Assembly: GCA_020852515.1 (NCBI GenBank)
Contig: JADZAS010000014.1
Location: 1 to 64,000 of the forward strand
DNA length: 64,000 bases
Direction: 5' to 3'
Source of the DNA: Phycisphaerales bacterium
GTDB taxonomy: Bacteria > Planctomycetota > Phycisphaerae > Phycisphaerales > UBA5793
Shown: positions 1 to 64,000 of the stretch, piece by piece
How the letters are laid out: each line of letters opens with the position of its first letter
How positions within the stretch are numbered: position 1 is the first letter of the stretch
Notes under the pieces: generated by a model
Databases searched by the model: none
What the model was told of the DNA's origin: nothing
The model's input: only the letters and a program-made list of their open reading frames with translations
Program-made: the position numbers and the translations under genes

Positions 1-165
1 CTCCATGATATTGGAAGTACTTCGGCAGTGCGCAACGATTAACAAGGAGTTCGCAGTCTGCTGCGGAACTGCAATAATATCAGGAAGCTCGGCTGCGCTG
101 TCATTGCGGATGGTGCAGGAAGCAAGAGCGAATAACATAATGGCAACGAATTGAAGTGGCCGCAT
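1..165 (-). CDS. Partial secreted lipoprotein, runs off the left edge
   Basis: An open frame of 55 codons starts at ATG 165-163 and is still open at base 1, so only the N-terminus is present. The start is preceded by a GGAGG ribosome site. The first 17 residues form a short charged n-region, a hydrophobic stretch (FVAIMLFALAS) and a lipobox LASC with the acylated cysteine at residue 17. The product is therefore expected to be a lipid-anchored envelope protein. The remaining 38 residues match no family that I recognise. Base composition is visibly richer in A/T than the neighbouring genes. The gene is divergent from the transporter gene to its right. Confidence is good that this is a real lipoprotein start; its function is unknown. 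Confidence 0.6.
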   Translation of the reverse strand, partial: MRPLQFVAIMLFALASCTIRNDSAAELPDIIAVPQQTANSLLIVAHCRSTSNIME

Positions 166-195
166 GTTCCTCCCTCTCGTGTTCTGGCTAAGAAC

Positions 196-256
196 ACGGG
201 ACAGTTACGTTTAGCAAGGCACGAAACCAGGCACGAAAACGGGACAGCTACGTTTA
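196..256. repeat. Two copies of a GGGACAG(T/C)TACGTTTA motif
   Basis: The 18-base motif at 196-213 recurs at 239-256 with one change. Between them is a second small repeat, GGCACGAAA, at about 217 and 231. The motif lies directly beside the decayed REP-type transposase, so I infer it is left over from the same mobile element. Confidence 0.5.
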
Positions 257-299
257 TCAGGTCTGCTCATGCCGTTGCCGCCTTCCGCGGCCGGCCGCG

Positions 300-460
300 C
301 GGCCGAAACGTGTGCTCCAAGACCCAGCGCCGCCGCCGTCCGCCTCACCAACGACGAATGGTAGCCGCCACCACCGGCGAAGGTGCCCATGCGATCGACG
401 CCGCGATGGAGCACGTGGCAGACGTAGCTGCCGGGCGCAGGTCGAGTCCATCGCCTCCGG
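300..460 (-). pseudogene. Decayed REP-associated tyrosine transposase fragment
   Basis: On the minus strand a frame at about 432-391 reads GSYVCHVLHRGVDRMGTF. This resembles the N-terminal YHVLNRGxxRxxLF signature of REP-associated tyrosine transposases (TnpA_REP, IS200-like). Downstream the frame runs into low-complexity Gly/Ala/Arg sequence, and the expected HxH (NHWH) catalytic motif cannot be found. The rest of 166-640 holds no convincing gene: several frames are open only because of the high GC content. I read this as an N-terminal relic. Similarity is over only about 20 residues, so confidence is low to moderate. Confidence 0.35.
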
Positions 461-640
461 ACCCGAGGCGCCAGCGCTCCCCCACCTCCTCCCACCTTCG
501 CGGATGGCCAATCGGACCAGTTCCGCCGCGGCGTGCCCATCGAAGTTTCGGCAGCAGATCGCCCCAGGCGGCGTGCCGGAGCGTCGAGACCTGCTCCCCG
601 CCTCGCTCATAGACTGGTGGGCGTCTCAAAGGAGCATCGA

Positions 641-1447
641 GTGACCCGATCCGCCCCGACTCTCGACCAGGCCACGCTCAACCCGCTGCACAGCAGTGAG
701 CAGCGGCGGCAGACACTGTTCATGATCCTCGGCGGGGTGTTCCTCGGCAATGCGCTCATCGCCGAGATGGTCGGCGGGAAACTCTTCGAAGTGCCGGCCG
801 TGGTCGTGGACCACACCTTTACGCTCAGTTGCGGCGTGATCATCTGGCCGGTCGTCTTTGTCACCTCGGACATCATCAACGAGTACTTCGGCCGCCCCGG
901 CGTCAAGCGCCTGAGCCTGCTGGCGGCGTGCGTCATCGCTTACGCCTTCTTTGCCGTGTGGCTCTGCCAGTTCGTGGAGGCCCCGGCGTACTCGCCCATC
1001 GACGATGCGTCCTTCGACCGCGTCTTCCTGCAGTCGCAGTGGATCATCGTCGGCTCGATCGCGGCGTTTCTGCTCAGCCAGTTCATCGACGTCATGGTGT
1101 TCTGGATCGTGCGTCGGCGCACGGGGCACCGCCTGCTCTGGCTGCGCGCCACGGGATCGACGCTGGTGAGTCAACTCGTCGATACCTTCGTGGTCGGGTT
1201 CATCGGCCTCTACCTGCCGTGGAAACTTGGCTATTCCGAGGCCGACGACGATTTTACTTTTCTCAAGTATCTCAATACCTCCTCCAGCGGCTACATTTTC
1301 AAGTTCGTCATCGCCCTGGGCGTCACGCCGCTGCTGTATGTGATCCACTACTTCATCGATCTCTACCTCGGCGGGGCGTCGGAGCGGATCATTGAAACCG
1401 TGGCCGGCGCCGAGGGTGCGTCAGACCGCGATGTGGGCGTGCAGTGA
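641..1447 (+). CDS. VUT family (YhhQ-like) queuosine precursor transporter
   Basis: The product is a 268-residue inner-membrane protein with about six hydrophobic segments. It matches the VUT/YhhQ family, which takes up queuosine precursors (preQ0/preQ1, queuine) for tRNA modification. Supporting motifs are TSDIINEYFG after the second/third segments and STLVSQLVDTFVVGFIGLY near the middle, where family members carry TDVISEVYG and S(T)xxSQLVDT. I chose the GTG at 641 because AAGGAG lies seven bases upstream; the frame is open further upstream to 533 but that part is Arg/Pro-rich and not membrane-like. No queuosine biosynthesis gene is nearby. The next gene follows on the same strand after 64 bases. 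The specific substrate is inferred from the family only. Confidence 0.8.
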   Translation: MTRSAPTLDQATLNPLHSSEQRRQTLFMILGGVFLGNALIAEMVGGKLFEVPAVVVDHTFTLSCGVIIWPVVFVTSDIINEYFGRPGVKRLSLLAACVIAYAFFAVWLCQFVEAPAYSPIDDASFDRVFLQSQWIIVGSIAAFLLSQFIDVMVFWIVRRRTGHRLLWLRATGSTLVSQLVDTFVVGFIGLYLPWKLGYSEADDDFTFLKYLNTSSSGYIFKFVIALGVTPLLYVIHYFIDLYLGGASERIIETVAGAEGASDRDVGVQ

Positions 1448-1511
1448 TCGAGGGAGGCGCGGACCGGCCGCGCCTCGAATGAACGTGACAAACCGACTTT
1501 CCGGAGCGAAC

Positions 1512-4500
1512 ATGCGGCGCCGAACAGTTGCGAGTGCGATAGCCCTGCTGATGCTCATCTCCGCCACCGGCGCCCTCGCGCAGGACCGCCAGCCGGAAGC
1601 GATCGCGTCGCTGCAGACGGTGGCCGAGTCGAGCGATTACACCGCGACTTCGACCTACGCACAGGTTGTGGAGATGATCAACGCGATGGCCAGCGCCTCG
1701 CCGCTGGCCAATCGCATCGACATCGGCACGACGGTGGAGAATCGCGCGATCCCGATGCTGGTCCTGGCCGATCCGGGCGTATCTTCGCCTGAGCAGGCGG
1801 CAGCGCAGGAGAAGATGGTCGTGTTGATCATTGGCAACATCCACGCCGGCGAAGTGGCGGGCAAGGAGGCGCTGCTGGCGCTGGCGCGCGAGGTGCTCGC
1901 CGGCGATGACGCCGACCTGCTCGACCACCTCGTGCTGTGCATCGTGCCCATCTACAACGCCGATGGCAACGAGCGCTTCGGCCTGGACAACCGCCCCGGC
2001 CAGATCGGGCCCGAGAAGGGCATGGGCGTGCGTCCCAACGCGCAGGGCCTCGATCTCAATCGCGACTTCACGAAGACGGATGCGCCCGAGACGCGGGCGC
2101 TGGTGAAGGTCATGCGCCAGTGGAACCCGGATGTGTTCATCGACACGCACACGACCAACGGCTCGCTGCACCGCTACCTCATCACCTACACCGGCCCCAA
2201 GTCGCCCGCCGGCGATCGTGAAATCATCGACTACGCGCACGACACGATGATGCCGCGCATCACGGCGTCACTCAAGCAGCGCACCGGCTACGACTCTTTC
2301 TTTTACGGGAACTTCGACCGGGACCACACAAAGTGGGAGTCGTACCCGGCAGAAAGTCGCTACGGCACGACCTACTTCGGCCTGCGCAACCGCATCAGCA
2401 TCCTTTCCGAGGCGTACGCCTACGCCTCGTACAAGGACCGCGTGCTCGGCTCGCTCGAATTCGTGCGCGAGTGCCTGCGCGACATCAGCGCCAACCGCGG
2501 CGAGATCAAGTCGGTGCTCAGCGCCGCCGACGAACGGGCCAAGCACAACTCGGGCAGGACGATCGTGCTGCGTTCGAAGTTCAAGGCGCGGCCGGAGAAG
2601 GTAACGGTGCTGGGGCAGATTGAACAGAATACCGGCAAAGAGCGCATCGGCGTTGAGCCTTGTGACTACCTGGTGGACCTCGTTGACGACTTCGAGGCGA
2701 CGCTCGAAACCACCATGCCCGTCGCGTATTTGCTGCCTCCTTCGCTCCGCGAGACCGCGATCGAACTGCAATGGCACGGCGTATCGGTGCTCGAATTGCG
2801 CGAAGACATCGAGCTGAACGTCGAGGTCGATCGCATTACTTCGCTCAAACCTGCCAATCGCGAATTCCAGAACCGGCGCACTCAGACCGTCGAGGCCGAG
2901 CGGCGCAGCGGCCTGATGGGCGTGCCGGCGGGCACGCTCGTGGTGCGCCTGGATCAGCCGCTGGGCCGCCTTGCGGCGTACCTGCTCGAAGCGCAGAGTG
3001 ACGATAGCTTCGCCTTCTGGGGCATGCTGCCTTCTCTGCGGGAGGGAGAAGACTATCCCATCATCCGCTGGCCCGAGGAGGAGCAGCCCCTGCTCACCAC
3101 GCCCTATCGCCCGCTGGACGATGAGCGCACGTTCGGGCGCATTGTCACCGAAGAAGTCCTGCGCGACCGGCGCGGCATGCCGAGTTTCAGCGGCAACGCG
3201 GTTAACGTCATCCGCTGGCTCGATGATGAGCACTACCTCATTAACAAGGGTGGCCTGCGAAAGGTGAACGCAACAACCGGCCGCAGCGAGCGCTGGGAGC
3301 AGGCGGAGGAGATAGATTCAGCCGCCATCGCGCGTGCGCTCGAGGGCCTGCCGACGATGGACAGCCGCGCTGCGCGGAATTACGCGAATCAGGCGGCGCG
3401 CTCGATGGACGACGGGCGGACGGGCGCGCTTTTCAACCACGAGAACGATCTGTATTACGTGTCGGCGGACGGCTCGGTCGCCAAACGCCTCACCAGCACG
3501 CCGCAGCGCGAAGAACTCGCCCGCTTCAGCCCCAACGGCCTGTTCGTCGCATTCGTGCGCGACAACGATCTCTTCGTGGTTGACGTCGCCACAGCGACCG
3601 AGCGCGCTCTGACCACCGGCGGCAGCGACACGCTCCGGCGCGGCAAGGCCGACTGGGTGTATTACGAAGAACTCTTCGGCCGCAACTGGAACGCCTACTG
3701 GTGGAGTCCGGACTCCTCGCGCATTGCGTTTCTTGAGACCGACTCGTCGATGGTGCCCGAGTTCACCATCGTCAATGATGCGCAGTACCAGCAGCGCGTC
3801 GAGGTGGCCCGCTATCCCAAACCCGGCCAGCCCAACCCCGTCGTGCAACTGGGCATCGTCACGGCCGCGGGCGGTGAGCCGCAGTGGGTCGATCTGTCGA
3901 GTTACGAAGCGGCGGATCGGCTGATTTCCGAAGTCGGCTGGTGGCCCGACAGCGAATCCGTCTACTTCTACGTCCAGAATCGCATCCAGACCTGGCTTGA
4001 CGTCTGCCGCGCGCCCGCGCAAGGCGGCGAACTGACGCGGTTGCTGCGCGACCAGACGGCTGCGTGGATCGAGTCGCCCGGGCCGCTGCGCTTCCTCGAC
4101 GGCGGCGGGTTCCTTATGTCCAGCGACCGCGCGGGGTGGCGCCACTGGTACCGCTACGACGCGGATGGTAACCTCATCGCGCCGCTGACCGTCGGCGAAG
4201 GGGAGATGCGCGGCATCGAGCGGCTCGATCTCGAGAACAACCTCATCTTTACAACGGGCATGCGCGACAACCCGATTGGCTCGGACCTTTATCGCTTCGA
4301 AGTCGGCGCCGGCGAGGGCAAGCGCCTCACCAACGGCCAGGGTTCGCACAACGTCAGCATCAGCCCAAGTGGGAAGTACTTTGTGGACTCGTGGTCGAGT
4401 TTCGGCCAGACGCCGCGCGTCGAATTGCGCGATGCGGAAACCGGCAGACTGCTGCGCACCATCGACAGCAATCCCGTGTACGTGCTCGAGGAGTGGAACC

Positions 4501-5339
4501 TCGGCCGCGAGGAGCACGTGGTCATCTCGGCGCGCGACGGCTATCCGATCGACGCGACGGTCTTCTACCCGGCGAAGTTCGATGCGCGCCAGCAGTATCC
4601 GGTCTGGTTCACCACCTACGCCGGACCGCACGCGCCGACCGTGTCCGACCGGTGGTCCGGCGGGCGCGTGCGCGACCAGCTGCTGGCCAATGAGGGCATC
4701 GTGCTCTTCGAGATGCACCCGCGCTCGGCGAGCAACCGCGGCTCGGTTTCCACGTGGACGGCGTACAAGCAGCTTGGCGTGTCGGAACTGCGCGACATCG
4801 AAGACGCCATCCGCTGGCTCACCGCCAAGCCGTACATCGACGGCGAGCGCGTGGGCATGTCGGGGCACAGTTACGGCGGCTTCATGACGGCGTTCGCCAT
4901 GACGCACAGCGATCTCTTCTGCGCCGGCATCGCGGGCGCGGCCCCCACCGACTGGCGCGAGTACGACTCGATCTACACCGAGCGCTACATGAGCACGCCG
5001 CAGGACAATCCTGAAGGCTACGACGCGACTTCGGTCATCCTCGCGGCGAAGGACCTGCACGGCCGGCTGCGGCTGCTGCACGGGGCCATCGACGACAACG
5101 TGCACATGCAGAACACGACGCGGCTGGTCAAGGCCCTGCAGGACGCCGACAAGGATTTCGAACTGATGATCTACCCCGGCTATCGCCACGGCATCTTCAA
5201 CCGCCATTACCAGCGCACGACCAACGAGTTCATTCTCGAATCGCTGGGCGTCAAGAAGGAGAATCGCAATCGGCCAGCCGAACCGCTGCGCGCAACCGAA
5301 CGATCACAGGCGGACGGGTGGTATGATGAAGGCGATTGA
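1512..5339 (+). CDS. Secreted M14 carboxypeptidase fused to S9 (DPP-IV type) peptidase
   Basis: This is a 1275-residue exported protein with two complete peptidase units. Residues 1-24 are a signal peptide ending ATGALAQ. Residues about 40-340 are an M14 zinc carboxypeptidase: zinc ligands H111 and E114 (HAGE), H213 (DTHT), the substrate-binding NRDF near 183-186 and catalytic E300 (ILSEAY). The middle (about 560-1010) is a DPP-IV type beta-propeller. The C-terminal alpha/beta hydrolase carries GHSYGG with nucleophile S1120, acid D1194 (AIDDNVH) and H1226 (YRHG). All catalytic residues of both units look intact, so it should trim peptides from both ends, probably in the periplasm for nutrition. 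I chose ATG 1512 because it begins the signal peptide; an in-frame upstream extension to 1392 overlaps the transporter gene. The next secreted protein starts 36 bases downstream. Confidence 0.85.
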   Translation: MRRRTVASAIALLMLISATGALAQDRQPEAIASLQTVAESSDYTATSTYAQVVEMINAMASASPLANRIDIGTTVENRAIPMLVLADPGVSSPEQAAAQEKMVVLIIGNIHAGEVAGKEALLALAREVLAGDDADLLDHLVLCIVPIYNADGNERFGLDNRPGQIGPEKGMGVRPNAQGLDLNRDFTKTDAPETRALVKVMRQWNPDVFIDTHTTNGSLHRYLITYTGPKSPAGDREIIDYAHDTMMPRITASLKQRTGYDSFFYGNFDRDHTKWESYPAESRYGTTYFGLRNRISILSEAYAYASYKDRVLGSLEFVRECLRDISANRGEIKSVLSAADERAKHNSGRTIVLRSKFKARPEKVTVLGQIEQNTGKERIGVEPCDYLVDLVDDFEATLETTMPVAYLLPPSLRETAIELQWHGVSVLELREDIELNVEVDRITSLKPANREFQNRRTQTVEAERRSGLMGVPAGTLVVRLDQPLGRLAAYLLEAQSDDSFAFWGMLPSLREGEDYPIIRWPEEEQPLLTTPYRPLDDERTFGRIVTEEVLRDRRGMPSFSGNAVNVIRWLDDEHYLINKGGLRKVNATTGRSERWEQAEEIDSAAIARALEGLPTMDSRAARNYANQAARSMDDGRTGALFNHENDLYYVSADGSVAKRLTSTPQREELARFSPNGLFVAFVRDNDLFVVDVATATERALTTGGSDTLRRGKADWVYYEELFGRNWNAYWWSPDSSRIAFLETDSSMVPEFTIVNDAQYQQRVEVARYPKPGQPNPVVQLGIVTAAGGEPQWVDLSSYEAADRLISEVGWWPDSESVYFYVQNRIQTWLDVCRAPAQGGELTRLLRDQTAAWIESPGPLRFLDGGGFLMSSDRAGWRHWYRYDADGNLIAPLTVGEGEMRGIERLDLENNLIFTTGMRDNPIGSDLYRFEVGAGEGKRLTNGQGSHNVSISPSGKYFVDSWSSFGQTPRVELRDAETGRLLRTIDSNPVYVLEEWNLGREEHVVISARDGYPIDATVFYPAKFDARQQYPVWFTTYAGPHAPTVSDRWSGGRVRDQLLANEGIVLFEMHPRSASNRGSVSTWTAYKQLGVSELRDIEDAIRWLTAKPYIDGERVGMSGHSYGGFMTAFAMTHSDLFCAGIAGAAPTDWREYDSIYTERYMSTPQDNPEGYDATSVILAAKDLHGRLRLLHGAIDDNVHMQNTTRLVKALQDADKDFELMIYPGYRHGIFNRHYQRTTNEFILESLGVKKENRNRPAEPLRATERSQADGWYDEGD

Positions 5340-5374
5340 CGGGCCGGGGTCTGACGCAGGGCCGGAGACAACCG

Positions 5375-6667
5375 ATGACACACAGCAAGAGGGCGAGCCG
5401 GGTTCTTCTGCTGGCTGTGCTGGCGATGCTCTGTGGCCTTCCGGCGCCTGCTTCGGCTCAGCCGGTGCCCTTTCCCGATCTCTCGCACGAGTCGCTGCTC
5501 GATGATCTCGACGTGGCAGCGATCGCCGATCGCCTGCGCCTATCGCAGGAAACCCATGTTGAGATTCTCATCATCGGCGATGAATATGTACAGTGGCGGC
5601 GCGGCGTGGCGAAGGAGACTGAGGAGAAGACGCTCGACATCATCAAACGTCAGGAAGAATACCAGGCCAAGATGACGGACGAATCGCGGCGGCTCGTGCC
5701 CGAATACTTTGAGAAGTGGCGGGCGGCGAGCCAGGAGTGGAACGAGCACCGGCAGCGCGCGATCGAACTCGCCGAAGACATCCTGCAGCGCCACGACGCG
5801 GCCGTCGCTTCCATCAAGCAGTATCTCACCGTCGAGCAGCAGCAGGCGCTCGATGAAGTGCTGCGCGGCATCCGCCGGCGGCGCACGTGCGCCTGGAGTC
5901 CGCACTACCCGGTCGAGCGCGCCGATCTCGTGCAGATCTTTCTTGAGTCTGATCTGCTGTCGGAGCCCGAGAAGGAACTCGTTCGACCGATACTCCAGCG
6001 CTACGCCGAAGACTTCGATCTGGCCCTGCGGCAGCGCAACGAACATACCCGGCGCGAGCCCGTGGAAGTGATGAAGGATTTCGCCCCCACCAGCGTGGAT
6101 GCGCAGATTCACGGATCGGGCCACACGCCCGAGGAACTCCAGGCCCTGTTTGCGCAGCAGACCAAAGAAAGAAGTGTGCGGCGGCTCGAGCGGTTGCGCC
6201 CGATCATGGCGGCCCACCGCCGCGTGGCGGACGTGAACCTCGCCTACTTTCGCCTGTGCGCGGATCAACTCAGCCCCGAAACCAGGACCCGCGCCGAGCG
6301 GGAGTTCTGGCGCGTGTCGTACATCTTTGACGGTGCCATGGAATCGGAGCGGGTCGCGGACCGGTTCATCGCCGAAGTGCTGGCGATGGAGGACCTCACG
6401 CCCCAGCAGCGGGTGGCGATCGAGTCGATCCGCGACGATGACTGGTGGCCGCGCCGCCGCGCGATTGAGACGGTCCTGCGCCGCCTCACGGATGAGCGGG
6501 CTCAGCAGTGGGAGGAGCAGCAGATGGCCACCTCGCGCGACAAGTGGATCACGCCGCACCACGAGCAGATGGAGAACCGCCGCCTGCTGGAGGAGGAGAT
6601 CATCCGCCGCGTGGTCGAAGTGCTCAGCGAGTCGCAGCGTCAGCAGGTGAAGATTCCGCAGGCTTGA
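5375..6667 (+). CDS. Secreted helix-rich protein of unknown function
   Basis: The product has 430 residues. It begins with a signal peptide (about residues 1-28, ending APASAQ) followed by a charged, Arg/Glu/Gln-rich, almost entirely helical sequence with several coiled-coil-like stretches (for example around EEYQAKMTDESRRL and TKERSVRRLERL). No catalytic motif is visible. Planctomycetes carry many such periplasmic helical proteins of the CpxP/Spy-like size class, but I cannot assign one. I chose ATG 5375, which begins the signal peptide, over a TTG at 5336 that overlaps the stop of the peptidase gene. It lies between the peptidase and the ExbB gene, so it may be cotranscribed with either. 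Function unknown. Confidence 0.7.
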   Translation: MTHSKRASRVLLLAVLAMLCGLPAPASAQPVPFPDLSHESLLDDLDVAAIADRLRLSQETHVEILIIGDEYVQWRRGVAKETEEKTLDIIKRQEEYQAKMTDESRRLVPEYFEKWRAASQEWNEHRQRAIELAEDILQRHDAAVASIKQYLTVEQQQALDEVLRGIRRRRTCAWSPHYPVERADLVQIFLESDLLSEPEKELVRPILQRYAEDFDLALRQRNEHTRREPVEVMKDFAPTSVDAQIHGSGHTPEELQALFAQQTKERSVRRLERLRPIMAAHRRVADVNLAYFRLCADQLSPETRTRAEREFWRVSYIFDGAMESERVADRFIAEVLAMEDLTPQQRVAIESIRDDDWWPRRRAIETVLRRLTDERAQQWEEQQMATSRDKWITPHHEQMENRRLLEEEIIRRVVEVLSESQRQQVKIPQA

Positions 6668-6770
6668 TGCACCGGCCGCACCTGTTGGCCGTAATCGCCG
6701 GTATCATCATCCGCTCTGCTCAGGCGCGTGGCCGGCAGCGCGGATCGTTGCCCTGCGAGGAAACCGGCGG

Positions 6771-7388
6771 ATGAATCTCGACTGGATCGTGCAGGGCGGG
6801 CCGGTGATGTATCCGCTGCTGGCGTGCTCGCTGGTGTCGGTCACGATCACCCTCGAGCGCGCCATCTTCTGGAGCCGCGAGCGGCGCAGCCGCGACAGCG
6901 CGCTGCTCGACCAGTTGGCCGAACTGCTCGCGCGCGGCGAGGTGGCCCGGGCCCAGCAGGCAAGCGAAGGCTCGCGCGATCCGATCGTGCGCGTGTTGCG
7001 CTTCGGGCTCGAACACCGGCACGACTCGCTCGAAGCCGCGCTCAAACTCGCCGCCAACGAAGAGATCCGGCGCATGCGCCGCTATCTCAAGATCCACGAC
7101 ACGATCGTCACGCTCGCGCCGCTGCTTGGGATTCTCGGCACGGTGCTGGGCATCATCACTTCCTTCGATGTCATGGGCAGCGCCGGGGTGGACAATCCCA
7201 TCGCCGTGACCGGCGGCATCGCCGAAGCGCTGCTCACCACGGCCGTGGGCCTGGTCGTCGCGATGCTCTCGCTCATCCCCTACAACTGGTTCAGCGCGCG
7301 GCTCGACGAAGAGGTGAGCGTCTTGGAAAGCCGGCTGACCAGCTTTGAGATCATGTACCGCAAGGGGGTCGCCGGCCGTGCATCTTGA
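6771..7388 (+). CDS. exbB: MotA/TolQ/ExbB proton channel family protein
   Basis: This 205-residue inner-membrane protein is the proton-channel subunit that, with ExbD and TonB, powers outer-membrane receptors using the proton motive force. One hydrophobic segment lies at about residues 10-30 (PVMYPLLACSLVSVTITLERAIF). A large cytoplasmic loop follows, then two membrane segments at about 112-135 (LAPLLGILGTVLGIITSF) and 150-175 (TGGIAEALLTTAVGLVVAML). The LGxLGTVxGxxxxF and ALxTTxxGLxxA motifs are those of the ExbB/TolQ family. It overlaps exbD by 11 bases and is followed by tonB and a TonB-dependent receptor, so its job is almost certainly to energise that receptor rather than a flagellar motor or Tol system. 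Confidence 0.9.
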   Translation: MNLDWIVQGGPVMYPLLACSLVSVTITLERAIFWSRERRSRDSALLDQLAELLARGEVARAQQASEGSRDPIVRVLRFGLEHRHDSLEAALKLAANEEIRRMRRYLKIHDTIVTLAPLLGILGTVLGIITSFDVMGSAGVDNPIAVTGGIAEALLTTAVGLVVAMLSLIPYNWFSARLDEEVSVLESRLTSFEIMYRKGVAGRAS

Positions 7389-7791
7389 AAGCGGCATCGG
7401 TCGCAGGCGGGCCCGCGTGGAGATGATCCCTCTCATCGACTGCATGTTCATTCTGCTGGTCTTCTTCATCTACTCCATGCTCTCGATGACCGTGCAGCGC
7501 GGCGTGTCGGTGCAGCTGCCAGTCGGCCGGCAGGTCGATCGCATCGTCGACGAAGCCGTCGTCATCACTGTCAGTGACGCCGGCGAGTTGTATGTGAATC
7601 AACTGGCGGTGTCGCTCGACGGCCTCGAACCGGCGCTGCGGCAGGCGATCGGCGCGGATGAGTCGCAGCGCATCGTCATCAACGCCGATGCGCAGGCGCG
7701 CCACGGCCAGGTCTTTGCCGTGCTCGATCTGCTCCGCAACCGGGGGTGGACCAATGTGTCTATCCTCTCGACGGAGGCGCTCCAGCCGTGA
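7378..7791 (+). CDS. exbD: ExbD/TolR family biopolymer transport protein
   Basis: The 137-residue product has a short cytoplasmic N-terminus, one membrane segment at about residues 16-38 (IPLIDCMFILLVFFIYSML) and a periplasmic domain ending with the ExbD/TolR pattern (VVINADAQARHGQVFAVLDLLRNRG). The Asp in PLIDCMF is the conserved proton-carrying aspartate of the family. I chose GTG 7378, which lies inside the end of exbB and follows an AGGGGG-like site; the longer frame from 7345 has no supporting site. Its stop overlaps the GTG start of tonB (GTGA), so translation of exbB-exbD-tonB is probably coupled. Confidence 0.88.
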   Translation: MHLESGIGRRRARVEMIPLIDCMFILLVFFIYSMLSMTVQRGVSVQLPVGRQVDRIVDEAVVITVSDAGELYVNQLAVSLDGLEPALRQAIGADESQRIVINADAQARHGQVFAVLDLLRNRGWTNVSILSTEALQP

Positions 7792-8636
7792 GTCGAACTC
7801 TCGCAGCCGCCGGTCTGATCGCGTCGGGCCTGCACGTCGTTGTGCTGGCTGCGGTGGCATCGTGGAGCGATTCAGGCCAGTCGGGTCCGGCCGAGCCGCG
7901 GCCGCTGCGGATTGGGTTCGTCGAACTGCCCGCGCCGGCCGCCACGGTGGAGCCGATCGAAGCCGAAGCGCAAGTGACCGAGATCGAAACGGAGCAGCCT
8001 CCCGCCGAAGCTGACGCAGATGAACCGGTTGAGCCGGCCCTCGTCGAAGCCGAACCGATCGAGATCGAGTCCGAGACTGAGGTGAAAGTGAGCGAGGATG
8101 TCGCCGCGCCGGCGCCTTTCGAGGAGTCGGTGGTCCAGAATACTGAATCGCCAGTAGCGCCCACTGCTGCCGTCATCGAGACGCCGCAGGCACCCGCGCC
8201 ACTCGAAGCGGCGCGGGTCGTGCATCGCCTCGCCTCGGCGCCGCCATCCCGGCTGCTGGCGCTGCTGACGCCGAATCTGCAACGCGCCGCAGCCCGGCCG
8301 GTGAAACAGTCGCCGCCGCCCGTCGCGTCGGCCCCGCCGTCGGCGCCTCGGGGCGAGCGGATCGACCCGGTGCTCGAGCATCGGCCCAAACCGGCGTATC
8401 CGGCCGTGGCGCGGCGGCGCGGCTACGAGGGCACCGTCGTGCTGCGCATCGAAGTGCTGGAGAATGGACGCGTGGGGGATGTCCAGGTGCGGCAGTCATC
8501 CGGCTACGATGTGCTCGATCGACAGGCCGAGCGCACGGTGCGCCAGCATTGGCGCTTCAGGCCGGGCCGGCTCGACGGACGCGTCGCCGCGCTGTGGGTC
8601 GATATTCCCATCGAGTTCCATCTCATCGATTCCTGA
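7788..8636 (+). CDS. tonB: TonB family energy transducer
   Basis: This 282-residue protein has the TonB plan. It starts with an N-terminal membrane anchor (about residues 5-26). A long acidic and Pro/Ala/Glu-rich periplasmic spacer follows (about 30-195). The C-terminal TonB domain (about 200-282) carries PAYPAVARRRGYEGTVVLRI, VRQSSGYDVLDRQA and the final WVDIPIEFHL strand. The start is GTG 7788, overlapping the exbD stop by four bases. It should link the ExbBD motor to the TonB box of the receptor encoded 4 kb downstream; three propeller genes lie between. The spacer is Glu-rich rather than the usual Lys-Pro-rich type, which is worth noting but seen in other phyla. Confidence 0.9.
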   Translation: MSRTLAAAGLIASGLHVVVLAAVASWSDSGQSGPAEPRPLRIGFVELPAPAATVEPIEAEAQVTEIETEQPPAEADADEPVEPALVEAEPIEIESETEVKVSEDVAAPAPFEESVVQNTESPVAPTAAVIETPQAPAPLEAARVVHRLASAPPSRLLALLTPNLQRAAARPVKQSPPPVASAPPSAPRGERIDPVLEHRPKPAYPAVARRRGYEGTVVLRIEVLENGRVGDVQVRQSSGYDVLDRQAERTVRQHWRFRPGRLDGRVAALWVDIPIEFHLIDS

Positions 8637-8690
8637 ATCTGAATCGTGGACGAATCACAACGGCGCGGCAGCGCCGGGAAGGACGGGGTT

Positions 8691-9920
8691 ATGACGGCGC
8701 TCATCCGGAAGTTCAATCGTGAAGCGATGATCGGCGCAGCGTGTCTGGCGGGATTGGCAGGCGCGGCGATCGCGGCGACTGGTCCCGACGACTGGACGCA
8801 ATTCCGCGGGCCCAACGGCAACTGCACCACCGACGAGACGGGATGGACGATGCAGGGAGCCGAGGCGCCGGTGTGGAAGCGCACCGTCGGCCTGGGCTAC
8901 TCATCAGTCTCCATCGCCAACGGCCGGCTCTACACCATGGGCTATGACGTCGAGCGCGGCCTGGATGGCATCTATTGCCTTGATGCGCTGACCGGCGACA
9001 TCATCTGGGAGCACCACTACCCCGCCGAGCGCTGGGACCGCAGCCACAACGGCGGCACGCTGGTGACGCCGGGCGTCGATGGCGAAGATCTCTACTGCTC
9101 GAACCGCGAAGGACGCTTCTTCTGCTTCGACGCCGCGACCGGCAAGATCCACTTCGAGAAAAACCTCAAAGATGAATACGGCTTGAACTTCCCGCGCTGG
9201 GGACTGGCCGCCTCGCCCATGATCCTGCCCGAGATGGTCGTCATGAACGTCGGCAAGGTCGTGGCCTTCGAGAAGCGCACCGGCAAGGAACTCTGGGCCA
9301 CATCAAAGAACTACGGCGACGCCTACTGCACACCCGTGGAGTTCGAACTCAAAGGCGATGCCTGCCTGGCCGTGTTCAACCAGACCGGGCTGGTCGTGCT
9401 CGATCGAAAGACCGGAGAGGAAAAGGTTGTTCATTCGTGGGAGAACCGCGCCAACGTCAACGCCGCAGCGCCCATCGTTATTGGCGAAAAGGTGTTCATC
9501 TCCTCGGGCTACAACCGCGGGTGCGCCATGCTCAGTCTCGCCGACGAACAGCCCGGCGTCGTGTGGGAGAGCAAGGAGATGCGCAATCACATGGCGCAGT
9601 CCATCCTCTACAAAGATCATCTGTACGGCTTCGACGAGGCGGTGTTCAAGTGCCTCGATCTCGACGGGAATGTGAAGTGGCAGCAGCGGGGCCTGGGCAA
9701 GGGCGCCAACATCATGGCCGACGGCAAGCTCGTGCTGCTCAGCGACAAGGGTGAACTCATCTTCGTCGAGCCCACGCCGGCCGAGTATCGCGAACTGTCT
9801 CGAACCAAGGTGCTCGACGGCGGCGTCTACTGGACGTACCCGGTGCTCGCCAACGGCTACTTCTACTGCCGCAACAGCCTCGGCGACATCGTCTGCCTCG
9901 ACCATCGGGCAAGGCAATGA
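8691..9920 (+). CDS. Exported PQQ-like beta-propeller protein, first of a tandem triplet
   Basis: The 409-residue product has a signal peptide (about 1-29, ending AAIAA), then repeated blades of the outer membrane BamB/quinoprotein type. Recurrent motifs are the family W-motifs (LTGDIIWE, RTGKELWA, GNVKWQQ) and the opening DDWTQFRGPNGN. A cysteine-containing YCRNSLGDIVCLDH closes the propeller. I see no c-type haem CxxCH. It may bind a small molecule or act as a quinoprotein; binding of PQQ is not shown and no pqq genes are present. It is closely similar along its whole length to the next two genes (shared GYSSV, MRNHM, YGFDEAVFKC, GCAML), so the three arose by tandem duplication. ATG 8691 is chosen for its signal peptide and AAGGA site. 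It follows tonB in the same run. Confidence 0.8.
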   Translation: MTALIRKFNREAMIGAACLAGLAGAAIAATGPDDWTQFRGPNGNCTTDETGWTMQGAEAPVWKRTVGLGYSSVSIANGRLYTMGYDVERGLDGIYCLDALTGDIIWEHHYPAERWDRSHNGGTLVTPGVDGEDLYCSNREGRFFCFDAATGKIHFEKNLKDEYGLNFPRWGLAASPMILPEMVVMNVGKVVAFEKRTGKELWATSKNYGDAYCTPVEFELKGDACLAVFNQTGLVVLDRKTGEEKVVHSWENRANVNAAAPIVIGEKVFISSGYNRGCAMLSLADEQPGVVWESKEMRNHMAQSILYKDHLYGFDEAVFKCLDLDGNVKWQQRGLGKGANIMADGKLVLLSDKGELIFVEPTPAEYRELSRTKVLDGGVYWTYPVLANGYFYCRNSLGDIVCLDHRARQ

Positions 9921-9992
9921 TTGAACCGTCTCGGTCCGAACCATTATAAACGGTCGCCGGATGGCGCCGTCCATCTGCAACGGAGGTGCGTC

Positions 9993-11219
9993 GTGTTCGT
10001 TTCGCTGATGCAACGCATGGAGTCTCGATTCGCGCCCTGCGGCCTGGGTCTCGTCGCGGCCCTTGCCTGCGCGCCCGCAGGCGCGGCAATCGACGACTGG
10101 ACCCAGTGGCGCGGCCCCGCGGGCACGGGCATCTCCGCTGAGACGGCCTGGGCAGCTCAGGGGAGCGCCGAACCGCTCTGGAAGCGCGACGTCGGAATGG
10201 GCTACTCGTCCGTCGTCGTGGCTGGAAATCGCCTCTACACCGTCGGCTGGATGGAAAGCAGCGAAGAAGACGTCATCGCCTGCCTCGACGCCAAGTCCGG
10301 CGAACAGATCTGGAGGCATTCCTACCCGGCCCAGCGGTGGAACAAGTTCCACGGCGGGGGCACGAACTGCACGCCCTCTCTCGACGGCCCGCGCCTCATC
10401 GTGCTCAATCGCGAAGGCCGCCTCAACTGTTTCGAAGCCTCAAAGGGCGAAGTGCTCTGGTCGAAAGACATGGTCAAGGAGTTCGGCGCCCAAGTACCGA
10501 CGTGGGGCTTTGCCGCCTCGCCGCTTGTGCTTGACGAAATGGTCGTCATCAACGTCGGCACGGTCGTCGCGTTCGACAAAGTCAGCGGCGAGATCAAGTG
10601 GACCAGCGCCAACCTTGGCCACGCCTACTCGACACCCACTGCGGCAGAGTTTGACGGCAAGCAGTGCCTGGTCGTGTTCAACGGCGACGGCGTCGCGGTG
10701 CTTGATCGCGCCACCGGCCGCACGCTGGCCACGCATGAGTGGAAGACGCAGTATGACGTGAATGCCGCGTCGCCGATCGTCAGCGGCGATCGAATCTTCG
10801 TCTCCTCCGGGTACAACCACGGCTGCGGCGTGTTCCGGTTCGACGGCAAGGAGCTGACCAAATCCTGGGACAGCAAGGTCATGCGCAACCACATGAGCGG
10901 CTGCGTGCTGATTGACGGATATCTCTACGGCTTTGACGAAGCCGTGCTCAAGTGCATCGATCTCGATGGCGCCGAGCAGTGGGCCGAGCGAGGCATGGGC
11001 AAAGGCGCCCTGTCCGCCGCGGGCAAGCGGCTGCTCATCATGTCCGGGAAAGGCGAGTTGATCATTGCCGACGCTTCGCCGGAAGGGTTCGTCGAGCTGT
11101 CGAGAACAAAGGTCGTGGACGGCGGCGTGTGCTGGACGACGCCGGTGATCGCCAATGGACTGATCTACTGCCGCAACAGCCTGGGATCGCTCGCGTGCAT
11201 GGACCATCGTGGGCAGTGA
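9993..11219 (+). CDS. Exported PQQ-like beta-propeller protein, second of a tandem triplet
   Basis: A 408-residue paralogue of the preceding gene. The start is GTG 9993, six bases after a clear GGAGG; the longer open frame from 9921 has no ribosome site. A signal peptide covers about residues 1-32 (ending PAGAA) and is followed by DDWTQWRGPAGTG and a run of W-motif blades (KSGEQIWR, VSGEIKWT). The end, IYCRNSLGSLACMDHRG, mirrors the first copy. The MRNHMSG and YGFDEAVLKCIDLDG segments are nearly identical in the three copies, while surface loops differ. Retention of three copies suggests that they bind related but different partners or assemble together; this is inference. Confidence 0.78.
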   Translation: MFVSLMQRMESRFAPCGLGLVAALACAPAGAAIDDWTQWRGPAGTGISAETAWAAQGSAEPLWKRDVGMGYSSVVVAGNRLYTVGWMESSEEDVIACLDAKSGEQIWRHSYPAQRWNKFHGGGTNCTPSLDGPRLIVLNREGRLNCFEASKGEVLWSKDMVKEFGAQVPTWGFAASPLVLDEMVVINVGTVVAFDKVSGEIKWTSANLGHAYSTPTAAEFDGKQCLVVFNGDGVAVLDRATGRTLATHEWKTQYDVNAASPIVSGDRIFVSSGYNHGCGVFRFDGKELTKSWDSKVMRNHMSGCVLIDGYLYGFDEAVLKCIDLDGAEQWAERGMGKGALSAAGKRLLIMSGKGELIIADASPEGFVELSRTKVVDGGVCWTTPVIANGLIYCRNSLGSLACMDHRGQ

Positions 11220-11256
11220 TCGCGCTTCATCGCCACTCAATCGAGGAAACCCCTTC

Positions 11257-12486
11257 ATGAACATGCTGCGTCACGGCGTCATCGCCGTTCTCTCCTGCTC
11301 TGTCTTTGCGCTGTCCAGCGCCCAGGCGGCTGTTTCCGCTGGCGATCCGGTGCGCGGCGAGTGGCCGTGCTGGCGCGGGCCGGATCAGAACGGCATCTCA
11401 TCCGAAGCCGGCTGGGTCGTCAATGGCGCCGATGAGCCGCTCTGGACGGCCCAGGTCGGTCTGGGCTACTCCGCCGTCGCCGTCCACGACGGCCGCGTGT
11501 TCACGATGGGCTTCGACGAAGAGCGCTCGGTGGACATGATCATCTGCCTCAGCGAAGACACCGGCGAGCAGGTGTGGAAGTACGAATACCCGGCGGAGAT
11601 CTGCAACAACGGCCACGACGGCGGCACGCTCTCCACGCCAACCGTCGATGGACAGCGCCTGTACACCAAGAACCGCGAAGGCAAGTGTTACTGCTTCGAC
11701 GCCGCATCGGGAAAGGTGCTCTGGTACAAGGATCTCCAGGCGCTCTACGGCACCGAGATGGGCCTGTGGGGCTTTGCGTCGGCGCCGCTGATCGTCGAAG
11801 ACGCCGTCATCGTCGATGCCGGGATCACGCTGTCGCTCGACAAGGCGACCGGCGATCTGCTCTGGAAGACGAAAGACTACGGCCAGGGCTATTCGACGCC
11901 GATCGACTTCGAGTACGGCGGCAAGCGGCTCATCGCCGTCATGAACGCCTCAGGGCTCGTCATCCTCGACGCGGCCGATGGACAGGAGCGCTACTTCCAC
12001 GAGTGGAAGACCTTCAACAACATCAACGCCGCGACTCCCATCATCATCGGCGATCGCATCTTCATCTCCTCGGGCGCAAACCACGGCTGCGCCATGCTGC
12101 AACTGCACGAAGACCGCCTCGAGGTCCTGTGGGAGAGCAAGGTGCTCAAGACCGCGATGAACGCAGCCGTGCTGTGGGACAACCACCTTTACGGCTTTGA
12201 CGACGGCGTTCTCAAGTGCGTCGACCTCGATGGAAACGAGAAGTGGATGGAGCGCGGGCTGGGGCTGGGCGCGATGATGATCGCCGACGCGAAGCTGATC
12301 GCACTGGACAAGAACGGCGGCCTGATCATCGCCGACGCCAATCCCGTGCGCTACAACGAGATGTACCACGTGCAGGTCCTCGATGGCGGAAAGTTCTGGA
12401 CCACGCCTATCCTGACCGGCGGCCGAATTTACTGCCGCAGCAGCCTGGGCGAACTCGTCTGCCGCGACCATCGCGGGCCGGCGTGA
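11257..12486 (+). CDS. Exported PQQ-like beta-propeller protein, third of a tandem triplet
   Basis: The 409-residue third copy starts at ATG 11257 after GAGGAAA. It has a signal peptide (about residues 1-29, ALSSAQAA) and the same propeller plan beginning WPCWRGPDQNG, with blades ending DTGEQVWK, ATGDLLWK and GNEKWME. It ends IYCRSSLGELVCRDHRG. It is the most divergent of the triplet: the MRNHM segment is LKTAMNA here and the opening has an extra cysteine (WPCW). It lies 93 bases before the TonB-dependent receptor gene, which fits a periplasmic partner of the imported or exported compound. Confidence 0.78.
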   Translation: MNMLRHGVIAVLSCSVFALSSAQAAVSAGDPVRGEWPCWRGPDQNGISSEAGWVVNGADEPLWTAQVGLGYSAVAVHDGRVFTMGFDEERSVDMIICLSEDTGEQVWKYEYPAEICNNGHDGGTLSTPTVDGQRLYTKNREGKCYCFDAASGKVLWYKDLQALYGTEMGLWGFASAPLIVEDAVIVDAGITLSLDKATGDLLWKTKDYGQGYSTPIDFEYGGKRLIAVMNASGLVILDAADGQERYFHEWKTFNNINAATPIIIGDRIFISSGANHGCAMLQLHEDRLEVLWESKVLKTAMNAAVLWDNHLYGFDDGVLKCVDLDGNEKWMERGLGLGAMMIADAKLIALDKNGGLIIADANPVRYNEMYHVQVLDGGKFWTTPILTGGRIYCRSSLGELVCRDHRGPA

Positions 12487-12579
12487 TCGACGAAGGCGAA
12501 CGGGCGACCGAGGCGGGTTGGGTGCGCGTGTCCCGCGTCCCGACCGATCACTTCAACTTTCCACTTTCTGAGGCAATCC

Positions 12580-14796
12580 ATGACGGACCGTTTCACAGTC
12601 GCGGCTCTGTGTGCACTCGGCGTGGCCGTCTCCTCCGCCTGGGCGCAGGACGCTCCGCCCGAACAGCCGCCGACGGAGCAGCCGCCGCCGCAGGACGTCG
12701 GAGATTCTCCCGAAGCCCCCGAGAGTCCGCAGCCGCCGGCCGAGAGTCAGCCGCAGCGCGTGGTGCGCTTCGAGCCGATCGTGGTGACGGCCCGCAAGTG
12801 GGAGGAACTGCTGCGCGACGTGCCCGGCAACGTCGATGTACTCAATGAATCGTTCCTCGAAGACTCCGGCGTGCGCACCATGCGCGACGCTTCGTTTTTC
12901 GTCCCCAACCTGTTCATCAACGAGTTCTCATCGCGCCGCCTGACGTTTCCCACCATGCGCGGCGTCGGCTCGGGCATCGGCGACCCGGCGGTCACGACCT
13001 ACATCGACGGCGTGCCTCAACTCACGAACAACAGCACCAACCTGCCGCTCATCGACGTGGAGCGCATCGAGTTTCTGCGCGGCCCGCAGGGCACCCTGTA
13101 CGGTCGCAACTCCATCGGCGGCGTGATCAACATCCTCACCAAGCGGCCGAGCAACGAGCCCGAATTCCGCGTTGGCGGCATGTGGGGTAATTACAGCCTG
13201 CAGGAATACGACGTCTCCGCCAATGTGCCGCTGATCGAAGATGAACTCTTCGCGAGCTTCTCGGGCCTGTTCTCGAAGCGCGATGGCTACACGGAGAACC
13301 TCGCGACGGGCAACGACGTCGATTTCCGCGAATCGTTCTTCGGCCGCGGTCAGATCCTCTGGACGCCGAGCGAGCAGTCGGAGTTTCGCCTGTCGATCTT
13401 CGGCGAGACTTCGGATGACGGCGGATTCGTGCTTTCCGAACTCAATGGCCTGCGGCGCATGCCGCATCGGATCAATCAGGATTTCGAAGGCCGCGCCGAC
13501 CGCGATCTCTTCGGCGCAGCCCTGACGTGGAACTACTACGGCGAAAGTGTCGACTTCGTCTCCATCTCCGCTTTCGAGGACTGGGAAATCCACGAGACCT
13601 CGGACTTCGACTTCTCCATCATCGACGGCATCCGCCGCCGGACCGAGGAATCGCAGTATTACTTCAGCCAGGAGTTTCGCCTTTCTTCAGCCGAAGGAAG
13701 CGAACTGGCGCTCGGCGATGAGATGCAGCTCCGATGGCTCGCGGGATTGAGCGTCTTCGTTGCCGATTCTGACCGGCTGGCGGCGAACAACTTCCGCCCC
13801 GGCGGCGCTGGCATTCTCTTCCCGCCGGCGCAGGTCGGCCTCGACACGCAGTTTGGCAACTTCGACGACTTCGGCATCGCCGGCTTTGGGCAGGCGACGC
13901 TGCAGGTCAATCCCAAGCTCGATCTCACCGCCGGCCTGCGGTACGACTACGAGCACAAAGAAGCGACGGTGAACCACACGTTCGAAACCGGCGGCTTCAC
14001 GGTGCTATCCACCACGACGAGCATCGACCGCGACTTTGACCAGGTCGTGCCCATGTTCGGCGCCACCTACGACTTCGCCGACAACGTGACGGCCTACGGC
14101 TCGGCGGCGATGGGCTTCAAAGCAGGCGGTTTCAACCTCAACGCACCCACGGGCCGCCTGGCCTTCGACCAGGAAACGAGCTGGACGTACGAAGGCGGAT
14201 TGAAGACAACCTTCCTCGACGAGCGCCTGGCGATCAACGCGTCGGCGTTCTACATCGACTGGGACGACCTGCAACTGTCGCTCTTCGACGCCATGGCGGG
14301 CGGCTACATCGCCAACGCCGCGTCGGCGACGAGCAGAGGATTCGAGCTTGAACTGAACATCAAGCCCGCCGAAGGGTGGGACCTGTTCGCCGGCCTTGGC
14401 TACACCGACGCCGAGTTCGAGAACTTCATCGATCCATACGGCACCGACGTGAGCGGTCGCAAACTCGCCTTTGTGCCTGATCGCACGTGGAACCTCGGCG
14501 CTCAGTACACCGGCACGATCAACTCGACCACGCAGTGGTACGCGCGCGGAGAGTACGTCGGCGTGGGCACCTACTATTACGACGCCGGCAATCGCGCGAG
14601 CGAGTCATTTGAACTGGCGAACTTCCGCCTCGGCGTGCGCAGCGGCAATGTGAGCGTGGAGGGCTGGATCCGCAACGCGTTCGACCAGGACTACGTGCTG
14701 GTGGCTTTCCAACCCAGCCCGGTCGATCCGAGCGTGTTCGTCGGCGAGAGCGGCGCGCCGCAGACGTTCGGCGTGACGGTGAACATCACGTTCTGA
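12580..14796 (+). CDS. TonB-dependent outer-membrane receptor
   Basis: The 738-residue product has a signal peptide (residues 1-23, AWAQ) and a Pro/Glu-rich linker. A TonB-box-like segment around 62-72 (FEPIVVTARK) is followed by a plug domain (about 75-190) with MRGVGSGIGDPAVTTYIDGVP and the conserved IEFLRGPQGTLYGRNSIGGVINI. A 22-strand-type barrel ends in the terminal phenylalanine signature (FGVTVNITF). The plug resembles those of pesticin/siderophore-type receptors in the family. It should import a small ligand using the ExbBD-TonB proteins encoded just upstream. Position among propellers and aromatic-acid enzymes suggests that the ligand is the product of this cluster or a close relative; this is inference. 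No extracytoplasmic sigma or anti-sigma gene is adjacent. Confidence 0.9.
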   Translation: MTDRFTVAALCALGVAVSSAWAQDAPPEQPPTEQPPPQDVGDSPEAPESPQPPAESQPQRVVRFEPIVVTARKWEELLRDVPGNVDVLNESFLEDSGVRTMRDASFFVPNLFINEFSSRRLTFPTMRGVGSGIGDPAVTTYIDGVPQLTNNSTNLPLIDVERIEFLRGPQGTLYGRNSIGGVINILTKRPSNEPEFRVGGMWGNYSLQEYDVSANVPLIEDELFASFSGLFSKRDGYTENLATGNDVDFRESFFGRGQILWTPSEQSEFRLSIFGETSDDGGFVLSELNGLRRMPHRINQDFEGRADRDLFGAALTWNYYGESVDFVSISAFEDWEIHETSDFDFSIIDGIRRRTEESQYYFSQEFRLSSAEGSELALGDEMQLRWLAGLSVFVADSDRLAANNFRPGGAGILFPPAQVGLDTQFGNFDDFGIAGFGQATLQVNPKLDLTAGLRYDYEHKEATVNHTFETGGFTVLSTTTSIDRDFDQVVPMFGATYDFADNVTAYGSAAMGFKAGGFNLNAPTGRLAFDQETSWTYEGGLKTTFLDERLAINASAFYIDWDDLQLSLFDAMAGGYIANAASATSRGFELELNIKPAEGWDLFAGLGYTDAEFENFIDPYGTDVSGRKLAFVPDRTWNLGAQYTGTINSTTQWYARGEYVGVGTYYYDAGNRASESFELANFRLGVRSGNVSVEGWIRNAFDQDYVLVAFQPSPVDPSVFVGESGAPQTFGVTVNITF

Positions 14797-14843
14797 CGGC
14801 CACGCGTGCGACGCCGAGGCGAGATGGAGATTGGGGACGAGAC

Positions 14844-17108
14844 ATGCGAACACTTCAATTCAACCCCACGATCAAGCGGCTTGCACGATCGACGGCACTG
14901 GCGGCGTCGCTGACGACCGCCCTCGCTCACGCCGAAGACTGGCCGAGTTGGCGCGGCCCGAACCAGAACGGCACATCCAGCGAGCGCGGCCTGCCCGAAC
15001 AGATTTCTTTGACAGCGCCGACCCTCGCCTGGTCGCAGCCCATCGCCAGCCGCGGCACGCCGGTGATCTTCGACGGGCGCGTGTACACCCTTGGCTACGA
15101 AGGCGCGGGGCCGGACCTGCAGGAGATCCTGCTCTGCCTCGACGAGAAGACCGGCGAGAAGATCTGGGATCGACGAGCCAACGACTTCATCAGCGACATC
15201 GTCTACAACCGCTACGCCATCTGCTCGCCCACGGTGGATCCGGAGACCGGCAACGTCTACTGGACCACGCACGCCGGCCTCTTCTCCTGTTTTGATCGCG
15301 ATGGCAAGCTGCTCTGGCAGCACTCGATGATGGAAGAGTTCGGCCGAACGACCTATCCGAACGGCCGGACCGTCGCGCCAGCCATCGACGGCGATCTGGT
15401 GATCGTCCACGGCATGACCTCTTCGTGGGGCAAGCACGGCCCGACGCGCAACCGCTTTCACGCGTTCGACAAGCGCACCGGCGATCTTGTGTGGACCGCC
15501 ACACCTGAGGGTGGGCCCAAGGACAATCCATTCTCCCTGCCCGTGTTCGAATGGCGCGACGGCCAGCGCCTGCTCTACGCCGGCACCGCCGAAGGCTGCG
15601 TGGCATGCGTCAATGCGAAGACCGGGGACGTCGTGTGGAAGATGCCCATCACCGTCGGCGGCGTCTGCGCTTCGACGCTGCTCTACCGCGACACGCTCAT
15701 CGCGGTGCACGGCACGGAGAATCTCGACTCTTCCGACTCCGGACGCATGCTCGCCATCCGCCTCGGAGCGACCCCGGAAGCCGGCAAGCCTGGTCCGGTT
15801 ATCCTCGGCGCTGACCATGAGGCATGGCGAAACGGCGTTGAGTCGTTCAGCAGTTCTCCCGTGCTGGTCGGAAACCGCGTTTACGTGACGAACATGACCG
15901 GCGAGCTGCTGTCGGTCGATGCTGACACCGGCCGCATTCTCTGGTCGCAGAAACTGGCCGCCACGCAAATCCACGCCTCACCCGCCGCCGGCGAAGGCCG
16001 CCTGTACGTTCCGATGGCCAACGGCCTGTTCTACGTCATCGAGCCGACCGACGCCGGGCCCAAGGAACTCTCGAAGGTGCAGCTGCAGGGCGAGTGCCTC
16101 GGTGCGCCGGCAATCGCCAACGGCTGCGTGTACATCCACACGACCGAAAAGTTGTACTGCTTCCGCGGCCCGGGCGCCCTGCAGGCGACCAAGACCATCC
16201 GTGCTGCGGAAATCGAGCCGGCCCGGGGCGAGGCGAGCCGCCTGCTGATTGTCCCCGCCGAAGTCAATCTCGTGCCAGGGCAGACGCAGCCCTTCACCGC
16301 CCGGCTTGTCGATAAACACGGCCTGGTGGTGCAAGCGCAGCAATCCGGCATCACCTGGAATCTCAATCCCAAACTCCCAGTGAGCGCGGGACCCAACGGT
16401 GAACTCATCGTTTCCAGCAGCGCTAAAGGCGGCGCGGCCGAAGTCGAGGGCGAGTGCAACGGACTCAAGGCGACCGTTCGCCTGCGCATCACGCCACGCC
16501 TCGAGTTCACCGAAGATTTTGAATCCACCGCGCTGACTCAAACGCGCGAAGGCTCGGATTACAACGCGTTTTCGTTCCCGCCGGGGCAGTGGTTTGCGGC
16601 CCGCGTGCAATGGGAAGTCGTCGAGAAGGACGGCGGCAAGGTGCTCGCCCAGACGCTCGACAACCCGCTCTTCCAGCGCACCCAGTCGCTGATTGGCAAT
16701 CCCGACAGCCGCAACTACACCATGCAGGTGGACATTATGTCCGACGGCAACCGCCGGCTGATGTCCTCGGCGGGCGTGATCAATCAGCGCTACCTCATCA
16801 TGCTCAAGGGCAACTACCAGGAGATCGAGATCTCCTCGAACATGGAGCGGATCAAGGAATCGGCGCCGTTCAAGTGCCGTCCCAACGTCTGGTACCGCCT
16901 GAAGACGCGCGTGGACGCCCAGCCGGACGGCTCGAACATCATCCGCGCCAAGGCATGGGAGCGTGACCAGCCCGAACCGGATGAGTGGACGATCGAAGTG
17001 CGCCACGAGAACGGCCACACGCACGGCGCGCCGGGAATCTACGGCTTCGTCCCCCAGAGCCGCTTTCGCGTCTACCTCGACAACATCACCGTGACCGCCA
17101 ACGACTGA
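14844..17108 (+). CDS. Exported PQQ-like beta-propeller with C-terminal Ig-like and jelly-roll domains
   Basis: The 754-residue product has a signal peptide (about 1-30, TALAHA), then a propeller starting DWPSWRGPNQNG and covering about residues 30-440. An Ig-like stretch follows at about 465-550 (LLIVPAEVNLVPGQTQPFTA). A final beta-rich domain at about 555-754 opens with EFTEDFES and ends RVYLDNITV, resembling the laminin-G/concanavalin-like binding domains found in planctomycete sugar-associated proteins. The added modules set it apart from its neighbours and suggest binding to a polymer or to another envelope component. ATG 14844 follows GGGGAC. It sits 48 bases after the receptor gene and 17 bases before the next propeller gene, so they are likely cotranscribed. 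Confidence 0.78.
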   Translation: MRTLQFNPTIKRLARSTALAASLTTALAHAEDWPSWRGPNQNGTSSERGLPEQISLTAPTLAWSQPIASRGTPVIFDGRVYTLGYEGAGPDLQEILLCLDEKTGEKIWDRRANDFISDIVYNRYAICSPTVDPETGNVYWTTHAGLFSCFDRDGKLLWQHSMMEEFGRTTYPNGRTVAPAIDGDLVIVHGMTSSWGKHGPTRNRFHAFDKRTGDLVWTATPEGGPKDNPFSLPVFEWRDGQRLLYAGTAEGCVACVNAKTGDVVWKMPITVGGVCASTLLYRDTLIAVHGTENLDSSDSGRMLAIRLGATPEAGKPGPVILGADHEAWRNGVESFSSSPVLVGNRVYVTNMTGELLSVDADTGRILWSQKLAATQIHASPAAGEGRLYVPMANGLFYVIEPTDAGPKELSKVQLQGECLGAPAIANGCVYIHTTEKLYCFRGPGALQATKTIRAAEIEPARGEASRLLIVPAEVNLVPGQTQPFTARLVDKHGLVVQAQQSGITWNLNPKLPVSAGPNGELIVSSSAKGGAAEVEGECNGLKATVRLRITPRLEFTEDFESTALTQTREGSDYNAFSFPPGQWFAARVQWEVVEKDGGKVLAQTLDNPLFQRTQSLIGNPDSRNYTMQVDIMSDGNRRLMSSAGVINQRYLIMLKGNYQEIEISSNMERIKESAPFKCRPNVWYRLKTRVDAQPDGSNIIRAKAWERDQPEPDEWTIEVRHENGHTHGAPGIYGFVPQSRFRVYLDNITVTAND

Positions 17109-17124
17109 AACGATTGGACCCGCC

Positions 17125-18699
17125 ATGAACGTGCGTAATGCAGTATCTCTTACCCTCGCCGCCGCGCTGGCGACGACGGCGCCGAGCCGGGCGCAGGACT
17201 GGCCGATGTGGGGCCGCGATATCACCCGCAACATGGTCTCGAGCGCCACCGGACTCCCCACCGAGTTCAATGCGGGAGAATTCATCGGCGCTTCGGATCA
17301 GATCGACGCTTCGACCACCCAGAACATCAAGTGGATCGCCAAGCTGGGCTCACAGGCATACGGCAACCCGACCATCGCCAACGGCCGCGTCTACGTCGGC
17401 ACGAACAACGACTCGCCGCGCGATCCTCGCTTCAAGGGCGATCGCAGCGTGCTCTACTGCTTCGACGAGAAGACCGGCGAGATGATCTGGATGCTCAACT
17501 GCCCCAAGCTCGGCACGGGAAAGGTGAGCGACTGGGAGTATCTGGGAATCTGCTCCTCGCCGTCGATCGACGGCGACCGCGTCTATCTCGTGACCAACCT
17601 GTGTGAGGTCGTTTGCCTCGATGTGAATGGCATGGCCAACGGCAACGACGGGCCATTTCAGGACGAGGGCCAGCACATGGCCGGGCGCGGCAACCCACCC
17701 ATGGAAGTAAAGGACACGGACGCCGACATCATCTGGACGCTCAACATGATTGACGAGTGCGGCGTGTTCCCGCACAACATCACCTCGAGCAGCGTGCTTG
17801 TCGTCGGTGACTACCTCTGGGTGACCACGTCCAACGGCGTGGACTACGGGCACGTCGAAACGCCCTCGCCCATGGCACCAAGCCTCATCCTGGTTCGCAA
17901 GGCAAGCGGAGAACTGATCGCCGAAGAGGCCTCGGGCCTCAGCCAGCGCATCTTCCACTGCAACTGGAGTTCGCCGGCCTACCTCAAGAACGATTCCGCC
18001 GACCTGTGCGTCTTCGGCGGCCCCGACGGCTGGTGCTACGGCTTCTCGCCTGACCCGACGGTCGATGAAGACGGCTATCCCATCCTCAAGGAACTGTTCC
18101 GCTTTGACTGCAACCCGCCTGAGTATCGCACGCGCGATGGCAAGCCAATCAAATACGCCACGCGCGCGGGCCCGAGCGAGGTGCTCGCCACTCCCGTCGT
18201 CTACAACGGCCGCGTCTACACCGCGATCGGCCAGGACCCGGAACACGGCGAAGGCGCCGGCAATCTCGTGTGCTTTGATCCGACCAAGACCGGCGACATC
18301 ACGCAGAGCGGCAAGGTCTGGTCGTATCAGAAAATCGCCCGCTCGATTTCGACGCTGGCGATCCATGACGGCCTCGTGTTTGCGGCTGACTTCTCCGGCT
18401 TCGTCTACTGCCTCGATGCCGAAACCGGAGAGGAGTACTGGGTCCACGACACCAAGGGCCACATCTGGGCCTCGCCGCTTGTCGCCGACGGCAAAGTCTA
18501 CATCGGCAACGAAGACGGCTACATGACCATCCTCAGCGCCGGCAAGGAGTACAAGCTCATCAACGAGATCGACATGAAGTCGCCGGTCTATTCGAGCGCC
18601 GTCGCAGCCAACGGCACACTCTACGTCGCCACGCATACGCACCTCTTTGCCATCGCCAACACCGCCGCAGGAGCCGAGTCCAAGGAGCAGGCCCCGTGA
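17125..18699 (+). CDS. Exported PQQ-like beta-propeller protein
   Basis: The 524-residue product has a signal peptide (about 1-24, TAPSRA) and begins DWPMWGRDITRNM, a different opening from the tandem triplet. Blades include KTGEMIWM, ETGEEYWV and several YCF/VYC cysteine pairs (LYCFDEKT, VYCLDAET). Long insertions between blades (around residues 165-215, HMAGRGNPPMEVKD, and 300-345) make it larger than a BamB-type eight-blade propeller, closer in size to quinoprotein dehydrogenases, though I see no adjacent-cysteine disulphide ring or haem motif. Its stop overlaps the start of the DUF3311 gene, linking it to the symporter pair. Catalytic versus binding role cannot be decided here. Confidence 0.75.
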   Translation: MNVRNAVSLTLAAALATTAPSRAQDWPMWGRDITRNMVSSATGLPTEFNAGEFIGASDQIDASTTQNIKWIAKLGSQAYGNPTIANGRVYVGTNNDSPRDPRFKGDRSVLYCFDEKTGEMIWMLNCPKLGTGKVSDWEYLGICSSPSIDGDRVYLVTNLCEVVCLDVNGMANGNDGPFQDEGQHMAGRGNPPMEVKDTDADIIWTLNMIDECGVFPHNITSSSVLVVGDYLWVTTSNGVDYGHVETPSPMAPSLILVRKASGELIAEEASGLSQRIFHCNWSSPAYLKNDSADLCVFGGPDGWCYGFSPDPTVDEDGYPILKELFRFDCNPPEYRTRDGKPIKYATRAGPSEVLATPVVYNGRVYTAIGQDPEHGEGAGNLVCFDPTKTGDITQSGKVWSYQKIARSISTLAIHDGLVFAADFSGFVYCLDAETGEEYWVHDTKGHIWASPLVADGKVYIGNEDGYMTILSAGKEYKLINEIDMKSPVYSSAVAANGTLYVATHTHLFAIANTAAGAESKEQAP

Positions 18700-18968
18700 T
18701 GCCGGCGCGCCGCTCGAGTGCGTGGTGGGTGATCTGGGCGCTGGCGGCGGTGCTGTTCGTACTGCACCAGGACTTCTGGTTCTGGGATGACCGCACGCTG
18801 GTGCTGGGCTTTCTGCCCGTCGGGCTGGCGTATCACGTGGCCTACTCGGTCGCGGCGGCCCTGCTCTGGTTCGCGGCGGTCCGCTTCGCCTGGCCGCATC
18901 ACATCGAAGAATGGGCCGACGGGATCGAATCCGGTCCGAACCCACCCTCTCCGCGGATGAAGGCATGA
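18699..18968 (+). CDS. DUF3311 small membrane protein, symporter partner
   Basis: This protein of about 89 residues has two hydrophobic segments (WWVIWALAAVLFVLHQDFWFW and YHVAYSVAAALLWFAAVRFAW) and a short acidic tail. Small DUF3311 proteins are commonly encoded just before a sodium/solute symporter, as in the YhdT-PanF pair, and probably act as an accessory subunit. The ATG at 18699 overlaps the preceding stop (TGATG); a GTG at 18696 immediately before it is an alternative and both follow AAGGAG. Its stop overlaps the ATG of the symporter gene. Tight overlaps on both sides argue for coupled translation. Confidence 0.75.
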   Translation: MPARRSSAWWVIWALAAVLFVLHQDFWFWDDRTLVLGFLPVGLAYHVAYSVAAALLWFAAVRFAWPHHIEEWADGIESGPNPPSPRMKA

Positions 18969-20599
18969 TGCTCACCATGGCTCAGGCATCCCTGGTTCCT
19001 CTGTGGATCATCGCCGGCTACCTGGCGCTGCTGCTCGGGCTGGGCGTCGTATCGAGCAGGTTCTTCAAGGGAACCGCCGCCGACTACTTCGTCGTCTCCC
19101 GGTCAGTGGGCTCGTTCCTGCTGCTGATGAGCGTGTTTGGCACCACGATGACCGGCTTTGCGCTGGTCGGATCGACGGGCGAGTCGTTCGCCAAGGGCAT
19201 CGGCGTATACGGCCTGATGGCCTCGTGGAGCGGCCTCATTCATTCCGCCGTGTTTTTCCTCATCGGCATCCGCCTCTGGGCGGTGGGGAAGCGCTACGGC
19301 TACGTCACCCAGTGCGAGTACTTCCGCGATCGATTCGATTCGCCGGCCCTGGGCTACATTCTCTTTGCGATCCTCGTGCTGCTGCTCATTCCGTACCTGC
19401 TTGTGGGCGTCATTGCATCGGGCCGCTTCATGCAGGCGACCACAGCCGGCATGTTTCCCGAAACCTTCGTCATGACGCTGCCCAATGGCAACCCGCATCC
19501 GCTGACGGGTTCGCTGCCGCTGTGGCTCGGATCGCTGGTGGTCTGTCTCGTCGTGCTCGGCTATGTGTTCTTCGGCGGCCTGCGCGGCGCCGTCTGGGCC
19601 AACACGTTTCAAACGATCGTGTTCATGATCACCGGCGTGGTGGCGTTCTACCTCATCGCGCAGAAGTTCGGCGGAATGCAGGCGGCGTCGGCGAAACTGC
19701 TCGAGTCCACCAGCGCCGAACGCGCTGCGCGCGGTTCGCAGATCGGCCAGGCGCAGTTCTTCACCTACTGCTTTGTACCTCTGTCGGTGGGCATGTTCCC
19801 GCACCTGTTTCAGCACTGGCTCACGGCGCGCAGCGCACGGAGCTTTCGCCTCACCGTCGTTGCCCACCCGGTGTTCATTGCCATCGTCTGGATGCCGTGC
19901 ATCCTCATTGGCATGTGGGCGGCGGGCCTCTTTGCCGACGGCGGGCTGCGCCTGCCCAAGAATCCCGACGGCACGCCGATCTCCAACGCCGTGCTCGGCG
20001 CCGTCATCAACCAGCTCGTGCACTCCAACGTATTGAGCGGGCTTGTCGGCGCCGGCGTGCTCGCCGCGATCATGTCATCGCTCGATTCGCAGTTCATGTG
20101 CATCGGCACGATGTTCACCAACGACATCGTCCTGCGCACCTGCGGCCGCGACCGCTTCAACGACCGGCAGAAGGTGTGGATCAGCCGCGTCTTCATTCTC
20201 GCGATCGTCGGCGTCACCTATGGCCTGGCGGTGTACATGATGGGCGACGACCGCCGTTCGCAGAGCGTGTTCGCGCTGGGCGTGTGGTGCTTCTCGGGGT
20301 TTGCATCGCTGTTTCCGCTGGTGTTCGCCGCGGTGTATTGGCGGCGCACGACCCGGGCCGGGGCGCTGGCGAGCGTTCTCGTCGCCGCCGCGGTGTGGGC
20401 CGTGCTCTTCTATCGCGACATTTTCGCCGAGAAGGCGCCGGGCTCGGAAGACGAAAAGCTGATTCTTGGAATGATGCCCGTCACCTTCATCTTCGCCGCT
20501 TCCGCGATCACGCTCATCGTGGTTTCGCTCATCAGCCGCCCGCTCTCCGAGGCAACCGTCCGCAAGTTCTTTGATCCGGATGCGGGAGACCGTCGATGA
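18965..20599 (+). CDS. Sodium:solute symporter (SSS) family protein
   Basis: This 544-residue inner-membrane protein has about 13 hydrophobic segments and the SSS/PanF/PutP layout. Motifs include DYFVVSRSVGSFLLLMSVFGTT in the first broken helix, the conserved YVFFGGLRGAVWANTFQ loop, and VGAGVLAAIMSSLDSQFMC in the sodium-site helix. It should import an organic anion with sodium. ATG 18965 overlaps the DUF3311 stop by four bases and its own stop overlaps the next ATG, placing it in one translation-coupled string with the carboxylate-activating enzyme. That context suggests an aromatic or other carboxylic acid as substrate; family members also carry sugars, proline and pantothenate, so the substrate is open. 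Confidence 0.85.
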   Translation: MMLTMAQASLVPLWIIAGYLALLLGLGVVSSRFFKGTAADYFVVSRSVGSFLLLMSVFGTTMTGFALVGSTGESFAKGIGVYGLMASWSGLIHSAVFFLIGIRLWAVGKRYGYVTQCEYFRDRFDSPALGYILFAILVLLLIPYLLVGVIASGRFMQATTAGMFPETFVMTLPNGNPHPLTGSLPLWLGSLVVCLVVLGYVFFGGLRGAVWANTFQTIVFMITGVVAFYLIAQKFGGMQAASAKLLESTSAERAARGSQIGQAQFFTYCFVPLSVGMFPHLFQHWLTARSARSFRLTVVAHPVFIAIVWMPCILIGMWAAGLFADGGLRLPKNPDGTPISNAVLGAVINQLVHSNVLSGLVGAGVLAAIMSSLDSQFMCIGTMFTNDIVLRTCGRDRFNDRQKVWISRVFILAIVGVTYGLAVYMMGDDRRSQSVFALGVWCFSGFASLFPLVFAAVYWRRTTRAGALASVLVAAAVWAVLFYRDIFAEKAPGSEDEKLILGMMPVTFIFAASAITLIVVSLISRPLSEATVRKFFDPDAGDRR

Positions 20600-21675
20600 C
20601 CGCGGCGACCGACTCTGCACCTCAAAGCGCCCGCGAAGCGCTCAACGCGCATCTGCGCGAGATCATCAGGTGGCACTTCTCGCCCGAGACCGGCACGCCG
20701 TTCTGGCTCGACTGGGCGCGCCAGGCCGGGTGGAATCCGATCGACAAGATCCAGACCACGGACGATCTCGTGCGCTTCCCCAACTTCGCCGATGAATCGC
20801 TGCGCAACGAGCCGCTCGAGCGCTGGATCCCTGCGGCGTACAAGGGCCGGCCGTTCACGATCTTCGAAACCGGCGGCACGACCGGCATGCCCAAGCAGCG
20901 CATCGGCTGGGATGACTACAAGATCGACTACGAGCAATTCTCCGCCACGCTCGCCGACGCCGACTTTCCGCGCAACGGCTACTGGCTCATGATGGGCCCG
21001 ACCGGCCCGCGGCGCCTGCGCCTGGCCATCGAACACCTCGCCAACTTCCGCGGCTGCTCGTGCTTTTTCGTTGATCTCGACCCGCGCTGGGTTAAAAAGC
21101 TGATCGCGAGCAAGCAGTTCGACCAGGCCAAGGCTTACATGGAGCACGTGGTCGATCAGGCCGTCACCATCCTCACTCACCGCCGCGTCGATGCGCTGTT
21201 CACCACGCCCAAACTGCTCGAAGCGCTGGCGGAGAAGATCTCGATTCCGGATTGCGGAATCAAAGGAGTCTTCTGCGGCGGCACGACCATGGAGCCGCAG
21301 TACACGCGATTCCTCATCGAGGAAGTTCTAGAGGGTCGAACGAAGTTCGTGCCGACCTACGGCAACACGCTCATGGGCCTCGCGTGCCACAAGCCGCTCA
21401 CACCGGCGGACCGGTATTCGATCACCTACTACGCCCCGCAGCCTCGCGCCATGCTGCGCGTCGTCGATCCGGAGCAGCCAGAGGGCGCGGTGGAGTATGA
21501 CCAGTGGGGCCGCGTGGAACTGACGACGCTCACACGCGAGTTCTTCATGCCGCGCTTCCTCGAGCGCGATGAAGCCATCCGCCGGCCGCCCTGCGAGCAG
21601 TTCGCGTGGGATGGCGTCGGCGAGGTCCGGCCGTTCGGCGCCAGCAAGACGACGATTGTGGAAGGTGTCTATTGA
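20596..21675 (+). CDS. Adenylate-forming carboxylate-activating enzyme, EhpF/LuxE-like
   Basis: The 359-residue product belongs to the short ANL-type enzymes related to EhpF of Pantoea griseoluteic acid (phenazine) synthesis and to LuxE. The ATP-phosphate loop is ETGGTTGMPK (residues 91-100). VFCGGTTMEPQ (around 224-234) and FVPTYGNTLMG (around 251-261) match the second adenylate-binding region. It lacks the long N-terminal part of CoA ligases. EhpF activates a carboxylate that EhpG, an aldehyde-dehydrogenase-fold enzyme, then reduces; here the next gene, overlapping by four bases, encodes exactly such a protein. I infer that the pair converts a carboxylic acid to an aldehyde. The substrate is unknown. 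No luciferase genes are present, so bioluminescence is not supported. Confidence 0.75.
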   Translation: MTAATDSAPQSAREALNAHLREIIRWHFSPETGTPFWLDWARQAGWNPIDKIQTTDDLVRFPNFADESLRNEPLERWIPAAYKGRPFTIFETGGTTGMPKQRIGWDDYKIDYEQFSATLADADFPRNGYWLMMGPTGPRRLRLAIEHLANFRGCSCFFVDLDPRWVKKLIASKQFDQAKAYMEHVVDQAVTILTHRRVDALFTTPKLLEALAEKISIPDCGIKGVFCGGTTMEPQYTRFLIEEVLEGRTKFVPTYGNTLMGLACHKPLTPADRYSITYYAPQPRAMLRVVDPEQPEGAVEYDQWGRVELTTLTREFFMPRFLERDEAIRRPPCEQFAWDGVGEVRPFGASKTTIVEGVY

Positions 21676-23096
21676 CTCTGCCGCACTTTCCCATCCTGCG
21701 CTGGGGCGAACCCTACGAGAGCCTCGACGTTGACACCGTCGTGCACTTTGCCACGGGTGAAGAACTCTGCCAGGTCTCGCAGGCGAACCCGGGCTTGATC
21801 TCGCGCGACATGCGCCAGGCGCACCAGGCGCGCGAAGCGCTGCGGGCCATTCCCTGCGAGCAGTTGTGCCGCATTCTCAGCAGGGCCGCTGATCTCTTCA
21901 CAACTGCGCATCTCCCGATGGGCAGTGGCACGCAATCGCCCGACGATTTCGTGCGCTGCCAGAGCGCGACCACCGGTCTGCCCGAGCACATGTGCCGCTT
22001 CAACATGAGCAAGCTGCACCACGTGCTCACCAACCTCGACGCGATCCTCAACTCACTGACGCGCGGGCTCGACCGCTCCATCATGACGCGAGGCTACGGC
22101 TTCGAGGGCGACGTCATGCGGAGCATGCAGGCGAATTCGCCCGTGCTGGGCATGGTGCTGCCCTCCAATTCGCCCGGCACGCACGGCCTCTGGCTGCCCG
22201 TGCCGGCGCTGCAGATCGGCCTCGTGCTCAAGCCCGGGCCGCTTGAGCCGTGGACGCCTTTCCGCATGGCTCAGGCGTTCTTCGAAGCCGGCCTGCCGCG
22301 CGAATCGATCGGACTTTATCCGGGCGGCGCCGAAGTCGGCATGGCCGTCGTCAGCCACGTGTCGCGCACCATGATCTTCGGCAGCAAGGCCACCGTCGAG
22401 CAGTATCGCGGCAACCCGGCGGTGCAGGTGCACGGCCCGGGCTTCAGCAAGATCATCATCGGCGACGATTGCGTCGATCAGTGGGAGCGGCACCTCGATC
22501 TCATGGTGGACAGCATCCTGCTCAATGGCGGGCGAGGCTGCATCAACTGCTCGGGCATCTGGGTCTCGCGTCATGCGCGCGACATCGCCGAAGCCCTGGC
22601 GCAGCGCCTCGGCCCCATTGCCCCCCTGCCGCCCGCCGATCCGGCCGCGCCGCTCGCCGCGTTCACAATCGCCGCGCAGGCCGAGGGCATCAACGCGATG
22701 ATCGAGCAGGGCCTTGCGGAAAGCGGCGTGGAAGACGTAACGGCGCGGCACCGCGACGGCGACCGCCTGGTGGACGGCCAGCGGTGCGCCTACCTTCGAC
22801 CGACCATCATCCACTGCGATTCTCCGAAGCGAGCGCTGGCCAACACGGAGTTCATGTTCCCCTTCGCCAGCGTGGTCCAATGCCCGCAGAGCGAGATGCT
22901 CGCCGCCATCGGCGACACGCTGGTCGCCACGGTCATCAGCGAAGACGAGTCGTTCCGCCGGGCGGCCGTGGACGCCACGAACATCGACCGTCTCAATCTC
23001 GGGGCCGTGCCCACGACCCGTCTCAACTGGCTCCAGCCGCACGAAGGCAACATCATCAGTTTCCTGTACCGCGAACGCGCGCTGCAGATCGGATAG
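21672..23096 (+). CDS. Aldehyde-dehydrogenase-fold acyl reductase (EhpG/LuxC-like)
   Basis: The 474-residue product starts at TTG 21672, which overlaps the preceding stop and follows GGAAGG. It has the aldehyde dehydrogenase superfamily layout: LPSNSPGTHG (164-173), GLVLKPGPLEPW (183-194), FGSKATVEQY (236-245) and the nucleophile C290 in GGRGCINCSGIW. The general-base glutamate motif ELGGK of true dehydrogenases is replaced by HGPGFSK (254-260). That fits an enzyme that reduces an activated acyl group rather than hydrolysing a thioester, as in LuxC and EhpG. Coupled to the EhpF-like gene, it should make an aldehyde from a carboxylate with NAD(P)H. The following iron alcohol dehydrogenase could take the aldehyde to an alcohol. 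Confidence 0.75.
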   Translation: MTLPHFPILRWGEPYESLDVDTVVHFATGEELCQVSQANPGLISRDMRQAHQAREALRAIPCEQLCRILSRAADLFTTAHLPMGSGTQSPDDFVRCQSATTGLPEHMCRFNMSKLHHVLTNLDAILNSLTRGLDRSIMTRGYGFEGDVMRSMQANSPVLGMVLPSNSPGTHGLWLPVPALQIGLVLKPGPLEPWTPFRMAQAFFEAGLPRESIGLYPGGAEVGMAVVSHVSRTMIFGSKATVEQYRGNPAVQVHGPGFSKIIIGDDCVDQWERHLDLMVDSILLNGGRGCINCSGIWVSRHARDIAEALAQRLGPIAPLPPADPAAPLAAFTIAAQAEGINAMIEQGLAESGVEDVTARHRDGDRLVDGQRCAYLRPTIIHCDSPKRALANTEFMFPFASVVQCPQSEMLAAIGDTLVATVISEDESFRRAAVDATNIDRLNLGAVPTTRLNWLQPHEGNIISFLYRERALQIG

Positions 23097-23115
23097 CGCG
23101 CTGCGCAACGCAATG

Positions 23116-23204
23116 GCCGCAAAGAAGCACAAAAGTCACAAAACAAGGCGGACGGAACAGTTCTCTCAAACATTCGTTCTGTGCCCTTTGAGCCTCTTTG
23201 CGGC
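23116..23204. repeat. Imperfect inverted repeat (MITE/REP-like), 28-base arms
   Basis: Left arm 23116-23143 (GCCGCAAAGAAGCACAAAAG...) pairs with right arm 23177-23204 (...CTTTGAGCCTCTTTGCGGC) with few mismatches and a 33-base loop. It fills the gap between the acyl reductase and alcohol dehydrogenase genes. Elements of this look are scattered in many planctomycete intergenic regions; at the RNA level it would form a strong hairpin that could lower downstream expression. Confidence 0.65.
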
Positions 23205-23216
23205 AATCCTCGACCC

Positions 23217-24368
23217 ATGATCTCTCGGCCTCCCGATCTTGAAAGTGCCACGACGACGCGCATCGTCTTCGGTCCCGGCTCGCTCGCGCACATCGGCTCG
23301 CTGGTGTGCGAGCACGGCGGATCGCGCGTGCTGCTTGTGACCGATCAGGGTCTCGTCCGCGCGGGGCACGCGGCACGGGCGCAGGAGATTCTCGACGCGG
23401 CGGGGCTTGAGGTCGCCGTGTTCGACCATGTGCGACCCAATCCGACGGACCGCGACGTGGAGGCGTGCCTCGCCGTCGCGCGGCAGCGCGGGATCAACTT
23501 CTTCGTCGCGCTCGGCGGCGGCAGCGCGATCGATGCCGCCAAGGGTTGCAACTTTCTGCTGACCAACGGCGGTTCGATGCGCGACTACAAGGGCCGCGGT
23601 AAGGTGAGCACGCCGCTGCTGCCGCTCATCGCCATCCCCACGACTGCCGGGACGGGAAGTGAGGTGCAGTCGTTCGCCCTCATCGCTGACGAGCACACGC
23701 ACATGAAGATGGCGTGCGGCGACGATTCGGCAGCACCCCGCGTGGCCATTCTCGATCCCGAACTGGCCACGACCCAGCCGCAATCAGTGATCGCCGCCAG
23801 CGGAGTCGACGCGATCGCACACGCCGTGGAATCCTGTGTTGCTACGAATGCCACTGATGAGTCGCGGTCGTTTGCAGCCGCGTCATTTGCTCGAAGCGCG
23901 CGGCATTTCGAGCGGGTGCTGATTGACGCTCGCGACGTGGAGGCCCAGGGCCAGATGCTGCTGGCGGCGAGCATGGCCGGCATCTCCATTGAAAAGAGCA
24001 TGCTCGGCATCGCCCACTCGATGGCCAATCCGCTCACCGCGCACTTCGGCGTGGTGCACGGCGTGGCGGTCGGTCTCATGCTGCCGCACGTGGTTGAATT
24101 CAACGCGGCCGAGTCGAGTGCGGCCGGGCACTACCGCCTCCTCGCAACCGCAGGTGGATTCGCGGACGGCGCCTCGGGCCTTGCAGCGGCCCTGCGGCGC
24201 TGGCAGAATGCCGGGAGAATGCCGGATTCACTCGAATCACTCGGCGTTCCGCGCGAATCCCTGCCCACGCTCGCCGGGGAGGCCGCCGCCCAGTGGACCG
24301 CCCGCTTCAATCCTCGAACAGCGACGGCCGCGGACTTGCTCCGCCTGTACGAACAGGCGTATCGATAG
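23217..24368 (+). CDS. Iron-containing (type III) alcohol dehydrogenase
   Basis: The 383-residue product matches the iron-dependent alcohol dehydrogenase family. The nucleotide-binding loop is GGGSAID (100-106), with PTTAGTGSE (141-149) after it. The four metal ligands are D198, H202 (DAIAH), H267 and H281 (VHG), at the spacing seen in FucO. The second histidine of the usual HxxxH motif is N271 here, as in some subgroups. It should interconvert an aldehyde and an alcohol with NAD(P)H, and after the EhpF-like/acyl-reductase pair it would complete reduction of an acid to an alcohol. Maleylacetate reductase-like activity is a possible alternative. ATG 23217 is preferred; an upstream GTG at 23181 would place the start inside the inverted repeat. 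No clear ribosome site is visible. Confidence 0.8.
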   Translation: MISRPPDLESATTTRIVFGPGSLAHIGSLVCEHGGSRVLLVTDQGLVRAGHAARAQEILDAAGLEVAVFDHVRPNPTDRDVEACLAVARQRGINFFVALGGGSAIDAAKGCNFLLTNGGSMRDYKGRGKVSTPLLPLIAIPTTAGTGSEVQSFALIADEHTHMKMACGDDSAAPRVAILDPELATTQPQSVIAASGVDAIAHAVESCVATNATDESRSFAAASFARSARHFERVLIDARDVEAQGQMLLAASMAGISIEKSMLGIAHSMANPLTAHFGVVHGVAVGLMLPHVVEFNAAESSAAGHYRLLATAGGFADGASGLAAALRRWQNAGRMPDSLESLGVPRESLPTLAGEAAAQWTARFNPRTATAADLLRLYEQAYR

Positions 24369-24392
24369 ATGTGCATCCCTACAGTTCTGGCA

Positions 24393-25595
24393 ATGACCGC
24401 AAAGACGCGACGCATCAGATGCGCGGCCCTGGTGAGCCTTTCCCTGCTCACCGGTATGGTGGCGTGCGATCGCTCCGATCCCCCGGGTGACGAAGCCGCT
24501 CCTTCATCGGCGCCGGCCGCGCCGTCGATTGACGCTCAGTGGCCGATGTTCCGCGGCAACCGCGCCCAGACCGGCGTGGCGGATGGATCGCTCTCTACTC
24601 CTCTCGAACTCAAATGGACCTTCAGGGCCAATGAGGCCATCACCTCTTCGCCGGTCGTGCGCGATGGCCGCGTCTACGTCGGCTCGGACGATGGTCATCT
24701 CTACGCCGTCGATCTCAAGACCGGCGAACTTGCCTGGAAGTTCGCGTCGGAGGACACGATCGAAGCGCCGCCGATGATTCTTGACGGCGTGGTCTATGTC
24801 GGCTCTTCTGACTTTCGCATGTATGCCGTGGATGCGGCCAGCGGTAAAGAGAAGTGGCGCTTCGAGGCAGATGAGAAGATCCTCAGCGGCGCCAATTGGA
24901 TCGAAGGCTCCGACGGCGCCAAACAGATCATCTTCGGCTGCTACGACAACAAACTGTATTGCCTCAATGCCGCCGACGGCGCCAAGGTCTGGGCATACGA
25001 GACGGACAACTACGTGAACGGCACGCCCGCGGTGGATGACGGCCGCATCGTCTTCGGCGGCTGCGACTCGTTTCTTCACGTGGTCAACGCTGCGGACGGC
25101 TCCATGCTCAAGCGCGTGCCGCTCGGCGAGGAGTGCTACGTGGCCGGCTCGGTCGCCATCGCCGGCGGCCACGCGTACTTCGGGCACTACGGCAACGCCT
25201 TCATCTGCGTCGATCTGGCCGATGGCCAAACGAAATGGACCTACGCCAGCCCCCGCTACCCGTTCTTCTCCGCGCCGGCCATCGGCGGAGACCGCGTCAT
25301 TTTCGGCGGGCGCGACAAGCAGGTGCACTGCGTAAACCGCAGCACCGGTGAAGCGATCTGGACGTTTCCCACGAATCGCCAGGTCGACTCTTCGCCCGTG
25401 CTCTGCGATGGAAAAGTGGTGATCGGCTCGGGCGACGGGCGGCTGTTTGTTCTCGATTCTGCAACGGGACACGAGTTGTGGTCGTATGACCTTGGGAAGT
25501 CGATCATTTCCTCGCCCGCCGTGGTCGATGGCGTGGTGCTGATCGGCTGCAATGACGGCGGCCTCTACGCCTTTGGGCGCGCTTCCGAGCCTTGA
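24393..25595 (+). CDS. Lipoprotein PQQ-like beta-propeller (BamB-like)
   Basis: The product is about 400 residues long. The N-terminus MTAKTRRIRCAALVSLSLL ends in the lipobox GMVAC, predicting a lipid-anchored protein, unlike the other propellers here, which have cleavable signals. After an acidic, Ala/Pro-rich linker the propeller begins WPMFRGNRAQTG. Its blades are very regular: VRDGRVYVGSDDGHLYAVDLKTGELAWKF, VDDGRIVFGGCDSFLHVV and VDGVVLIGCNDGGLYAF. This short, even repeat pattern is closest to BamB-type and PQQ_2 domains. An upstream ATG at 24369 directly after the previous stop is an alternative start. As a lipoprotein it could dock a soluble partner at a membrane. It separates the reductases from the radical SAM gene. 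Confidence 0.78.
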   Translation: MTAKTRRIRCAALVSLSLLTGMVACDRSDPPGDEAAPSSAPAAPSIDAQWPMFRGNRAQTGVADGSLSTPLELKWTFRANEAITSSPVVRDGRVYVGSDDGHLYAVDLKTGELAWKFASEDTIEAPPMILDGVVYVGSSDFRMYAVDAASGKEKWRFEADEKILSGANWIEGSDGAKQIIFGCYDNKLYCLNAADGAKVWAYETDNYVNGTPAVDDGRIVFGGCDSFLHVVNAADGSMLKRVPLGEECYVAGSVAIAGGHAYFGHYGNAFICVDLADGQTKWTYASPRYPFFSAPAIGGDRVIFGGRDKQVHCVNRSTGEAIWTFPTNRQVDSSPVLCDGKVVIGSGDGRLFVLDSATGHELWSYDLGKSIISSPAVVDGVVLIGCNDGGLYAFGRASEP

Positions 25596-25604
25596 CGAAC
25601 TGAC

Positions 25605-26948
25605 ATGACCGAACAGAGTTCACACAACCTCCCGATTCTCGACGCGGGCAAGTCCGAGCAGACCACGGCGGGAAACTACTTCGTGGCGAATTACCCGCCG
25701 TTCTCGTTCTGGTCGCCGGAGCAGAATGGTCGCGTGCACGACCTGCTCGACGCACCCGCCGCGCAGGATGTGCCGCTGGGCCTCTACGTGCACATCCCCT
25801 TCTGCCGCAAGCGCTGCGATTTCTGCTACTTCAAGGTCTACACGGATAAGAACTCGCGCGAGATTCACGGCTACCTCGACGCCGTCATTGCCGAAGCCGG
25901 CCGCTATGCGCACAAGGCGTATCTCGCGGGGCGCTCGCCGCGCTTCGTTTACTTCGGCGGAGGCACGCCGTCGTACCTCTCGGCGCAGCAACTCGAGTAT
26001 CTCTTCCGCGGCCTGCAGCGCTGGTTCCCCTGGGACGAGGCTGAAGAGATCGCCTTCGAGTGCGAACCGGGCACGTTGCAGGAAAGCAAGATCAAGGCGC
26101 TGCGCGAGCTGGGCGTCACGCGGCTGAGTCTGGGCGTGGAGAACTTCGATCCCGAGATTCTCGAGATCAACAACCGCGCCCACCGGGCCGTCGAAATCGA
26201 CCGGGCGTACAACTACGCCCGCGAAGTCGGCTTCGAGCAGATCAACATCGACCTCATCGCGGGCATGGTCGGAGAAACGCAGGCGAACTGGGAGTCGTGC
26301 ATCGAGAAGACGATTGCGATGAAGCCCGAGAGCGTCACCATCTACCAGATGGAAATCCCCTACAACACGACGATCTACCAGCGGATGAAAGACGGCGGCC
26401 AGCAGGTCGCCCCGGTGGCCGACTGGCGCACCAAGCGCCGCTGGGTGCATGAGGCGTTCGCGCGGCTCGAAGAAGCGGGCTATCTCATCGGCAGCGCCTA
26501 CACCGCCGTGCGCGACGCCAGCGTGCAGTTTCTCTATCGCGATGCGCTCTGGACCGGCGCGGACATGCTCGGACTGGGCGTCTCGTCGTTTTCGCATCTC
26601 GGCGGGATCCACTTCCAGAACGAGCATCGCTTTGAACCGTACGTCGAGCGCGTGCAGGCCGGCGCATTGCCCATTCACCGCGCTCTGGTGATGACTCCTG
26701 AAGAGCGGCTCATCCGCGAATTCGTCCTGCAGATGAAGCTCGGCCGCGTGCGCGACCAGTACTTCAAGGACAAATTCGGCGTGAGCGTGATCGACCGATT
26801 CCGGGAGCCGCTGCTCAAGCACGCGGGCAACGGACACATGACGATCCAGGATGGCATCATCACCTCCAGCCGCGACGGTCTGCTGCAGATCGATCGCCTG
26901 CTGCACGACTTCTTCCTCGATCGCCATCGGGATGCGCGATACGCGTAG
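25605..26948 (+). CDS. HemW/HemN-like radical SAM enzyme
   Basis: The 447-residue product has the radical SAM cluster motif CRKRCDFC, with C67, C71 and C74 binding the [4Fe-4S] cluster, followed by FGGGTPSYLS (117-126), LGVENFDPEIL and INIDLIAGMVGET. This is the coproporphyrinogen oxidase-like (HemW/HemN) subgroup. HemW-like proteins include haem chaperones and the class C radical SAM methyltransferases used in natural-product pathways. No porphyrin gene is nearby, and the gene sits inside an aromatic-compound cluster. I therefore favour a biosynthetic role such as methylating an unreactive aromatic carbon, but haem-related function is not excluded. It starts nine bases after the propeller stop and is followed after 14 bases by the glycosyltransferase. 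Confidence 0.75.
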   Translation: MTEQSSHNLPILDAGKSEQTTAGNYFVANYPPFSFWSPEQNGRVHDLLDAPAAQDVPLGLYVHIPFCRKRCDFCYFKVYTDKNSREIHGYLDAVIAEAGRYAHKAYLAGRSPRFVYFGGGTPSYLSAQQLEYLFRGLQRWFPWDEAEEIAFECEPGTLQESKIKALRELGVTRLSLGVENFDPEILEINNRAHRAVEIDRAYNYAREVGFEQINIDLIAGMVGETQANWESCIEKTIAMKPESVTIYQMEIPYNTTIYQRMKDGGQQVAPVADWRTKRRWVHEAFARLEEAGYLIGSAYTAVRDASVQFLYRDALWTGADMLGLGVSSFSHLGGIHFQNEHRFEPYVERVQAGALPIHRALVMTPEERLIREFVLQMKLGRVRDQYFKDKFGVSVIDRFREPLLKHAGNGHMTIQDGIITSSRDGLLQIDRLLHDFFLDRHRDARYA

Positions 26949-26962
26949 AGGCTGCCGCCGCG

Positions 26963-28291
26963 ATGCGAATCGTCCAGTTGATTCCGGGCACGGGGAGTTT
27001 CTACTGCGGCAGTTGCCTGCGCGACAACACGCTCGGCCACGCGCTGCGGCGGCGGGGCCACGATGTGCAGATGGTGCCGCTCTATCTGCCCTTCATGCTC
27101 GAAGAGCACGATCCCCAGGAGAATGAAGCCGTCTTCCTCGGCGGCATCAACATGTACCTGCACCAGAAGGCGCCAATCGTCTCGCGCCTGCCGCACTGGA
27201 TGCTCGGCTGGCTCGATTCGCCGCGCCTGCTGCGCTGGGCCTCCAGGCGCAGCGACATGACCGGCGCGGCCGAACTGGGCGATCTCACCCTTTCCACCCT
27301 GCGCGGCCGGCGCGGGCGCCAGGCGGCCGAAGTCGATCGTCTCATCAACTGGCTCCGCGGCGAACCGCGCCCCGACGTGATCCTGCTCTCCAACGCGATG
27401 CTCTGCGGGCTCGTCGAACCACTCCTCGAGGAGGCGCGCTGCCCGATCGTGTGCAGCCTGCAGGGTGAAGCGCCGTTTCTCGATTCGCTTCCGCTCTCCC
27501 ATCGGGCCCAGGCGTGGCGGCTCATGCGAGACCAGCTGCGCGGCGTGCGCCGGTTCATCGCCGTCAGCCGCTACTACGGTGAACTCATGACCGACCGGCT
27601 GGCGCTGCCGCCCGACCGCGTGCAGGTGATCCACAATGGCATCGAACTCGACGACCTGCCGCGTTCGGATTCTGTCGCCCGCGAGCGGCGGCCCACGATC
27701 GGCTACCTGGCGCGCCTGTGCGCCGACAAGGGGCTGCACACGCTGTGCGATGCCTTTATTCTGCTCAAGAAGCGGCCGGAGTTCGCCGCCGCCCGTCTCA
27801 GGCTGGCGGGGGCGATGCTCAAAGGCGACCGGCCGTTCGTGCAGCAGCAGCGGCGGAAGCTGCGGCGCGCTTCCGTGCTGGGCGACGTCGAATTCCTGCC
27901 CAACATCGAGCGCAGCGCCAAGATCGACCTGCTTCGCAGCCTCGACGTACTTTCAGTGCCTGCGACGTACGGCGAGTCGTTCGGCCTCTATGTACTCGAA
28001 GCGCTGGCGTGCGGCGTGCCGGTCGTCCAGCCACGCCATGCGTCCTTTCCCGAACTGCTCGAAGCGACGGGCGGCGGCGTGCTCTGCGAGCCGAACGATC
28101 CCGCGGCGCTGGCCGAAGCGCTGGCCGCGCTGCTGACTGACGCCGCGGGCGCCCGGGCCCTTGGGGCTGCAGGTCGCGCCCGCGTTCGCGAACACTTCAG
28201 CGCCGATCGAATGGCGCGCGAGGTCGAGCAGATGTGTATGATGCTCACTTCAGCGCCGGCCGCAGCGGCGGCCGATCCTCTTCCCGCCTGA
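26963..28291 (+). CDS. Glycosyltransferase family 4 protein
   Basis: The 442-residue GT-B fold protein has an N-terminal acceptor domain opening MRIVQLIPGTGSFYCGSCLRDN. The C-terminal half carries VIHNGIEL, IGYLARLCADKGLHTL and the EX7E-type donor site within ATYGESFGLYVLEALACGVPVV. These are hallmarks of retaining GT4 enzymes that use nucleotide sugars. The product has no membrane segment and should act in the cytoplasm, adding a sugar to a small molecule or lipid. Lying between the radical SAM and thioesterase genes with short spacers, it may decorate the cluster product; it could equally belong to envelope polysaccharide synthesis, although no other polysaccharide gene is near. The N-terminal FYCGSCLRDN segment, with two cysteines, is typical of a planctomycete subgroup. 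Confidence 0.78.
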   Translation: MRIVQLIPGTGSFYCGSCLRDNTLGHALRRRGHDVQMVPLYLPFMLEEHDPQENEAVFLGGINMYLHQKAPIVSRLPHWMLGWLDSPRLLRWASRRSDMTGAAELGDLTLSTLRGRRGRQAAEVDRLINWLRGEPRPDVILLSNAMLCGLVEPLLEEARCPIVCSLQGEAPFLDSLPLSHRAQAWRLMRDQLRGVRRFIAVSRYYGELMTDRLALPPDRVQVIHNGIELDDLPRSDSVARERRPTIGYLARLCADKGLHTLCDAFILLKKRPEFAAARLRLAGAMLKGDRPFVQQQRRKLRRASVLGDVEFLPNIERSAKIDLLRSLDVLSVPATYGESFGLYVLEALACGVPVVQPRHASFPELLEATGGGVLCEPNDPAALAEALAALLTDAAGARALGAAGRARVREHFSADRMAREVEQMCMMLTSAPAAAAADPLPA

Positions 28292-28304
28292 GTGGATCAA
28301 GACG

Positions 28305-28775
28305 ATGCACTACGAGTTTCGAGCACGGCGACTGGTCGAATTCGCAGACACCGACACCGCCGGCATCATGCACTTTGCCAACTACTTCCGCTTCATGGAG
28401 GCGGTCGAGCACGCGTTTATCCGCACGCTCGGCGAAACCGTGCACGAGCAGGACGGCCACCGCATGGCCGGCTGGCCGCGCGTTGAGGTGTCCTGCCGCT
28501 ACTTTGCGCCCGTGCGCTTTCAGGACACCGTGGAAGTCCACCTGCTCGTTCTCCGCAAGACCGACAAGGCAATCACCTACGGCTTTGTCTTTCGCAAAGT
28601 GAACATGGATGGCACGCTTGAAGGCATGCCCGTGACCGCGCGAGGCGTGGTCACCGCACTGTACGCGACGAATCACACACCCGACGGCCGCATGCGCGCT
28701 GCCAGCATGCCCGAGGCGTTTGTGCGGCTCATCGACACCGCGCCGGCCGAACTGCTCATCCAGGAGGGATTCTGA
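28305..28775 (+). CDS. Acyl-CoA thioesterase, 4-hydroxybenzoyl-CoA thioesterase type
   Basis: The 156-residue single hotdog domain shows the 4HBT/YbgC active-site pattern FADTDTAGIMHFANYFRFME. The Asp at residue 17 corresponds to the catalytic aspartate of the Pseudomonas 4-hydroxybenzoyl-CoA thioesterase. Members hydrolyse short-chain or aromatic acyl-CoA. It could release a hydroxybenzoyl or related acid from its thioester after modification, or edit the pathway. The gene lies 13 bases after the glycosyltransferase and two bases before the EamA-like gene, and a CoA ligase acting on similar substrates is encoded two genes on. Confidence 0.82.
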   Translation: MHYEFRARRLVEFADTDTAGIMHFANYFRFMEAVEHAFIRTLGETVHEQDGHRMAGWPRVEVSCRYFAPVRFQDTVEVHLLVLRKTDKAITYGFVFRKVNMDGTLEGMPVTARGVVTALYATNHTPDGRMRAASMPEAFVRLIDTAPAELLIQEGF

Positions 28776-28777
28776 AC

Positions 28778-29329
28778 ATGCCCGAAACGACCACCTCTCC
28801 CGGCTCGGCGTGGATCACCTTTGCGCTCATGACGGTGGCATGCTGGGGTGTGTACGGCATCTTCCTGCACACGGGCCAGGTGAACATGGCCGACCCCTCC
28901 AGCGGGCGCTACAAAGCGTTTCTCTGGGTCGGTATTGCATATTTTCTCATCGCGGTGCTCGCGCCGGCGGGGATGCTGCTGGCCGTCGGCTCGAGCTGGT
29001 CAATGCCGGCCAAGGGAATCGCCTGGTCGCTGCTCGCCGGCGTGGTCGGCGCCGTCGGAGCGTTCTGCGTGCTTCTGGCGTTCGGCGCCAAAGGAAATCC
29101 GGCGGTCGTCATGTCGATCATTTTCGCCGGCGCGCCCATAGTGAACGCCATTGTCGCGATCTGGATGCACCCGCCAGCCGGCGGCGTCGGCGCCATCCGC
29201 TGGCCGTTCTTCCTCGGCATTCTCATGGCAGCCGGTGGAGGCACGCTCGTCACGCTTTACAAACCCCCGCCGACGCCCATCTCACACGCCGCCGTCCCAG
29301 GCGCTTCGGCAGCGCCTGCGGACCACTGA
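28778..29329 (+). CDS. Small EamA/DMT-like integral membrane protein
   Basis: The 183-residue protein has five likely hydrophobic segments: WITFALMTVACWGVYGIFL, WVGIAYFLIAVLAPAGMLLA, AWSLLAGVVGAVGAFCVLLAFG, VVMSIIFAGAPIVNAIVAIW and WPFFLGILMAAGGGTLVTLY. This is about half the length of a normal ten-helix EamA drug/metabolite transporter, so it would need to dimerise, as four- and five-helix members do. It is a candidate exporter or importer for the cluster product or an intermediate. The tail is Ala/Pro-rich. It is closely packed with the thioesterase gene before it and the CoA ligase gene after it. Confidence 0.65.
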   Translation: MPETTTSPGSAWITFALMTVACWGVYGIFLHTGQVNMADPSSGRYKAFLWVGIAYFLIAVLAPAGMLLAVGSSWSMPAKGIAWSLLAGVVGAVGAFCVLLAFGAKGNPAVVMSIIFAGAPIVNAIVAIWMHPPAGGVGAIRWPFFLGILMAAGGGTLVTLYKPPPTPISHAAVPGASAAPADH

Positions 29330-29338
29330 GCTTCGGTC

Positions 29339-30640
29339 ATGAACGAACGTCTCTTTTTCAGCCGAGAGTCACTGCGCGACCAGCAACTGGACTCGCTCTG
29401 CGGGCTCATCGAGAAGATCAAGGACACCAATCCGTTCTGGCGGGCCCGCCTGCGAGCCGCAGGGGTGGATGAGAACATCGAGTCACTCGAAGCGTTCGCA
29501 GCGCGCCTGCCGCTGCTGACGAAGGCCGACCTCGCTGCAGACCAGGAAGCGCATCCACCCTACGGCACGAATCTCACGACTTCGATCGATGCGTACGTGC
29601 GCGTCCACCAGACGAGTTCGACGACGGGCAATCCGCTGCGCTGGCTCGATACCGAGGACAACTGGCACTGGCTTTTGGCCGGCTGGGATACGGTGCTGGA
29701 CGTCGCGGATGTCACTGAATTCGACTGCCTGTTCTTCGCCTTCTCGTTCGGTCCGTTCATCGGTTTCTGGATGGCGTGGGACGCGGCGCTGGACCTGGGC
29801 TGCCGGTGCATTTCCGGCGGGGCCATGAACACCGCCACGCGGGTGCGCGCCATCATCGCCAACGAGGTCACGGTCCTGCTGTGCACGCCGACGTATGCCA
29901 TTCGCCTCGGCGAATCGGCCCGGGAACAGGGCATTGATTTCAGCAGCGCCAAAGTCCGCCGGATCATCGTCGCCGGCGAGCCGGGCGGCAGCGTCCCCGC
30001 GGTGCGCAGCCGCATCGAGCAACTCTGGCCGACCGCGCGCGTTTTCGATCATCACGGCATGACCGAAGTCGGACCCGTCACGTTCGAATGTCCGCGCCGG
30101 CCGTGCGTGCTGCACGTGGATGAAGGCCGGTACCTTTGCGAGATCATCGACCCCGCAACCGGCCGGCCGCTGCCGGCCGAGGACGGCGCCACGGGCGAAA
30201 TGGTCATCACCGCGCTCGGTCGCGAGGACTCGCCGGTGCTGCGCTATCGCACCGGCGACATGGTGCGGTGCGAGACGAGCGGAGCGTGCCTCTGCGGCCG
30301 CTTGACCATGCGCCTCATCGGCGGCATCATCGGTCGCGTGGATGACATGGTCGTCGTTCGCGGCACCAATCTCTACCCCAGTGCGCTCGATGCGCTGCTC
30401 GGGCCGTTTACGGAGGTCGTCGAATATCGCGCCGAGATCGGCAAGCACGCGGGAATGACCGAACTGACGTTGATCATCGAGCCCGCGCCGGAGGTCGCCG
30501 AGCCGGGCGGCCTGTGCCGGCGCGTCGAGCAGGCCATTCGCGATGCGTGGAACCTGCGCGTGCCGGTGCGCGCCGCGCCGCCGGGCGAACTGCCCCGTTT
30601 CGAACTCAAAGCTCGCCGGTGGGTGCGCCTGGAAGAGTGA
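29339..30640 (+). CDS. Phenylacetate-CoA ligase (PaaK)-like adenylating enzyme
   Basis: The 433-residue product follows the PaaK layout. The ATP loop is TSSTTGNP (92-99), the aromatic-pocket and adenylate motif is FDHHGMTEVGP (around 238-248) and the hinge region is LRYRTGDMVRCE (around 301-312). VVVRGTNLYPSALDALL opens the C-terminal lid, where PaaK enzymes have a KxRG.N.(F/Y)P segment. These enzymes make acyl-AMP and then acyl-CoA from aromatic acids, or load carrier proteins. With a UbiC-like chorismate lyase next door, a hydroxybenzoate is the natural candidate substrate; this is inference. It is followed by 123 bases without a gene and then the lyase. Confidence 0.78.
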   Translation: MNERLFFSRESLRDQQLDSLCGLIEKIKDTNPFWRARLRAAGVDENIESLEAFAARLPLLTKADLAADQEAHPPYGTNLTTSIDAYVRVHQTSSTTGNPLRWLDTEDNWHWLLAGWDTVLDVADVTEFDCLFFAFSFGPFIGFWMAWDAALDLGCRCISGGAMNTATRVRAIIANEVTVLLCTPTYAIRLGESAREQGIDFSSAKVRRIIVAGEPGGSVPAVRSRIEQLWPTARVFDHHGMTEVGPVTFECPRRPCVLHVDEGRYLCEIIDPATGRPLPAEDGATGEMVITALGREDSPVLRYRTGDMVRCETSGACLCGRLTMRLIGGIIGRVDDMVVVRGTNLYPSALDALLGPFTEVVEYRAEIGKHAGMTELTLIIEPAPEVAEPGGLCRRVEQAIRDAWNLRVPVRAAPPGELPRFELKARRWVRLEE

Positions 30641-30763
30641 ACCGATCGCAACCGCCCGGCCGGCCGCCGATAGAACCGTTTCGACCGAGTCGTCAGCAGC
30701 AGCAGCGCGGCCGGTCCCCTACCATCCACCGCCTTTTGCCGGGCCGCTGAGGACGCCGCGCTC

Positions 30764-31333
30764 ATGACGCCACTGGTGCACCGCATCGCCGATCTGATGT
30801 TTCCGCTCGAAGAGTTCTACGCGGACCGCGGCGACGCCCTGCCCCGGATCGAAGCCGTGAGCGCCGGCGATCTGCCGCCGCCCTATCGCGACCTGCTCGT
30901 ACACGAGCGCGACATGACCACCACTCTGGAGGAGCACTTCGGCGAGCCGGTGGCGCTGCGACTGCTCGAGGTTCGGCGCGATGGCCCGTGGCTGCGGCGC
31001 CAGGTGGTGCTCGTCGGGTCCTCGAGCGACCGGCCGGTCGAGTTCGGCGCGATCCGCATCGACCTGGGCCGCTTCGATAGTGACGCCGTGCGCCGCATTG
31101 TTGATTGCCGCCAGCCGCTGGGCGCCATCCTCCACGACTGCGGCGTCGAGCACGCCTGCCGCCCGTCCGCGTTCTTCCGTTTCGTCAGCGACGCGGCCAC
31201 GCGAGCTGCATTCGAACTCGCCGGCCCCACCACGCTGTATGGCCGCCACACGTTGATTCACAATCAGAATGATCAGACCCTGGCGGAAGTGGTCGAGATT
31301 CTGCCGCCAATCGGCAAGGTTCACCAGGCATGA
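30764..31333 (+). CDS. UbiC-like chorismate lyase family protein
   Basis: The 189-residue product aligns with chorismate pyruvate-lyase. It has the early LLVHERDMTTTLEEHFGEP segment (44-62), the R78-R79 pair in WLRRQVVLV, the LGAILHD stretch (119-125), and the end LYGRHTLIH then LAEVVEILPP. R79 and E178 would correspond to the substrate-binding Arg and catalytic Glu of E. coli UbiC. The enzyme would release pyruvate from chorismate to give 4-hydroxybenzoate. No ubiquinone genes are present, and the neighbours (CoA ligase, thioesterase, halogenase-like oxidase) argue for secondary metabolism. The stop overlaps the ATG of the oxidase (ATGA). Similarity is at motif level and the family is diverse, so the assignment is probable rather than certain. 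Confidence 0.65.
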   Translation: MTPLVHRIADLMFPLEEFYADRGDALPRIEAVSAGDLPPPYRDLLVHERDMTTTLEEHFGEPVALRLLEVRRDGPWLRRQVVLVGSSSDRPVEFGAIRIDLGRFDSDAVRRIVDCRQPLGAILHDCGVEHACRPSAFFRFVSDAATRAAFELAGPTTLYGRHTLIHNQNDQTLAEVVEILPPIGKVHQA

Positions 31334-32622
31334 TAACGCAAACTCAGGTCGTCGAGTGCGATGTCGTCGTCATCGGCGCGGGTCCCGCGGGCTCTTCGGC
31401 GGCGGCAATCCTCGCCGGGCACGGCCGGCGCGTCATCATGCTCGAGCGCCAAACCTTCCCGCGCTATCGCATCGGTGAGTCGCTCATTCCCTACTGCTGG
31501 TTCCCCCTTCGTCGGCTCGGCATGATCGAGCGCATCGACGCGGCGGCGTGCACCATCCAGAAGCACAGCGTTCAGTTTGTCGGCCTCGACGGCAAGCAGA
31601 CCACTCCGTTCTACTTTGCTTCGCACACAGATCACGACTGCGCGCGAACCTGGCAGGTGGTGCGCAGCGCCTTCGATCAGTTGCTCCTCGAGAACGCGAC
31701 GGACAAGGGAGCCGAGGTCCGCTTCGGGCTCAGTGCGCGGCAACTGCTGCGCGAAGGCGAAACCAACATCGGCGTCGCAGCCGCTGATGAACAGGGACAA
31801 TCGATCGAGTTTCGCGCGCCCATGACCATTGACGCCAGCGGGCGCGAGTGCCTGTCCCTCAAGGAGCGCGGCTGGCGCATCGATGATCCACATCTGCGCA
31901 AGATCGCACTGTGGACCTACTACACGGGCGCCAAACGCGACGAGGGCATCGACGAAGGCGCCACGACCGTCGCGTATCTTCCCGACAAAGGCTGGTTCTG
32001 GTACATCCCGCTGCCGGATGACAAGGTCAGCGTCGGCATCGTCTGTGAGCGCGACTACTTGTATCGCGAGCCGGAACTGGACCCGAAAGCGATGTTCGAG
32101 CGCGAGGCGAAGATCCAGCCGTGGATCGCCGAGCACCTTGCCGGCGCCACGCAGGTCGGCGAGTTTCGCGTGACCGGCGATTATTCATACCGCTCGCGCT
32201 ACTGCGCCGCCGACGGGCTGGTGCTGGCCGGCGATGCGTTCGGCTTCCTTGACCCGGTCTTCTCTTCGGGCGTCTTCCTCGCGCTCTACACCGGCGTGCT
32301 TGCCGGCGACGCCGTCCACGAGGCGCTGGCGGCGGGCGATGTCTCCGCATCGCGCTTCGCCGCATACGGCGAAAAGTTCCGCAGCGCCATCGAAGCCATG
32401 CGCCGCCTCGTCTACGCCTTCTACGACACCGACTTCAGTTTCGGAACCTTTCTCAAGGCGCACCCGGAGTTTCGAAGCGACCTCACTGACTGCCTCATCG
32501 GCAACGTCGAGCGAGACTTCAATCCCCTCTTCAACGCGGCGTCTGAATTCGCCGACATCCCGGCCCCCCTGCCGCACGGCCAACCGCTCACGTCGCCAAC
32601 CGGCAGGGCGAGCCGGGTCTGA
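31330..32622 (+). CDS. Flavin-dependent halogenase-like FAD monooxygenase
   Basis: The 430-residue product begins with the FAD-binding GAGPAG (16-21) and GESLIP (49-54). It carries GWFWYIP at 221-227, the GWxWxIP motif characteristic of flavin-dependent halogenases, and FLDPVFSSG at 306-314, which fits the Fx.Px.Sx.G pattern of the phenol/pyrrole halogenase branch. Some proteins with these motifs are reductases or monooxygenases, so halogenation is a reasoned guess. The branch usually acts on substrates tethered to carrier proteins or on free phenols. Translational overlap with the UbiC-like gene points to a hydroxybenzoate-derived substrate. No separate flavin reductase gene was seen in the cluster. 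Confidence 0.7.
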   Translation: MITQTQVVECDVVVIGAGPAGSSAAAILAGHGRRVIMLERQTFPRYRIGESLIPYCWFPLRRLGMIERIDAAACTIQKHSVQFVGLDGKQTTPFYFASHTDHDCARTWQVVRSAFDQLLLENATDKGAEVRFGLSARQLLREGETNIGVAAADEQGQSIEFRAPMTIDASGRECLSLKERGWRIDDPHLRKIALWTYYTGAKRDEGIDEGATTVAYLPDKGWFWYIPLPDDKVSVGIVCERDYLYREPELDPKAMFEREAKIQPWIAEHLAGATQVGEFRVTGDYSYRSRYCAADGLVLAGDAFGFLDPVFSSGVFLALYTGVLAGDAVHEALAAGDVSASRFAAYGEKFRSAIEAMRRLVYAFYDTDFSFGTFLKAHPEFRSDLTDCLIGNVERDFNPLFNAASEFADIPAPLPHGQPLTSPTGRASRV

Positions 32623-32669
32623 GGTGATACGCTTGCCAGGTGTCGCAGAGTTCCACGCGTGGGCGGTGA

Positions 32670-33392
32670 GTGCAAAGCGTGAATGACGGGCAACCGCTGC
32701 TGCGGGCGATCCATGTGTGCAAGCAGTATCCAGGCCCGGCCGGCGGCGAGCCGCTGCGGGTGCTGGCGGATGTCTCGCTGCAGGTCGATCGCGGCGGATC
32801 CATCGCCATCGTCGGACCCTCCGGCTGCGGCAAGAGCACGCTGCTCAACATCCTCGGCGCCCTCGACGCCCCCACGACCGGCGAGGTGTGGTGCGGCGCG
32901 CAGCGCATCGACAAGCTTGCGCCGCGCGACAGCGCTGCGTTTCGACGCGATCGCATCGGGTTCATCTTTCAGATGCACCATCTTCTGCCTCAGTGCACGG
33001 CGATCGAGAATGTCCTCATCCCGACGCTGGCTCGAGGCAGGGCAGCGCGCGACGCCGCCGCAAACCAGCGCGCTGAGCAACTGCTCGCGGACGTTGGTCT
33101 CGGCGAGAGGCTGCACCACCTTCCGGGTCAGTTGTCCGGCGGCGAGTGCCAGCGCATCGCCGTCGTGCGGGCGCTCATCAACGAACCGGATCTGATCCTC
33201 GCTGACGAACCCACGGGTTCGCTCGACGGCGACACGGCGCGCGACGTCTGGGCCATGCTGGCGCGGATGTGCTCCGAGCGCCAGGTCGCACTGATCGCCG
33301 TGACGCACGCGCGCCCGCTCGCCGAGCAACTCGACCGGCTGATTGAACTGCGCGGCGGAGCACTCGCAGACCGCGGGACCGCGACGCCATGA
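32670..33392 (+). CDS. ABC transporter ATPase, LolD/MacB type
   Basis: The 240-residue ATPase has Walker A GPSGCGKST, the FQMHHLLPQ Q-loop region, signature LSGGE (with C in GGECQR), Walker B LILADEPTG and H-loop VTHARP. The FQxHxLLPxxTxxENV pattern is that of LolD/MacB/FtsE-like ATPases that drive FtsX-type permeases working on lipoproteins or exported small molecules. GTG 32670 is used as the start; a second GTG at 32679 is an alternative and neither has a clear site. The stop overlaps the ATG of the permease. Together they would move a compound or lipoprotein outward from the inner membrane; context suggests export of the cluster product. Confidence 0.85.
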   Translation: MQSVNDGQPLLRAIHVCKQYPGPAGGEPLRVLADVSLQVDRGGSIAIVGPSGCGKSTLLNILGALDAPTTGEVWCGAQRIDKLAPRDSAAFRRDRIGFIFQMHHLLPQCTAIENVLIPTLARGRAARDAAANQRAEQLLADVGLGERLHHLPGQLSGGECQRIAVVRALINEPDLILADEPTGSLDGDTARDVWAMLARMCSERQVALIAVTHARPLAEQLDRLIELRGGALADRGTATP

Positions 33393-36300
33393 GCCTCTGG
33401 CGACTGGTCTGGCGCAGCGTCGTCTACGACCGCCGCTCGCTCCTGGCGACGCTGCTGGGCGCCGCGCTGGCGGCGATGGCGCTCGTCGGCTCGCTCATCA
33501 TCGGCGACTCGGTCCGCTACACCCTGCGGCAGCAGGCGCAATGGCGCATCGGCGCCGTCGATCGAGCGATGAGCACCGGCGACCGACTCATCCGCGCCGA
33601 ACTCGCCGACACCGTCGCCGCCGATGCGCCGCAGTCCTCCATCGCCCCCGTGCTGCAACTGCAGGGCATCGCCGCCACGGCCGATGGCGGCAGGCGGGCG
33701 CTCGACGTCGCGGTGCTGGGTGTCGATGAACGATTCTTTGCCATGGCGCCGACACCGGCTCGCATCGATCTTCATCCCGGCCGGGTCTGGCTCAATGCCG
33801 CGCTGGCGGCGCAACTCAGCGCCGCCACCGGCGACACGATCGTCGTCCGCGTCAACAAGCCCACCGCGCTCTCGCGCGATCTGACCTTTGCAACAACCGA
33901 CGACGCCGTGCTCGCGCTGCGCGTGGAAGTGGCGGGAGTGGTTGATGATGAGCAGTTCGGCCGCTTCAGCCTCGCGGCGAACCAGCAGCCCCCGTTCAAC
34001 GCGTTTGTGCCGCTGGACTGGCTCGGCCAGCAGTCGGCACAATTCGGCCGCGCGAATCTGCTGCTGCAGAGCGATGGCATGCCTGCGCCGACTGGCGATC
34101 AACTCGCCGCCGCCGTTGCGTCCAGTTGGAGCATCGATGATCTTTCGCTCGCCACGCGGTCCAGCGCAACCGATGGCACGCTTGAGTGGCGCAGCAGCCG
34201 GGTGTTCCTCGATGATGAAGTGGCCGACGCCGCGGCTCGACTGGAGCCAGAAGCCATCGGCCTGCTCACGTACTTTGTCAACGAGATCCGCCGCGCTGAT
34301 CGCTCCACGCCCTACTCCACGATCACTGGAATCGGCCCGCTGAATGAAGGCGCCGCGCTGCCCCAGGCATGGCAGCCCATCATCCCGGCCGATCTGAAGG
34401 CCGATGAAATCGTCATCCCGCGCTGGCTGGCCGACGACCTGCGGGCCTCCGTCGGCGATCGGCTCGATGTGCGCTATTTCGAACTCGCCGCCGGAAGAAC
34501 ACTGCGGGAAGCCTCATCCACCTTTGCGGTGCGCGCGATCATCGAGTCAACCGGACCCGCGGCCGATGCGCAACTCATGCCCGACATCCCGGGGCTGACC
34601 GACAGCGCCGACTGCCGTGACTGGAATCCCGGGGTGCCCATCGATCTCGATCGCATTCGCGACAAGGACGAGCAGTACTGGGATGAGCATCGCGGCACTC
34701 CCAAAGCGTTCATCAGCCTCGACGCGGCCCGCGCGCTGTGGAGCAATCGCTTCGGCAGCCTCACCGCAATCCGCACCCCCGCAGCGCAGCAAGGCAGGCT
34801 CGCACCGGCCGCGTTGCTCGCGAATCTGAATCCGCAACACTTCGGCCTCACGTTCCAACCTGTACGAACGGCCGCGCTGGCCGCGGCGAACCCGACGACT
34901 GACTTCGGCGGCCTGTTCATCGGCCTGAGCCTGTTTCTGATCGTCGCCGCCCTTCTCCTGACGGGGATGCTCTTTGCATTCACCGTCGATCAGCGCCGCC
35001 GGCAGATGGGCACGCTCCTGGCCGTCGGCTGGAGCGGCTGGATGGTGCGCGGCTGGCTGCTGCGCGAGGCGATCCTCGTCGCTGCGTCCGGCTCGGTTGC
35101 CGGCGCGCTGCTCGCCGTCGCGTACAGTCGCGCCCTGCTCGCCGCGCTGCAAGGCATGTGGAAAGGCGCAGTGGCCTCAGCGGCCCTGGATCTGCACGTC
35201 ACGTGGATGACCCTCGCCATCGGCGCCGTCATCTCGTTCGTCGCCGCCATGATCGCCATGCACCTTGCCGCCCGGCGACTGCTCAGGCAACACGCCGTGG
35301 ACCTCCTGTCGGGCAAACCCGATGATCGCGCTGTGTTTGGCGCGAGTGCGCGGCGCTGGCTCCTGCCGGCTGCCGCGACGCTGTGCCTCGTTGCCGGACT
35401 CGGCTGCATCGCGTGGGCAGCGGCGGGCGAGCAGGGCGCCGCGATCGCCGCTTTCTTCACGTCCGGCACGCTGCTGCTCATCGCGGGAGTCCTCGCGTCG
35501 CGCTGGGTTCTCACACGACTCGTGTTGCAGGGCGATGAGGCTCGCCTCACGCCGCGTCTGCTCGCGCTGCGCAGCGCCGCTCGCCGGCCCGGGCGCTCCA
35601 CCGCGACCATCGCTCTGCTCGCGTCCGGCTGCTTTCTCGTCGTCGCCGTCGGTTTGAATCGACTGCCCACGCCCGATCCCGCCTCGCGAAGCTCCGGTAC
35701 GGGCGGCTTTGCACTCCTCGGCCAATCCTCCATTGCGCTGCTGGCGGATCTCAACACACCCGAAGCGCGCCAGGCGGCGAATCTCGATGCCGAGCTCTTC
35801 CGCGACGTGTCGTTCGTGCCGCTGCGCATCCGCGCCGGCGACGAGGCGAGTTGCCTGAATCTCAACCGGGCTCAGCAGCCGCGCGTGCTGGGAGTGAATC
35901 CCGATCTTCTCGCGCAGCGCGATGCCTTTACCTTCGCCTCCACACTGAACGAACCGGCCGGCCCGAGCCCGTGGATGCTGCTCAGCGAGAGCGGCGGCGA
36001 GGGCGGCGTCATTCCCGCCATCGTCGATCAGGCCTCAATGATGTGGGCCATGCACCGCTCGCTGGGCGATGTGATCACCTATCAGAACGCGCAGGGCGAC
36101 ACGGTAAAACTGCAACTCGTCGCCTCGCTGGCCAACTCCATCCTGCAGGGCAATCTCATCATCAGCGAATCGAACTTTGAACGGGCGTTCCCATCCGAGG
36201 CCGGCCACCGCATGCTGCTCATCGACTGCCCGCCGGACAAGGCCGACGCGGTCAGCCAGGCGCTCATGCGCGCCTTTGCCGACATTGGTCTGCAGATCAC

Positions 36301-36724
36301 GCCGACGGCCCAGCGCCTGGCGGAGTTCAACGCGGTCCAGAACACTTACATGGCGGTCTTTCAGGTGCTCGGGGGGTTGGGCGTCATCGTGGGCACCGCC
36401 GGGCTGGGCATGGTGCTCGTGCGCAACGTGAGCGAGCGGCGCGGCGAACTGGCGCTGCTGGCCGCCGTCGGCTTTGTGCCGCGCCAGGTGCGTCGCCTGC
36501 TGCTCATCGAGCACGCAGCACTGCTGGCGCTGGGCCTGGGCGTGGGTGTGATTGCCGCCGTGCCCGCCGTCTGGCCAGCCCTGGCCCAGTCCGGCTCGCC
36601 GGCGTCGCTGGGCGTCACGCTGCTCATCGTGATCCTCATCGCCGCCACGGGCGCCGCGTCGGTTGTTCTGGCAACGCACTGGGCCACGCGCGGCCGGCTC
36701 ATGGATTCCCTCCGCCGCGAGTAG
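33389..36724 (+). CDS. ABC transporter permease with two FtsX/MacB domains
   Basis: The 1111-residue product has an N-terminal membrane segment (about 18-38) and a large periplasmic region (about 40-495). A block of helices follows at about 505-640 (FIGLSLFLIVAALLLTGMLF, REAILVAASGSVAGALLAVA). Two further helices lie at about 650-720, a second periplasmic domain at about 755-985, and a final helical block at about 990-1100 (VFQVLGGLGVIVGTAGLGMVLV, LLALGLGVGVIAAVPAVWPAL). Length and repeat layout match the long fused FtsX-type permeases. It pairs with the ATPase encoded just upstream (ATGA overlap). The last 38 bases of the gene and the stop are part of a 42-bp direct repeat, which marks the left edge of an inserted segment. 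Confidence 0.82.
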   Translation: MSLWRLVWRSVVYDRRSLLATLLGAALAAMALVGSLIIGDSVRYTLRQQAQWRIGAVDRAMSTGDRLIRAELADTVAADAPQSSIAPVLQLQGIAATADGGRRALDVAVLGVDERFFAMAPTPARIDLHPGRVWLNAALAAQLSAATGDTIVVRVNKPTALSRDLTFATTDDAVLALRVEVAGVVDDEQFGRFSLAANQQPPFNAFVPLDWLGQQSAQFGRANLLLQSDGMPAPTGDQLAAAVASSWSIDDLSLATRSSATDGTLEWRSSRVFLDDEVADAAARLEPEAIGLLTYFVNEIRRADRSTPYSTITGIGPLNEGAALPQAWQPIIPADLKADEIVIPRWLADDLRASVGDRLDVRYFELAAGRTLREASSTFAVRAIIESTGPAADAQLMPDIPGLTDSADCRDWNPGVPIDLDRIRDKDEQYWDEHRGTPKAFISLDAARALWSNRFGSLTAIRTPAAQQGRLAPAALLANLNPQHFGLTFQPVRTAALAAANPTTDFGGLFIGLSLFLIVAALLLTGMLFAFTVDQRRRQMGTLLAVGWSGWMVRGWLLREAILVAASGSVAGALLAVAYSRALLAALQGMWKGAVASAALDLHVTWMTLAIGAVISFVAAMIAMHLAARRLLRQHAVDLLSGKPDDRAVFGASARRWLLPAAATLCLVAGLGCIAWAAAGEQGAAIAAFFTSGTLLLIAGVLASRWVLTRLVLQGDEARLTPRLLALRSAARRPGRSTATIALLASGCFLVVAVGLNRLPTPDPASRSSGTGGFALLGQSSIALLADLNTPEARQAANLDAELFRDVSFVPLRIRAGDEASCLNLNRAQQPRVLGVNPDLLAQRDAFTFASTLNEPAGPSPWMLLSESGGEGGVIPAIVDQASMMWAMHRSLGDVITYQNAQGDTVKLQLVASLANSILQGNLIISESNFERAFPSEAGHRMLLIDCPPDKADAVSQALMRAFADIGLQITPTAQRLAEFNAVQNTYMAVFQVLGGLGVIVGTAGLGMVLVRNVSERRGELALLAAVGFVPRQVRRLLLIEHAALLALGLGVGVIAAVPAVWPALAQSGSPASLGVTLLIVILIAATGAASVVLATHWATRGRLMDSLRRE

Positions 36725-36728
36725 CCGC
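36687..36728. repeat. Left 42-bp direct repeat bounding a 975-bp insertion
   Basis: The sequence covers the permease codons for RGRLMDSLRRE, the stop and four further bases. It recurs at 37662-37703 with only two mismatches, 975 bases away. The two copies bracket the orphan gene at 36796 and a 159-bp palindrome. This pattern indicates either an insertion with a long target duplication or a tandem duplication whose middle was replaced. Confidence 0.8.
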
Positions 36729-36738
36729 AGGGCGGGTC

Positions 36739-36777
36739 TTGACAAACGCGGCGATTTCCGTTAGCTTGGCAGCTAAC
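36739..36777 (+). promoter_or_regulatory. Candidate promoter with overlapping operator-like palindrome
   Basis: TTGACA at 36739-36744 is a perfect -35 match, followed 17 bases later by the weak -10 candidate TAGCTT (36762-36767). GTTAGCT-TGGC-AGCTAAC at 36760-36777 is a perfect 7-base inverted repeat over the -10 region, placed as a repressor operator would be. The gene start follows at 36796. Inference from sequence only. Confidence 0.4.
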
Positions 36778-36795
36778 CTTGGGCTGGAGCAATCA

Positions 36796-37197
36796 ATGAA
36801 CACAGATGTATTGGCCTCGGTTTCCTTGACGCTGCCGTTAGAGTGTTTTGTGTGGCTGACGTGTATGAAGAGCCGAGCATACCAGGAGCGAGTGTGGGGG
36901 CGAACGGAGGATCTTGGTGAAATCGACAGCATGCGACAGGCGGTCCATGCGTATGAAGATAACCTTGACCCGCGGAGCTACGAAGCGGCGTATCTGATGG
37001 CGGGTGCTACGCCAGACGAGGTCAACGCGATTCGGGCATTTGGAGAGGCGTTCATGGACGTGTATGCGAGGCAAATGTCGGATCTCCTGGATGTGGAAAA
37101 TATTGCAACGAAGGAATGGGATTCGGTTCTTGTGCAGGCGTCGAGTTTATATCACACGCTTTGTTTGGGGTGGTTCAAGGAATGGGGGTTTGTATAG
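36796..37197 (+). CDS. Orphan hypothetical protein inside the insertion
   Basis: The 133-residue product has no signal peptide and no recognised motif. It is mostly helical by composition, with a hydrophobic N-terminal quarter (VSLTLPLECFVWLTC) and an acidic middle. The gene is visibly richer in A/T than its neighbours and uses codons such as TTA and ATA that they avoid, suggesting foreign origin. It lies between two 42-bp direct repeats, so I infer it is the cargo of the inserted segment. ATG 36796 follows GGAG; the frame is open upstream to 36739 but that part overlaps the promoter candidate. It could be a small regulator, a toxin or a phage-derived protein; nothing in the sequence decides this. 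Confidence 0.6.
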   Translation: MNTDVLASVSLTLPLECFVWLTCMKSRAYQERVWGRTEDLGEIDSMRQAVHAYEDNLDPRSYEAAYLMAGATPDEVNAIRAFGEAFMDVYARQMSDLLDVENIATKEWDSVLVQASSLYHTLCLGWFKEWGFV

Positions 37198-37433
37198 CAG
37201 CGTCGCTTCGACATTGGGGCCTGATCTACCGCCCTTGTCTGCACCAGTAAATTTGAATCGGATGACGGGACGGCGCTGACGATTATGCGTCGTTTTTCGC
37301 AGCCGGTACGCATGGCACCTCTCATGTCTCGCACCGCTCGACCTTCACCCGGGCGCCCGGGCGGTTGCGATGTTCAATGCGACTCTCGAAGGGAAGCCAT
37401 CCTCCTGAGTCCCGGAGGGGCGGAAACATGGCA

Positions 37434-37592
37434 GCCCGGGGCAACGCCCCAGGAGTATGGTCGCGCCAATCAGTCGAGCCCTGAAGGGGGCGCGCCAATC
37501 ATCCACGCTTGTACGGTGTTGTGCATGTCGGGTCGCGCCCTTTCAGGGCTCCCGCTTCACCGCCAAACCATTCCCGGGGCGTTGCCCCAGGC
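37434..37592. repeat. 159-bp palindromic (REP/MITE-like) element
   Basis: Two nested pairs of arms share one centre near 37513. GCCCGGGGCAACGCCCCAGGA at 37434-37454 pairs with 37572-37592, and AGCCCTGAAGGGGGCGCG at 37477-37494 pairs with 37534-37550. Similar GCCCTGAAGGGGC and GGGGCAACGCCCC blocks are common in planctomycete intergenic DNA. The surrounding 37198-37788 stretch holds no gene that I can support. Confidence 0.7.
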
Positions 37593-37661
37593 TGACTTGC
37601 GGCTGCACCGTTGGTGCGGGGAAGAAGGCGGGCGGGAATCTGTCGCGATTGCATCGCTCGT

Positions 37662-37703
37662 CGCGCGGCCGGCTCATGGATTCCCTTCGCCGAGAGTAGC
37701 CGC
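37662..37703. repeat. Right 42-bp direct repeat bounding the insertion
   Basis: This is the second copy of the 36687-36728 sequence with two mismatches. It still encodes RGRLMDSLRRE plus stop in one frame although no permease gene precedes it, showing that it derives from the permease 3' end. Confidence 0.8.
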
Positions 37704-37788
37704 CCACCGCCCGCAGAACCAGTGATCGAACAACCGGTAAACCCGGTCAGCGCTATCGTTCCCGGCTGGCACACTTTCGGAGCAAGAC

Positions 37789-39096
37789 ATGAACCGCGTC
37801 GCCTCGCTCCTTGCGCTGCTTTTGGCCCTTTCCAGTTCGTCGCTGCACGCCCAGGTGCTTGAGCAGTGGTCGCAGTGGCGCGGCCCCCGCTTCAACGGAT
37901 CCGCAGACGCCGCCAACCTGCCGACCTCGTGGAGCACCACGGAAAACGTGGTGTGGGCGACGCCGCTGCCCGGGCCAGGCGCCGCCACGCCCAGCGTCGC
38001 GGGCGATCGCATCTTCCTCACGGCGTTCTCGGCCGAAGACTCCATGCTCCTGGCCATCGCCGTCGATCGCCAGAGCGGCAAGGTGCTCTGGCAGCGACCC
38101 AACGGCCCCGGCCGCGAGTCGCGCCAGCGCGGCTACGAGAACATGTTCGCCGAGTGCTCGCCGGCGGCCGATGCAGGCCTCGGCGTCGCGTGCTTCATGT
38201 TCGGCAACGGCCGGCTCGCGGGATATAACTTCGACGGCGATGAATTGTGGGCCCGCGACCTCGCCGCGGAGTTCGGCAAGTTGAAGATTGACTGGGGCTA
38301 CGCATCGAGCCCGCTGCTCTGGGGCGGCCGGCTCTACGTGCAGGTCATTCGCACCGGCGAGTCGTACATCCTCGCCGTCGAGCCTAAGACCGGCGAGACC
38401 ATCTGGCGCCACATCCGCGAAGACGACGCGCGCAGCGAATCCGAGCAGGCCTACACCTCGCCGGTGCCGTTTGTGAACGGCGATCGCGAGGAGATTCTCA
38501 TCCTCGGCGCCGACTGCCTGACCTCGCACGACCCGGCCACGGGCAAGGAGTTCTGGCGCTGGTCCGGGCTCAACCCGCGACAGGCGCGCAACTACCGCGC
38601 CATCACCAACACGCTGGTGGGAAGCGACGGCTTCATCTACGTCACCGAGCCGCAGAACAACGCATTGCACGCGCTGCAGGTCAAGGGCGACGAAGTGAGC
38701 GAGGTGTGGACGCTTGATCGCCCGACGCCTGATGTCATGACGCCGCTGCTCTACAAGGACCGGCTCTACGTGAGCGACGGCAAGCGCCGCCGCAAGATGG
38801 TCTGCCTCAATCCCGCCACCGGCGAGCGCCTCTGGGAAAGCGAACTTGACACGCACGCGTTCATCCGCGCCTCGGCCACCGCCGGCGATGACAAGATCTA
38901 CCTCATCGACGCCGAGGGATTCTGCGTCGTGCTCGAAGCGGGCGACGCGTACAAGGTCATCGCCACGAGCGAACTCGACTCGTACCCCTGCCGATCGAAC
39001 ATCGTCATCGACAACAACCAACTGCTCATTCGCACGGCCGACCGGCTGTACTGCATCGGCAACGTGCCCGCCGAGGAGCCCCGCACTCAGCCCTGA
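37789..39096 (+). CDS. Exported PQQ-like beta-propeller protein
   Basis: The 435-residue product has a signal peptide (about 1-22, SSSLHAQ) and begins WSQWRGPRFNGSADAANLPTSW, the planctomycete-type opening in which the substrate-side blade reads WATPLPGPGAATPSV. Blades end QSGKVLWQ, KTGETIWR, ATGKEFWR and ATGERLWE. It has no lipobox or haem motif. It differs from the upstream triplet in its opening and closing segments, so it is a separate lineage of the same fold. ATG 37789 follows CGGAG. It is separated from the ABC permease only by the inserted segment and was probably in the same transcript before the insertion. Confidence 0.78.
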   Translation: MNRVASLLALLLALSSSSLHAQVLEQWSQWRGPRFNGSADAANLPTSWSTTENVVWATPLPGPGAATPSVAGDRIFLTAFSAEDSMLLAIAVDRQSGKVLWQRPNGPGRESRQRGYENMFAECSPAADAGLGVACFMFGNGRLAGYNFDGDELWARDLAAEFGKLKIDWGYASSPLLWGGRLYVQVIRTGESYILAVEPKTGETIWRHIREDDARSESEQAYTSPVPFVNGDREEILILGADCLTSHDPATGKEFWRWSGLNPRQARNYRAITNTLVGSDGFIYVTEPQNNALHALQVKGDEVSEVWTLDRPTPDVMTPLLYKDRLYVSDGKRRRKMVCLNPATGERLWESELDTHAFIRASATAGDDKIYLIDAEGFCVVLEAGDAYKVIATSELDSYPCRSNIVIDNNQLLIRTADRLYCIGNVPAEEPRTQP

Positions 39097-39123
39097 ACAA
39101 CCGAACGAACGATGGAGATACTC

Positions 39124-40932
39124 ATGTTCACTTTCATGCGCCTGATCTCGTGCGTCGCGCTTCTTCTCGCGCTGGCGGGCGAGGCAGCGCTGGCCCAGCA
39201 TGACGAGGCCGGCGATGCCCCGGACAACCGCCAGGCGGAACTGGAGGCGAAGTTTGCACAATCCATGTCCGGCGCCCAACTCGTCGGCTACTTCACGCGC
39301 ACCGGCCGGGCCGATGACCAGCCGCTCAGCGAAGACAAGTACACCCTGGGCGAAGTGAAGAAGATCGACGGCGACATGTGGAGCTTTGAAGCCCGCATTC
39401 AGTACGGGCAGAAAGACGTCACCGTTCCCCTCATGCTGCTCGTCAAGTGGGCCGGCGACACGCCCGTTATCACCCTGACCGACTTTGCCATTCCCGGCAT
39501 GGGCACGTTCACCGCGCGCGTGCTCGTCTACCGCGGCGAATACGCCGGAACGTGGAGCGCGGGCGATCATGGCGGGCAGATGTTCGGCAAAGTCACCCGG
39601 CCCGAATCCAAAGAGCAATCCATCGGCGACTGGCCATCCTTCCGCGGCGCCTTTGCGCGCGGCTACGACGACAGCAAGCCGCTGCCGGGTTCGTTCAACG
39701 TCGAAACCGGCGAGAACATCCTCTGGAAGACGCCAGTCGAAGGGCTCGCGCATTCCAGCCCCGTCATCGTCGGCGATCGCCTCTATCTCACCACCGCGGT
39801 GAAAGAAGGCGAAGATGAGCTTCGCGTCGGCTTGTATGGCGACATTCAGCCGGTGCAGGACGATTCGACGTACGAGTTCAAGGTTCTCTGCCTCGAGAAG
39901 CGCAGCGGCGAGATCCTCTGGAGCAAGACGGCGTGGCAGGGCGTGCCCGCCGTCAAGCGCCACCCCAAGGGCAGCCACGCCGCCTCCACGCCCGCCGCCG
40001 ACGCCAAGCACATCGTCGCCTTCTTCGGCAGCGAAGGGCTCTACTGCTACGACCCGCAGGGCGAACTGCTGTGGTCGAAGAACTTCGGCACGCTCGACTC
40101 GGGCTTTTACATGGTGCCTGATGCGCAGTGGGGCTTTGCCAGTTCGCCGGTGATCCATGAAAACAAGGTGCTCGTGCAGTGCGATGTGCAGGGCGAGTCC
40201 TTCCTCGCGGCGCTTGACCTGAACACCGGTGATGAACTCTGGCGCACGCCGCGCGATGAAGTGCCCACCTGGTCCACGCCCACCGTCCACGTCGGCAAGG
40301 ATCGCACGCAGGTCATCTGCAACGGCTGGAAAGTTATCGCCGGCTACGACATCAACACCGGCGAGCAGCTCTGGTCGCTCGTGGGCGGCGGCGACATCCC
40401 CGTGCCCACACCCGTCGTCGCGCACGATCTCATCTACATCACCAACGCGCACGGCCGCATGGCCCCGATCTACGCCATCCGCACCTCCGCCACAGGCACA
40501 CTTGAAATGCCGCCCGACGGTACGTCCAACCAGCACATGGCCTGGGCCTATGCCCGTCGCGGCGCGTACATGCAGACGCCGCTGGCCTACGGCGATCTCG
40601 TCTACCTCTGCACCGACGCCGGCATCGTTTCCTGCTTCGACGGCGTGAGCGGCGAGATGATCTACCGCGAACGCGTCGGCGACGGTCGCTCGGGCTTCAC
40701 CGCCTCGGCCGTCGCGGGCGATGGCAAGATCTATTACACGAGCGAGCAGGGCTCGGTGCAGATCGTCCGCGCCGGCCGCGAATGGGAGAAGATGGCCACC
40801 AGCGATCTCGGCGAAACCTGCATGGCCACGCCGGCCATCTCCGACGGCATCATCTACTTCCGCGCCCGGCATCATGTGTTTGCAGTGGGCTTGCCGAAGG
40901 ACGGCTCACAATCTGATCGGTCCGAGCCCTGA
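39124..40932 (+). CDS. Exported PQQ-like beta-propeller with an extra N-terminal beta domain
   Basis: The 602-residue product has a signal peptide (about 1-24, EAALAQ). A domain of about 130 residues follows (YFTRTGRADDQPLSEDKYTL to QMFGKVTRPE), rich in strands and without propeller motifs. Then comes a propeller beginning DWPSFRGAFARGYDDSKPLPGSFNVETGENILWK. Blades include RSGEILWS, NTGDELWR and NTGEQLWS. The N-terminal domain is seen in front of other planctomycete propellers and may bind a ligand or partner. ATG 39124 follows GGAG; an earlier in-frame ATG at 39112 would add four residues. It is the last gene of the long plus-strand run, and a 102-bp repeat begins over its stop codon. Confidence 0.78.
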   Translation: MFTFMRLISCVALLLALAGEAALAQHDEAGDAPDNRQAELEAKFAQSMSGAQLVGYFTRTGRADDQPLSEDKYTLGEVKKIDGDMWSFEARIQYGQKDVTVPLMLLVKWAGDTPVITLTDFAIPGMGTFTARVLVYRGEYAGTWSAGDHGGQMFGKVTRPESKEQSIGDWPSFRGAFARGYDDSKPLPGSFNVETGENILWKTPVEGLAHSSPVIVGDRLYLTTAVKEGEDELRVGLYGDIQPVQDDSTYEFKVLCLEKRSGEILWSKTAWQGVPAVKRHPKGSHAASTPAADAKHIVAFFGSEGLYCYDPQGELLWSKNFGTLDSGFYMVPDAQWGFASSPVIHENKVLVQCDVQGESFLAALDLNTGDELWRTPRDEVPTWSTPTVHVGKDRTQVICNGWKVIAGYDINTGEQLWSLVGGGDIPVPTPVVAHDLIYITNAHGRMAPIYAIRTSATGTLEMPPDGTSNQHMAWAYARRGAYMQTPLAYGDLVYLCTDAGIVSCFDGVSGEMIYRERVGDGRSGFTASAVAGDGKIYYTSEQGSVQIVRAGREWEKMATSDLGETCMATPAISDGIIYFRARHHVFAVGLPKDGSQSDRSEP

Positions 40933-41022
40933 CCGTAAGGGAGGGTCTTCGCCGCTCATTGGTCCTCACCGTCAACGTCCCTTGCGCTCCTGCAGCTCCA
41001 ACACGCGTGCTCACGCGTAGGG
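40921..41022. repeat. 102-bp REP-like repeat, copy 1
   Basis: The sequence TCCGAGCCCTGACCGTAAGG and the following 82 bases match 42805-42906 over their whole length. The ends are partly inverted (CGAGCCC...GTAAG against CTTACGCG...GGGCTCG in the better-kept copy), so it should fold into a hairpin and may end transcription of the propeller gene, whose last codons it overlaps. Confidence 0.75.
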
Positions 41023-41070
41023 CAATGCGCTTATCCAGAGTCCGGCGGACACTTCGCCATATGATCGCAG

Positions 41071-41883
41071 GTGAGAGTGAGCAACTGGTTCAATTGCCGG
41101 CTGGTGGTGCCAACGTGTGTGTTTCTACTGCTCGGAGCGATCATCAACATCGCAGTCGCGTGGGGGCTGGCGCTTTGGTTGTCCCTGGATCCGTCGGGTG
41201 CGACTGGAACATCCACTTCAAGAGACACCTACTGGGGCATTGCTGAGCCGCGCGAATCTGAAGCGTTCAGGCAGTATGGTTGCGTATTCATCGCCCGTCT
41301 GAAACGCACCGGTGCTGAGCAGGTCTACATCGAGGAACTGAACAGCCTCTCCGGGCCACCCTTTGTGAACCGCATCTCACCCGCCGAGATCTTCCCAGAC
41401 TGGGCGCAGCCTGTGCTTCAATTCAGACGGTGGCCCGACAGCAGCCGACCCTGGACCGGCGAGGAATGGTACTTCTTCCATTCGGTTGCGGATGCTCGCG
41501 GCTGGCCATGCCTCTCGATGATGGGGGCGGTGCGATATCCTCGCGGGGGGCTGTATGTCTATGACGAGAAGAATCAGCGTATCACGCTCATGGAGCAGCA
41601 CCGCTGGATCTATCCAATCAGTATGCCCACGCTGGGTGTCGCCGGTGCGTATGGCGAGCTCGGACAGTTTCGCTGGCTGCCACTTCATCCGATCTGGACG
41701 GGATTCGCCTTCAACACGGTGTGCTACGGTTTCCTTCTCTGGCTCATCTACGGCGGCCCCCGATCGGTGCGCCATTCTCATCGTCTGAAGCGAAACCGAT
41801 GTCCTGCGTGCGGATATCCAGTTGGTGTTTCACCTGTCTGCACCGAGTGCGGAGCGCCACTCGCGGATCGCGCGAAGTCATAG
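41071..41883 (+). CDS. Membrane protein with C-terminal zinc ribbon
   Basis: The 270-residue product starts at GTG 41071. It has an N-terminal membrane segment (about 9-35, VVPTCVFLLLGAIINIAVAW), a long extracytoplasmic middle and a second membrane segment (about 210-232, WTGFAFNTVCYGFLLWLIY). The cytoplasmic tail carries CPACGYPVGVSPVCTECG, a divergent form of the CxxCGYDLRG...CPECG ribbon. This is the plan shared by a family of planctomycete small membrane proteins found repeatedly in the rest of the window. The function of the family is unknown; the four cysteines should bind zinc. It is the first of three such genes in a row. Confidence 0.7.
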   Translation: MRVSNWFNCRLVVPTCVFLLLGAIINIAVAWGLALWLSLDPSGATGTSTSRDTYWGIAEPRESEAFRQYGCVFIARLKRTGAEQVYIEELNSLSGPPFVNRISPAEIFPDWAQPVLQFRRWPDSSRPWTGEEWYFFHSVADARGWPCLSMMGAVRYPRGGLYVYDEKNQRITLMEQHRWIYPISMPTLGVAGAYGELGQFRWLPLHPIWTGFAFNTVCYGFLLWLIYGGPRSVRHSHRLKRNRCPACGYPVGVSPVCTECGAPLADRAKS

Positions 41884-41892
41884 GATTTCCTG

Positions 41893-42354
41893 ATGCGGAG
41901 CAGACTTCGAAGCACGATCAAGTGGAGTTGCACGCTGCTCACCGTGCTGCTGTTGGTCATGTGGGTGGGGAGTGCGTGGTGGTGGGGCGGCGTCGACCGT
42001 GCACCGGCGAGTTACGTAGGAATGTCCGCCGGTCGAATTGGTATTGGATGGCGGGAGCCTTGGTCAATCACCTCCATGACGGGTGATTGGGTGTTTGTAC
42101 GATCATCCCTTCGAATTCAATGGTGGTTCGAGGGCCGGAAGGTAGCATCGGGCGGCACTACGTTTAGCACTGTTCTAATGCCGATGTGGCCGCTGGTCGT
42201 GCTGGCTGCCACGCCGACGATTTGGATCTGGTGGCACGATCGCCGCAGCCCGCCGACCGGGTGCCGCAACTGCGGTTACGACCTGCGCGGCGCGGCTCAT
42301 GAAGTGTGTCCCGAGTGCGGCGCTACTCCGAAAGGGTTGACGGTGACAAGTTGA
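41893..42354 (+). CDS. Zinc-ribbon membrane protein of the RSTIKW family
   Basis: The 153-residue product opens with MRSRLRSTIKW and a membrane segment (TLLTVLLLVMWVGSAWWW). A variable extracytoplasmic part follows (about 33-95), then a second membrane segment (MPMWPLVVLAATPTIWIWW) and the tail CRNCGYDLRGAAHEVCPECG. Near-identical N-termini and tails occur in the minus-strand genes at 50685, 51243, 51713 and 52214, while the middle differs strongly between copies. That pattern suggests a recognition or sensing part held between constant membrane and zinc modules; this is inference. It starts nine bases after the previous stop. Confidence 0.72.
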   Translation: MRSRLRSTIKWSCTLLTVLLLVMWVGSAWWWGGVDRAPASYVGMSAGRIGIGWREPWSITSMTGDWVFVRSSLRIQWWFEGRKVASGGTTFSTVLMPMWPLVVLAATPTIWIWWHDRRSPPTGCRNCGYDLRGAAHEVCPECGATPKGLTVTS

Positions 42355-42716
42355 ACGATCAGCCCCAGAACCAGCCCGGACCGCCGCACCAGCCATCCCC
42401 CGAGGATCTCGCAAAGTCGCAATCATTCGCGCGGGCCGGCACAGGTGGACTGATCCTCGTCGGCATGCTCCTGTTTCTTCTGTGGATTCCCATCATGAAG
42501 ACGGGAGAGTTCAGCGTCGTCGCCAGCGACGCGTGTATTGTGTTCGCCATGCTGTTTGGAGCGTTGGCCATCACCGTCTACTGCTTCTACCGGGCGGTGA
42601 AGTTACGAATGCCGGAGCGCGACGACCTGGTCTGCCGCACCTGCGGCTACGACCTGCGCGGCAATGTGAGCGGCGTGTGTCCGGAGTGCGGCGGCGAAGC
42701 GCCAAATCGGGCGTAG
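42351..42716 (+). CDS. Small membrane protein with CxxCGYDLRG zinc ribbon
   Basis: The product has 121 residues if started at TTG 42351, which overlaps the preceding stop; a GTG at 42306 is an alternative. A Pro/Gln-rich start precedes two membrane segments (GGLILVGMLLFLLWIPIM and ACIVFAMLFGALAITVYCFY). The tail is CRTCGYDLRGNVSGVCPECGGEAP. It differs from the RSTIKW type in having no large middle part. The third zinc-ribbon gene in this tandem set, likely cotranscribed with the other two. Confidence 0.65.
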   Translation: MNDQPQNQPGPPHQPSPEDLAKSQSFARAGTGGLILVGMLLFLLWIPIMKTGEFSVVASDACIVFAMLFGALAITVYCFYRAVKLRMPERDDLVCRTCGYDLRGNVSGVCPECGGEAPNRA

Positions 42717-42804
42717 GTCGGGACCGCTGCTCTGAGCGCGGCCCGGCAGTTCAACTGACGTCGCCGCGGTTCAAGCCTCGGTTCCAATCGCCGCAGCGCG
42801 CAGA

Positions 42805-42906
42805 TCCGAGCCCCGACCGTAAGGGAGGGTCTTCGCCAAACACCGGTCCTCGCCGTCAACGGTTTTCGCGCTCCCGCAGGTCCAACACCCGTGCTTACGC
42901 GTGGGG
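42805..42906. repeat. 102-bp REP-like repeat, copy 2
   Basis: This second copy of the element at 40921-41022 is in the same orientation. Its ends CGAGCCCCGACCGTAAG and CTTACGCGTGGGGCTCG are inverted relative to each other. The two copies bracket the three zinc-ribbon genes. It lies between converging genes, where it could serve as a two-way transcription end. Confidence 0.75.
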
Positions 42907-42942
42907 CTCGGTTTCCGACGGAGCGGCTCACGTGTCAATCGT

Positions 42943-44043
42943 TCACCCCAGCCGCGGATCAATCAGCGCCTTGACCACGGCGCGCGACTCGACCGCCGCG
43001 AGCGCTTCGTTCGCCTGGCTCAGTCCGAAGCGCTGCATGCGCATCTCGGCCCACGGCCGGGCGCGCTGCGGATCCTTGAGAATCTCCACACCGCGATAGA
43101 AGTGCGAAAAGTCCGAGCCCCAGCAGCCGCGCACGTCGAGGTGTTTGCGGTTGAGATCAAGATGCGGGTTGAACGGCACCTCGCCGTGATCGGTGTACTG
43201 GCCGACCACCACGACGCGCCCGGCATCGCGCGTGAAGCGCATCGCCTGCACGACCGCGGCCGGCGCGCCGGTGGCTTCGATCGTCACATCGGCGCCGCGC
43301 CCCTGCGTGTGCTGGCGCACCCACTCATGCCGGGCCGGCTCATCGCACTCCATAAAGTCGAGCGTTGCGCTCGCGCCGACCTGCCGCGCCGCTTCCAACC
43401 GCGCTGCCGGGTTGCCGATGCACAGCACGCTCAGCGCCCCGGCCATGCGCGCAAACACCACCGCCGAGAGCCCCACCGGCCCGCTGCCCAGCACGAGCAC
43501 CGTCTCGCCGAGGCGAACCTCAGCGCGATCCACCGCGTGCAGCGCCGTCGGCAGCGAGCAGCCCGCGGCCATGTACGTTTCGTAGGGCAGATCGTCGAGA
43601 CGAATGCAGCGCGTGCCCGGCTTGAGGTAGAGTTGCTGCGCCCAGCCGCCGGTGAGCCCGTCGCGCACGCCGAACGTAATGCCATACACCTTGCGCTTCG
43701 GACATCGCGTCGAGGCCTTGGCGACGAGGCAGTGCCAGCAGGCGTTGCACGTGCCGTGTACATCAAGGAAGGTGATGCGATCGCCCTCGCGCAGCGGCCG
43801 GCCGTTGTCGTCGAGCAGCGTGCCGCGCACTTTGCTCAGCACGCCGGCCGAGACGTGGCCGGGGATGATCGGATACGGCACGCCTGAGAGCCGGCTGTCG
43901 CGCAGGTGCACATCCGTGCCGCAGACTTCGCTCAGATGCACCTCGAGCACTCCGCTGTCGGCTTCGAGCGCGGGCTCGGGAAACTCGCGAATTTCGATCG
44001 GCTTGCCGCCGCCGGGCATGACGGCGGCCAGTACGCTGGGCAT
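42943..44043 (-). CDS. Zinc-dependent medium-chain alcohol dehydrogenase
   Basis: The 366-residue product is of the MDR type. The catalytic-zinc site is CGTDVHLRD plus the GHV motif, and the structural-zinc lobe is CNACWHCLVAKASTRC (four cysteines). The Rossmann motif is VLVLGSGPVGLSAVV. The family oxidises secondary alcohols or polyols such as threonine, sorbitol or glycerol derivatives with NAD(P); the substrate here is not evident. I chose ATG 44043, with GTG 44052 as an alternative. The SnoaL-like gene lies upstream in the same direction with a 44-base gap, so the minus-strand genes from 45502 down to here may form one transcript. Confidence 0.82.
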   Translation of the reverse strand: MPSVLAAVMPGGGKPIEIREFPEPALEADSGVLEVHLSEVCGTDVHLRDSRLSGVPYPIIPGHVSAGVLSKVRGTLLDDNGRPLREGDRITFLDVHGTCNACWHCLVAKASTRCPKRKVYGITFGVRDGLTGGWAQQLYLKPGTRCIRLDDLPYETYMAAGCSLPTALHAVDRAEVRLGETVLVLGSGPVGLSAVVFARMAGALSVLCIGNPAARLEAARQVGASATLDFMECDEPARHEWVRQHTQGRGADVTIEATGAPAAVVQAMRFTRDAGRVVVVGQYTDHGEVPFNPHLDLNRKHLDVRGCWGSDFSHFYRGVEILKDPQRARPWAEMRMQRFGLSQANEALAAVESRAVVKALIDPRLG

Positions 44044-44087
44044 GGGAGTCACTCATCCGTTGGATCGTTCGGACACCTGAACTTCGG

Positions 44088-44498
44088 TCACGGCTTCATC
44101 GCATCCCAGATCACCTTCGTATCCGTGAACTGGCGGAAGCGAGTCACCTTGCCATCGGCCACATCGTAGACGTGCGCCGCCGGGCTGCGCATGGACTTGC
44201 CGGTGCCGCGATGGACTCCCGAGTAGGTTCCGATGACGACGATCGTGTCGCCGGCGTCCAGGTACTGCTCGATCTCGAACTTCCACGCCTCCCAGTCGTT
44301 GTTGAAAGTCTTGAAGACGCTGTCGACCACGGCCTGAGCGCCGCGCTTTGTCGAGCCGCGCGGAAAGCCGACGTTCTGAATCCATTCGAGATCGGGATGG
44401 CAGATCTGCAGGAAAGAGTCGTAGTCCTTCTCGCGAAACGCGCGGTACAGCTCCTCGATCACCCGAACGTTGTCCGATGATGTCTGTGGATCACGCAT
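44088..44498 (-). CDS. SnoaL-like (NTF2 fold) protein
   Basis: The 136-residue product has the NTF2-like layout: an N-terminal helix pair (VRVIEELYRAFREKDYDSFLQI), HPDLEWIQ, then strands IEQYLDAGDTIVVIGTYSG and SPAAHVYDVADGKVTRFRQFTD. The latter two are typical of SnoaL/ketosteroid isomerase-like proteins with a polar cavity. Members act as isomerases, cyclases or small-molecule binders, and the sequence does not say which. The ATG at 44498 lies eight bases inside the end of the upstream gene, which suggests translational coupling. Confidence 0.75.
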   Translation of the reverse strand: MRDPQTSSDNVRVIEELYRAFREKDYDSFLQICHPDLEWIQNVGFPRGSTKRGAQAVVDSVFKTFNNDWEAWKFEIEQYLDAGDTIVVIGTYSGVHRGTGKSMRSPAAHVYDVADGKVTRFRQFTDTKVIWDAMKP

Positions 44499-45354
44499 CA
44501 AGGCGCCTCTCATACGGCACGATCTCGCCTTGCTCAACGTAGCGCTTCATCAGGCGCAGGTACATCGCCCAGCAGAACGACGACGTGCGAAAGTGGTCAT
44601 TCAACTCCGGCCAGCCGGTGTGGCTGAAGCGCACCTGCGTCCCGCCCTCGATCGGCGACAACTCGAAGCACACGCGCGAGCCGATCCAGTCATCATCCGC
44701 GTGCACCATGCTCAGTTCGAACATGCGCCCGACCTCGCACGCCGAAACAATTGCCCGCCACACGTAGCCCGGGCCGAAATCGAGCACGTACTCACTTCCC
44801 TCGCGCACCTCGCCGGCGCAGCGCCGCGTCCACCACGCATCGAGGCCGCCCGGCGTGGAGATCGCTTCAAACACATCTTTCGCGGGCGCGCTGATCGGAA
44901 AATCGTGATGAATCGCGGCCGCCGCCGGGCCACGCTCAGCACTCGGGCGCTTCGTCGCCATGATGAGCGCTGCGCCGCACTCCGGGCAGCGCGTCGCGTT
45001 GCTGCCGCGCAGGTCGTAGCCGCACGCGAGGCAGACCGTGCGATGCCCCTTGAGTGCCGAGGCCCGCAGTTCCTTGCGCAGGTCGTCGCGGATCACGCCA
45101 AGCTGGTGCAGGTACATCGCCACGGCAACGCCCGCGCCCAGCGCTGGATACGCCACAGCCACGAACCACCCGCCGCGATAGTCAAACATCCAGCCCGTCG
45201 CGCCAAGCAGCAGCCCGCCAACGAGAGCGCCCACGACAATTGCGCGAATGACAATGAACGGGTAGACCCACCAGCGCAGCCGCGCCAGCACCGCCCGCCG
45301 CTCGGCCGCATCCAGCTGCGCCAGTTCAGGAAACCCGCCGATGCGCCAGATCAT
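44491..45354 (-). CDS. Membrane zinc-ribbon protein fused to an SRPBCC (AHSA1-like) domain
   Basis: The 287-residue product has two N-terminal membrane segments (about 28-48 and 54-76). CLACGYDLRGSNATRCPECG follows at about 108-127, and then an AHSA1/START-type SRPBCC domain from about 145 (IHHDFPISAPAKDVFEAISTPGGLDAWW) to the end. In all other members here the ribbon ends the protein, so this is a fusion. An internal ATG at the junction (MATKRPSAERG) could start the SRPBCC part alone, but it lacks a clear ribosome site. SRPBCC domains bind hydrophobic ligands. Start ATG 45354 follows GGAG. Its end overlaps the SnoaL-like gene. Confidence 0.72.
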   Translation of the reverse strand: MIWRIGGFPELAQLDAAERRAVLARLRWWVYPFIVIRAIVVGALVGGLLLGATGWMFDYRGGWFVAVAYPALGAGVAVAMYLHQLGVIRDDLRKELRASALKGHRTVCLACGYDLRGSNATRCPECGAALIMATKRPSAERGPAAAAIHHDFPISAPAKDVFEAISTPGGLDAWWTRRCAGEVREGSEYVLDFGPGYVWRAIVSACEVGRMFELSMVHADDDWIGSRVCFELSPIEGGTQVRFSHTGWPELNDHFRTSSFCWAMYLRLMKRYVEQGEIVPYERRLDA

Positions 45355-45382
45355 GGTGCACTCCGGTCCGCGCCGCGCCACG

Positions 45383-45502
45383 TCAGAAGTGATACCCCTT
45401 CTTCTCCGAATCCGACGGCCCCGCGAAGAGCAGCAGCACCAGCGCCACCCCGTAGCGCAGCCACGCGCTCTGCCCGCCCCACCACTCGATGAGCCTCACC
45501 AT
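45383..45502 (-). CDS. Very small single-span membrane protein (39 residues)
   Basis: ATG 45502-45500 follows a perfect AAAGGAGG site at an ideal distance. The 39 residues read as a short Trp-rich start (MVRLIEWWGGQSAW), a hydrophobic span (YGVALVLLLF) and a charged tail (SDSEKKGYHF). The stop is 28 bases before the start of the zinc-ribbon/SRPBCC gene, so it fits the same transcript. The strong ribosome site and membrane character make it a credible short gene. Function unknown. Confidence 0.6.
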   Translation of the reverse strand: MVRLIEWWGGQSAWLRYGVALVLLLFAGPSDSEKKGYHF

Positions 45503-45530
45503 CGCCTCCTTTCACGTGCGCCGCCGCGAC

Positions 45531-46220
45531 TCAGGCCGGCGCCGCGGCCGTCTCGTCCGCGATAACCGCCATCGCAAAGCCGTCGTATTTCTTGCACCCG
45601 ACCATCTGCATCACCGTGGCGCTGACGCGCCGGTCGCGCGAGACGTGTTCGATGAAGCGCCGCACGCCGCGCACCGCCGTGTCCCGGCTCTCGCCGTCGA
45701 GCACCGCGCCTTCGCGCACCACGTTATCGACGATGATCATGCTGCCCGGGCGGCCCAGGCGCACCGCCCACTCGTAATACTCGGTGATCTGCTCCTTGTC
45801 GGCGTCGATGAAGAAGAAGTCGAACGCGCCGACCTTCTCGGCCGCGAGCGCCGGCAGGGTATCCATCGCCTTGCCCACGCGGATTTCGACGCACCGCCCC
45901 AGCCCCGCGCGCTCGACGTTGGCCTGGGCGACTTCGGCGTGGCGCGGCTCGGCTTCGAGCGTAATCAGCCGCCCGCCGCGGCGCAGGGCTCGCCCGAGCC
46001 AGATCGTGCTGTAGCCGCCCAGCGTACCGATCTCGAGAATGCGGCTGGCGCCCATCGCGCGCGCCATGAGGTGCAGCGCCTTGCCGAAGCACGGCGAGAC
46101 CTGGATCTCAGGCAGGCCGGCCTTGCGGCTCGCCTCCAGCGCCGCCTCCAGAGCCGCATCGCGCCGCACGAGGTGCTCGACCACGTATGCATCGACCGCA
46201 TCCCACATCTGCTGGCTCAT
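45531..46220 (-). CDS. O-methyltransferase, catechol/caffeoyl-CoA type
   Basis: The 229-residue product has the class I SAM fold of family 3 O-methyltransferases. Motif I is ILEIGTLGGYSTIWLG, the acidic binding strand is LITLEAEPRHAEVAQAN, the metal-binding and catalytic segment is FDFFFIDADKEQITEYYEWA, and IIVDNVVREG follows. The DADK...DN pattern binds a divalent metal that orients a catechol-type hydroxyl group. It would methylate a vicinal diphenol or a similar small molecule. It is outside the aromatic cluster and on the opposite strand, so a link to it is possible but unsupported. The gene starts at ATG 46220. Confidence 0.85.
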   Translation of the reverse strand: MSQQMWDAVDAYVVEHLVRRDAALEAALEASRKAGLPEIQVSPCFGKALHLMARAMGASRILEIGTLGGYSTIWLGRALRRGGRLITLEAEPRHAEVAQANVERAGLGRCVEIRVGKAMDTLPALAAEKVGAFDFFFIDADKEQITEYYEWAVRLGRPGSMIIVDNVVREGAVLDGESRDTAVRGVRRFIEHVSRDRRVSATVMQMVGCKKYDGFAMAVIADETAAAPA

Positions 46221-46271
46221 GCGGCATGGTACGCACGAGCCCCCCTCGCAGCGGGCGCCGGTCGGGCCGCT

Positions 46272-46409
46272 TCAGAGCACGCGCAGCGCCACATCTCGGT
46301 TCGCGCCTGGCGTAGCCGCGCTCAACCAATCGAGATCGTCTTCGCTGAGATCTTCAAGACTCGTCGAGCGGCGCTGGTCCAGGTCACTGATACTGTGCTG
46401 CTTGAGCAT
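46272..46409 (-). pseudogene. Partial copy of the EDDF-WL small-protein family
   Basis: A 45-codon frame from ATG 46409 contains LEDLSEDDLDWLSAATPGA, clearly related to VDDLTEDDFEWLAAAEPGDY in the gene immediately upstream. The N-terminal half of the family is missing and no ribosome site is visible. I read it as a decayed tandem duplicate, although a short expressed protein is not excluded. Confidence 0.45.
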
Positions 46410-46458
46410 GAAACGCCACCGACCATTCACGCCCTCTCGCGGTCGCGTCGGCGTGGCG

Positions 46459-46782
46459 CTAGCGGCGCCTGGAAGCTTGGCGCCCGATCGAATTCTGCAT
46501 CGGCCGCTCGCTGGGGGACCACCGTTCACCCGGTGGGTCGGCGCAATCGATCCAGCGGTAATCGCCGGGCTCGGCTGCGGCGAGCCATTCGAAATCATCT
46601 TCCGTCAGATCATCCACACTGCACTCCCTGTGGATGTGAGTGCCCGCATGGTGCCGCACAAGTTGCACATTCGTCCAGCCTCGCTTGCGCAGCAGGATTC
46701 GCAGTTCGCCGACACTGTACACTTCGAGCGCGATCGCGCTGGCGCCAGCCCGGCTGATGTCGTGGATTTCGATCTGAGCCAT
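46459..46782 (-). CDS. Small protein of the EDDF-WL family
   Basis: The 107-residue product starts at ATG 46782, nine bases after GGAGG. It begins MAQIEIHDISRAGASAIALEV and continues with an alpha/beta-looking segment (VGELRILLRKRGWTNVQLVRHH). The signature DDLTEDDFEWLAAAEPGDYRWIDC is followed by a basic tail. The same layout (short acidic start, helix with L-R-R-G, then L-(T/S)-x-x-D-F-x-W-L and a Tyr/Cys-rich end) occurs in the genes at 61165 and 61442. I know of no function for the family; no signal or membrane segment is present. Confidence 0.6.
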   Translation of the reverse strand: MAQIEIHDISRAGASAIALEVYSVGELRILLRKRGWTNVQLVRHHAGTHIHRECSVDDLTEDDFEWLAAAEPGDYRWIDCADPPGERWSPSERPMQNSIGRQASRRR

Positions 46783-46899
46783 CGCAGGCAACCTCCACCA
46801 CGGATTGCCAAGTCATACCGACATTAGAAGCTAAAGGCGATAGGCAAATCACTCAATGCCGCACTTCCATTCTGCCCGGGGGTCCCCTTAAAACGACAC

Positions 46900-46931
46900 C
46901 GGCTTCGACCAGAGGGTGCAGGTCGAAGCCG
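46900..46931 (-). terminator. Hairpin, possible terminator
   Basis: CGGCTTCGACC at 46900-46910 and GGTCGAAGCCG at 46921-46931 form a perfect 11-base stem with a 10-base loop. On the minus strand a short T-rich stretch (GTTTT) follows a few bases later. It lies about 130 bases downstream of the DUF1508 gene at 47060 and may end its transcript. Confidence 0.4.
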
Positions 46932-47059
46932 TGTGGCGGTGCGAGGAAGTGACTCCCCGCGTTTGGCGCGTCTCTCTCTCCTCCGCGCATGAGCATCATT
47001 GGCGGCCCGTAAAAGGCGCAGCATCGGCAAAATGCTCATCGTGCTCATGAAGGGTTTTT

Positions 47060-47488
47060 TTATAGCCGTGGGCTCAAGGCCAGGGCCGCCGGCTGGGGCG
47101 ATGCGACCAGCCGCGGCCGGCTCTTCACGCCGCTGACAGGCGCCTCAGCAGCGGCCACCAGCATGCGAGCCAGCGCGGGCGCCGTCGGGGCCAGTTGCCG
47201 GCAGCGCAGCATCGCCTCATCGCGATCCGCCTCCACCGCGTAGGCGCTGCTCGTCGCCAGCACGCCGCGCGTCCGGCTGCTCAGCGTGAAGTACCAGCAC
47301 CATGGCGAGCTGCTCTCCCGCCCGTACTGGCAGGAGATCTGCGCATTGGCCCGGCACAGGGCGACGCAGTGCTGCGCATCCTCCAGCGCCTCGCACGGCT
47401 CGCCGAGCAGCAGCAGATCCCCGGCGCCGTCGAAAAACAGGAACCGGTACACTCCGCCCTGCGAGCAGGTAATGACGTATTGTGCCAT
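47060..47488 (-). CDS. Tandem DUF1508 (YegP-like) protein, divergent
   Basis: The 142-residue product contains two related units: YRFLFFDGAGDLLLLGEPCEALEDAQHCVALCRANA (about 14-49) and CWYFTLSSRTRGVLATSSAYAVEADRDEAMLRCRQLAP (about 63-100). Each has the DUF1508 layout of two strands, a turn with G, L/I-x-x-S and a helix. YegP of E. coli also has two such units. The paralogues at 50105, 55249, 55767 and 60687 share the plan, with a conserved Cys-Arg at the end of the first helix. The family has no established biochemical function that I know of. The C-terminal tail is Ala/Pro-rich. Confidence 0.6.
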   Translation of the reverse strand: MAQYVITCSQGGVYRFLFFDGAGDLLLLGEPCEALEDAQHCVALCRANAQISCQYGRESSSPWCWYFTLSSRTRGVLATSSAYAVEADRDEAMLRCRQLAPTAPALARMLVAAAEAPVSGVKSRPRLVASPQPAALALSPRL

Positions 47489-47794
47489 CGTCTGCAGCCT
47501 CGCCGGCTGGACGCCGGCGATCCCCTATGCCACCGTGAGGAATTGACTGCATTGTACATCCACAATGACTGGCTCGCAGCCGCCAAATTACCATTTGGAG
47601 AATTGTGGAAAACTCGCCTCGTGCCGCCGGAACCGGGGGGCAGGCCTGACCGGCTCAGAACCCCAAACCCCGTCTGCCCCCGCCGCCTAGCCATTTCGCC
47701 ACCGCGCCCGGCCTCAGATGCCGCTCCAGTCTGCGTAGATATTGCGATTTTTCACCAAAACGGCTGATCCTGCTCCCGAATTCGCCTTCAGATC
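47489..47794. other. Intergenic stretch between divergent genes
   Basis: This is the upstream region shared by the minus-strand DUF1508 gene and the plus-strand secreted protein. Part of it (47545-47615) is locally A/T-richer, with TGTACA-like and AATTGTGGAAAA tracts where promoters could lie. No open frame with coding character is seen on either strand. Confidence 0.5.
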
Positions 47795-47803
47795 TGGTAT
47801 CAT
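47795..47803 (+). promoter_or_regulatory. Candidate extended -10 promoter element
   Basis: TGG directly followed by TATCAT gives an extended -10 (TGnTATcAT). No good -35 box lies 17 bases upstream, as is usual for this type. It would give a leader of roughly 105 bases before the start at 47917. Confidence 0.3.
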
Positions 47804-47916
47804 GGGCGCCGTTGAGCGGGCTTTGCCGCCACGCGTTCGCGTCGGCGCCCGCTGAAGCGCTGCGCTCGCAGCGCGACAATGGTCTTTGCCACGACAATGG
47901 CAGAAGGAGAAGAGAC

Positions 47917-48891
47917 ATGAGAGCGAAGGAAATGTTGGTTCTGGCCGCAGGCGTAACGCTGCTCGCCGGAGGCGCAGCGCTGGCCAATGACCCCGTCCCC
48001 ACCAGCGACGGCCGCACCCTGACTCCAGGCGTCGCCGGCAGCGTCGATCAGACGGTCTACCCACAGGGCTGCCCGGTTGTCTACGAGACGTTCACCGACA
48101 GCTTCCCGCCTAACTACGGCACGGGCTGGACGATCTCGGACTGGCCGCAGATCGGCTGCTGGGGCCCCGCCCACAAGTTCACCTCAGCAGGCGACTACGC
48201 CCTGTGCCAGGTTCTCGTCTCCGCCACGCACGTGACGGGCGTGAATCAATATCAGGTGCGCCTGCACGCCGATGACGCCGGCGGCAGCGAGCCCGGCACC
48301 GCGCTGGGAACGTGGGACTTCACCGGGATTCCGCAGAACCAGGCTGGTCCCACGCCCCTGCTCGAGTGCGATGCCACCGGCATCTCCCTCGACAACGGCG
48401 CGAGCTACTGGCTCTCCATCGTCGCCAGCGGCGGCGCGAGCAACTCATGGGGAGTGCTGCGCCAGAGTACGCTGCCCGGCAACGAGCGCCCCAACGCCAC
48501 CTGGAAGTGCACCAACTGGGAGTTCCGCGGCACGCTCAACGCCGGCGCCTGGCGCGTCACCGGCGAAGAGGGCGGCGCAGGCCCGCGAATCAGCGTCAGC
48601 GGCGATTGCCCCGGCCGCGTCACCGTCGCGTGGTCCAACGCCACCCCGAACCAGCCCATGGCCATCGCTTCGGCGTCCAGCACCGGCTCGTACGTCGTCC
48701 CCGGCGGCCCCTGCGCGGGAACCACCCTCGGCCTGAGCAGCAGCGGCCTGCAGGTTAACTACCAGGGCGGCACCGGCAGCGGCGCCGGACAGGTCAGCAG
48801 CAACGTCGGCACCGGCGCGTGCGGACGATACGTCCAGATGGTCGTCGTCGGCAGCCCCTGCGAGACCAGCAACGTCGTCCAGGTTCCGTAA
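47917..48891 (+). CDS. Secreted protein of unknown function
   Basis: The 324-residue product has a signal peptide (about 1-23, GGAALAN) and a Cys-containing, Gly/Ser/Thr-rich extracellular sequence. Residues about 45-215 form a beta-rich domain (CPVVYETFTDSFPPNYGTGW ... WEFRGTLNAGAWRVTGEE), similar in feel to choice-of-anchor or jelly-roll modules. Residues about 225-324 form a second module opening ISVSGDCPGRVTVAW, with paired cysteines. It has no catalytic motif. ATG 47917 follows AGAAGGAG. The gene stands alone, with a candidate promoter before it and a strong terminator 48 bases after its stop, so it is probably a single-gene transcript. Confidence 0.72.
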   Translation: MRAKEMLVLAAGVTLLAGGAALANDPVPTSDGRTLTPGVAGSVDQTVYPQGCPVVYETFTDSFPPNYGTGWTISDWPQIGCWGPAHKFTSAGDYALCQVLVSATHVTGVNQYQVRLHADDAGGSEPGTALGTWDFTGIPQNQAGPTPLLECDATGISLDNGASYWLSIVASGGASNSWGVLRQSTLPGNERPNATWKCTNWEFRGTLNAGAWRVTGEEGGAGPRISVSGDCPGRVTVAWSNATPNQPMAIASASSTGSYVVPGGPCAGTTLGLSSSGLQVNYQGGTGSGAGQVSSNVGTGACGRYVQMVVVGSPCETSNVVQVP

Positions 48892-48938
48892 TGCATCATC
48901 CCGCGTCGCTCTGAAGCGACCGGCGTGATCCAATCTGC

Positions 48939-48977
48939 GCAGCCTCACCTCGAAAGAGGTGAGGCTGCGTTCTTTTT
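48939..48977 (+). terminator. Rho-independent terminator
   Basis: GCAGCCTCACCTC (48939-48951) and GAGGTGAGGCTGC (48956-48968) form a perfect 13-base stem capped by the stable tetraloop GAAA. GTTCTTTTT follows at once. It lies 48 bases after the stop of the secreted-protein gene. Confidence 0.9.
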
Positions 48978-49002
48978 GACGTCTCCACGCCCAAATGCAG
49001 GC

Positions 49003-49083
49003 GTAGGTCAGGTGCAAACCTGACAATTCGGCGCGTGCGCGCAGCCGACGGACCATTATGAACAGACTTCCACTCCGGCGGGA
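49003..49083. repeat. REP-like repeat flanking the haemoglobin gene, copy 1
   Basis: It contains the palindrome GTCAGGTGCAAACCTGAC followed by TTCGGCGCGTGCGCGCAGCC. The core (49003-49049) matches 49919-49963 closely and weaker similarity extends to a CTCCGGCGGG box at the end. Related GTCAGG...CCTGA palindromes occur at about 56469 and 56893 in the other orientation. Confidence 0.65.
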
Positions 49084-49161
49084 TGACGATTACGCTCGAC
49101 TCCGGCAACGACTTCAGGCCAGTCGTTGCCAGTGTCGCTCGAAAGGCCCCGGCGGAGCGAT

Positions 49162-49680
49162 TTACTTCGACTTGTAGCCTGCGGTCACTTCGTTCTTGTG
49201 CGCAGCGAAGGCCGCGAGGACTTCTCCCTTCTCGCGCGCAGGCACCTTGGCGAAGTCGAGGCTGCGCCCCAGTTCAGCGGCCACCTCATCAAACTCCTCG
49301 GGCGAGATTTTCAGATCACGATGCGCCTCTTCCAGACCCAGGTCAGTCTTTCCCGGCTGTGTCGCGGAGAACGTAAACGGCCCGCCTGTAACCTGGCAGA
49401 CCCACAACGTTCGCATGAACTTAAGGCCCGGCAATCGCTCCAGGTTCTTCGTGTGCCACTCCCGAAGGGCTGGGTTCTTCGAGTTCTTTCCAACGATCGG
49501 GTTCTCTACCACCGCATCGCTGAAGTGGTCAATGACTGCGGCGATCGCGTAAACGCCGCCGAGCCGTTCATACAGACTCTCTTCGACTTTCGGCTGGGCC
49601 TGCCCGGTGCCTGCGACGAGAACGGCCGTTAGACTGACTGCGATCGCGAGTGCTGCTGTGATTCCAAGTCGTGTTCTCAT
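49162..49680 (-). CDS. Exported group 1-type truncated haemoglobin
   Basis: The 172-residue product has a signal peptide (about 1-29, VAGTGQAQ) and a truncated-globin domain opening SLYERLGGVYAIAAVIDHF (35-53). The proximal histidine is H120 in EEAHRDLKISPEEFDEVAAELG, matching the family AHxxLxI pattern. It should bind haem and react with oxygen or nitric oxide. Truncated haemoglobins are normally cytoplasmic, so an export signal is unusual and predicts a periplasmic role, for example in nitric oxide removal. ATG 49680 begins the signal; the frame is open further upstream but that part is unlike coding sequence. It is enclosed by two REP-like repeats. Confidence 0.82.
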   Translation of the reverse strand: MRTRLGITAALAIAVSLTAVLVAGTGQAQPKVEESLYERLGGVYAIAAVIDHFSDAVVENPIVGKNSKNPALREWHTKNLERLPGLKFMRTLWVCQVTGGPFTFSATQPGKTDLGLEEAHRDLKISPEEFDEVAAELGRSLDFAKVPAREKGEVLAAFAAHKNEVTAGYKSK

Positions 49681-49918
49681 GATGATCTCTCTTCCCTTTT
49701 CCAGGTGCTTGTAATCCGCCCACCACGATGATGGGCGCGGCCGATGGTAGTGGAGCCGGCCGGATCGTCTTCTGAGCAAACCGCCCTGACGAGGCGGCAA
49801 CCAAGTGCCAAACTCGCCTGCCGCCTCTCCAGATCGCCGGACCGACGAGCGAGCCTGCCCTCAGGCCCTAAGCGAAGTCGAATGGCGGGGGCACGGGGTT
49901 TGACGCACAACGAGTCAG

Positions 49919-49997
49919 GTAAGTCAGGCGCAACCTGACACTTCGGCGCGTGCGCGCAGCCGATGGGCGATCTGAGCAGCCTCCACCCCGGCGGGGT
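49919..49997. repeat. REP-like repeat flanking the haemoglobin gene, copy 2
   Basis: GTAAGTCAGGCGCAACCTGA and the following TTCGGCGCGTGCGCGCAGCC match copy 1 at 49003, in the same orientation. The rest of 49681-50104 holds no gene that I can support. Confidence 0.65.
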
Positions 49998-50104
49998 CAG
50001 AGAATGCAGCCACGGGTGAAGCGCCGCCCCGCCGCGCCAGCGCACGGCCAACCGTCAGTTCCACCTGATCGACTCGCTGACCTCTCGGCGGGCCCGGCTT
50101 CTGG

Positions 50105-50461
50105 TCACGCCTTCGTGGCGAGCGCGGCGGTGGTGTCATCCACGACGCCGGCGGTCGGGCCGTACGCCTTGCAGTCAATGATGCCCAGGTCCCGCCGCGT
50201 GTTGGTCTTGAATGGCGGGCTCGTGCCCACCTCGCCCGGGCCGTTCAGGCACAGCAGGCGAAAGCGGCAGGCCCGCCGCGGCTTGTCATCGCGACGGTAC
50301 CGCTCGTCGTAGCGCGAAGCGGCGCGGCAGTCGAGAATGCCATCCTCCGCGCCCGAATGCGTTTCGTATGGTCCGCTCTGCAGCAGCACATGGCCATCGG
50401 GCGCGCGCAGCGTAAAGAAAAACGAACCGCCCTCGGTCCTGTACAAATGGTATTCGTGCAA
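50105..50461 (-). CDS. Tandem DUF1508 (YegP-like) protein
   Basis: The 118-residue product starts at TTG 50461, six bases after GGAGG; another TTG at 50467 touches the ribosome site and is less likely. Unit 1 is EYHLYRTEGGSFFFTLRAPDGHVLLQSGPYETHSGAEDGILDCRAAS. ERYRR then forms the linker, as in YegP. Unit 2 is FRLLCLNGPGEVGTSPPFKTNTRRDLGIIDCKAYGPTAG. The G-x-V-L-x-S-x-x-Y and the helix G-I-x-x-C match DUF1508 well. It has no signal or membrane segment, so it is presumably cytoplasmic. Confidence 0.7.
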   Translation of the reverse strand: MHEYHLYRTEGGSFFFTLRAPDGHVLLQSGPYETHSGAEDGILDCRAASRYDERYRRDDKPRRACRFRLLCLNGPGEVGTSPPFKTNTRRDLGIIDCKAYGPTAGVVDDTTAALATKA

Positions 50462-50684
50462 TCGCAACCTCCGATACCCGTTCTGCCCATCGCGAACGGT
50501 TCGGCGCCACCTGACGTTCCGAAAGAGAATCTACCGTAACAAGGGCGGATGTCAATCGGAATCCGGCCCGGATCGGCGATATGAAGCAATCCGCCCCGCC
50601 CGTATGCGAATCGGCCCAACCCGCGCAAGTGGCCCCGCAAAGCGCCGCGAGCGAAACCGGCTCCACCGACCTGCTCTCACCTGC

Positions 50685-51155
50685 TCAACTCTCTGCTTTC
50701 AACGCTTTCGGCGCAGCCGCGCCGCACTCGGGGCAGACTGCGTGATCCGCCCCGCGCAGGTCATAGCCGCACTTGGCGCACAGGCCCGGCGCGCGACGAC
50801 GGTCGCGGTACCAAATCCAGGTGGTTGGGAGCGCCGAAAGACACACAAGACTCCAGAGCGGAACCGAAGTCGATGTAGTGATTGATCCGCCAGGGGTAGA
50901 AAATGTTTGCCTGGCGAACCACCAGGCGAACTGGGTCGAAGCTCGATACGGCCCCACCCACTGAACTTGGGACCAGTGAACTGAAACGGGTTCACGCCAT
51001 TCGACATAGATCTGCCCACTCATCACACTCGCCAAAAGCGAAGTCGGCAGAAACAGCGTGCAAGCCCACCACGCACTCCCCACCCACACGACCAGCAGCA
51101 GCACGGTCAGCACCGTTCCGCTCCACTTGATCGTGCTCCGCAGCCGCTTGCGCAT
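50685..51155 (-). CDS. Zinc-ribbon membrane protein of the RSTIKW family
   Basis: The 156-residue product begins MRKRLRSTIKWSGTVLTVLL, with the first membrane segment at about 10-31. The extracytoplasmic middle contains WREPVSVHWSQVQW. A second membrane segment (VPLWSLVCLSALPTTWIWY) and the tail CAKCGYDLRGADHAVCPECGAAAPKALKAES follow. The last 20 residues are nearly identical to the next upstream copy (51243), showing recent duplication or gene conversion, while the middles are unrelated in detail. It is the downstream end of a four-gene array transcribed leftward. Confidence 0.72.
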   Translation of the reverse strand: MRKRLRSTIKWSGTVLTVLLLVVWVGSAWWACTLFLPTSLLASVMSGQIYVEWREPVSVHWSQVQWVGPYRASTQFAWWFARQTFSTPGGSITTSTSVPLWSLVCLSALPTTWIWYRDRRRAPGLCAKCGYDLRGADHAVCPECGAAAPKALKAES

Positions 51156-51183
51156 CAACTCATCATACCACGCCGCGCGCCGC

Positions 51184-51224
51184 CTCCCTCCTCCGGCTCT
51201 GCGGGGGAGGGCCGGGGTGGGGGC
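51184..51224. repeat. CTCCCTCCTCCGGC hairpin element, copy 1
   Basis: CTCCCTCCTCCGGCTCTGCG then GGGGAGGGCCGGGGTGGGGGC folds on itself. It lies just after the stop of the zinc-ribbon gene at 51243. Copies 2 and 3 are at 52234 and 62802, in both cases inside the 3' ends of other members of the same gene family. Confidence 0.65.
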
Positions 51225-51242
51225 GCTTTGATGCTCTCCTGC

Positions 51243-51713
51243 TCAACTCTCTGCTTTCAACACTCTCGGCGCAGCAGCGCCGCACTCGGGGCAGACTGCG
51301 TGATCCGCACCACGCAGGTCGTAGCCGCATTTGACGCACAGGCCGGGCGGCTTGCGTCGATCGCGCCACCAGAGCCGGAGGGTGGGCGCTGCGAAGAGGA
51401 CGACCAACGCCCAGAGCGGGATATAGACCTTGGCGTACGTCCCGGCGGCCCACGGTCCTCGCTCAACATAGAACCACCATGAGAACGACAACGGGGACGA
51501 GTGTCGTCCAAGCTCCCATTCGCTGCTCACGGGGATGATTGACCAGGGCTCTTCCCAAACGACGAGGACTCGGCCCGCGTGCACTCCCAAGCCCAGCGTC
51601 GGCCCTAGATAGAAGATAGCATACCACCACGCACTCCCCACCCACACGACCAGCAGCAGCACGGTCAGGACCGTTCCGCTCCACTTGATCGTGCTTCGCA
51701 GTCTGCATCGCAT
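51243..51713 (-). CDS. Zinc-ribbon membrane protein of the RSTIKW family
   Basis: The 156-residue product begins MRCRLRSTIKWSGTVLTVLL. A membrane segment is followed by a middle part with VHAGRVLVVWEEPWSIIP, echoing MSAGRIGIGWREPWSITS of the gene at 41893. The second membrane segment is IPLWALVVLFAAPTLRLWW and the tail is CVKCGYDLRGADHAVCPECG. The ATG overlaps the stop of the upstream gene (TGATG), so the two are translated together. Family function is unknown. Confidence 0.72.
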   Translation of the reverse strand: MRCRLRSTIKWSGTVLTVLLLVVWVGSAWWYAIFYLGPTLGLGVHAGRVLVVWEEPWSIIPVSSEWELGRHSSPLSFSWWFYVERGPWAAGTYAKVYIPLWALVVLFAAPTLRLWWRDRRKPPGLCVKCGYDLRGADHAVCPECGAAAPRVLKAES

Positions 51714-52204
51714 CAGTTCGGCGATCCTCCGCTTACCTGCTCCGCTGGTCTCCGATCAATGCGCTCGCACTGCGCGCCGCATTCCGGGCAGACGGCATGC
51801 GCCGTGCCGCGCAGGTCGTAGCCGCATTTGACGCACAGGCCGGGAGCGTGGCGGCGATCGTGATACCACAGCCAAAGAGCCGGCACTCCGAAAGGCAACA
51901 CAATGACCCAGGTCGGGATGGCAAACCATCCGACTGTCACGGCGCCTGTGGTAAACCGATGGCTATCGAACCACCACTGCATCGGTCCCAAATGACGTTC
52001 GAACGTGCATGTAAACTCAATGCGAGGGTGATCCGGGGTCTCGATATACCAGATCGAGACCATGCCGCCGTTCGCGGTGATTCCACCCGTCTTTCGCATC
52101 CCGAGCGAGCATTCCCACCACACACTCCCCACCCACACCACAAGCAGCAGCACGGTCAGCACCGTCCCGCCCCACTTGCACGTGCTTCGCAACCTTCGTC
52201 GCAT
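51713..52204 (-). CDS. Zinc-ribbon membrane protein of the RSTIKW family
   Basis: The 163-residue product begins MRRRLRSTCKWGGTVLTVLL, with Cys in place of Ile in the RSTIKW motif. The middle part contains ANGGMVSIWYIETPDHPRIE. The second membrane segment is TWVIVLPFGVPALWLWY, and the ribbon CVKCGYDLRGTAHAVCPECG is followed by a polar tail (QCERIDRRPAEQVSGG) unlike those of its neighbours. Its end overlaps the next start by one base; only 9 bases separate it from the upstream copy. Confidence 0.72.
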   Translation of the reverse strand: MRRRLRSTCKWGGTVLTVLLLVVWVGSVWWECSLGMRKTGGITANGGMVSIWYIETPDHPRIEFTCTFERHLGPMQWWFDSHRFTTGAVTVGWFAIPTWVIVLPFGVPALWLWYHDRRHAPGLCVKCGYDLRGTAHAVCPECGAQCERIDRRPAEQVSGGSPN

Positions 52205-52213
52205 CAGGTGATC

Positions 52214-52714
52214 CTACGTCGTCGCACTCTCAACTCCCTCCTCCGGCTCTGCTTGTCCTGAGCCAAGTCGAAGGGCGGGGGAGGGCCGGGGCGGGGGCGT
52301 ACCGCATTCAGGACACACGCCGCTCGCGTTGCCGCGCAGGTCGTAGCCGCACTTGATGCACAGGCACAGGGCGCGACGGCGGTCGCGGTGCCAAAGCCAG
52401 CCGGAAGCCAACCCCGTCGCGAGCAACAAGAACCAGATTGGGATGTAGCCGATGACTTCGGCGAACGGGTCCGGTCGCACGGTCACATCGAACCACCACC
52501 ATACGTCGAACGTGTGATCCTTGAGCCAGAACTCGAACTCGTCGTCCCTCCAGCGGTCTACTCCGATTGATAAGCCTCCACCATAAACCTCTAAGTAAAA
52601 CCCGTGACTGCGAACGCCGGCTTGCCACCACGCACTCCCCACCCACACCACAAGCAGCAGCACGGTCAGCACCGCCCCGCCCCATTTGATCGTGCTCCGC
52701 AGCCGCTTGCGCAT
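52214..52714 (-). CDS. Zinc-ribbon membrane protein with a repeat-derived C-terminus
   Basis: The 166-residue product begins MRKRLRSTIKWGGAVLTVLL and has an aromatic, acidic middle (DDEFEFWLKDHTFDVWWWF). The second membrane segment is IPIWFLLLATGLASGWLWH and the ribbon is CIKCGYDLRGNASGVCPECG. The final residues (PPPRPSPALRLGSGQAEPEE) are encoded by the intergenic-type hairpin element at 52234-52298, so a mobile repeat now supplies the end of the protein. It heads the four-gene array; the GNAT gene lies 12 bases upstream on the same strand. Confidence 0.72.
   Translation of the reverse strand: MRKRLRSTIKWGGAVLTVLLLVVWVGSAWWQAGVRSHGFYLEVYGGGLSIGVDRWRDDEFEFWLKDHTFDVWWWFDVTVRPDPFAEVIGYIPIWFLLLATGLASGWLWHRDRRRALCLCIKCGYDLRGNASGVCPECGTPPPRPSPALRLGSGQAEPEEGVESATT
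52234..52298. repeat. CTCCCTCCTCCGGC hairpin element, copy 2 (inside a gene)
   Basis: This has the same ends as copy 1 (CTCCCTCCTCCGGCTCTGC ... GGGAGGGCCGGGGCGGGGGC) with about 24 extra bases at the loop (TTGTCCTGAGCCAAGTCGAA). It encodes the C-terminal tail of the zinc-ribbon protein at 52214 without breaking the frame. Confidence 0.65.
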
Positions 52715-52726
52715 CAGGCGATCATA

Positions 52727-53884
52727 TCACGCCGCATCCAGCAACCTTCGGTGCCCCACCACACGCTCCCCCTTCAGCGCGCTCGGCGCTCCCTCCAGCG
52801 CCCGGCTCACCTCATACTTCCCGCACGCCCCAGGCGGCAGCAGCCGTCCCTCATTGATCTGCTCAATATACCGATCCCGCAGCTCCCGCGCCGCAGCCAC
52901 CAGTTTCGGGTCGTTGCGCCGCCGCGTGCGCGCCTGCTCCGCCTTGCGGGCCTTGCTCTGGGCGGCCTCCGCATCCTTCTTTGCCTTGATTTCCTCAGCG
53001 CTGAGCACGGGTGCGAACCACAGACCGCCGCGCGACACCGCGCGAGGCTTCGCAGCCGGCTTGCTCTTCACACCGCCGCGCTGCCGCGTGCGCTTCTCAA
53101 CCTCCCCGCTCGGCAGCGCATTGATCATCTCCTCCACGCCCGGCAGCACCGCAGGCTTGGCATCGCTCCAATGAGTCCCCGGCGGGATCGGCAGCGCAAT
53201 GCGATTCTCCCGCACCGCGCCGCCCGTCGTCTCGCTCGGATACCAGTACGGCGTCTCGGCATCACCTTCACGAATCCGCCTCTGCCAGAAGATATGGATG
53301 CGAGGGTCCTTCTTCGCCCCGCCCCGCCGCGCGCCCGTCCGAAACGCCAGCGGCACAAACCCGAGACTCTCCCAGAAGCAATTCGCCTCCAGGTCCTGCG
53401 CACACCAGCAGCAGAACAGTTTGCAGCCGTACGGCGCGCGATCGAAAACAGCCTTGATGAGGCTCGCCCCGATCAGGCCGCGCTGATGGCCGGGCGCGAC
53501 GTTGAGTTGATAAATAATCCCGCAGTCATCGCGCTTGAAGTACCGGTCAGCGGAGATGCAGTAGGCCAGCGGCTGCGCCTGAGTGGGTGAATGGGTGAGT
53601 GGGTGACCGGGTGATGCCTCGGACTCGCGCTGCAACTCTGTCACCCCCTCACCCCGACACCCCGTCACCCCGTCAGCGGCCTCCGCAATCAACACCTGCC
53701 CCTTGCGTATATTCCCCTCCAACTGCTGTCGCGGGAACCAGCCGACTGCTCTGCTGTGCTCTCTCTGGAGCGCATCGATAAACGCCAGGTCCGTTTCGAC
53801 CGCGGTGCGAATCGAAATCGCCTGACGGGGGTCGGGAATCGCGATCGCGCTGGTCGTATGTCGTTGAATCGCCGTGTTGGTCAT
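52727..53884 (-). CDS. GNAT-fold acetyltransferase with long basic C-terminal region
   Basis: The 385-residue product has an N-terminal N-acetyltransferase-like domain: SIRTAVETDLAFIDALQREHSRAVGWFPRQQLEGNIRKGQVLIAEA, then IIYQLNVAPGHQRGLIGASLIKAVFDRA, which holds the acetyl-CoA loop (here GHQRGLIG), then CQDLEANCFWESLGFVPL. The domain is interrupted after residue 70 by about 34 residues (CRGEGVTELQRESEASPGHP...) encoded by a palindromic repeat; without it the strands join normally. The C-terminal third is Lys/Ala/Arg-rich (VLSAEEIKAKKDAEAAQSKA). Similar proteins occur next to phage or plasmid genes, which fits the repeat-rich setting. Acceptor unknown. Confidence 0.72.
   Translation of the reverse strand: MTNTAIQRHTTSAIAIPDPRQAISIRTAVETDLAFIDALQREHSRAVGWFPRQQLEGNIRKGQVLIAEAADGVTGCRGEGVTELQRESEASPGHPLTHSPTQAQPLAYCISADRYFKRDDCGIIYQLNVAPGHQRGLIGASLIKAVFDRAPYGCKLFCCWCAQDLEANCFWESLGFVPLAFRTGARRGGAKKDPRIHIFWQRRIREGDAETPYWYPSETTGGAVRENRIALPIPPGTHWSDAKPAVLPGVEEMINALPSGEVEKRTRQRGGVKSKPAAKPRAVSRGGLWFAPVLSAEEIKAKKDAEAAQSKARKAEQARTRRRNDPKLVAAARELRDRYIEQINEGRLLPPGACGKYEVSRALEGAPSALKGERVVGHRRLLDAA
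53576..53676. repeat. Palindromic element inserted in frame in the GNAT gene
   Basis: GAGTGGGTGAATGGGTGAGT at 53581 pairs in part with TCACCCCCTCACCCCGACAC at 53641, giving a GGGTGA/TCACCC hairpin of about 100 bases. The same element, in the same orientation relative to the host gene, interrupts the ASCH gene at 59815-59910. Confidence 0.7.
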
Positions 53885-53901
53885 GATCGAAATCCAATCT
53901 C

Positions 53902-53990
53902 ACCACAGAGTCACAGAGAACACAGAGAGACGCAAGCATCGAACAAAACAAATCCCACTGCCCTTCTCTGTGCCTCCGTGTCTCTGTGGT
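53902..53990. repeat. ACCACAGAG-type inverted repeat, copy A
   Basis: Left arm ACCACAGAGTCACAGAGAAC and right arm CCGTGTCTCTGTGGT are near-perfect inverses with about 35 bases between the arms. Elements of this look are widespread non-coding repeats in many bacterial phyla. It sits upstream of the GNAT gene. Confidence 0.75.
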
Positions 53991-54017
53991 AAAACGCTCT
54001 TCCAAATCCAATGGCAC

Positions 54018-54073
54018 CACCGGGAAACACAGAGGACACAGAATCTCTCCGTGCCCTCCGTGTCTCCCTGGTG
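54018..54073. repeat. ACCACAGAG-type inverted repeat, copy B
   Basis: This is a shorter related element: CACCGGGAAACACAGAGGAC pairs with GCCCTCCGTGTCTCCCTGGTG. It lies only six bases from the stop of the leftward gene at 54080 and may form its transcript end. Confidence 0.7.
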
Positions 54074-54079
54074 AAATTC

Positions 54080-54775
54080 TCACGCCGCCTGCGCCAGGCC
54101 GCCGGCGATGTTCGTGCTCACCGGCTGGCACGCGGGGCCCGACTCCTTGCGGGCGTTGAACCAGAAGGCGGTCAGCCACACCTTGCTCGCCGCCGGGATC
54201 GATGCAGGCAGTTCCACATCGAACACCGTCTTGGAGACGTTCATCGAGAACGACCACTCAGCCGGGTCGGAAGGCACGGTGTCGCCGACGTGGTAGACGA
54301 TGGTCGCGCCCTGCACGCCCGGCGGCTTGCCGCGCGAATCGGGATTCAACTGGTCGCGCAGCCGCACTTTGATCGTCTTGCCGAACGTCGAAATGATCGA
54401 CAGATCGGGCGCCGTCGTCGGCGCGCCGACCGGCGTGGGGTCAGCCGGAATGCGAATGCCCAGTTGGCCGCGCATGGTGTCGGTCGTGCCGGGGAACGCC
54501 TGGACGATGTCCACGAGTTCCCACGCGCCGTTGGGGTCGTTGAGCAGGCTTTCCTTGGCGACGTTCTTCGCGTTCACATTCGCCTTGGAATTCGTGTTCG
54601 GGTTCGCGGCGATGTTGTACGCCGACACGAACGCATTGTGCAGCACGTTGTAGCCCGCCGCCTGCGCGGCGTCCAGGCCGTACGTCGCCGCCGACGACGT
54701 GATGAGCGTGTCGAAGTTCGTGGACCACGTAACGAGGTCCGCGTCCTTCCGTGGCGGAAAAGTGGGAACAGGCAT
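54080..54775 (-). CDS. Hypothetical protein, 231 residues
   Basis: ATG 54775 follows AAAGGAG at a good distance. The product begins MPVPTFPPRKDADLVTWSTN, with no signal or membrane segment. Residues about 15-115 look helical (AATYGLDAAQAAGYNVLHNA, NAKNVAKESLLNDPNGAWEL). The second half is beta-rich and ends in an Ig/fibronectin-like strand pattern (PASIPAASKVWLTAFWFNARKESGPACQPVS). I have a general impression that proteins with the opening FPPR-D-L--W occur widely in planctomycetes and verrucomicrobia, but I know of no assigned function. The open frame extends upstream through the 20-bp tandem array, but that part is not coding-like. Confidence 0.65.
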   Translation of the reverse strand: MPVPTFPPRKDADLVTWSTNFDTLITSSAATYGLDAAQAAGYNVLHNAFVSAYNIAANPNTNSKANVNAKNVAKESLLNDPNGAWELVDIVQAFPGTTDTMRGQLGIRIPADPTPVGAPTTAPDLSIISTFGKTIKVRLRDQLNPDSRGKPPGVQGATIVYHVGDTVPSDPAEWSFSMNVSKTVFDVELPASIPAASKVWLTAFWFNARKESGPACQPVSTNIAGGLAQAA

Positions 54776-54970
54776 AGAACACTCCTTTCCGGCTTGCGCC
54801 GAAGTGATAACGCATGGCTGCGCACGACCATCGCGCGCCGCTTCCGCGTGTGCTCTCCCACTCCCGTGTGAACTGGTTGTCAGGGGCCTGTTTCGGCGCA
54901 TGATTTGAGGCCATCCAGCCCGATGCGCGAAATTCTGGCAAAAAAGGGCAAAAAGTGCCCGGCGGCCGCG

Positions 54971-55210
54971 CCGTTGTGCGAATAAGAGTCTAATTCGCAG
55001 AATTAGACTCGCGGAGTGCGAATCAGACTTGCGGCGTACGAATATGGATCGCGGAGTGCGCCCGAGAGATGCGGCGTGCGAATGAGGCCCGGGGAGGGCG
55101 AATCGCGCTCCCGGCGTGCGCCCGAGACTCACGCCGGGCGAATCAGTCTCGCGGAGTGCTCCCAAGGATCGCGGCGGGTGAGTGAATGACGTGGAGAGCG
55201 CCCCGGCACG
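54971..55210. repeat. 20-bp-period tandem array of 12 degenerate units
   Basis: Units of exactly 20 bases run from 54971. The best-kept ones read GCGGAGTGCGAATCAGACTT, GCGGCGTACGAATATGGATC and GCGGCGTGCGAATGAGGCCC. The first half (GCGG(A/C)GTGCG) is better conserved than the second. The phase is never lost over 240 bases. Within the first two units GAGTCTAATT-CGCAG-AATTAGACTC (54986-55010) is a perfect 10-base palindrome. Not a CRISPR, as there are no separate unique spacers. It occupies the gap between two leftward genes; nothing else is seen in 54776-55248. Confidence 0.85.
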
Positions 55211-55248
55211 GGCAGTCGCCTGCTTCGCCGCGGCGTCGTGCGCGGCGG

Positions 55249-55596
55249 TCAGTCTGTCGCCGCTGGAACTTCCTCATCCGTCAGCTTGGCCGTGGGCAGG
55301 CGCTTGAGGCAGTACTCAATGATGTCATCGCGCCGATGGGCCGTGTCGAACACGGCGCTCGTGGCCAGGTAGGCGTTTGAGCGGTCGGTGATGTCGAAGT
55401 AGTGCTTGTTGCGGCTGGACTGGTGCCTCTGGTAGTGCGCCTCATCGGCTGATGCGGCCCGGCAAGTGTCCACCGCCTGTTCAGCCGCTTGGCGCGTAGG
55501 GTACGACCCGCTCTGGATGAGGGGCCGCCCGCTGCGGGCCAAGGCAACGAAGTAGAACTGCTCATCGCTCGATCGGCGTACACGGAACACAGCCAA
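55249..55596 (-). CDS. Tandem DUF1508 (YegP-like) protein
   Basis: The 115-residue product starts at TTG 55596 after AAGGAG, giving MAVFRVRRSSDEQFYFVALA. This start matches the ATG start of the close paralogue at 60687 (MAVFHLRRSSDDRYYFVAYA), which supports it. Unit 1 is FYFVALARSGRPLIQSGSYPTRQAAEQAVDTCRAAS. The linker is YQRHQSSRNK. Unit 2 is YFDITDRSNAYLATSAVFDTAHRRDDIIEYCLKRLP. The open frame continues upstream to 56109 but is unrelated there. Function unknown; the pair of close paralogues 5 kb apart indicates recent duplication. Confidence 0.68.
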   Translation of the reverse strand: MAVFRVRRSSDEQFYFVALARSGRPLIQSGSYPTRQAAEQAVDTCRAASADEAHYQRHQSSRNKHYFDITDRSNAYLATSAVFDTAHRRDDIIEYCLKRLPTAKLTDEEVPAATD

Positions 55597-55766
55597 GGCC
55601 GGCGCTCCTTCTTCACACGGGTGGAAGACCTTTCGAACGAGAATCATATGGCGGCCAGTCAGCGCTCCAGTCCACGCGGCTACGGCCCCGCTCCAACACA
55701 GTGCAACCGAGAACCACGCGGCCGCGCGGGTCCTGGACGTCCGGCGGTGCGAGCGCCAGGGTGACT

Positions 55767-56123
55767 CTATGTGTTGTCCTGCAGTGCGGCGGTCGGGCCG
55801 CTGCGTTTGCAGGCGGCGATGGCGGCTTCGCGGTCCTCGATGGAAGCGTAGTCGTTGCTCCGGGCGATGACCTGACGGGCCAGGTTGAGCAGATGAAAGG
55901 AGAACGGGCCGCTGGTGGTGAAGAGGCGCTGGTAGCGATCGTCGAAGGATGAACTGGTCATGCAATCCTCGATGGCCGACAAGGCTAGCTCTTTGGCGAA
56001 GTACGTCGCGCTGAACAGGAGGGTCTGGCCGTCCGGCCCGCAGAGCGTGAATTCGAACAGGGGGGCTCTGGTGGACTTGTCGAGGTGGTAGAGAGCTGCG
56101 ATGCTGCACCTCCTTTCGGACAT
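55767..56123 (-). CDS. Tandem DUF1508 (YegP-like) protein with an unusual start
   Basis: The product is 118 residues if ATG 56123 is used. Unit 1 is FEFTLCGPDGQTLLFSATYFAKELALSAIEDCMTSS. DDRYQRLF forms the YegP-type linker. Unit 2 is FSFHLLNLARQVIARSNDYASIEDREAAIAACKRSG. A perfect AAAGGAGG lies inside the frame after codon 3, and the codon six bases beyond it is ATC (residue 8); no ATG, GTG or TTG is at that spot. Either the upstream ATG is used without a ribosome site, or initiation occurs at ATC, which would be rare. Confidence 0.6.
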   Translation of the reverse strand: MSERRCSIAALYHLDKSTRAPLFEFTLCGPDGQTLLFSATYFAKELALSAIEDCMTSSSFDDRYQRLFTTSGPFSFHLLNLARQVIARSNDYASIEDREAAIAACKRSGPTAALQDNT

Positions 56124-56364
56124 TCGGACGATTGTAGTGCCGCTCCGGGGCATACGGCTATTCGTTGGATAACGGCACTTGGGTGAAATGACTCGTGGGG
56201 CGGCTTTGCCGAAAGTGGTGATGCGGGGGAAAGTCCAGCGGAGCAAAGCGGAAAGCGCCCCCATCCCCGGCCTTCCCCACCTCCGGATCAGGGCGGTTTT
56301 CCTGTAGCCGCCGCGCCGTCGGCGGCCAGATCATTCTGGCTGTCAGCAAGCACCTGCCATGACG

Positions 56365-56494
56365 CCACCCCCCCCGCCCGGACCGCGACGCCCGGCGGGC
56401 GGTGGCGCACCCGCAGAGACATTGGCCTCGCGAGCCCCCCGCCCGATCCCGCTCCAACATAAGCCCAACTGTCAGGTCGCCTGACCTACCTGCT
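56365..56494. repeat. About 125-bp repeat flanking a small gene, copy 1
   Basis: CCCGCCCGGACCGCGACGCC, GGTGGCGCACCCGCAGAGAC, the CGCGAGCCCCCCGCCCGATC block and CTGTCAGGTCGCCTGACCTA follow in order. The same series recurs at 56789-56921. The remainder of 56124-56485 holds no gene that I can support. Confidence 0.7.
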
Positions 56495-56671
56495 ACCGGC
56501 CATCATCACGATCGCCACGCATGCCACCCAGAACAGAAAGACCGCTTTCGCCAACGGCCAGAAGATGGTCCATTGAATTTCTTTGCGGATGCGTTTCCAT
56601 TCAGGGGTTTTGTTGTCCGCGAAGTGGAGAAGTACCCGTTGGGCCGCTTCGAACATCTCGTCCCTGTCCAT
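56486..56671 (-). CDS. Small single-span membrane protein (61 residues)
   Basis: ATG 56671 follows GCGGAG at a good distance. The N-terminal half is charged and helical (MDRDEMFEAAQRVLLHFADN). One membrane segment lies near the C-terminus (FWPLAKAVFLFWVACVAIVMM). The last few codons overlap the end of a repeat. It lies between two directly repeated copies of an approximately 125-bp element, so it may have been duplicated in or carried with them. Function unknown. Confidence 0.6.
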   Translation of the reverse strand: MDRDEMFEAAQRVLLHFADNKTPEWKRIRKEIQWTIFWPLAKAVFLFWVACVAIVMMAGSR

Positions 56672-56788
56672 GTGGATCTCCGCTCAGAGTGATTGCGGGC
56701 GCGTGTTGAGATTCGCTCGTGCCGGCAGGTCCGAGCATTCTACGGGTGGCTCTGCCGCCCGCTCCCGGCCGCAAATGAACTTTCCAGT

Positions 56789-56921
56789 CGCCCCCCCCGC
56801 CCGACCCGCGACGCCCGGCGGGCGGTGGCGCGCCCGCAGAGACACCGGCCCCGCGAGTTCCCTCGCCCGGTCCCGCTCCGGCACACGGCCGGCTGTCAGG
56901 CTGCACCTGAGCTACTTGCTA
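56789..56921. repeat. About 130-bp repeat flanking a small gene, copy 2
   Basis: This second copy of 56365-56494, in the same orientation, runs from CGCCCCCCCCGCCCGACCCG to CTGTCAGGCTGCACCTGAGC. The repeat ends at the stop codon of the leftward nuclease-NTPase gene. Confidence 0.7.
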
Positions 56922-56924
56922 ACG

Positions 56925-59354
56925 CTAGGACACAACGGTGCTCTGAAGCCGTGGACGGATGTCCTCAATGTCATTGGCAATAGCGGAGTGTATTTCCGGC
57001 CAAACACGCATGAAATCGGACGTTCCCACTGCCTTCGCCGACTCATCCAGGTAACGCAGAAAGACGGCAGCCCGCTCCAGTCGTTCGCTAATTGTGTCGA
57101 CGTCGCGAATGCGCCGACGCACGTCCATGTCGAGAATGGGCGTGTCCACAACAACGGCATCTAGATACACAAATGACTTCACAAGACTCGTGATATGATA
57201 CCTTCCACGGTCTCTTAGCCTCAGTCGGTCGCCAACTGCCTCCCAATTTGACTCGAATCGGACGCCCTCGCAATACTCCCTCTCGAACAACTGCCGAAGT
57301 CCCGCAAAGACGCTCTCGGCCGAATACCCGGAGCCACAGGCATGGCCAACGATCTCCTCTATCGTGCAATACCCGTGCCGCTGAGTACCCTCGTAGTGCC
57401 GATTCATGAATTCCAATATGACTAAAAGCAGAAAGTGCTCTCGCGGATCCGATGTCTCAATGTCGAACAGATTAAGAAATTTGCAGTCATTGGGGTCGTA
57501 GTGGATTGCATCGCCAAAGATGATTGCACGCGCAACCTCGTGCTCCCTCAGCGTGTAACCACCAGATCGCCACAGCTCAAGTATTTTCTGGGTGTTCAGA
57601 TTGCCACTAATCAACATCTGCCGAACGTATTGAATGAGGACACGGTTGTTGCCGTTCGCGATTCCGGTGAACATGGACCCAAGCTCTGCGCGCCGACGCA
57701 CCGAATCGGCGCAACACTCCAATACCTCCGCAGCGCTCCCTAGGTCCCAAGCAACCTCCTTTCCGAGCGCCGCGCGGACCACTTCTATTCGCTGGTTTTC
57801 CCCGCGCGCCAGCGATGCAGCATAATCAAAGCGCTTGCGGAGCATAACTGCCGCTTTTGGAGGCGCGATGGAGATGATCTTTGGAGCAATTGAGTCAAGT
57901 GCGCCGTCTAAGTTTGATCTCTGGAGCGTGCCCGGGCGCAAGCAAATGAACACAAGCGCCGACCAATCCCGAGCGGCCGCAGACGCTCGAAGCGCAGCCT
58001 CCTCTTGAATGGCGTCAATCCTCCGATCGATATTGTCAAAGAATACCGAGACGGAGTGTCCCTGCCCAGATCGCAAATGGTGAAAGACATGCTTGAGATA
58101 GATTTGCCGGTCTCTGACGAAGTTTGCAAGAAATTGTGCCTCAGCCTCCTCCAGTTGGGCTTGCCCTTGGCGCGCTGCAAGTGTTCCTTCAACCGACTTT
58201 CGGAACCGCAGAGTCGGTAAGCGGAGCACGCCACGCACCGTTGCGTCATCGTAGATGTCAATACCGTAATTCTCAAGCAATTGGCGTTCAATCTCGCCGT
58301 AGAGGTAATCCGCGACTGCCTCAGGCGTTTCGGGACGGTCAAGGAAGTCAACGTCGATCTGTATGTACTTTTCTAATGACTCTTTGGCGCGCACTTGACG
58401 CAGGTACTGCAAATAAATTGACTTTCCGTGCCCGATTCTCCCGAGCACCACGATAGGCTTCTCCGGAGACTTTGCTGCGGAAAGTAGGTCGCCGACATCG
58501 CTTGCTCGCGCCGCCTTTTCTGCAACTATTGCATCCGTGCGCTTTCGCTGATCAATCAACTCCTGCGCGAGTTGTAACGTACCGTCCGCCTTTCCAGGTG
58601 TGATGTAGCATTCCTGCAGAAATGATTGATCCGAATCGTTTTGGTTCACCTCCTCCCAAATGAGTTGCAATGGTACTCGTAGATGATTGCGTATCGCTGC
58701 CTCGGTCCGGACTACAGGATACCCAGCAATGCTTGCGGATAGCTTTGAGGGTGCAGGGTCAGTACGCGACCGGAACAATTGGCCAATCACCGCGTTGTAG
58801 AGCAGACCGATCGGACTCAGGCACTTGAAGAACACTCGAAACTTCCGCTCGATCGCGTCGAGCGACTCAAACACAAAAACCCGCCGGTCTTCGATCGATT
58901 CTCCAGGCACGTATGTGAGCCCGAATACCCACTGATGTCCGTTGGTGATTGCGACGTAACGACTTCCATATGAATTTGCATAGTTGGCAGCCTGACGCAA
59001 AGCCGCGGCCGCGGTTTTTGACTCGCTAGCAAGTAATGAGAAACTGACCGGTCGATCAGGGTACTGATCGCCTGACACTAGAAACGTCGTGCCCTCCCGC
59101 TTTGCCTCAAGAACTAGTGCTCTCGAGGCGCGGTGATCGAATACGTAGTCTGCAAAGCCCACATCACGAGCAAACGTTTCTGTATCCACCCGAGCGCGAT
59201 CCCAGCCCAACACTTCAAAGAGAATCTGGTCGATAACGCGCATTCGCGTAGTTGCTTCATTAGCATCTTGGCCCGACGAGAATGACGGCCGAATCGTCCG
59301 GAACTTGTGGAACGCGTCATCGGCAACCCAAGACTGCTCTTGAGGTTCGTTCAT
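56925..59354 (-). CDS. PD-(D/E)XK nuclease-like plus P-loop NTPase protein, putative phage defence
   Basis: The 809-residue product has an N-terminal domain (about 30-180) like the nuclease part of type I restriction subunits: D69 in VGFADYVF and E83-A-K85 in LVLEAKREG form a D...ExK site. A P-loop NTPase domain follows, with Walker A GRIGHGKS (305-312) and Walker B VSVFFDNIDR (435-444), resembling STAND/KAP-type ATPases. The C-terminal 300 residues are helical with winged-helix-like parts (TIEEIVGHACGSGYSAESVF). No methyltransferase or helicase is encoded beside it, so it is not a classical restriction system. The gene is markedly richer in A/T than all neighbours, which suggests acquisition by transfer. 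I infer an abortive-infection or NTPase-regulated nuclease role. Confidence 0.68.
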   Translation of the reverse strand: MNEPQEQSWVADDAFHKFRTIRPSFSSGQDANEATTRMRVIDQILFEVLGWDRARVDTETFARDVGFADYVFDHRASRALVLEAKREGTTFLVSGDQYPDRPVSFSLLASESKTAAAALRQAANYANSYGSRYVAITNGHQWVFGLTYVPGESIEDRRVFVFESLDAIERKFRVFFKCLSPIGLLYNAVIGQLFRSRTDPAPSKLSASIAGYPVVRTEAAIRNHLRVPLQLIWEEVNQNDSDQSFLQECYITPGKADGTLQLAQELIDQRKRTDAIVAEKAARASDVGDLLSAAKSPEKPIVVLGRIGHGKSIYLQYLRQVRAKESLEKYIQIDVDFLDRPETPEAVADYLYGEIERQLLENYGIDIYDDATVRGVLRLPTLRFRKSVEGTLAARQGQAQLEEAEAQFLANFVRDRQIYLKHVFHHLRSGQGHSVSVFFDNIDRRIDAIQEEAALRASAAARDWSALVFICLRPGTLQRSNLDGALDSIAPKIISIAPPKAAVMLRKRFDYAASLARGENQRIEVVRAALGKEVAWDLGSAAEVLECCADSVRRRAELGSMFTGIANGNNRVLIQYVRQMLISGNLNTQKILELWRSGGYTLREHEVARAIIFGDAIHYDPNDCKFLNLFDIETSDPREHFLLLVILEFMNRHYEGTQRHGYCTIEEIVGHACGSGYSAESVFAGLRQLFEREYCEGVRFESNWEAVGDRLRLRDRGRYHITSLVKSFVYLDAVVVDTPILDMDVRRRIRDVDTISERLERAAVFLRYLDESAKAVGTSDFMRVWPEIHSAIANDIEDIRPRLQSTVVS

Positions 59355-59497
59355 TTGTCTACTCCCAAGGGCCCCAGCGTCCGCTCATCCATTCTTCCAT
59401 TATTGCAGCGAGGATCAGAATCTGGAGCTGGCACGGCGGCGCGTCGCCGCCCGAGCCACGGTCCCGCGCAGCGGAATTCGGGCCGGACAAGCGAGCT

Positions 59498-59535
59498 TTG
59501 TGACCCCCCTTTCCATCCGTCAACCCTACGCCCCA
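59498..59535 (+). pseudogene. Duplicated 5' fragment of the ASCH gene
   Basis: From GTG 59498 the sequence reads (V)TPLSIRQPYAP, matching the start of the intact ASCH gene at 59668 (MLALSIRQPYAE) at DNA level over about 27 bases (CTTTCCATCCGTCAACCCTACGCC against CTTTCCATTCGCCAACCCTACGCC). Similarity then stops. The rest of 59355-59667 shows only GC-rich filler and the upstream region of the nuclease-NTPase gene. Confidence 0.5.
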
Positions 59536-59667
59536 GCGAGGGGCTGGGAAAGGTGTCTAGAGCACATCGATCAGGAAAACCGGGCCGACACGGCGCGGCT
59601 GCGCCGAGTGAGTTGAGCGGGAGAAAGTTGAGAGGAGAACCAGCCCCATCGGGCCGATACGGCCCTT

Positions 59668-60072
59668 ATGCTGGCCCTTTCCATTCGCCAACCCTACGCC
59701 GAACTCATTCTCCGCGGGGACAAGACCATTGAGTACCGCTCCCGGCCGACGCGGGTGATTGGGCGGCGGTTTGCCATCTATGCGGCTCGCAAGTGGGCCG
59801 GCGTGGCCGGGCATGAGTGGGTGATGGGGTGTCACGGTGATGGGGTGTCAGAGCCAGGAACCAGCGCCGCCGCGGACACCCACTCACCCATTCACCCCCT
59901 CACCCCTTCAGACTTACCGACCGGCGTGCTCGTCGGCTCGGCGGTCATCTGCGACTGCATCTTTAAAGACGGCTGGTGGCAGTGGCATCTCACTGCGGTG
60001 CGGCGCTACAAGCGGCCGCGGGCGCTGCCCAGGGGCAGTCGGCCGCAGCCCGTGTGGTTCCGCGCGGCGTGA
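59668..60072 (+). CDS. ASCH-domain protein with an in-frame repeat insertion
   Basis: The 134-residue product begins MLALSIRQPYAELILRGDKTIEYRSRPTRVIGRRFAIYAARK, the typical ASCH opening in which the beta-barrel carries the GxKxxExR motif (here GDKTIEYRSR). It resumes at LPTGVLVGSAVICDCIF and ends with WHLTAVRRYKRP. Between these parts (about residues 50-80) lies a foreign segment rich in Gly, Ser, His and Pro encoded by a palindromic repeat; the frame is preserved. ASCH domains bind RNA or modified nucleosides and include N4-acetylcytidine amidohydrolases. The barrel may tolerate the loop or may be inactive. Confidence 0.72.
   Translation: MLALSIRQPYAELILRGDKTIEYRSRPTRVIGRRFAIYAARKWAGVAGHEWVMGCHGDGVSEPGTSAAADTHSPIHPLTPSDLPTGVLVGSAVICDCIFKDGWWQWHLTAVRRYKRPRALPRGSRPQPVWFRAA
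59815..59910. repeat. Palindromic element inserted in frame in the ASCH gene
   Basis: GAGTGGGTGATGGGGTGTCA pairs in part with GACACCCACTCACCCATTCA, giving a GGGTGA/TCACCC hairpin. It matches, in the same orientation relative to the reading frame, the element inside the GNAT gene at 53576-53676. Confidence 0.7.
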
Positions 60073-60197
60073 GGGATGCGCGAGAAGGCGGCGCCGCTGC
60101 TTTGCGGGAGGTGGAACCCTCGACGCGGCATGGGCAATCGCCCCAGCCGGCGCGGCTGCTGCGGCCGCTAGCATCGGGTGTCCAAAAGGAGAACCCC

Positions 60198-60647
60198 ATG
60201 AAAGTCAGCGAATGCATGACGAGCGATGTGACGTGCTGCGATCCTGGAGCGAACCTGCAGGAGGTTTCCAGGATGATGATCGACCGCGACTGCGGCGAGA
60301 TTCCCGTGGTCGATGAAAACTGGCGGCCCGTGGGCGTGGTGACTGATCGCGACATCGCCTGCCGCGCGGTGGCGCAGGGGCGCGACGGGCTGACTGTTCA
60401 TGCGCGCGATGTGATGACCTCGCCGGTGATCACGGTGCACCCTGACGATGACATCGAAGAGTGCTGCAAGACCATGGAGCAGCACCGGGTCCGCCGCGTA
60501 CCTGTGGTGGATGAAAGCGGCTGCTGCTGCGGCATCATCTCGCAGGCGGACATCGCGCTGAAGGCGTCGGAAGGCCGCACCGCCGAACTGCTTCGGGATG
60601 TATCCGAGCCGACGGCCAGGCGCTTCGGGCCCGGCTCCGAGCAGTAG
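60198..60647 (+). CDS. CBS-domain pair protein
   Basis: The 149-residue product consists of two CBS domains and nothing else. The first is MKVSECMTSDVTCCDPGANL to RPVGVVTDRDIACRAVAQG; the second is ARDVMTSPVITVHPDDDIEE to GIISQADIALKASEG. The PVVDE...G(V/I)(V/I)(T/S)xxDIA motifs bind adenosine nucleotides. Such free-standing pairs (HRP1-like) sense energy or redox state and bind partner proteins. There is an unusual number of cysteines (TCCDPG, GCCCGI). ATG 60198 follows AAAAGGAG; an open frame upstream to 59976 is not coding-like. Confidence 0.82.
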   Translation: MKVSECMTSDVTCCDPGANLQEVSRMMIDRDCGEIPVVDENWRPVGVVTDRDIACRAVAQGRDGLTVHARDVMTSPVITVHPDDDIEECCKTMEQHRVRRVPVVDESGCCCGIISQADIALKASEGRTAELLRDVSEPTARRFGPGSEQ

Positions 60648-60686
60648 CCGATGGCGGCCCTGCGTGCTCAGCGGTCCGCCGCGGCG

Positions 60687-61037
60687 TCAGTCCGCAGACG
60701 GCGGCGTGAGCGTCTCATCGGTAAAGCCGGCCTTGGGCAGGCGTTCGCAGCAGTAGTTGATGGTCTCATCGCGCCGGTGGATGGTGTCGAAGGTGTCGCT
60801 CGTGGCGAGATAGGCGTCGGAGAGATCCGTCATGTTGAAGTAGTACTTGTCGCGGCCGGACTCGAGGGGCTGGTAGCGCGACTTGTCGGAGGAGGCGGTG
60901 CGGCAGATTTCGACCGCGTGGCGGGCTGCTGCGGGTGTGCCGTACGAGCCGCTCTGGATCAGGCGCGGGCCGAATCGGGCGTAGGCCACGAAGTAGTACC
61001 GGTCGTCGCTGGAGCGGCGCAGGTGGAACACAGCCAT
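60687..61037 (-). CDS. Tandem DUF1508 (YegP-like) protein
   Basis: The 116-residue product from ATG 61037 (site AGAAGG) begins MAVFHLRRSSDDRYYFVAYA. Unit 1 is YYFVAYARFGPRLIQSGSYGTPAAARHAVEICRTASSDKSRYQ. Unit 2 is KYYFNMTDLSDAYLATSDTFDTIHRRDETINYCCERLP. It is the closest relative of the gene at 55249, sharing start, linker (SRxKxYF), D-T-x-H-R-R-D and the final R-L-P-x-A-x-x-T-D-E. Function unknown. Confidence 0.7.
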   Translation of the reverse strand: MAVFHLRRSSDDRYYFVAYARFGPRLIQSGSYGTPAAARHAVEICRTASSDKSRYQPLESGRDKYYFNMTDLSDAYLATSDTFDTIHRRDETINYCCERLPKAGFTDETLTPPSAD

Positions 61038-61164
61038 GGTGGTCACCTTCTGAAGCGGGGATTCCCTCTGAAGCGGGGACACCACGGCCCCGCAGGGAGC
61101 ATCTTAGAACCTGCCCGCAAGTACGGTCAAGATCGAGCGGCGCGCGGCGAAACCCGCGCGGCGC

Positions 61165-61464
61165 TCAGGCACTGACCTGCGGCGGCGGCTCGGCCGTCGG
61201 GGTGGGTCGCGGTTCGATGCGCACGCACCGGCAGGCGCCCTCGGGCGCGGTGGTGAGCCAGTGGAAGTCGGCGTTGGTCAGAGAGGCGGCCGTGGACTTG
61301 CGCTCCACTCGCGATTCGCCCCGGCTGGCTTCTTCGAGCGCAAAGAGCGTGTCATCGCCGATGCGCCGGCGGAGGTGGGCGCGCAGTTCCTCGACGTTGG
61401 CGACGTCGATGGTGGAGTTGACTGATGAGCCGTCGAAACCTTCACAGATCTGAACCTCGGACAT
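61165..61464 (-). CDS. Small protein of the EDDF-WL family
   Basis: The 99-residue product starts at ATG 61464 after AAAGGA: MSEVQICEGFDGSSVNSTID. A helix with VEELRAHLRRRIGDDTLFAL and then SLTNADFHWLTTAPEGACRCVRI follow; the last is the family signature with NADF in place of EDDF. The C-terminal tail is Pro/Thr-rich. It overlaps the upstream family member by 23 bases. Members have no membrane or export signal. Confidence 0.6.
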   Translation of the reverse strand: MSEVQICEGFDGSSVNSTIDVANVEELRAHLRRRIGDDTLFALEEASRGESRVERKSTAASLTNADFHWLTTAPEGACRCVRIEPRPTPTAEPPPQVSA

Positions 61465-61771
61465 CCAGGCGTTCCTTTGCTGAGGCGGTGGGATCTGAGA
61501 GCCTGGGGCTCTGCGCGCCTGGCATGCGGCAGCAGACATAGCGGTAGTCGCCCACAACTGCCTCCGTCAGCCAGGTGAAGTCGTCTTCAGAGAGACTCGC
61601 AACGACCACTGAGCGGAAGATCGTGGAGTTTCCGCCCTGCCGGCAGCGCAAGTGGACTTCGCACAAGCCGCGATCGAGGAGCATGGCGCGGAGGGCCTGG
61701 GCATTCCTGACTGCGATAGCCGTGCTCAGCGAGCCACCCGGAAACTCCTCGTGAATGGCCACATCGGGCAC
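61442..61771 (-). CDS. Small protein of the EDDF-WL family
   Basis: The 109-residue product starts at GTG 61771, five bases after GGAGG; this start aligns with those of the two paralogues (VPDVAIHEEF, MSEVQICEGF, MAQIEIHDIS). An upstream ATG at 61855 is open but unsupported. The helix segment is AQALRAMLLDRGLCEVHLRC and the signature is SLSEDDFTWLTEAVVGDYRYVCC. It forms a two-gene unit with the downstream paralogue. The conserved D-F-x-W-L and Y-R-Y-V-C suggest a folded core rather than a disordered peptide. Function unknown. Confidence 0.6.
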   Translation of the reverse strand: MPDVAIHEEFPGGSLSTAIAVRNAQALRAMLLDRGLCEVHLRCRQGGNSTIFRSVVVASLSEDDFTWLTEAVVGDYRYVCCRMPGAQSPRLSDPTASAKERLDVRGSDL

Positions 61772-62003
61772 GCGGGCCTCCAGACTCCTGATCGGGACAG
61801 CCGACCGAGATGATACGGCCGGCGGTGCAGCGGCCGGGCTGAGGGATTTGCTCATGCACGAAGCCGCCGCGCCGTGGCCGGGGCGAGACATCGAGCGCAT
61901 CCAGCATCAGGCGGCTGCGTCGGCAGAGATGCTGGTGGCGGCGCTGGCGCAGGGGCCGGGCGCCTATGTTTGTCGTCGGATCCGTTGACGCAGGAATCGC
62001 CTG

Positions 62004-62573
62004 ATGCCCGCCGCCCGCCGAAGCGATCTCGCGCTGACTCACGTGGCCCTGCTGCGCGGCATCAACGTCGGCGGCAAGCGCATCGTGCCGATGAAGGCGC
62101 TGGCGGCAATCTTCGAACAAGCCGGCTGCGGCTCGGTGCAGACCTACATCCAGAGCGGCAACGTGCTCTTCACGGGCAGGGCCGATCTGGCGCGCACTCT
62201 GGCCAAGGAACTGCCACGCTGCATCGGCCGCGAATTCGGCTTCGAGCCCGTCGTCGTCGTGCGCTCGCGCAAAGAGATGGCCGACGTGCTCAAGGCCAAT
62301 CCGTTTGCAAGGCCCGGCGTGAACGCGGCGACGCTGCACGTGGGGTTTCTCGCCGAGCGCCCAACGGCCGGGCAGGTGGCGAGCCTTGACGCCGATCGCT
62401 CGCCGGGCGATTCGTTCAGCGTTCGCGGCCGCGAGATCTACCTGCACACGCCCAGCGGCATGGCGCGAACGAAACTGACCAGCGCCTACCTCGACTCGAC
62501 GCTGGGCACAACGTGCACCGTGCGCAACTGGAACACGGTGACGAAACTCGGCGCGCTGCTGGGCTGCGCCTGA
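62004..62573 (+). CDS. DUF1697 family protein
   Basis: The 189-residue product matches DUF1697 along its length: THVALLRGINVGGKRIVPMK (12-31) at the start, VQTYIQSGNVLFTG, VVVVRSRKEMADVLKANPF in the middle, and GMARTKLTSAYLDSTLGTTCTVRNWNTVTKL at the end. These are the most conserved parts of the family, whose biochemical function is not established. It stands alone on the plus strand, with opposite-strand genes on both sides. Confidence 0.85.
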   Translation: MPAARRSDLALTHVALLRGINVGGKRIVPMKALAAIFEQAGCGSVQTYIQSGNVLFTGRADLARTLAKELPRCIGREFGFEPVVVVRSRKEMADVLKANPFARPGVNAATLHVGFLAERPTAGQVASLDADRSPGDSFSVRGREIYLHTPSGMARTKLTSAYLDSTLGTTCTVRNWNTVTKLGALLGCA

Positions 62574-62696
62574 GCACGCGTCGCACCTTCAGCGCTCCAG
62601 AGGGTCCAGGCAGGGTTTTTCACTGCAAAGACCGCGGAGTGCGCGGAGGAACCATCGCGACACCGGTTACATCGTGGAATTCCAGCGGTGAACCGG

Positions 62697-62772
62697 CGCG
62701 CCAATCATGTAACTCTTCAGCAACACGTGCAGCACTGCCCCACTTGATGGTGCTTTGCAGACGGCTGCGCAT
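62697..62772 (-). pseudogene. 5' fragment of an RSTIKW zinc-ribbon gene
   Basis: From ATG 62772 the sequence encodes MRSRLQSTIKWG and then, after a frame-shifting deletion, still resembles the GTGCTGACCGTGCTGCTG membrane-segment DNA of the family. The remainder of the gene is absent. It lies ten bases from the end of an intact relative, so it is probably a leftover of array expansion and loss. Confidence 0.55.
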
Positions 62773-62781
62773 CGCGTGATC

Positions 62782-63321
62782 CTACAGCGCGGAACTATCG
62801 ACTCCCTCCTCCGGCTTTGCCTGGGAGGGCTGGGGTGGGGGCTCCCCGCACTCGGGACAGACTTCATGAGCGGCCCCGCGCAGGTCGTAGCCGCATTTGT
62901 GGCAGAATCCTGTCGGAGTGGCCAGGAACGAACGCAAGGCGCGCCACCGGAACGCGATGATGACCACGACAAACGGCCAGAGCGGCGCAATGCGTGCTCC
63001 GCTGACCATCCGTACCCCATTGACCCGGGCGACGGCTTTGGGAATCAGTGTGTGCCAGCCGATCTTGCGACGGAGATCATGAGAACGAACCGTGCCTGTC
63101 CTTTCAAAATCCACATCAAAAGACGGTGGCGCATCAAACACCACCCAATCGGGAAACTCGATCGTTCCCCATCCGATGTTGAATGCGAAATGCACCCTCG
63201 GAAATGCGGCAATCTCAAACTGCGCCTCATACAAGAATGAGCCCAGGTACAGTCCCAACGCGCCAATGACCACCGCCAGCGAGCGGACTCGGTGCACCGG
63301 GTTGGTTTGGCTGCTGCTCAT
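62782..63321 (-). CDS. Membrane protein with CxxCGYDLRG zinc ribbon
   Basis: The 179-residue product has an N-terminal membrane segment (VRSLAVVIGALGLYLGSFLY), an extracytoplasmic middle with FPDWVVFDAPPSFDVDFERT, a second membrane segment (IAPLWPFVVVIIAFRWRAL) and the ribbon CHKCGYDLRGAAHEVCPECG. The tail after the ribbon (PPPQPSQAKPEEGVDSSAL) is encoded by copy 3 of the CTCCCTCCTCCGGC element. The N-terminus lacks the RSTIKW motif, so it is a second subtype. Its ATG overlaps the stop of the upstream relative (ATGA). Confidence 0.7.
   Translation of the reverse strand: MSSSQTNPVHRVRSLAVVIGALGLYLGSFLYEAQFEIAAFPRVHFAFNIGWGTIEFPDWVVFDAPPSFDVDFERTGTVRSHDLRRKIGWHTLIPKAVARVNGVRMVSGARIAPLWPFVVVIIAFRWRALRSFLATPTGFCHKCGYDLRGAAHEVCPECGEPPPQPSQAKPEEGVDSSAL
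62802..62842. repeat. CTCCCTCCTCCGGC hairpin element, copy 3 (inside a gene)
   Basis: CTCCCTCCTCCGGCTTTGCC then TGGGAGGGCTGGGGTGGGGGC matches copy 1 at 51184 with a few changes. It encodes the C-terminal tail of the zinc-ribbon protein at 62782, directly after the CPECG codons. Confidence 0.65.
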
Positions 63322-64000
63322 CGTTCATCTTGGCGATGTGCGCCGCACTCCGGGCACACGGCGTGATCCGCACCGCGGAGGTCGTAGTTGCAATGCACGC
63401 ACCGGCCGCGCCGTTTTCGCCATGCCGCCCCGACCATCCTGGCCAGAAACCAGATGAGGAGAAGTGTTGCGCCGTAAACAGCCGTGTTCGCCAGCGCGCC
63501 GGGCCAGTGGATCCTCAATGGCAGGACACGCGTTGCAGTTCGAGATAGTGCAATCCCGTCGCGGACGATTAGTGCGTCGTGTCGGTTTGACGACTCGAAT
63601 TCCGTGTACATCGCAGAGCGCATCGGCAGGCCAAACGCGTATTCATAGATGAACGCCGTGGACTGAGGGGCCCATGCCTCCAGGCTGCGGCGACCCTCCA
63701 GCTGCCGAAAGCGCGACCACGTTGGAGGTTTTCGAAAGTCGCGATCAACATGAGACGTCATGCCGCCAGATTCGACCTTCCGCCAAGGTCCTGCTTCGCT
63801 CCAGTAATACCAGGCATCACCGTCCAACTCCGGCCAATCGGAAAGTGTACCGCCATTGTGATTGCTCCACAGAAAGTCGAACGAACGAGATGATCGCACG
63901 TTTATGGAAGCTTTCAACACGACACCGCTCCGATCGCCTTCCAGCCACCATATCTGTACGATGGGTCCGCTTCGCCCACGAGAGAGACTGAACGCGATTG
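63318..64000 (-). CDS. Zinc-ribbon membrane protein, 5' end beyond the window
   Basis: The frame is open from the stop at 63318 to the right edge, giving at least 226 residues. A GTG at 63920 could start it, but the codons upstream (ISLS-like SLSRGRSGPIVQIWWLEGD) resemble the GR...I-W segments in the middle of other family members, so the true start, with its first membrane segment, probably lies outside the window. The C-terminal part has one membrane segment (LANTAVYGATLLLIWFLARM) and the ribbon CVHCNYDLRGADHAVCPECG, with Asn in place of the usual Gly. The stop overlaps the next start by four bases. Confidence 0.65.
   Translation of the reverse strand, partial: IAFSLSRGRSGPIVQIWWLEGDRSGVVLKASINVRSSRSFDFLWSNHNGGTLSDWPELDGDAWYYWSEAGPWRKVESGGMTSHVDRDFRKPPTWSRFRQLEGRRSLEAWAPQSTAFIYEYAFGLPMRSAMYTEFESSNRHDALIVRDGIALSRTATRVLPLRIHWPGALANTAVYGATLLLIWFLARMVGAAWRKRRGRCVHCNYDLRGADHAVCPECGAHRQDER

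Follow-up and report, generated by a model that had tools for sequence, protein, structure and literature searches.

A conserved operon encoding a putative chorismate lyase and a halogenase-family oxidase in a Phycisphaerales bacterium

The marine bmp-type (4-BP) pathway combines a chorismate lyase, a flavin halogenase and a P450, with 4-hydroxybenzoate as an intermediate (PMC10579414). In flavin-dependent halogenases, the WxWxI motif is believed to keep the enzyme from acting as a monooxygenase (PMC5945002, PMC12871659). The motif is not exclusive to halogenases, because its Trp pair is found as well in QhpG, a CmlS-like flavoprotein which dihydroxylates a peptidyl Trp and carries the pair in its FAD-facing channel (PMC7876137). 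The HemN-like radical-SAM methylases NosN/NocN and CoeI act on aromatic groups (PMC9714029). No description of the gene cluster analysed here was found in a literature search, which covered mostly sources other than subscription journals.

The window, i.e., the whole stretch of 64,000 nucleotides that was analysed, contains a co-directional operon at 18911-36724. Within it, the initial annotation had recognised a four-gene sub-operon at 28305-32622, in the order 4HBT thioesterase, PaaK-like ligase, UbiC-like lyase and halogenase-family oxidase. These four genes are real, run in the same direction and have a coding-like composition. Their order stands, as do the 4-bp overlap of the UbiC-like gene (30764-31333) with the oxidase start (31330), and the nearby CoA ligase (PF00501 + PF14535) and 4-hydroxybenzoyl-CoA-type thioesterase (PF13279/PF03061). 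Left out were the membrane protein gene at 28778-29329 and the rest of the longer operon. We give an about even chance to the reading in which the operon serves to produce and export a small chorismate-derived aromatic compound through lyase, ligase, halogenase-type, radical-SAM and thioesterase steps. Its genes are:

18911..20599, + strand, sodium:solute symporter (SSS family), upstream arm of the operon (PF00474, E 2.8e-36; syntenic in planctomycete relatives)
20596..21675, + strand, PaaKa, short PaaK/LuxE-like adenylate-forming enzyme of 359 aa lacking the C-terminal domain (PF00501, E 3e-7; syntenic)
21606..23096, + strand, aldehyde dehydrogenase-superfamily protein (PF00171, E 2.4e-27; syntenic)
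23181..24368, + strand, iron-containing alcohol dehydrogenase (PF00465, E 1.8e-52)
24369..25595, + strand, BamB/ACSF4-like beta-propeller protein with an apparent lipoprotein signal (PF13570, E 1.6e-66)
25605..26948, + strand, HemN/HemW-like radical-SAM protein, core gene (PF04055, E 3.8e-23)
26963..28291, + strand, GT4 glycosyltransferase (PF00534, E 1.1e-26)
28305..28775, + strand, 4HBT/YbgC-type hot-dog thioesterase (PF13279/PF03061, E 7e-9/3e-8)
28778..29329, + strand, small multi-pass membrane protein (DMT-like by inspection; syntenic)
29339..30640, + strand, PaaKb, PaaK-like aryl-CoA ligase-type enzyme (PF00501, E 1.4e-12; PF14535, E 7.5e-9)
30764..31333, + strand, chorismate-lyase-fold protein of a family outside PF04345 and PF01947 (fold and conserved residues)
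31330..32622, + strand, halogenase-family FAD oxidoreductase (PF04820 Trp_halogenase, E 1.2e-26; WxWxIP, FxxPxxSxG, K78)
32670..33392, + strand, ABC transporter ATPase, LolD/MacB type (PF00005, E 1.3e-33)
33389..36724, + strand, FtsX/MacB-type permease of 1111 aa (PF02687, E 2e-18; syntenic)

The listed start of the aldehyde dehydrogenase-superfamily gene (GTG at 21606) overlaps PaaKa, and the true start probably lies downstream of it. The product may be an acyl reductase working together with PaaKa, the reductive direction being presumed. The small membrane protein has no match in Pfam or NCBIfam searches, and the operon shows no recognisable gene for a flavin reductase or a carrier protein.

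The locus resembles the bmp system in having a chorismate lyase type of gene beside one for a flavin-dependent halogenase-family enzyme, with 4-hydroxybenzoate as the probable intermediate. It differs in that the lyase lies outside PF04345, that a ligase, a thioesterase and a radical-SAM enzyme are added, and that no P450 is seen among the operon genes. The oxidase is also not a Bmp5-type single-component brominase, for it has both WxWxIP and FxxPxxSxG, whereas Bmp5 has neither (PMC12871659). The operon is a new variation on the bmp idea and not a bmp homologue.

The same gene set, in identical or permuted order, is found in 13 related genomes and in other phyla, and the grouping is therefore not due to chance. 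In the culturable strain ZRK34 (locus L035), the cluster is on a complete chromosome. It recurs across the Planctomycetota, Verrucomicrobiota and Acidobacteriota, which points to a widespread, uncharacterised pathway with a putatively oxidised or halogenated aromatic product. Among the sampled Planctomycetota genomes, the oxidase is present in all 66 with the lyase and in 19 of the 326 without it. It lies directly downstream of the lyase in 43 of 68 usable loci, and in all 20 genomes checked in which the lyase locus has no adjacent oxidase, the oxidase is encoded elsewhere. The radical-SAM gene is directly upstream in 45/73, and it adjoins the oxidase in several genomes even where the lyase is relocated or undetected. 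The HemN-like enzyme, which had been missed initially, belongs to the conserved core. The ligase and thioesterase are repeatedly co-located; the beta-propeller gene is a recurrent neighbour of the core (45/80 lyase-seeded loci), and the glycosyltransferase gene is present in 34/80. The lineages concerned are those of soil, groundwater and freshwater. Such a broad range of habitats is unusual for a halogenated specialised metabolite and counts against our main reading.

For the product of 30764-31333, which had been named UbiC-like, a Pfam search returned nothing even at E 10. The tests of fold and residues nevertheless agree with the name. The AF2 model (pLDDT 91.6) retrieves in Foldseek the DUF98 structure 2nwi (E 4.7e-7, TMt 0.76) and UbiC (1jd3, E 3.3e-4, TMt about 0.6), and the homologue profile matches UbiC at E 6.7e-6. 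R79 and E178 align with Arg76 and Glu155 of UbiC and are conserved in 109/109 and 108/109 homologues, respectively. Altogether, UbiC R76, E155, M34, T35, G90, P113, G115 and R140, among which are 4-hydroxybenzoate-binding residues (PMC7879144), are preserved in 108-109 of the 109; of the residues making backbone contacts, Met34 is kept in 109/109 and Leu114 in 104/109. The protein thus shares predicted fold and catalytic and product-binding residues with E. coli UbiC (PF04345) and the DUF98/Rv2949c-like lyases (PF01947). It differs from UbiC in an identity of about 22% over the aligned part, in an extra segment after PLG, and in a family-invariant His47 to which no UbiC residue corresponds in the alignment. 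A search of the rest of the genome found neither a PF04345 nor a PF01947 protein. The fold and the conserved product-binding residues support the lyase assignment, and the protein is probably a chorismate lyase of an undescribed type, with hydroxybenzoate as the product. The family appears to be missed by Pfam annotation.

The fold is also that of UTRA regulatory domains, which are among the Foldseek matches. A UTRA-type regulator is rejected, as the protein has no DNA-binding domain and retains the UbiC catalytic residues. A broader alternative is that the protein cleaves another enolpyruvyl substrate (e.g., aminodeoxychorismate) or binds a ligand, and that the oxidase substrate is unrelated. 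The shared UTRA fold, the weak profile match to UbiC and the 19 genomes with the oxidase and no detected lyase would fit this. We consider it improbable, however, in view of the near-invariance of catalytic and product-contact residues in 109 sequences, the missing DNA-binding domain, and the complete, if one-way, co-occurrence with the oxidase (66/66). Those 19 genomes, in several of which the oxidase gene lies beside the radical-SAM gene, do mean that hydroxybenzoate may not be the universal substrate of the oxidase.

The placing of the oxidase in the halogenase family is borne out by motifs, lysine, structure and tree. The two halogenase motifs reported initially, GWFWYIP and FLDPVFSSG, are located at residues 221-227 and 306-314. 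Among 67 full-length homologues, the FAD motif GxGPxG (GxGxxG type) and WxWxIP are present in all, and FxxPxxSxG in 64. K78 aligns with the Lys of FasV, CndH, PltA, Bmp2, RadH and CmlS and is invariant in one alignment (A2); in the tree set, this Lys is present in all characterised halogenases and, with one exception in 26 rows, in the oxidase family. Among syntenic homologues, L059 has lost the lysine and L044 has an altered FxxPxxSxG. The best PDB sequence matches are all halogenases (8zop, 3e1t, PltA, ChlB4 and CmlS), and the structural check of 31330-32622 that had been proposed gives FasV, PltA, Bmp2, ChlB4 and CndH as the closest solved folds. A geranylgeranyl-reductase-type enzyme, the rival considered initially, is ruled out by motifs, structure and tree, and the match to the NCBIfam model for that reductase is below cut-off. 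The evidence supports grouping the oxidase with the variant-B-type flavin halogenases. Fold, WxWxIP, FxDPxxSxG and lysine position are shared with the CndH/PltA group (FasV, CndH, CmlS, PltA, Bmp2/Mpy16 and SgcC3), but the identity is only about 28-36%, the partner genes are unlike, and the family stands as a separate clade from all characterised halogenases, marked by an SVQF signature following the lysine. The tree was drawn without QhpG sequences, and its outgroup, the nearest paralogue in the genome, has neither WxWxIP nor the serine motif nor the lysine.

Halogenation by the oxidase is putative, because its clade is distinct from the characterised enzymes and a hydroxylase, QhpG, has a similar Trp pair. 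In an alternative version of the same pathway, the oxidase would be a flavin monooxygenase which hydroxylates the hydroxybenzoyl group to a catechol-type product, the halogenase motifs being ancestral. This is a serious contender, to which we give well below even weight. It would agree with the separate clade, with the wide conservation over many habitats, which fits an oxygenase better than a halogenase, and with the match of the oxidase to the NCBIfam QhpG model (E 3e-37), QhpG being a proven dihydroxylase (PMC7876137). Against it, FxxPxxSxG and the aligned lysine are preserved too, the matches to FasV, PltA and CndH are far stronger, and WxWxI is the motif thought to block monooxygenation (PMC5945002, PMC12871659). 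QhpG itself shares the CmlS-like fold and the channel-lining Trp residues (PMC7876137), but its match is much weaker than those of the halogenases, and the operon has no recognisable Qhp genes. The initial proposal of a halogenated or hydroxylated benzoate made from chorismate via a thioester is supported as regards the lyase, the enzyme family and the thioester; the choice of halogenation over hydroxylation does not follow, given the QhpG Trp pair, a clade with no characterised member, and a cluster with no flavin reductase.

The radical-SAM protein reaches no NCBIfam cut-off. It has CxxxCxxC at the HemN position in 75/75 homologues, and its best PDB match is HemN (1olt), followed by the methyltransferase NocN. 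This architecture and motif are shared with NosN/NocN and CoeI, and the enzyme would probably add carbon. PaaKb is PaaK-like and not the phenylacetate-CoA ligase PaaK, as it scores 169.8 bits against the NCBIfam equivalog cut-off of 646. The thioesterase has its hot-dog domain (PF03061/PF13279) above cut-off and the catalytic Asp motif [DE]TDxxG[IV] in 48/48 homologues. Carrier-bound acyl groups are the substrates of several of the characterised halogenases nearest to the oxidase. This, together with the recurrent co-location of ligase and thioesterase, supports the thioester route suggested initially.

PaaKb is similar to the flexirubin ligase FlxY as well (E 4e-38), as would be expected if the operon provided an aromatic head group for some larger aryl-polyene-type or phenolic-lipid-type lipid or pigment, with the chain built elsewhere in the genome. 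Related halogenase-family enzymes do occur in aryl-polyene-looking KS/FabG/MMPL clusters in Azospirillum and Roseomonas and, in Pseudoalteromonas, together with KS, FabG, a thioesterase and LolA. We consider this explanation very improbable: the scanned operon genes include no ketosynthase, chain-length factor, acyl carrier or MMPL exporter, and the families that recur as neighbours are those of the operon in the window. The first three absences also exclude an aryl-polyene cluster proper.

The pathway, as we prefer it, would proceed as follows. The UbiC-like lyase would convert chorismate to pyruvate and a hydroxybenzoate, most likely 4-hydroxybenzoate, which the PaaK-like ligase would activate to a thioester, of the acyl-CoA or another kind. 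Attack on the phenol ring would fall to the FADH2-dependent halogenase-family enzyme, by halogenation more likely than hydroxylation; the HemN-like enzyme would probably add carbon, e.g., by C-methylation; and the 4HBT enzyme would release the acid. In planctomycetes, an aldehyde or alcohol could be formed from the acid by PaaKa and the aldehyde and iron-containing alcohol dehydrogenases acting as reductases, and the glycosyltransferase and transporters may finish and export the compound. What is observed is gene presence, folds, conserved residues, synteny and co-occurrence; from these we infer all substrates, the step order and halogenation itself.

Of the 392 Planctomycetota genomes sampled, 85 carry the uncharacterised oxidase clade at E <= 1e-110, and the clade appears again in Verrucomicrobiota and Acidobacteriota. 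If the oxidase halogenates, organohalogen biosynthesis is far commoner in these little-studied phyla than has been supposed; should it hydroxylate instead, the current motif rules for halogenase annotation would mislabel a large group. Only tentatively, and with some doubt, do we extend this to the proposal that a new chorismate-lyase family, a new halogenase clade and a HemN-like alkylase in the three phyla may together produce a halogenated, C-alkylated aryl metabolite via CoA-bound hydroxybenzoate, and do so widely in soils and waters.

On the minus strand, the 1040-aa ORF at 37753-40875 is a mere shadow, lying antisense to two beta-propeller genes.

The four genes that the initial annotation had grouped into one sub-operon (4HBT thioesterase, PaaK-like ligase, UbiC-like protein and oxidase) were recovered where it had placed them, all on the plus strand, but its list lacked a small membrane protein gene, and the same-strand run containing them is longer, extending from 18911 to 36724.

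28305-28775, plus strand, 4HBT thioesterase
28778-29329, small multi-pass membrane protein
29339-30640, plus strand, PaaK-like ligase (PaaKb)
30764-31333, plus strand, UbiC-like protein (predicted lyase)
31330-32622, plus strand, halogenase-family oxidase

The last two genes overlap by 4 bp. Upstream in the run lie, in order, an SSS symporter, a short PaaK/LuxE-like enzyme (PaaKa), an aldehyde dehydrogenase, an Fe-alcohol dehydrogenase, a beta-propeller lipoprotein, a HemN-like radical-SAM enzyme and, directly ahead of these genes, a GT4 glycosyltransferase; downstream are an ABC ATPase and then an FtsX/MacB-type permease. At least seven BamB/PQQ-type beta-propeller genes lie beside or within the operon (8646-18699, 24369-25595 and 37789-40932 of the window), a local expansion that is unusual, and upstream of this series ExbB (MotA/TolQ/ExbB family), ExbD-like and TonB genes occupy 6771-8636. 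A small membrane protein starting with MRxRLRSTIKWxGTVLTVLLLVVWVGSAWW is encoded by tandem paralogues at 51243-52714, with another copy at 41893-42354. The source genome comprises 4.72 Mb in 39 contigs, and its closest named relatives are Planctomycetota/Phycisphaerales MAGs.

From the observed gene content, folds, residues and linkage we infer every chemical step of the following route, which is the most likely working of the operon. The lyase would convert chorismate to hydroxybenzoate, and PaaKb would convert this to a hydroxybenzoyl thioester, whose ring the oxidase would halogenate or hydroxylate with FADH2 supplied by a reductase encoded elsewhere. The HemN-like enzyme would probably add one carbon, for which NosN/NocN and CoeI are precedents. 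The thioesterase, whose catalytic Asp motif is present in 48/48 homologues, would release the product, followed by optional reduction by PaaKa and the aldehyde and alcohol dehydrogenases, and finally export.

The lyase matches no Pfam model even at E 10, and neither PF04345 nor PF01947 was found in the source genome. With 14 homologues as input, AlphaFold2 modelled it confidently (mean pLDDT 91.6). In Foldseek the DUF98 protein 2nwi ranks at the top (E 4.7e-7), UTRA ligand-binding domains come next, and after them the product-bound chorismate lyase of E. coli (1jd3, E 3.3e-4). The profile of the family finds UbiC with E 6.7e-6 (probability 85%). When 109 homologues from three phyla were aligned to UbiC, the columns matching Arg76, Gly90, Met34, Thr35, Pro113, Gly115 and Arg140 were invariant, while those of Glu155 and Leu114 were conserved in 108 and 104, respectively. 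In UbiC, 4-hydroxybenzoate is held by Arg76, Glu155 and the amides of Met34 and Leu114 (PMC7879144). Chorismate lyase activity is therefore likely, judging from the fold match and the conservation of these product-holding residues.

The best matches of the oxidase to sequences of known structure are the halogenases 8zop, 3e1t, PltA, ChlB4 and CmlS. Its predicted model (pLDDT 87.6) likewise gave only halogenases as best folds (8zop FasV, PltA, Bmp2, ChlB4, CndH). Among 67 full-length homologues, WxWxIP occurs in all and FxxPxxSxG in 64. In the alignment K78 falls at the position of the lysine in FasV, CndH, PltA, CmlS, Bmp2, Mpy16, RadH and SgcC3. Such motifs are what halogenases of this kind are at present annotated by (PMC5945002, PMC12871659). 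The oxidases of two full syntenic clusters deviate, one having lost the lysine (L059) and the other having CSG instead of SSG in the tunnel motif (L044). A maximum-likelihood tree, with a GGR-like paralogue from the source genome as outgroup, set the family apart from every characterised enzyme included; its exact attachment point is unsure, because several of the deep branches combine great length with weak support. The placement among geranylgeranyl reductases that would have spoken against a halogenase did not appear, and WxWxIP, the serine motif and the lysine are all missing from the paralogue. The motifs by themselves cannot decide for halogenation over hydroxylation, because QhpG, a CmlS-like flavoprotein whose Trp181 and Trp183 line the FAD channel, dihydroxylates peptide Trp (PMC7876137).

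The closest concept is the bmp/4-BP pathway, in which a chorismate lyase feeds a flavin halogenase (PMC10579414). The parallel drawn earlier holds for this concept but not as strict homology of either enzyme, since the oxidase is not of the Bmp5 type and the lyase lies outside PF04345. The sole halogenated planctomycete metabolite found in the literature searched is a hydroxybenzoate derivative too, namely 3,5-dibromo-p-anisic acid (PMC8868522).

The genes are syntenic in 13 genomes of the order, in two arrangements that both keep the lyase-oxidase pair adjacent. A genome-contig scan seeded with the lyase alone yielded 193 relatives, of which 80 loci from Planctomycetota, Verrucomicrobiota and Acidobacteriota were kept. 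The fetched piece carried the radical-SAM gene in 54/80 and the oxidase in 51/80. The radical-SAM gene is directly upstream of the lyase in 45/73 loci (nearby in 8 more), and the oxidase is directly downstream in 43 of the 68 with room. Some Acidobacteriota (L057, L082, L086) have a short set of radical-SAM gene, lyase, oxidase and ligase, with or without thioesterase. At three loci from Verrucomicrobiota (L054, L061, L070) a lone lyase gene lies between predicted peptidase and aminotransferase-like genes, the oxidase being elsewhere in the two genomes checked, those of L054 and L061. The Vicinamibacteraceae title of L032 (WYBR01000138.1), whose fetched stretch lacks the upstream genes, seems wrong, as the same contig belongs to a genome of the window's genus; the species name also looks doubtful for MAGs titled Akkermansia muciniphila that carry the cluster or its lyase (L040, L053, L054, L100, L106).

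Of the 392 Planctomycetota genomes sampled, 66 encode the lyase and 85 the oxidase, counted at a chosen cut-off of E ≤ 1e-110; the 85 comprise all 66 with the lyase and 19 of the other 326 (Fisher p 5e-58, relatedness ignored). In 20 genomes picked because the fetched lyase locus had no adjacent oxidase, an oxidase homologue was invariably present elsewhere (E ≤ 1e-130 in 19 of them, 1.6e-82 in the other). In three Acidobacteriota (L177-L179) this separated oxidase sits with a radical-SAM gene, thioesterase and ligase, and among the 19 genomes with the oxidase but no lyase detected, several (L187, L189, L192, L193, L195, L196) have it directly after the radical-SAM gene. Since acidobacterial sequences are nested among planctomycete ones in the oxidase tree, transfer between phyla is suggested.

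Follow-up and report, generated by a model that had tools for sequence, protein, structure and literature searches.

Plasmid partition sites and phage or repressor operator arrays consist of several direct or palindromic sites that are bound cooperatively. Iterons are Rep-bound repeats within replication origins, numbering two to seven per origin listed, and are 17 bp long in RK2, 19 bp in F and P1 and 22 bp in R6K and pPS10; their in-phase spacing matters for cooperative Rep binding, and a half-turn shift abolishes cooperativity (iteron sections of PMC4980987). BrickBuilt of Porphyromonas gingivalis, a minisatellite/MITE with a 23-nt unit and terminal inverted repeats, is present in 19 dispersed copies in the outline given in PMC4596501, and the SPADE survey, in its part on heptamers, describes intergenic heptamer tandem repeats as widespread and without known function (PMC6344855).

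Here we analyse a tandem array in a 64-kb stretch of DNA (the whole of it referred to as the window) together with its relatives in other genomes. The likeness to the iterons of those sections lies in the in-phase direct repeats of about two helical turns: the window period of 20 bp and the 20–22 bp of its relatives fall within 17–22 bp. The arrays differ from them in being chromosomal, in having 6–16 units each and in having a unit that differs at nearly every locus. The genes adjacent to the window array are DUF1508, FN3-family and GNAT-like genes, and because no Rep gene adjoins it we do not class it as an iteron array. By analogy, it would work like iterons, with phase mattering for cooperative binding. 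BrickBuilt, as outlined, is likewise an intergenic tandem array close to genes, in Bacteroidota, but it is one dispersed sequence family, whereas the present unit is undispersed and the period is 20–22 bp. The surveyed heptamer repeats share the intergenic position and the lack of a known function, and 21 is 3 × 7; however, 61 arrays compared here had no 7-bp sub-period (lag 7, combined z −1.7), and a heptamer origin was rejected. Partition sites and operator arrays differ in that no partition genes recur here and the unit is private to each locus, although helically phased operator arrays have in common with the present ones the phased sites 5′ of a gene. No description of these arrays was found in the open-access literature (PMC), subscription papers being outside the scope of that search.

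A phased 20-bp array upstream of an FN3-family gene

When every 180-base stretch of the window was scored at lags 5–120, the top periodicity scores were lags 40, 60 and 20 at the array (Table 1). Its three-lag score of 0.643 compares with a maximum of 0.464 in 1000 shuffles, and TRF reported a period of 20 with 8.0 copies at 55000–55159. An earlier note on this DNA had described twelve 20-base units in phase over 240 bases. The phased array stands, but the count does not: the unit at 55201 is out of fit, and we therefore recognise 10–11 units instead of twelve.

The minus-strand sequence of the units is CGC[AG]C[TG]CCGCGA..., with ATT or GGG as the last letters. Conservation of the columns CGCACTCCGCG is mostly 0.8–1.0, with two variable columns inside at 0.5–0.6, and that of the other columns is 0.4–0.8, in agreement with the note, which described the half GCGG(A/C)GTGCG as better kept. 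From unit to unit A and C mostly alternate, and lag 40 (0.612) therefore scores above lag 20 (0.526). A coding repeat was rejected as the origin of the array, since its period is no multiple of three. The palindrome GAGTCTAATT-CGCAG-AATTAGACTC that the note placed at the left end of the array is indeed perfect. Six perfect 10-bp inverted repeats with a loop of 3–8 bases occur in the 64 kb, compared with 0.4 expected, and the palindrome is therefore not unique by itself.

Table 1. Features of the array locus in the window.
Feature	Position	Strand	Remarks
GNAT-like gene	52727..53884	−	Directly downstream of the family gene; Pfam match weak, below cut-off; context
231-aa gene, founder of the array-linked family	54080..54775	−	No Pfam match; AlphaFold2 model; FN3 match to 6pol_A
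Leader, array to start codon	54776..54985	−	201/225 identical in G004 from the palindrome anchor
Putative terminator-like hairpin and T run, GGGCACTTTTTGCCCTTTTTT	54940..54960	−	In the interval from array to gene; G004 and G003 have a similar element; sequence read directly
20-bp array, 10–11 in-phase units	54981..55200	−	Minus-strand unit CGCRCKCCGCGA..., ending ATT or GGG
Perfect 10-bp inverted repeat, 5-bp loop	54986..55010	.	Gene-proximal end of the array
DUF1508 gene	55249..55647	−	Stop codon 49 bp from the array's outer edge; context

The array lies 206–425 bp upstream of the 231-aa gene, whose product has no family at useful score in Pfam, NCBIfam or PHROG. Its AlphaFold2 model (pLDDT 90.3) has an N-terminal helical domain (helices 11–104) and a C-terminal domain at about residues 115–228 that aligns to 6pol_A over 98 residues (Z 11.8, rmsd 2.7). 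By this modelled match the protein qualifies as having an FN3 fold; a shared fold shows no function. Foldseek returned no match at E ≤ 0.001 for the N-terminal domain, and its best fold match (Z 7.1, rmsd 3.0, 80 residues aligned) was rejected as lying in the chance range for helical bundles. Homologues of the GNAT-like gene likewise follow the family gene in G004 and at two loci of G026, in a neighbour cluster of four loci.

Several other features of the window may be recorded. Two consecutive DUF1508 genes lie just upstream of the array (55249–55647 and 55767–56264, both minus strand). Four tandem paralogues of about 160 aa, each with a terminal GYDLRG...CPECG motif, occupy 50685–52714 (minus strand). 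An 809-aa protein encoded at 56925–59354 (minus strand) had no Pfam match at E 0.01 and no PADLOC match; to our eye its N-terminus looks restriction-type, with a P-loop. At 53580–53675 and 59819–59910 there are short tandem repeats of 8/16 bp in which TGAGTGGG or CACCCACT is frequent; one of the two lies inside the GNAT-like gene, and they are possibly a dispersed 8-mer repeat.

Conservation of the locus in close relatives

Array DNA was searched in 41 genomes, the genome of the window (G000) included. It was clearly present in two others, G004 (92%, E 1.9e-122) and G003 (72%, E 6.9e-41), both of the same genus, and matches in the remaining genomes reached at most 43 bits. The earlier note had suggested checking synteny and phase in relatives: in both genomes the array stands in register before the orthologue of the 231-aa gene, and the wider locus shows blockwise synteny on both sides. 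Between G000 and G004 the array is identical at 181 of 200 positions without a gap, compared with 80.1% at third codon positions, and the 200 bp beyond the array are not alignable (102/236 columns); the array is thus constrained in this one species pair. The corresponding codon comparison of G000 with G003 (0.52–0.55) was left out because the register was lost after an indel. The G003 array has gained units through an internal 60-bp duplication, so that repeat turnover is real. The palindrome is still perfect in G004, via a change on both arms, and keeps 7 of 10 pairs in G003.

Arrays recur upstream of the gene family

A single-protein search found homologues of the 231-aa gene in 9 of the 41 genomes, and an alignment-based search found the family in 16 of 392 genomes of the phylum, the copy numbers per genome being "at least" values. 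Scanning a collection of species genomes gave 57 family loci with record titles of Planctomycetota, Verrucomicrobiota, Acidobacteria, Armatimonadetes, a delta proteobacterium and Bacteroidota groups; one further locus was titled Klebsiella, a name that is probably wrong. A purpose-built profile then recovered 128 distinct family genes from the collected loci, of which 31 were excluded (less than 500 bp upstream or no N-terminal part) and 97 analysed.

We compared the best lag between 10 and 59 in the last 800 bp upstream of each gene with the 99% shuffle level. Lags above threshold were 21 (52 genes), 42 (11), 20 (five), 22 (one) and 12 (one). An upstream array of period 21/42 (63), 20 (5) or 22 (1) was therefore present at 69 of the 97 genes, and 27 had no array above threshold. 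The loci L284, L286 and L289 had none at this threshold, and the Armatimonadetes locus (L127) scored 0.476, slightly under it. Arrays above threshold came from records titled Planctomycetota, Verrucomicrobiota (L125), Acidobacteriota (L129, L130, L133 and L134), delta proteobacterium (L135) and Bacteroidota; judged by record title, the recurrence spans at least five phyla.

TRF with a free choice of period detected arrays in 50 of 97 upstream regions versus 2 of 91 downstream regions, and arrays with a period of 20, 21 or 22 or multiples of these in 49 and 1, respectively. Of these 49, 32 were free of indels and 17 contained 1–7% indels; phase is therefore mostly, not perfectly, strict. As background we used 2459 tiles of 800 bp located more than 4 kb from any family gene, among which 29 had arrays of the 20–22-bp type and 123 had arrays of other periods. 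With one fixed threshold applied to both sets, 70 of the 97 regions upstream of family genes were positive versus 29 of the 2459 tiles. Because many family genes are related, they were also grouped by identity: at least one member carried an array in 34 of 45 groups at 50% identity and in 18 of 26 at 40%. The pattern is predictive, since in G011 an array led to a distant family member that starts 41 bp downstream of it, although earlier protein searches had reported none there.

Spacing rather than unit sequence is conserved

For the 61 period-21 arrays, unit profiles were compared with one another in every phase and strand orientation. Unit similarity exceeded the 99% null level in 0.8% of 1064 pairs at 20–30% protein identity, in 17% of pairs at 50–60% and in 54% at ≥ 80%; below 50% protein identity the units were mostly unrelated. 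Judged from these profiles, spacing is conserved and unit sequence is not. Even paralogues inside one genome mostly have unrelated units, an exception being a pair in G026 (L072 and L119) with 64% protein identity and an almost identical unit.

The earlier note had proposed a search for other arrays of the window unit in its own genome, and this yielded scattered single matches and no second array. No partition genes lie in the window neighbourhood and none form a recurring cluster among the family neighbours; a single ParA-like ORF was seen at G022:C17 only, beyond the array. With no other array, mostly unrelated paralogue units and no recurring partition genes, the suggestion of a partition site or chromosome organiser is unsupported. 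A Bacteroidota regulon built on the unit was also rejected: AAAGTTT-N14-AAAGTTT fell below its reversed control in 12 of 12 genomes, and in G412 five of the seven exact matches, among the matches listed, were the family's own array.

A candidate operator array

For the analysis of symmetry, 67 arrays were selected for a period of 20–22 bp (593 units, mean adjacent-unit identity 0.63). Dyad symmetry was significant in 35 of them compared with column-permuted versions (60 permutations each) and not significant in 32, the window array among these, so that symmetry is partial. Stem mismatches in the 67 arrays comprised 271 G-T and 242 A-C pairs, with no G-T excess, and predicted RNA stability did not differ between strands (p 0.14). 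Dyads without a G-T excess or a strand difference in folding, together with the 20–22-bp range, point to double-stranded DNA as the acting form.

The explanation that we favour, with slightly less than even confidence, is that the units are binding sites private to the locus and set in helical phase, forming an operator array that controls the FN3-family gene. The array would be a cis-regulatory element with one binding site per unit, about two helical turns apart. We infer that dimers of a DNA-binding protein would bind cooperatively, lined up along the same side of the helix, and that this binding would control transcription. The site sequence would be private to the locus and would drift with its cognate binder, which could be the family protein itself, a partner of it or a different regulator, and the phase of the array would be under selection. 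The earlier note had read a protein-binding array from helical phasing. The phasing is strongly supported, through comparison and not from the window array alone, in that the periods of the homologues are 21, 20 and 22 and practically no others. Of the functions that it listed, an operator series fits best, given the position 5′ of genes, the dyads and the constraint between G000 and G004, although the window array itself lacks a significant dyad.

Several results speak against the operator array. No binder was found: structure comparisons of the family protein recognised no DNA-binding fold, and its pI is near neutral (median 7.0). Among 580 neighbours of 103 genes there was neither a recurring regulator gene beside the arrays nor a Rep-like cluster. 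The 32 arrays without a significant dyad, the 27 family genes without an array, the arrays without a nearby family gene and the position of one promoter (both below) count on the same side.

A broader and more tentative proposal is that the arrays form a spacing-defined class of elements. Such an element would comprise 6–16 private units about two turns apart, paired across at least five phyla with an FN3-family protein in variable, often defence-gene-bearing regions, and might act as a self-cognate module in which specificity diversifies and geometry is frozen. The usual way to find control elements is to look for sequence that is conserved; in these arrays it is the two-turn helical spacing that has been kept, and such elements would therefore escape ordinary alignment. 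The pattern also ties a gene family that Pfam, NCBIfam and PHROG do not name to a cis element that can be recognised, so that its regulation can be tested.

Curved DNA and transcribed leader as alternatives

The arrays could instead be sequence-agnostic architectural elements, in which repeats every two turns sum small bends into a curve, and the curved DNA sets the place of a promoter, nucleoid protein or supercoil apex. Such an element would work without a private binder, which would explain why units are unrelated between loci, and the presence of arrays near other genes fits as well. In a wedge model, predicted curvature was 3.9 degrees per turn for period 21, 2.7 for 20, 2.5 for 22 and 1.7–2.0 for other periods, the same ranking as that of the observed periods. 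However, the arrays were no more curved than their column-permuted versions (mean z 0.2), and curvature beyond the effect of the period itself was rejected. Dyads are not needed for curvature, and matches at half a unit (lag 10/11) occur less often than expected (z −4.3), whereas maximal curvature would favour them. Because the wedge ranking matches the periods but the arrays are not extra-curved, curvature stays a rival, one that we consider unlikely.

A smaller chance falls to a transcribed leader, in which the array would lie in 5′ untranslated RNA and act as serial hairpins or repeated RNA-binding sites, with the terminator-like element perhaps serving as an attenuator. The terminator-like sequence between array and gene would agree with this, as would a folding z of about −1.7 relative to column-permuted arrays. 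At L096 the best-scoring sigma-70-like promoter precedes the array, so that transcription from it would include that array in the leader. The mismatch counts and the similar stability of sense and antisense strands are at odds with such a role, an Rfam search gave no match on any array, and a structured RNA element was rejected on the lack of strand asymmetry and of Rfam matches. An RNA role also gives no reason for a period of 20–22 bp. The element TAnnTTTG is a Bacteroidota promoter element; it was absent between array and gene in 16 loci.

Arrays beyond the family and their genomic context

Contiguous samples of G000 and G026 (875,490 bases), G402 and G331 (800,000) and G011 and G025 (400,000) were scanned for further arrays. 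At least eight non-coding-looking 21-bp arrays had no nearby family gene (two at L214 and one each at L252, L253, L256, L295, L298 and L300). Arrays are thus strongly enriched at the family and not exclusive to it. At three other arrays a family gene was located 2.6 kb away with a ResIII gene between (L197), 1.1 kb away with an opposite-strand gene between (L246, E 2.2e-29) and 41 bp away (L294, E 1.3e-17). Some of the 21-bp arrays detected were coding (L196, L219, L244 and L273).

Two of the loci deserve separate mention. At L214 (12117–12906) two 21-bp arrays of unlike sequence adjoin each other; the score of the second is 0.909, and a search within 4 kb gave no family gene. In L179, a record titled as a Klebsiella pneumoniae MAG, a title that probably reflects misbinning, a 21-bp array precedes an unrelated 267-aa gene; a second array-linked family based on this gene was rejected, as no relative was found in 392 genomes in a search run without a positive control.

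Defence-type genes were located near array or family genes at L118, L124/L215, L212 and L220 (G026), L115/L197 (G000:C10) and L288 (G032); the types were HerA, GmrSD, HATPase, ResIII and T5orf172, with methylase-like and DUF262-like genes recognised by eye. This context bears on a further possibility, that array and family gene mark a cassette boundary or recombination site at which accessory, often defence, genes are gained and lost. Some family genes without a near array have one farther upstream with a gene between, at G000:C10 (ResIII), G026:C16 and G022:C11. Also in line with this possibility are the genes near the G032 pair, of DUF262-like and methylase-like type, and those for GmrSD, HerA, HATPase, type I R and T5orf172 that several loci have upstream. 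Yet the neighbour clusters contained no integrase or recurring mobility gene, the 40 neighbours scanned were varied, searches against phages, plasmids and viral contigs gave no hit, and the window locus is blockwise syntenic in two relatives; we regard a cassette boundary as improbable. A neutral minisatellite, functionless and changing size by slippage, would account for the duplication in G003, for units alike within an array and not between loci and for 21-bp arrays without the family, but this already disfavoured reading has little probability against the narrow period range, the one-sided position, the gap-free conservation above third codon positions and the persistence beside the family across phyla, and the decayed satellite that the earlier note had allowed fits poorly because different species and phyla retain both phase and position.

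Two further genes accompany family loci. A conserved 121-aa gene with a secreted-looking product lies upstream of the array at six Bacteroidota loci (L147, L150, L152, L154, L159 and L160). Directly downstream of the family gene, L092, L101, L102, L111 and L113 encode a TxKIxxxAV-type repeat protein, which on our own reading of its sequence appears tail-fibre-like.
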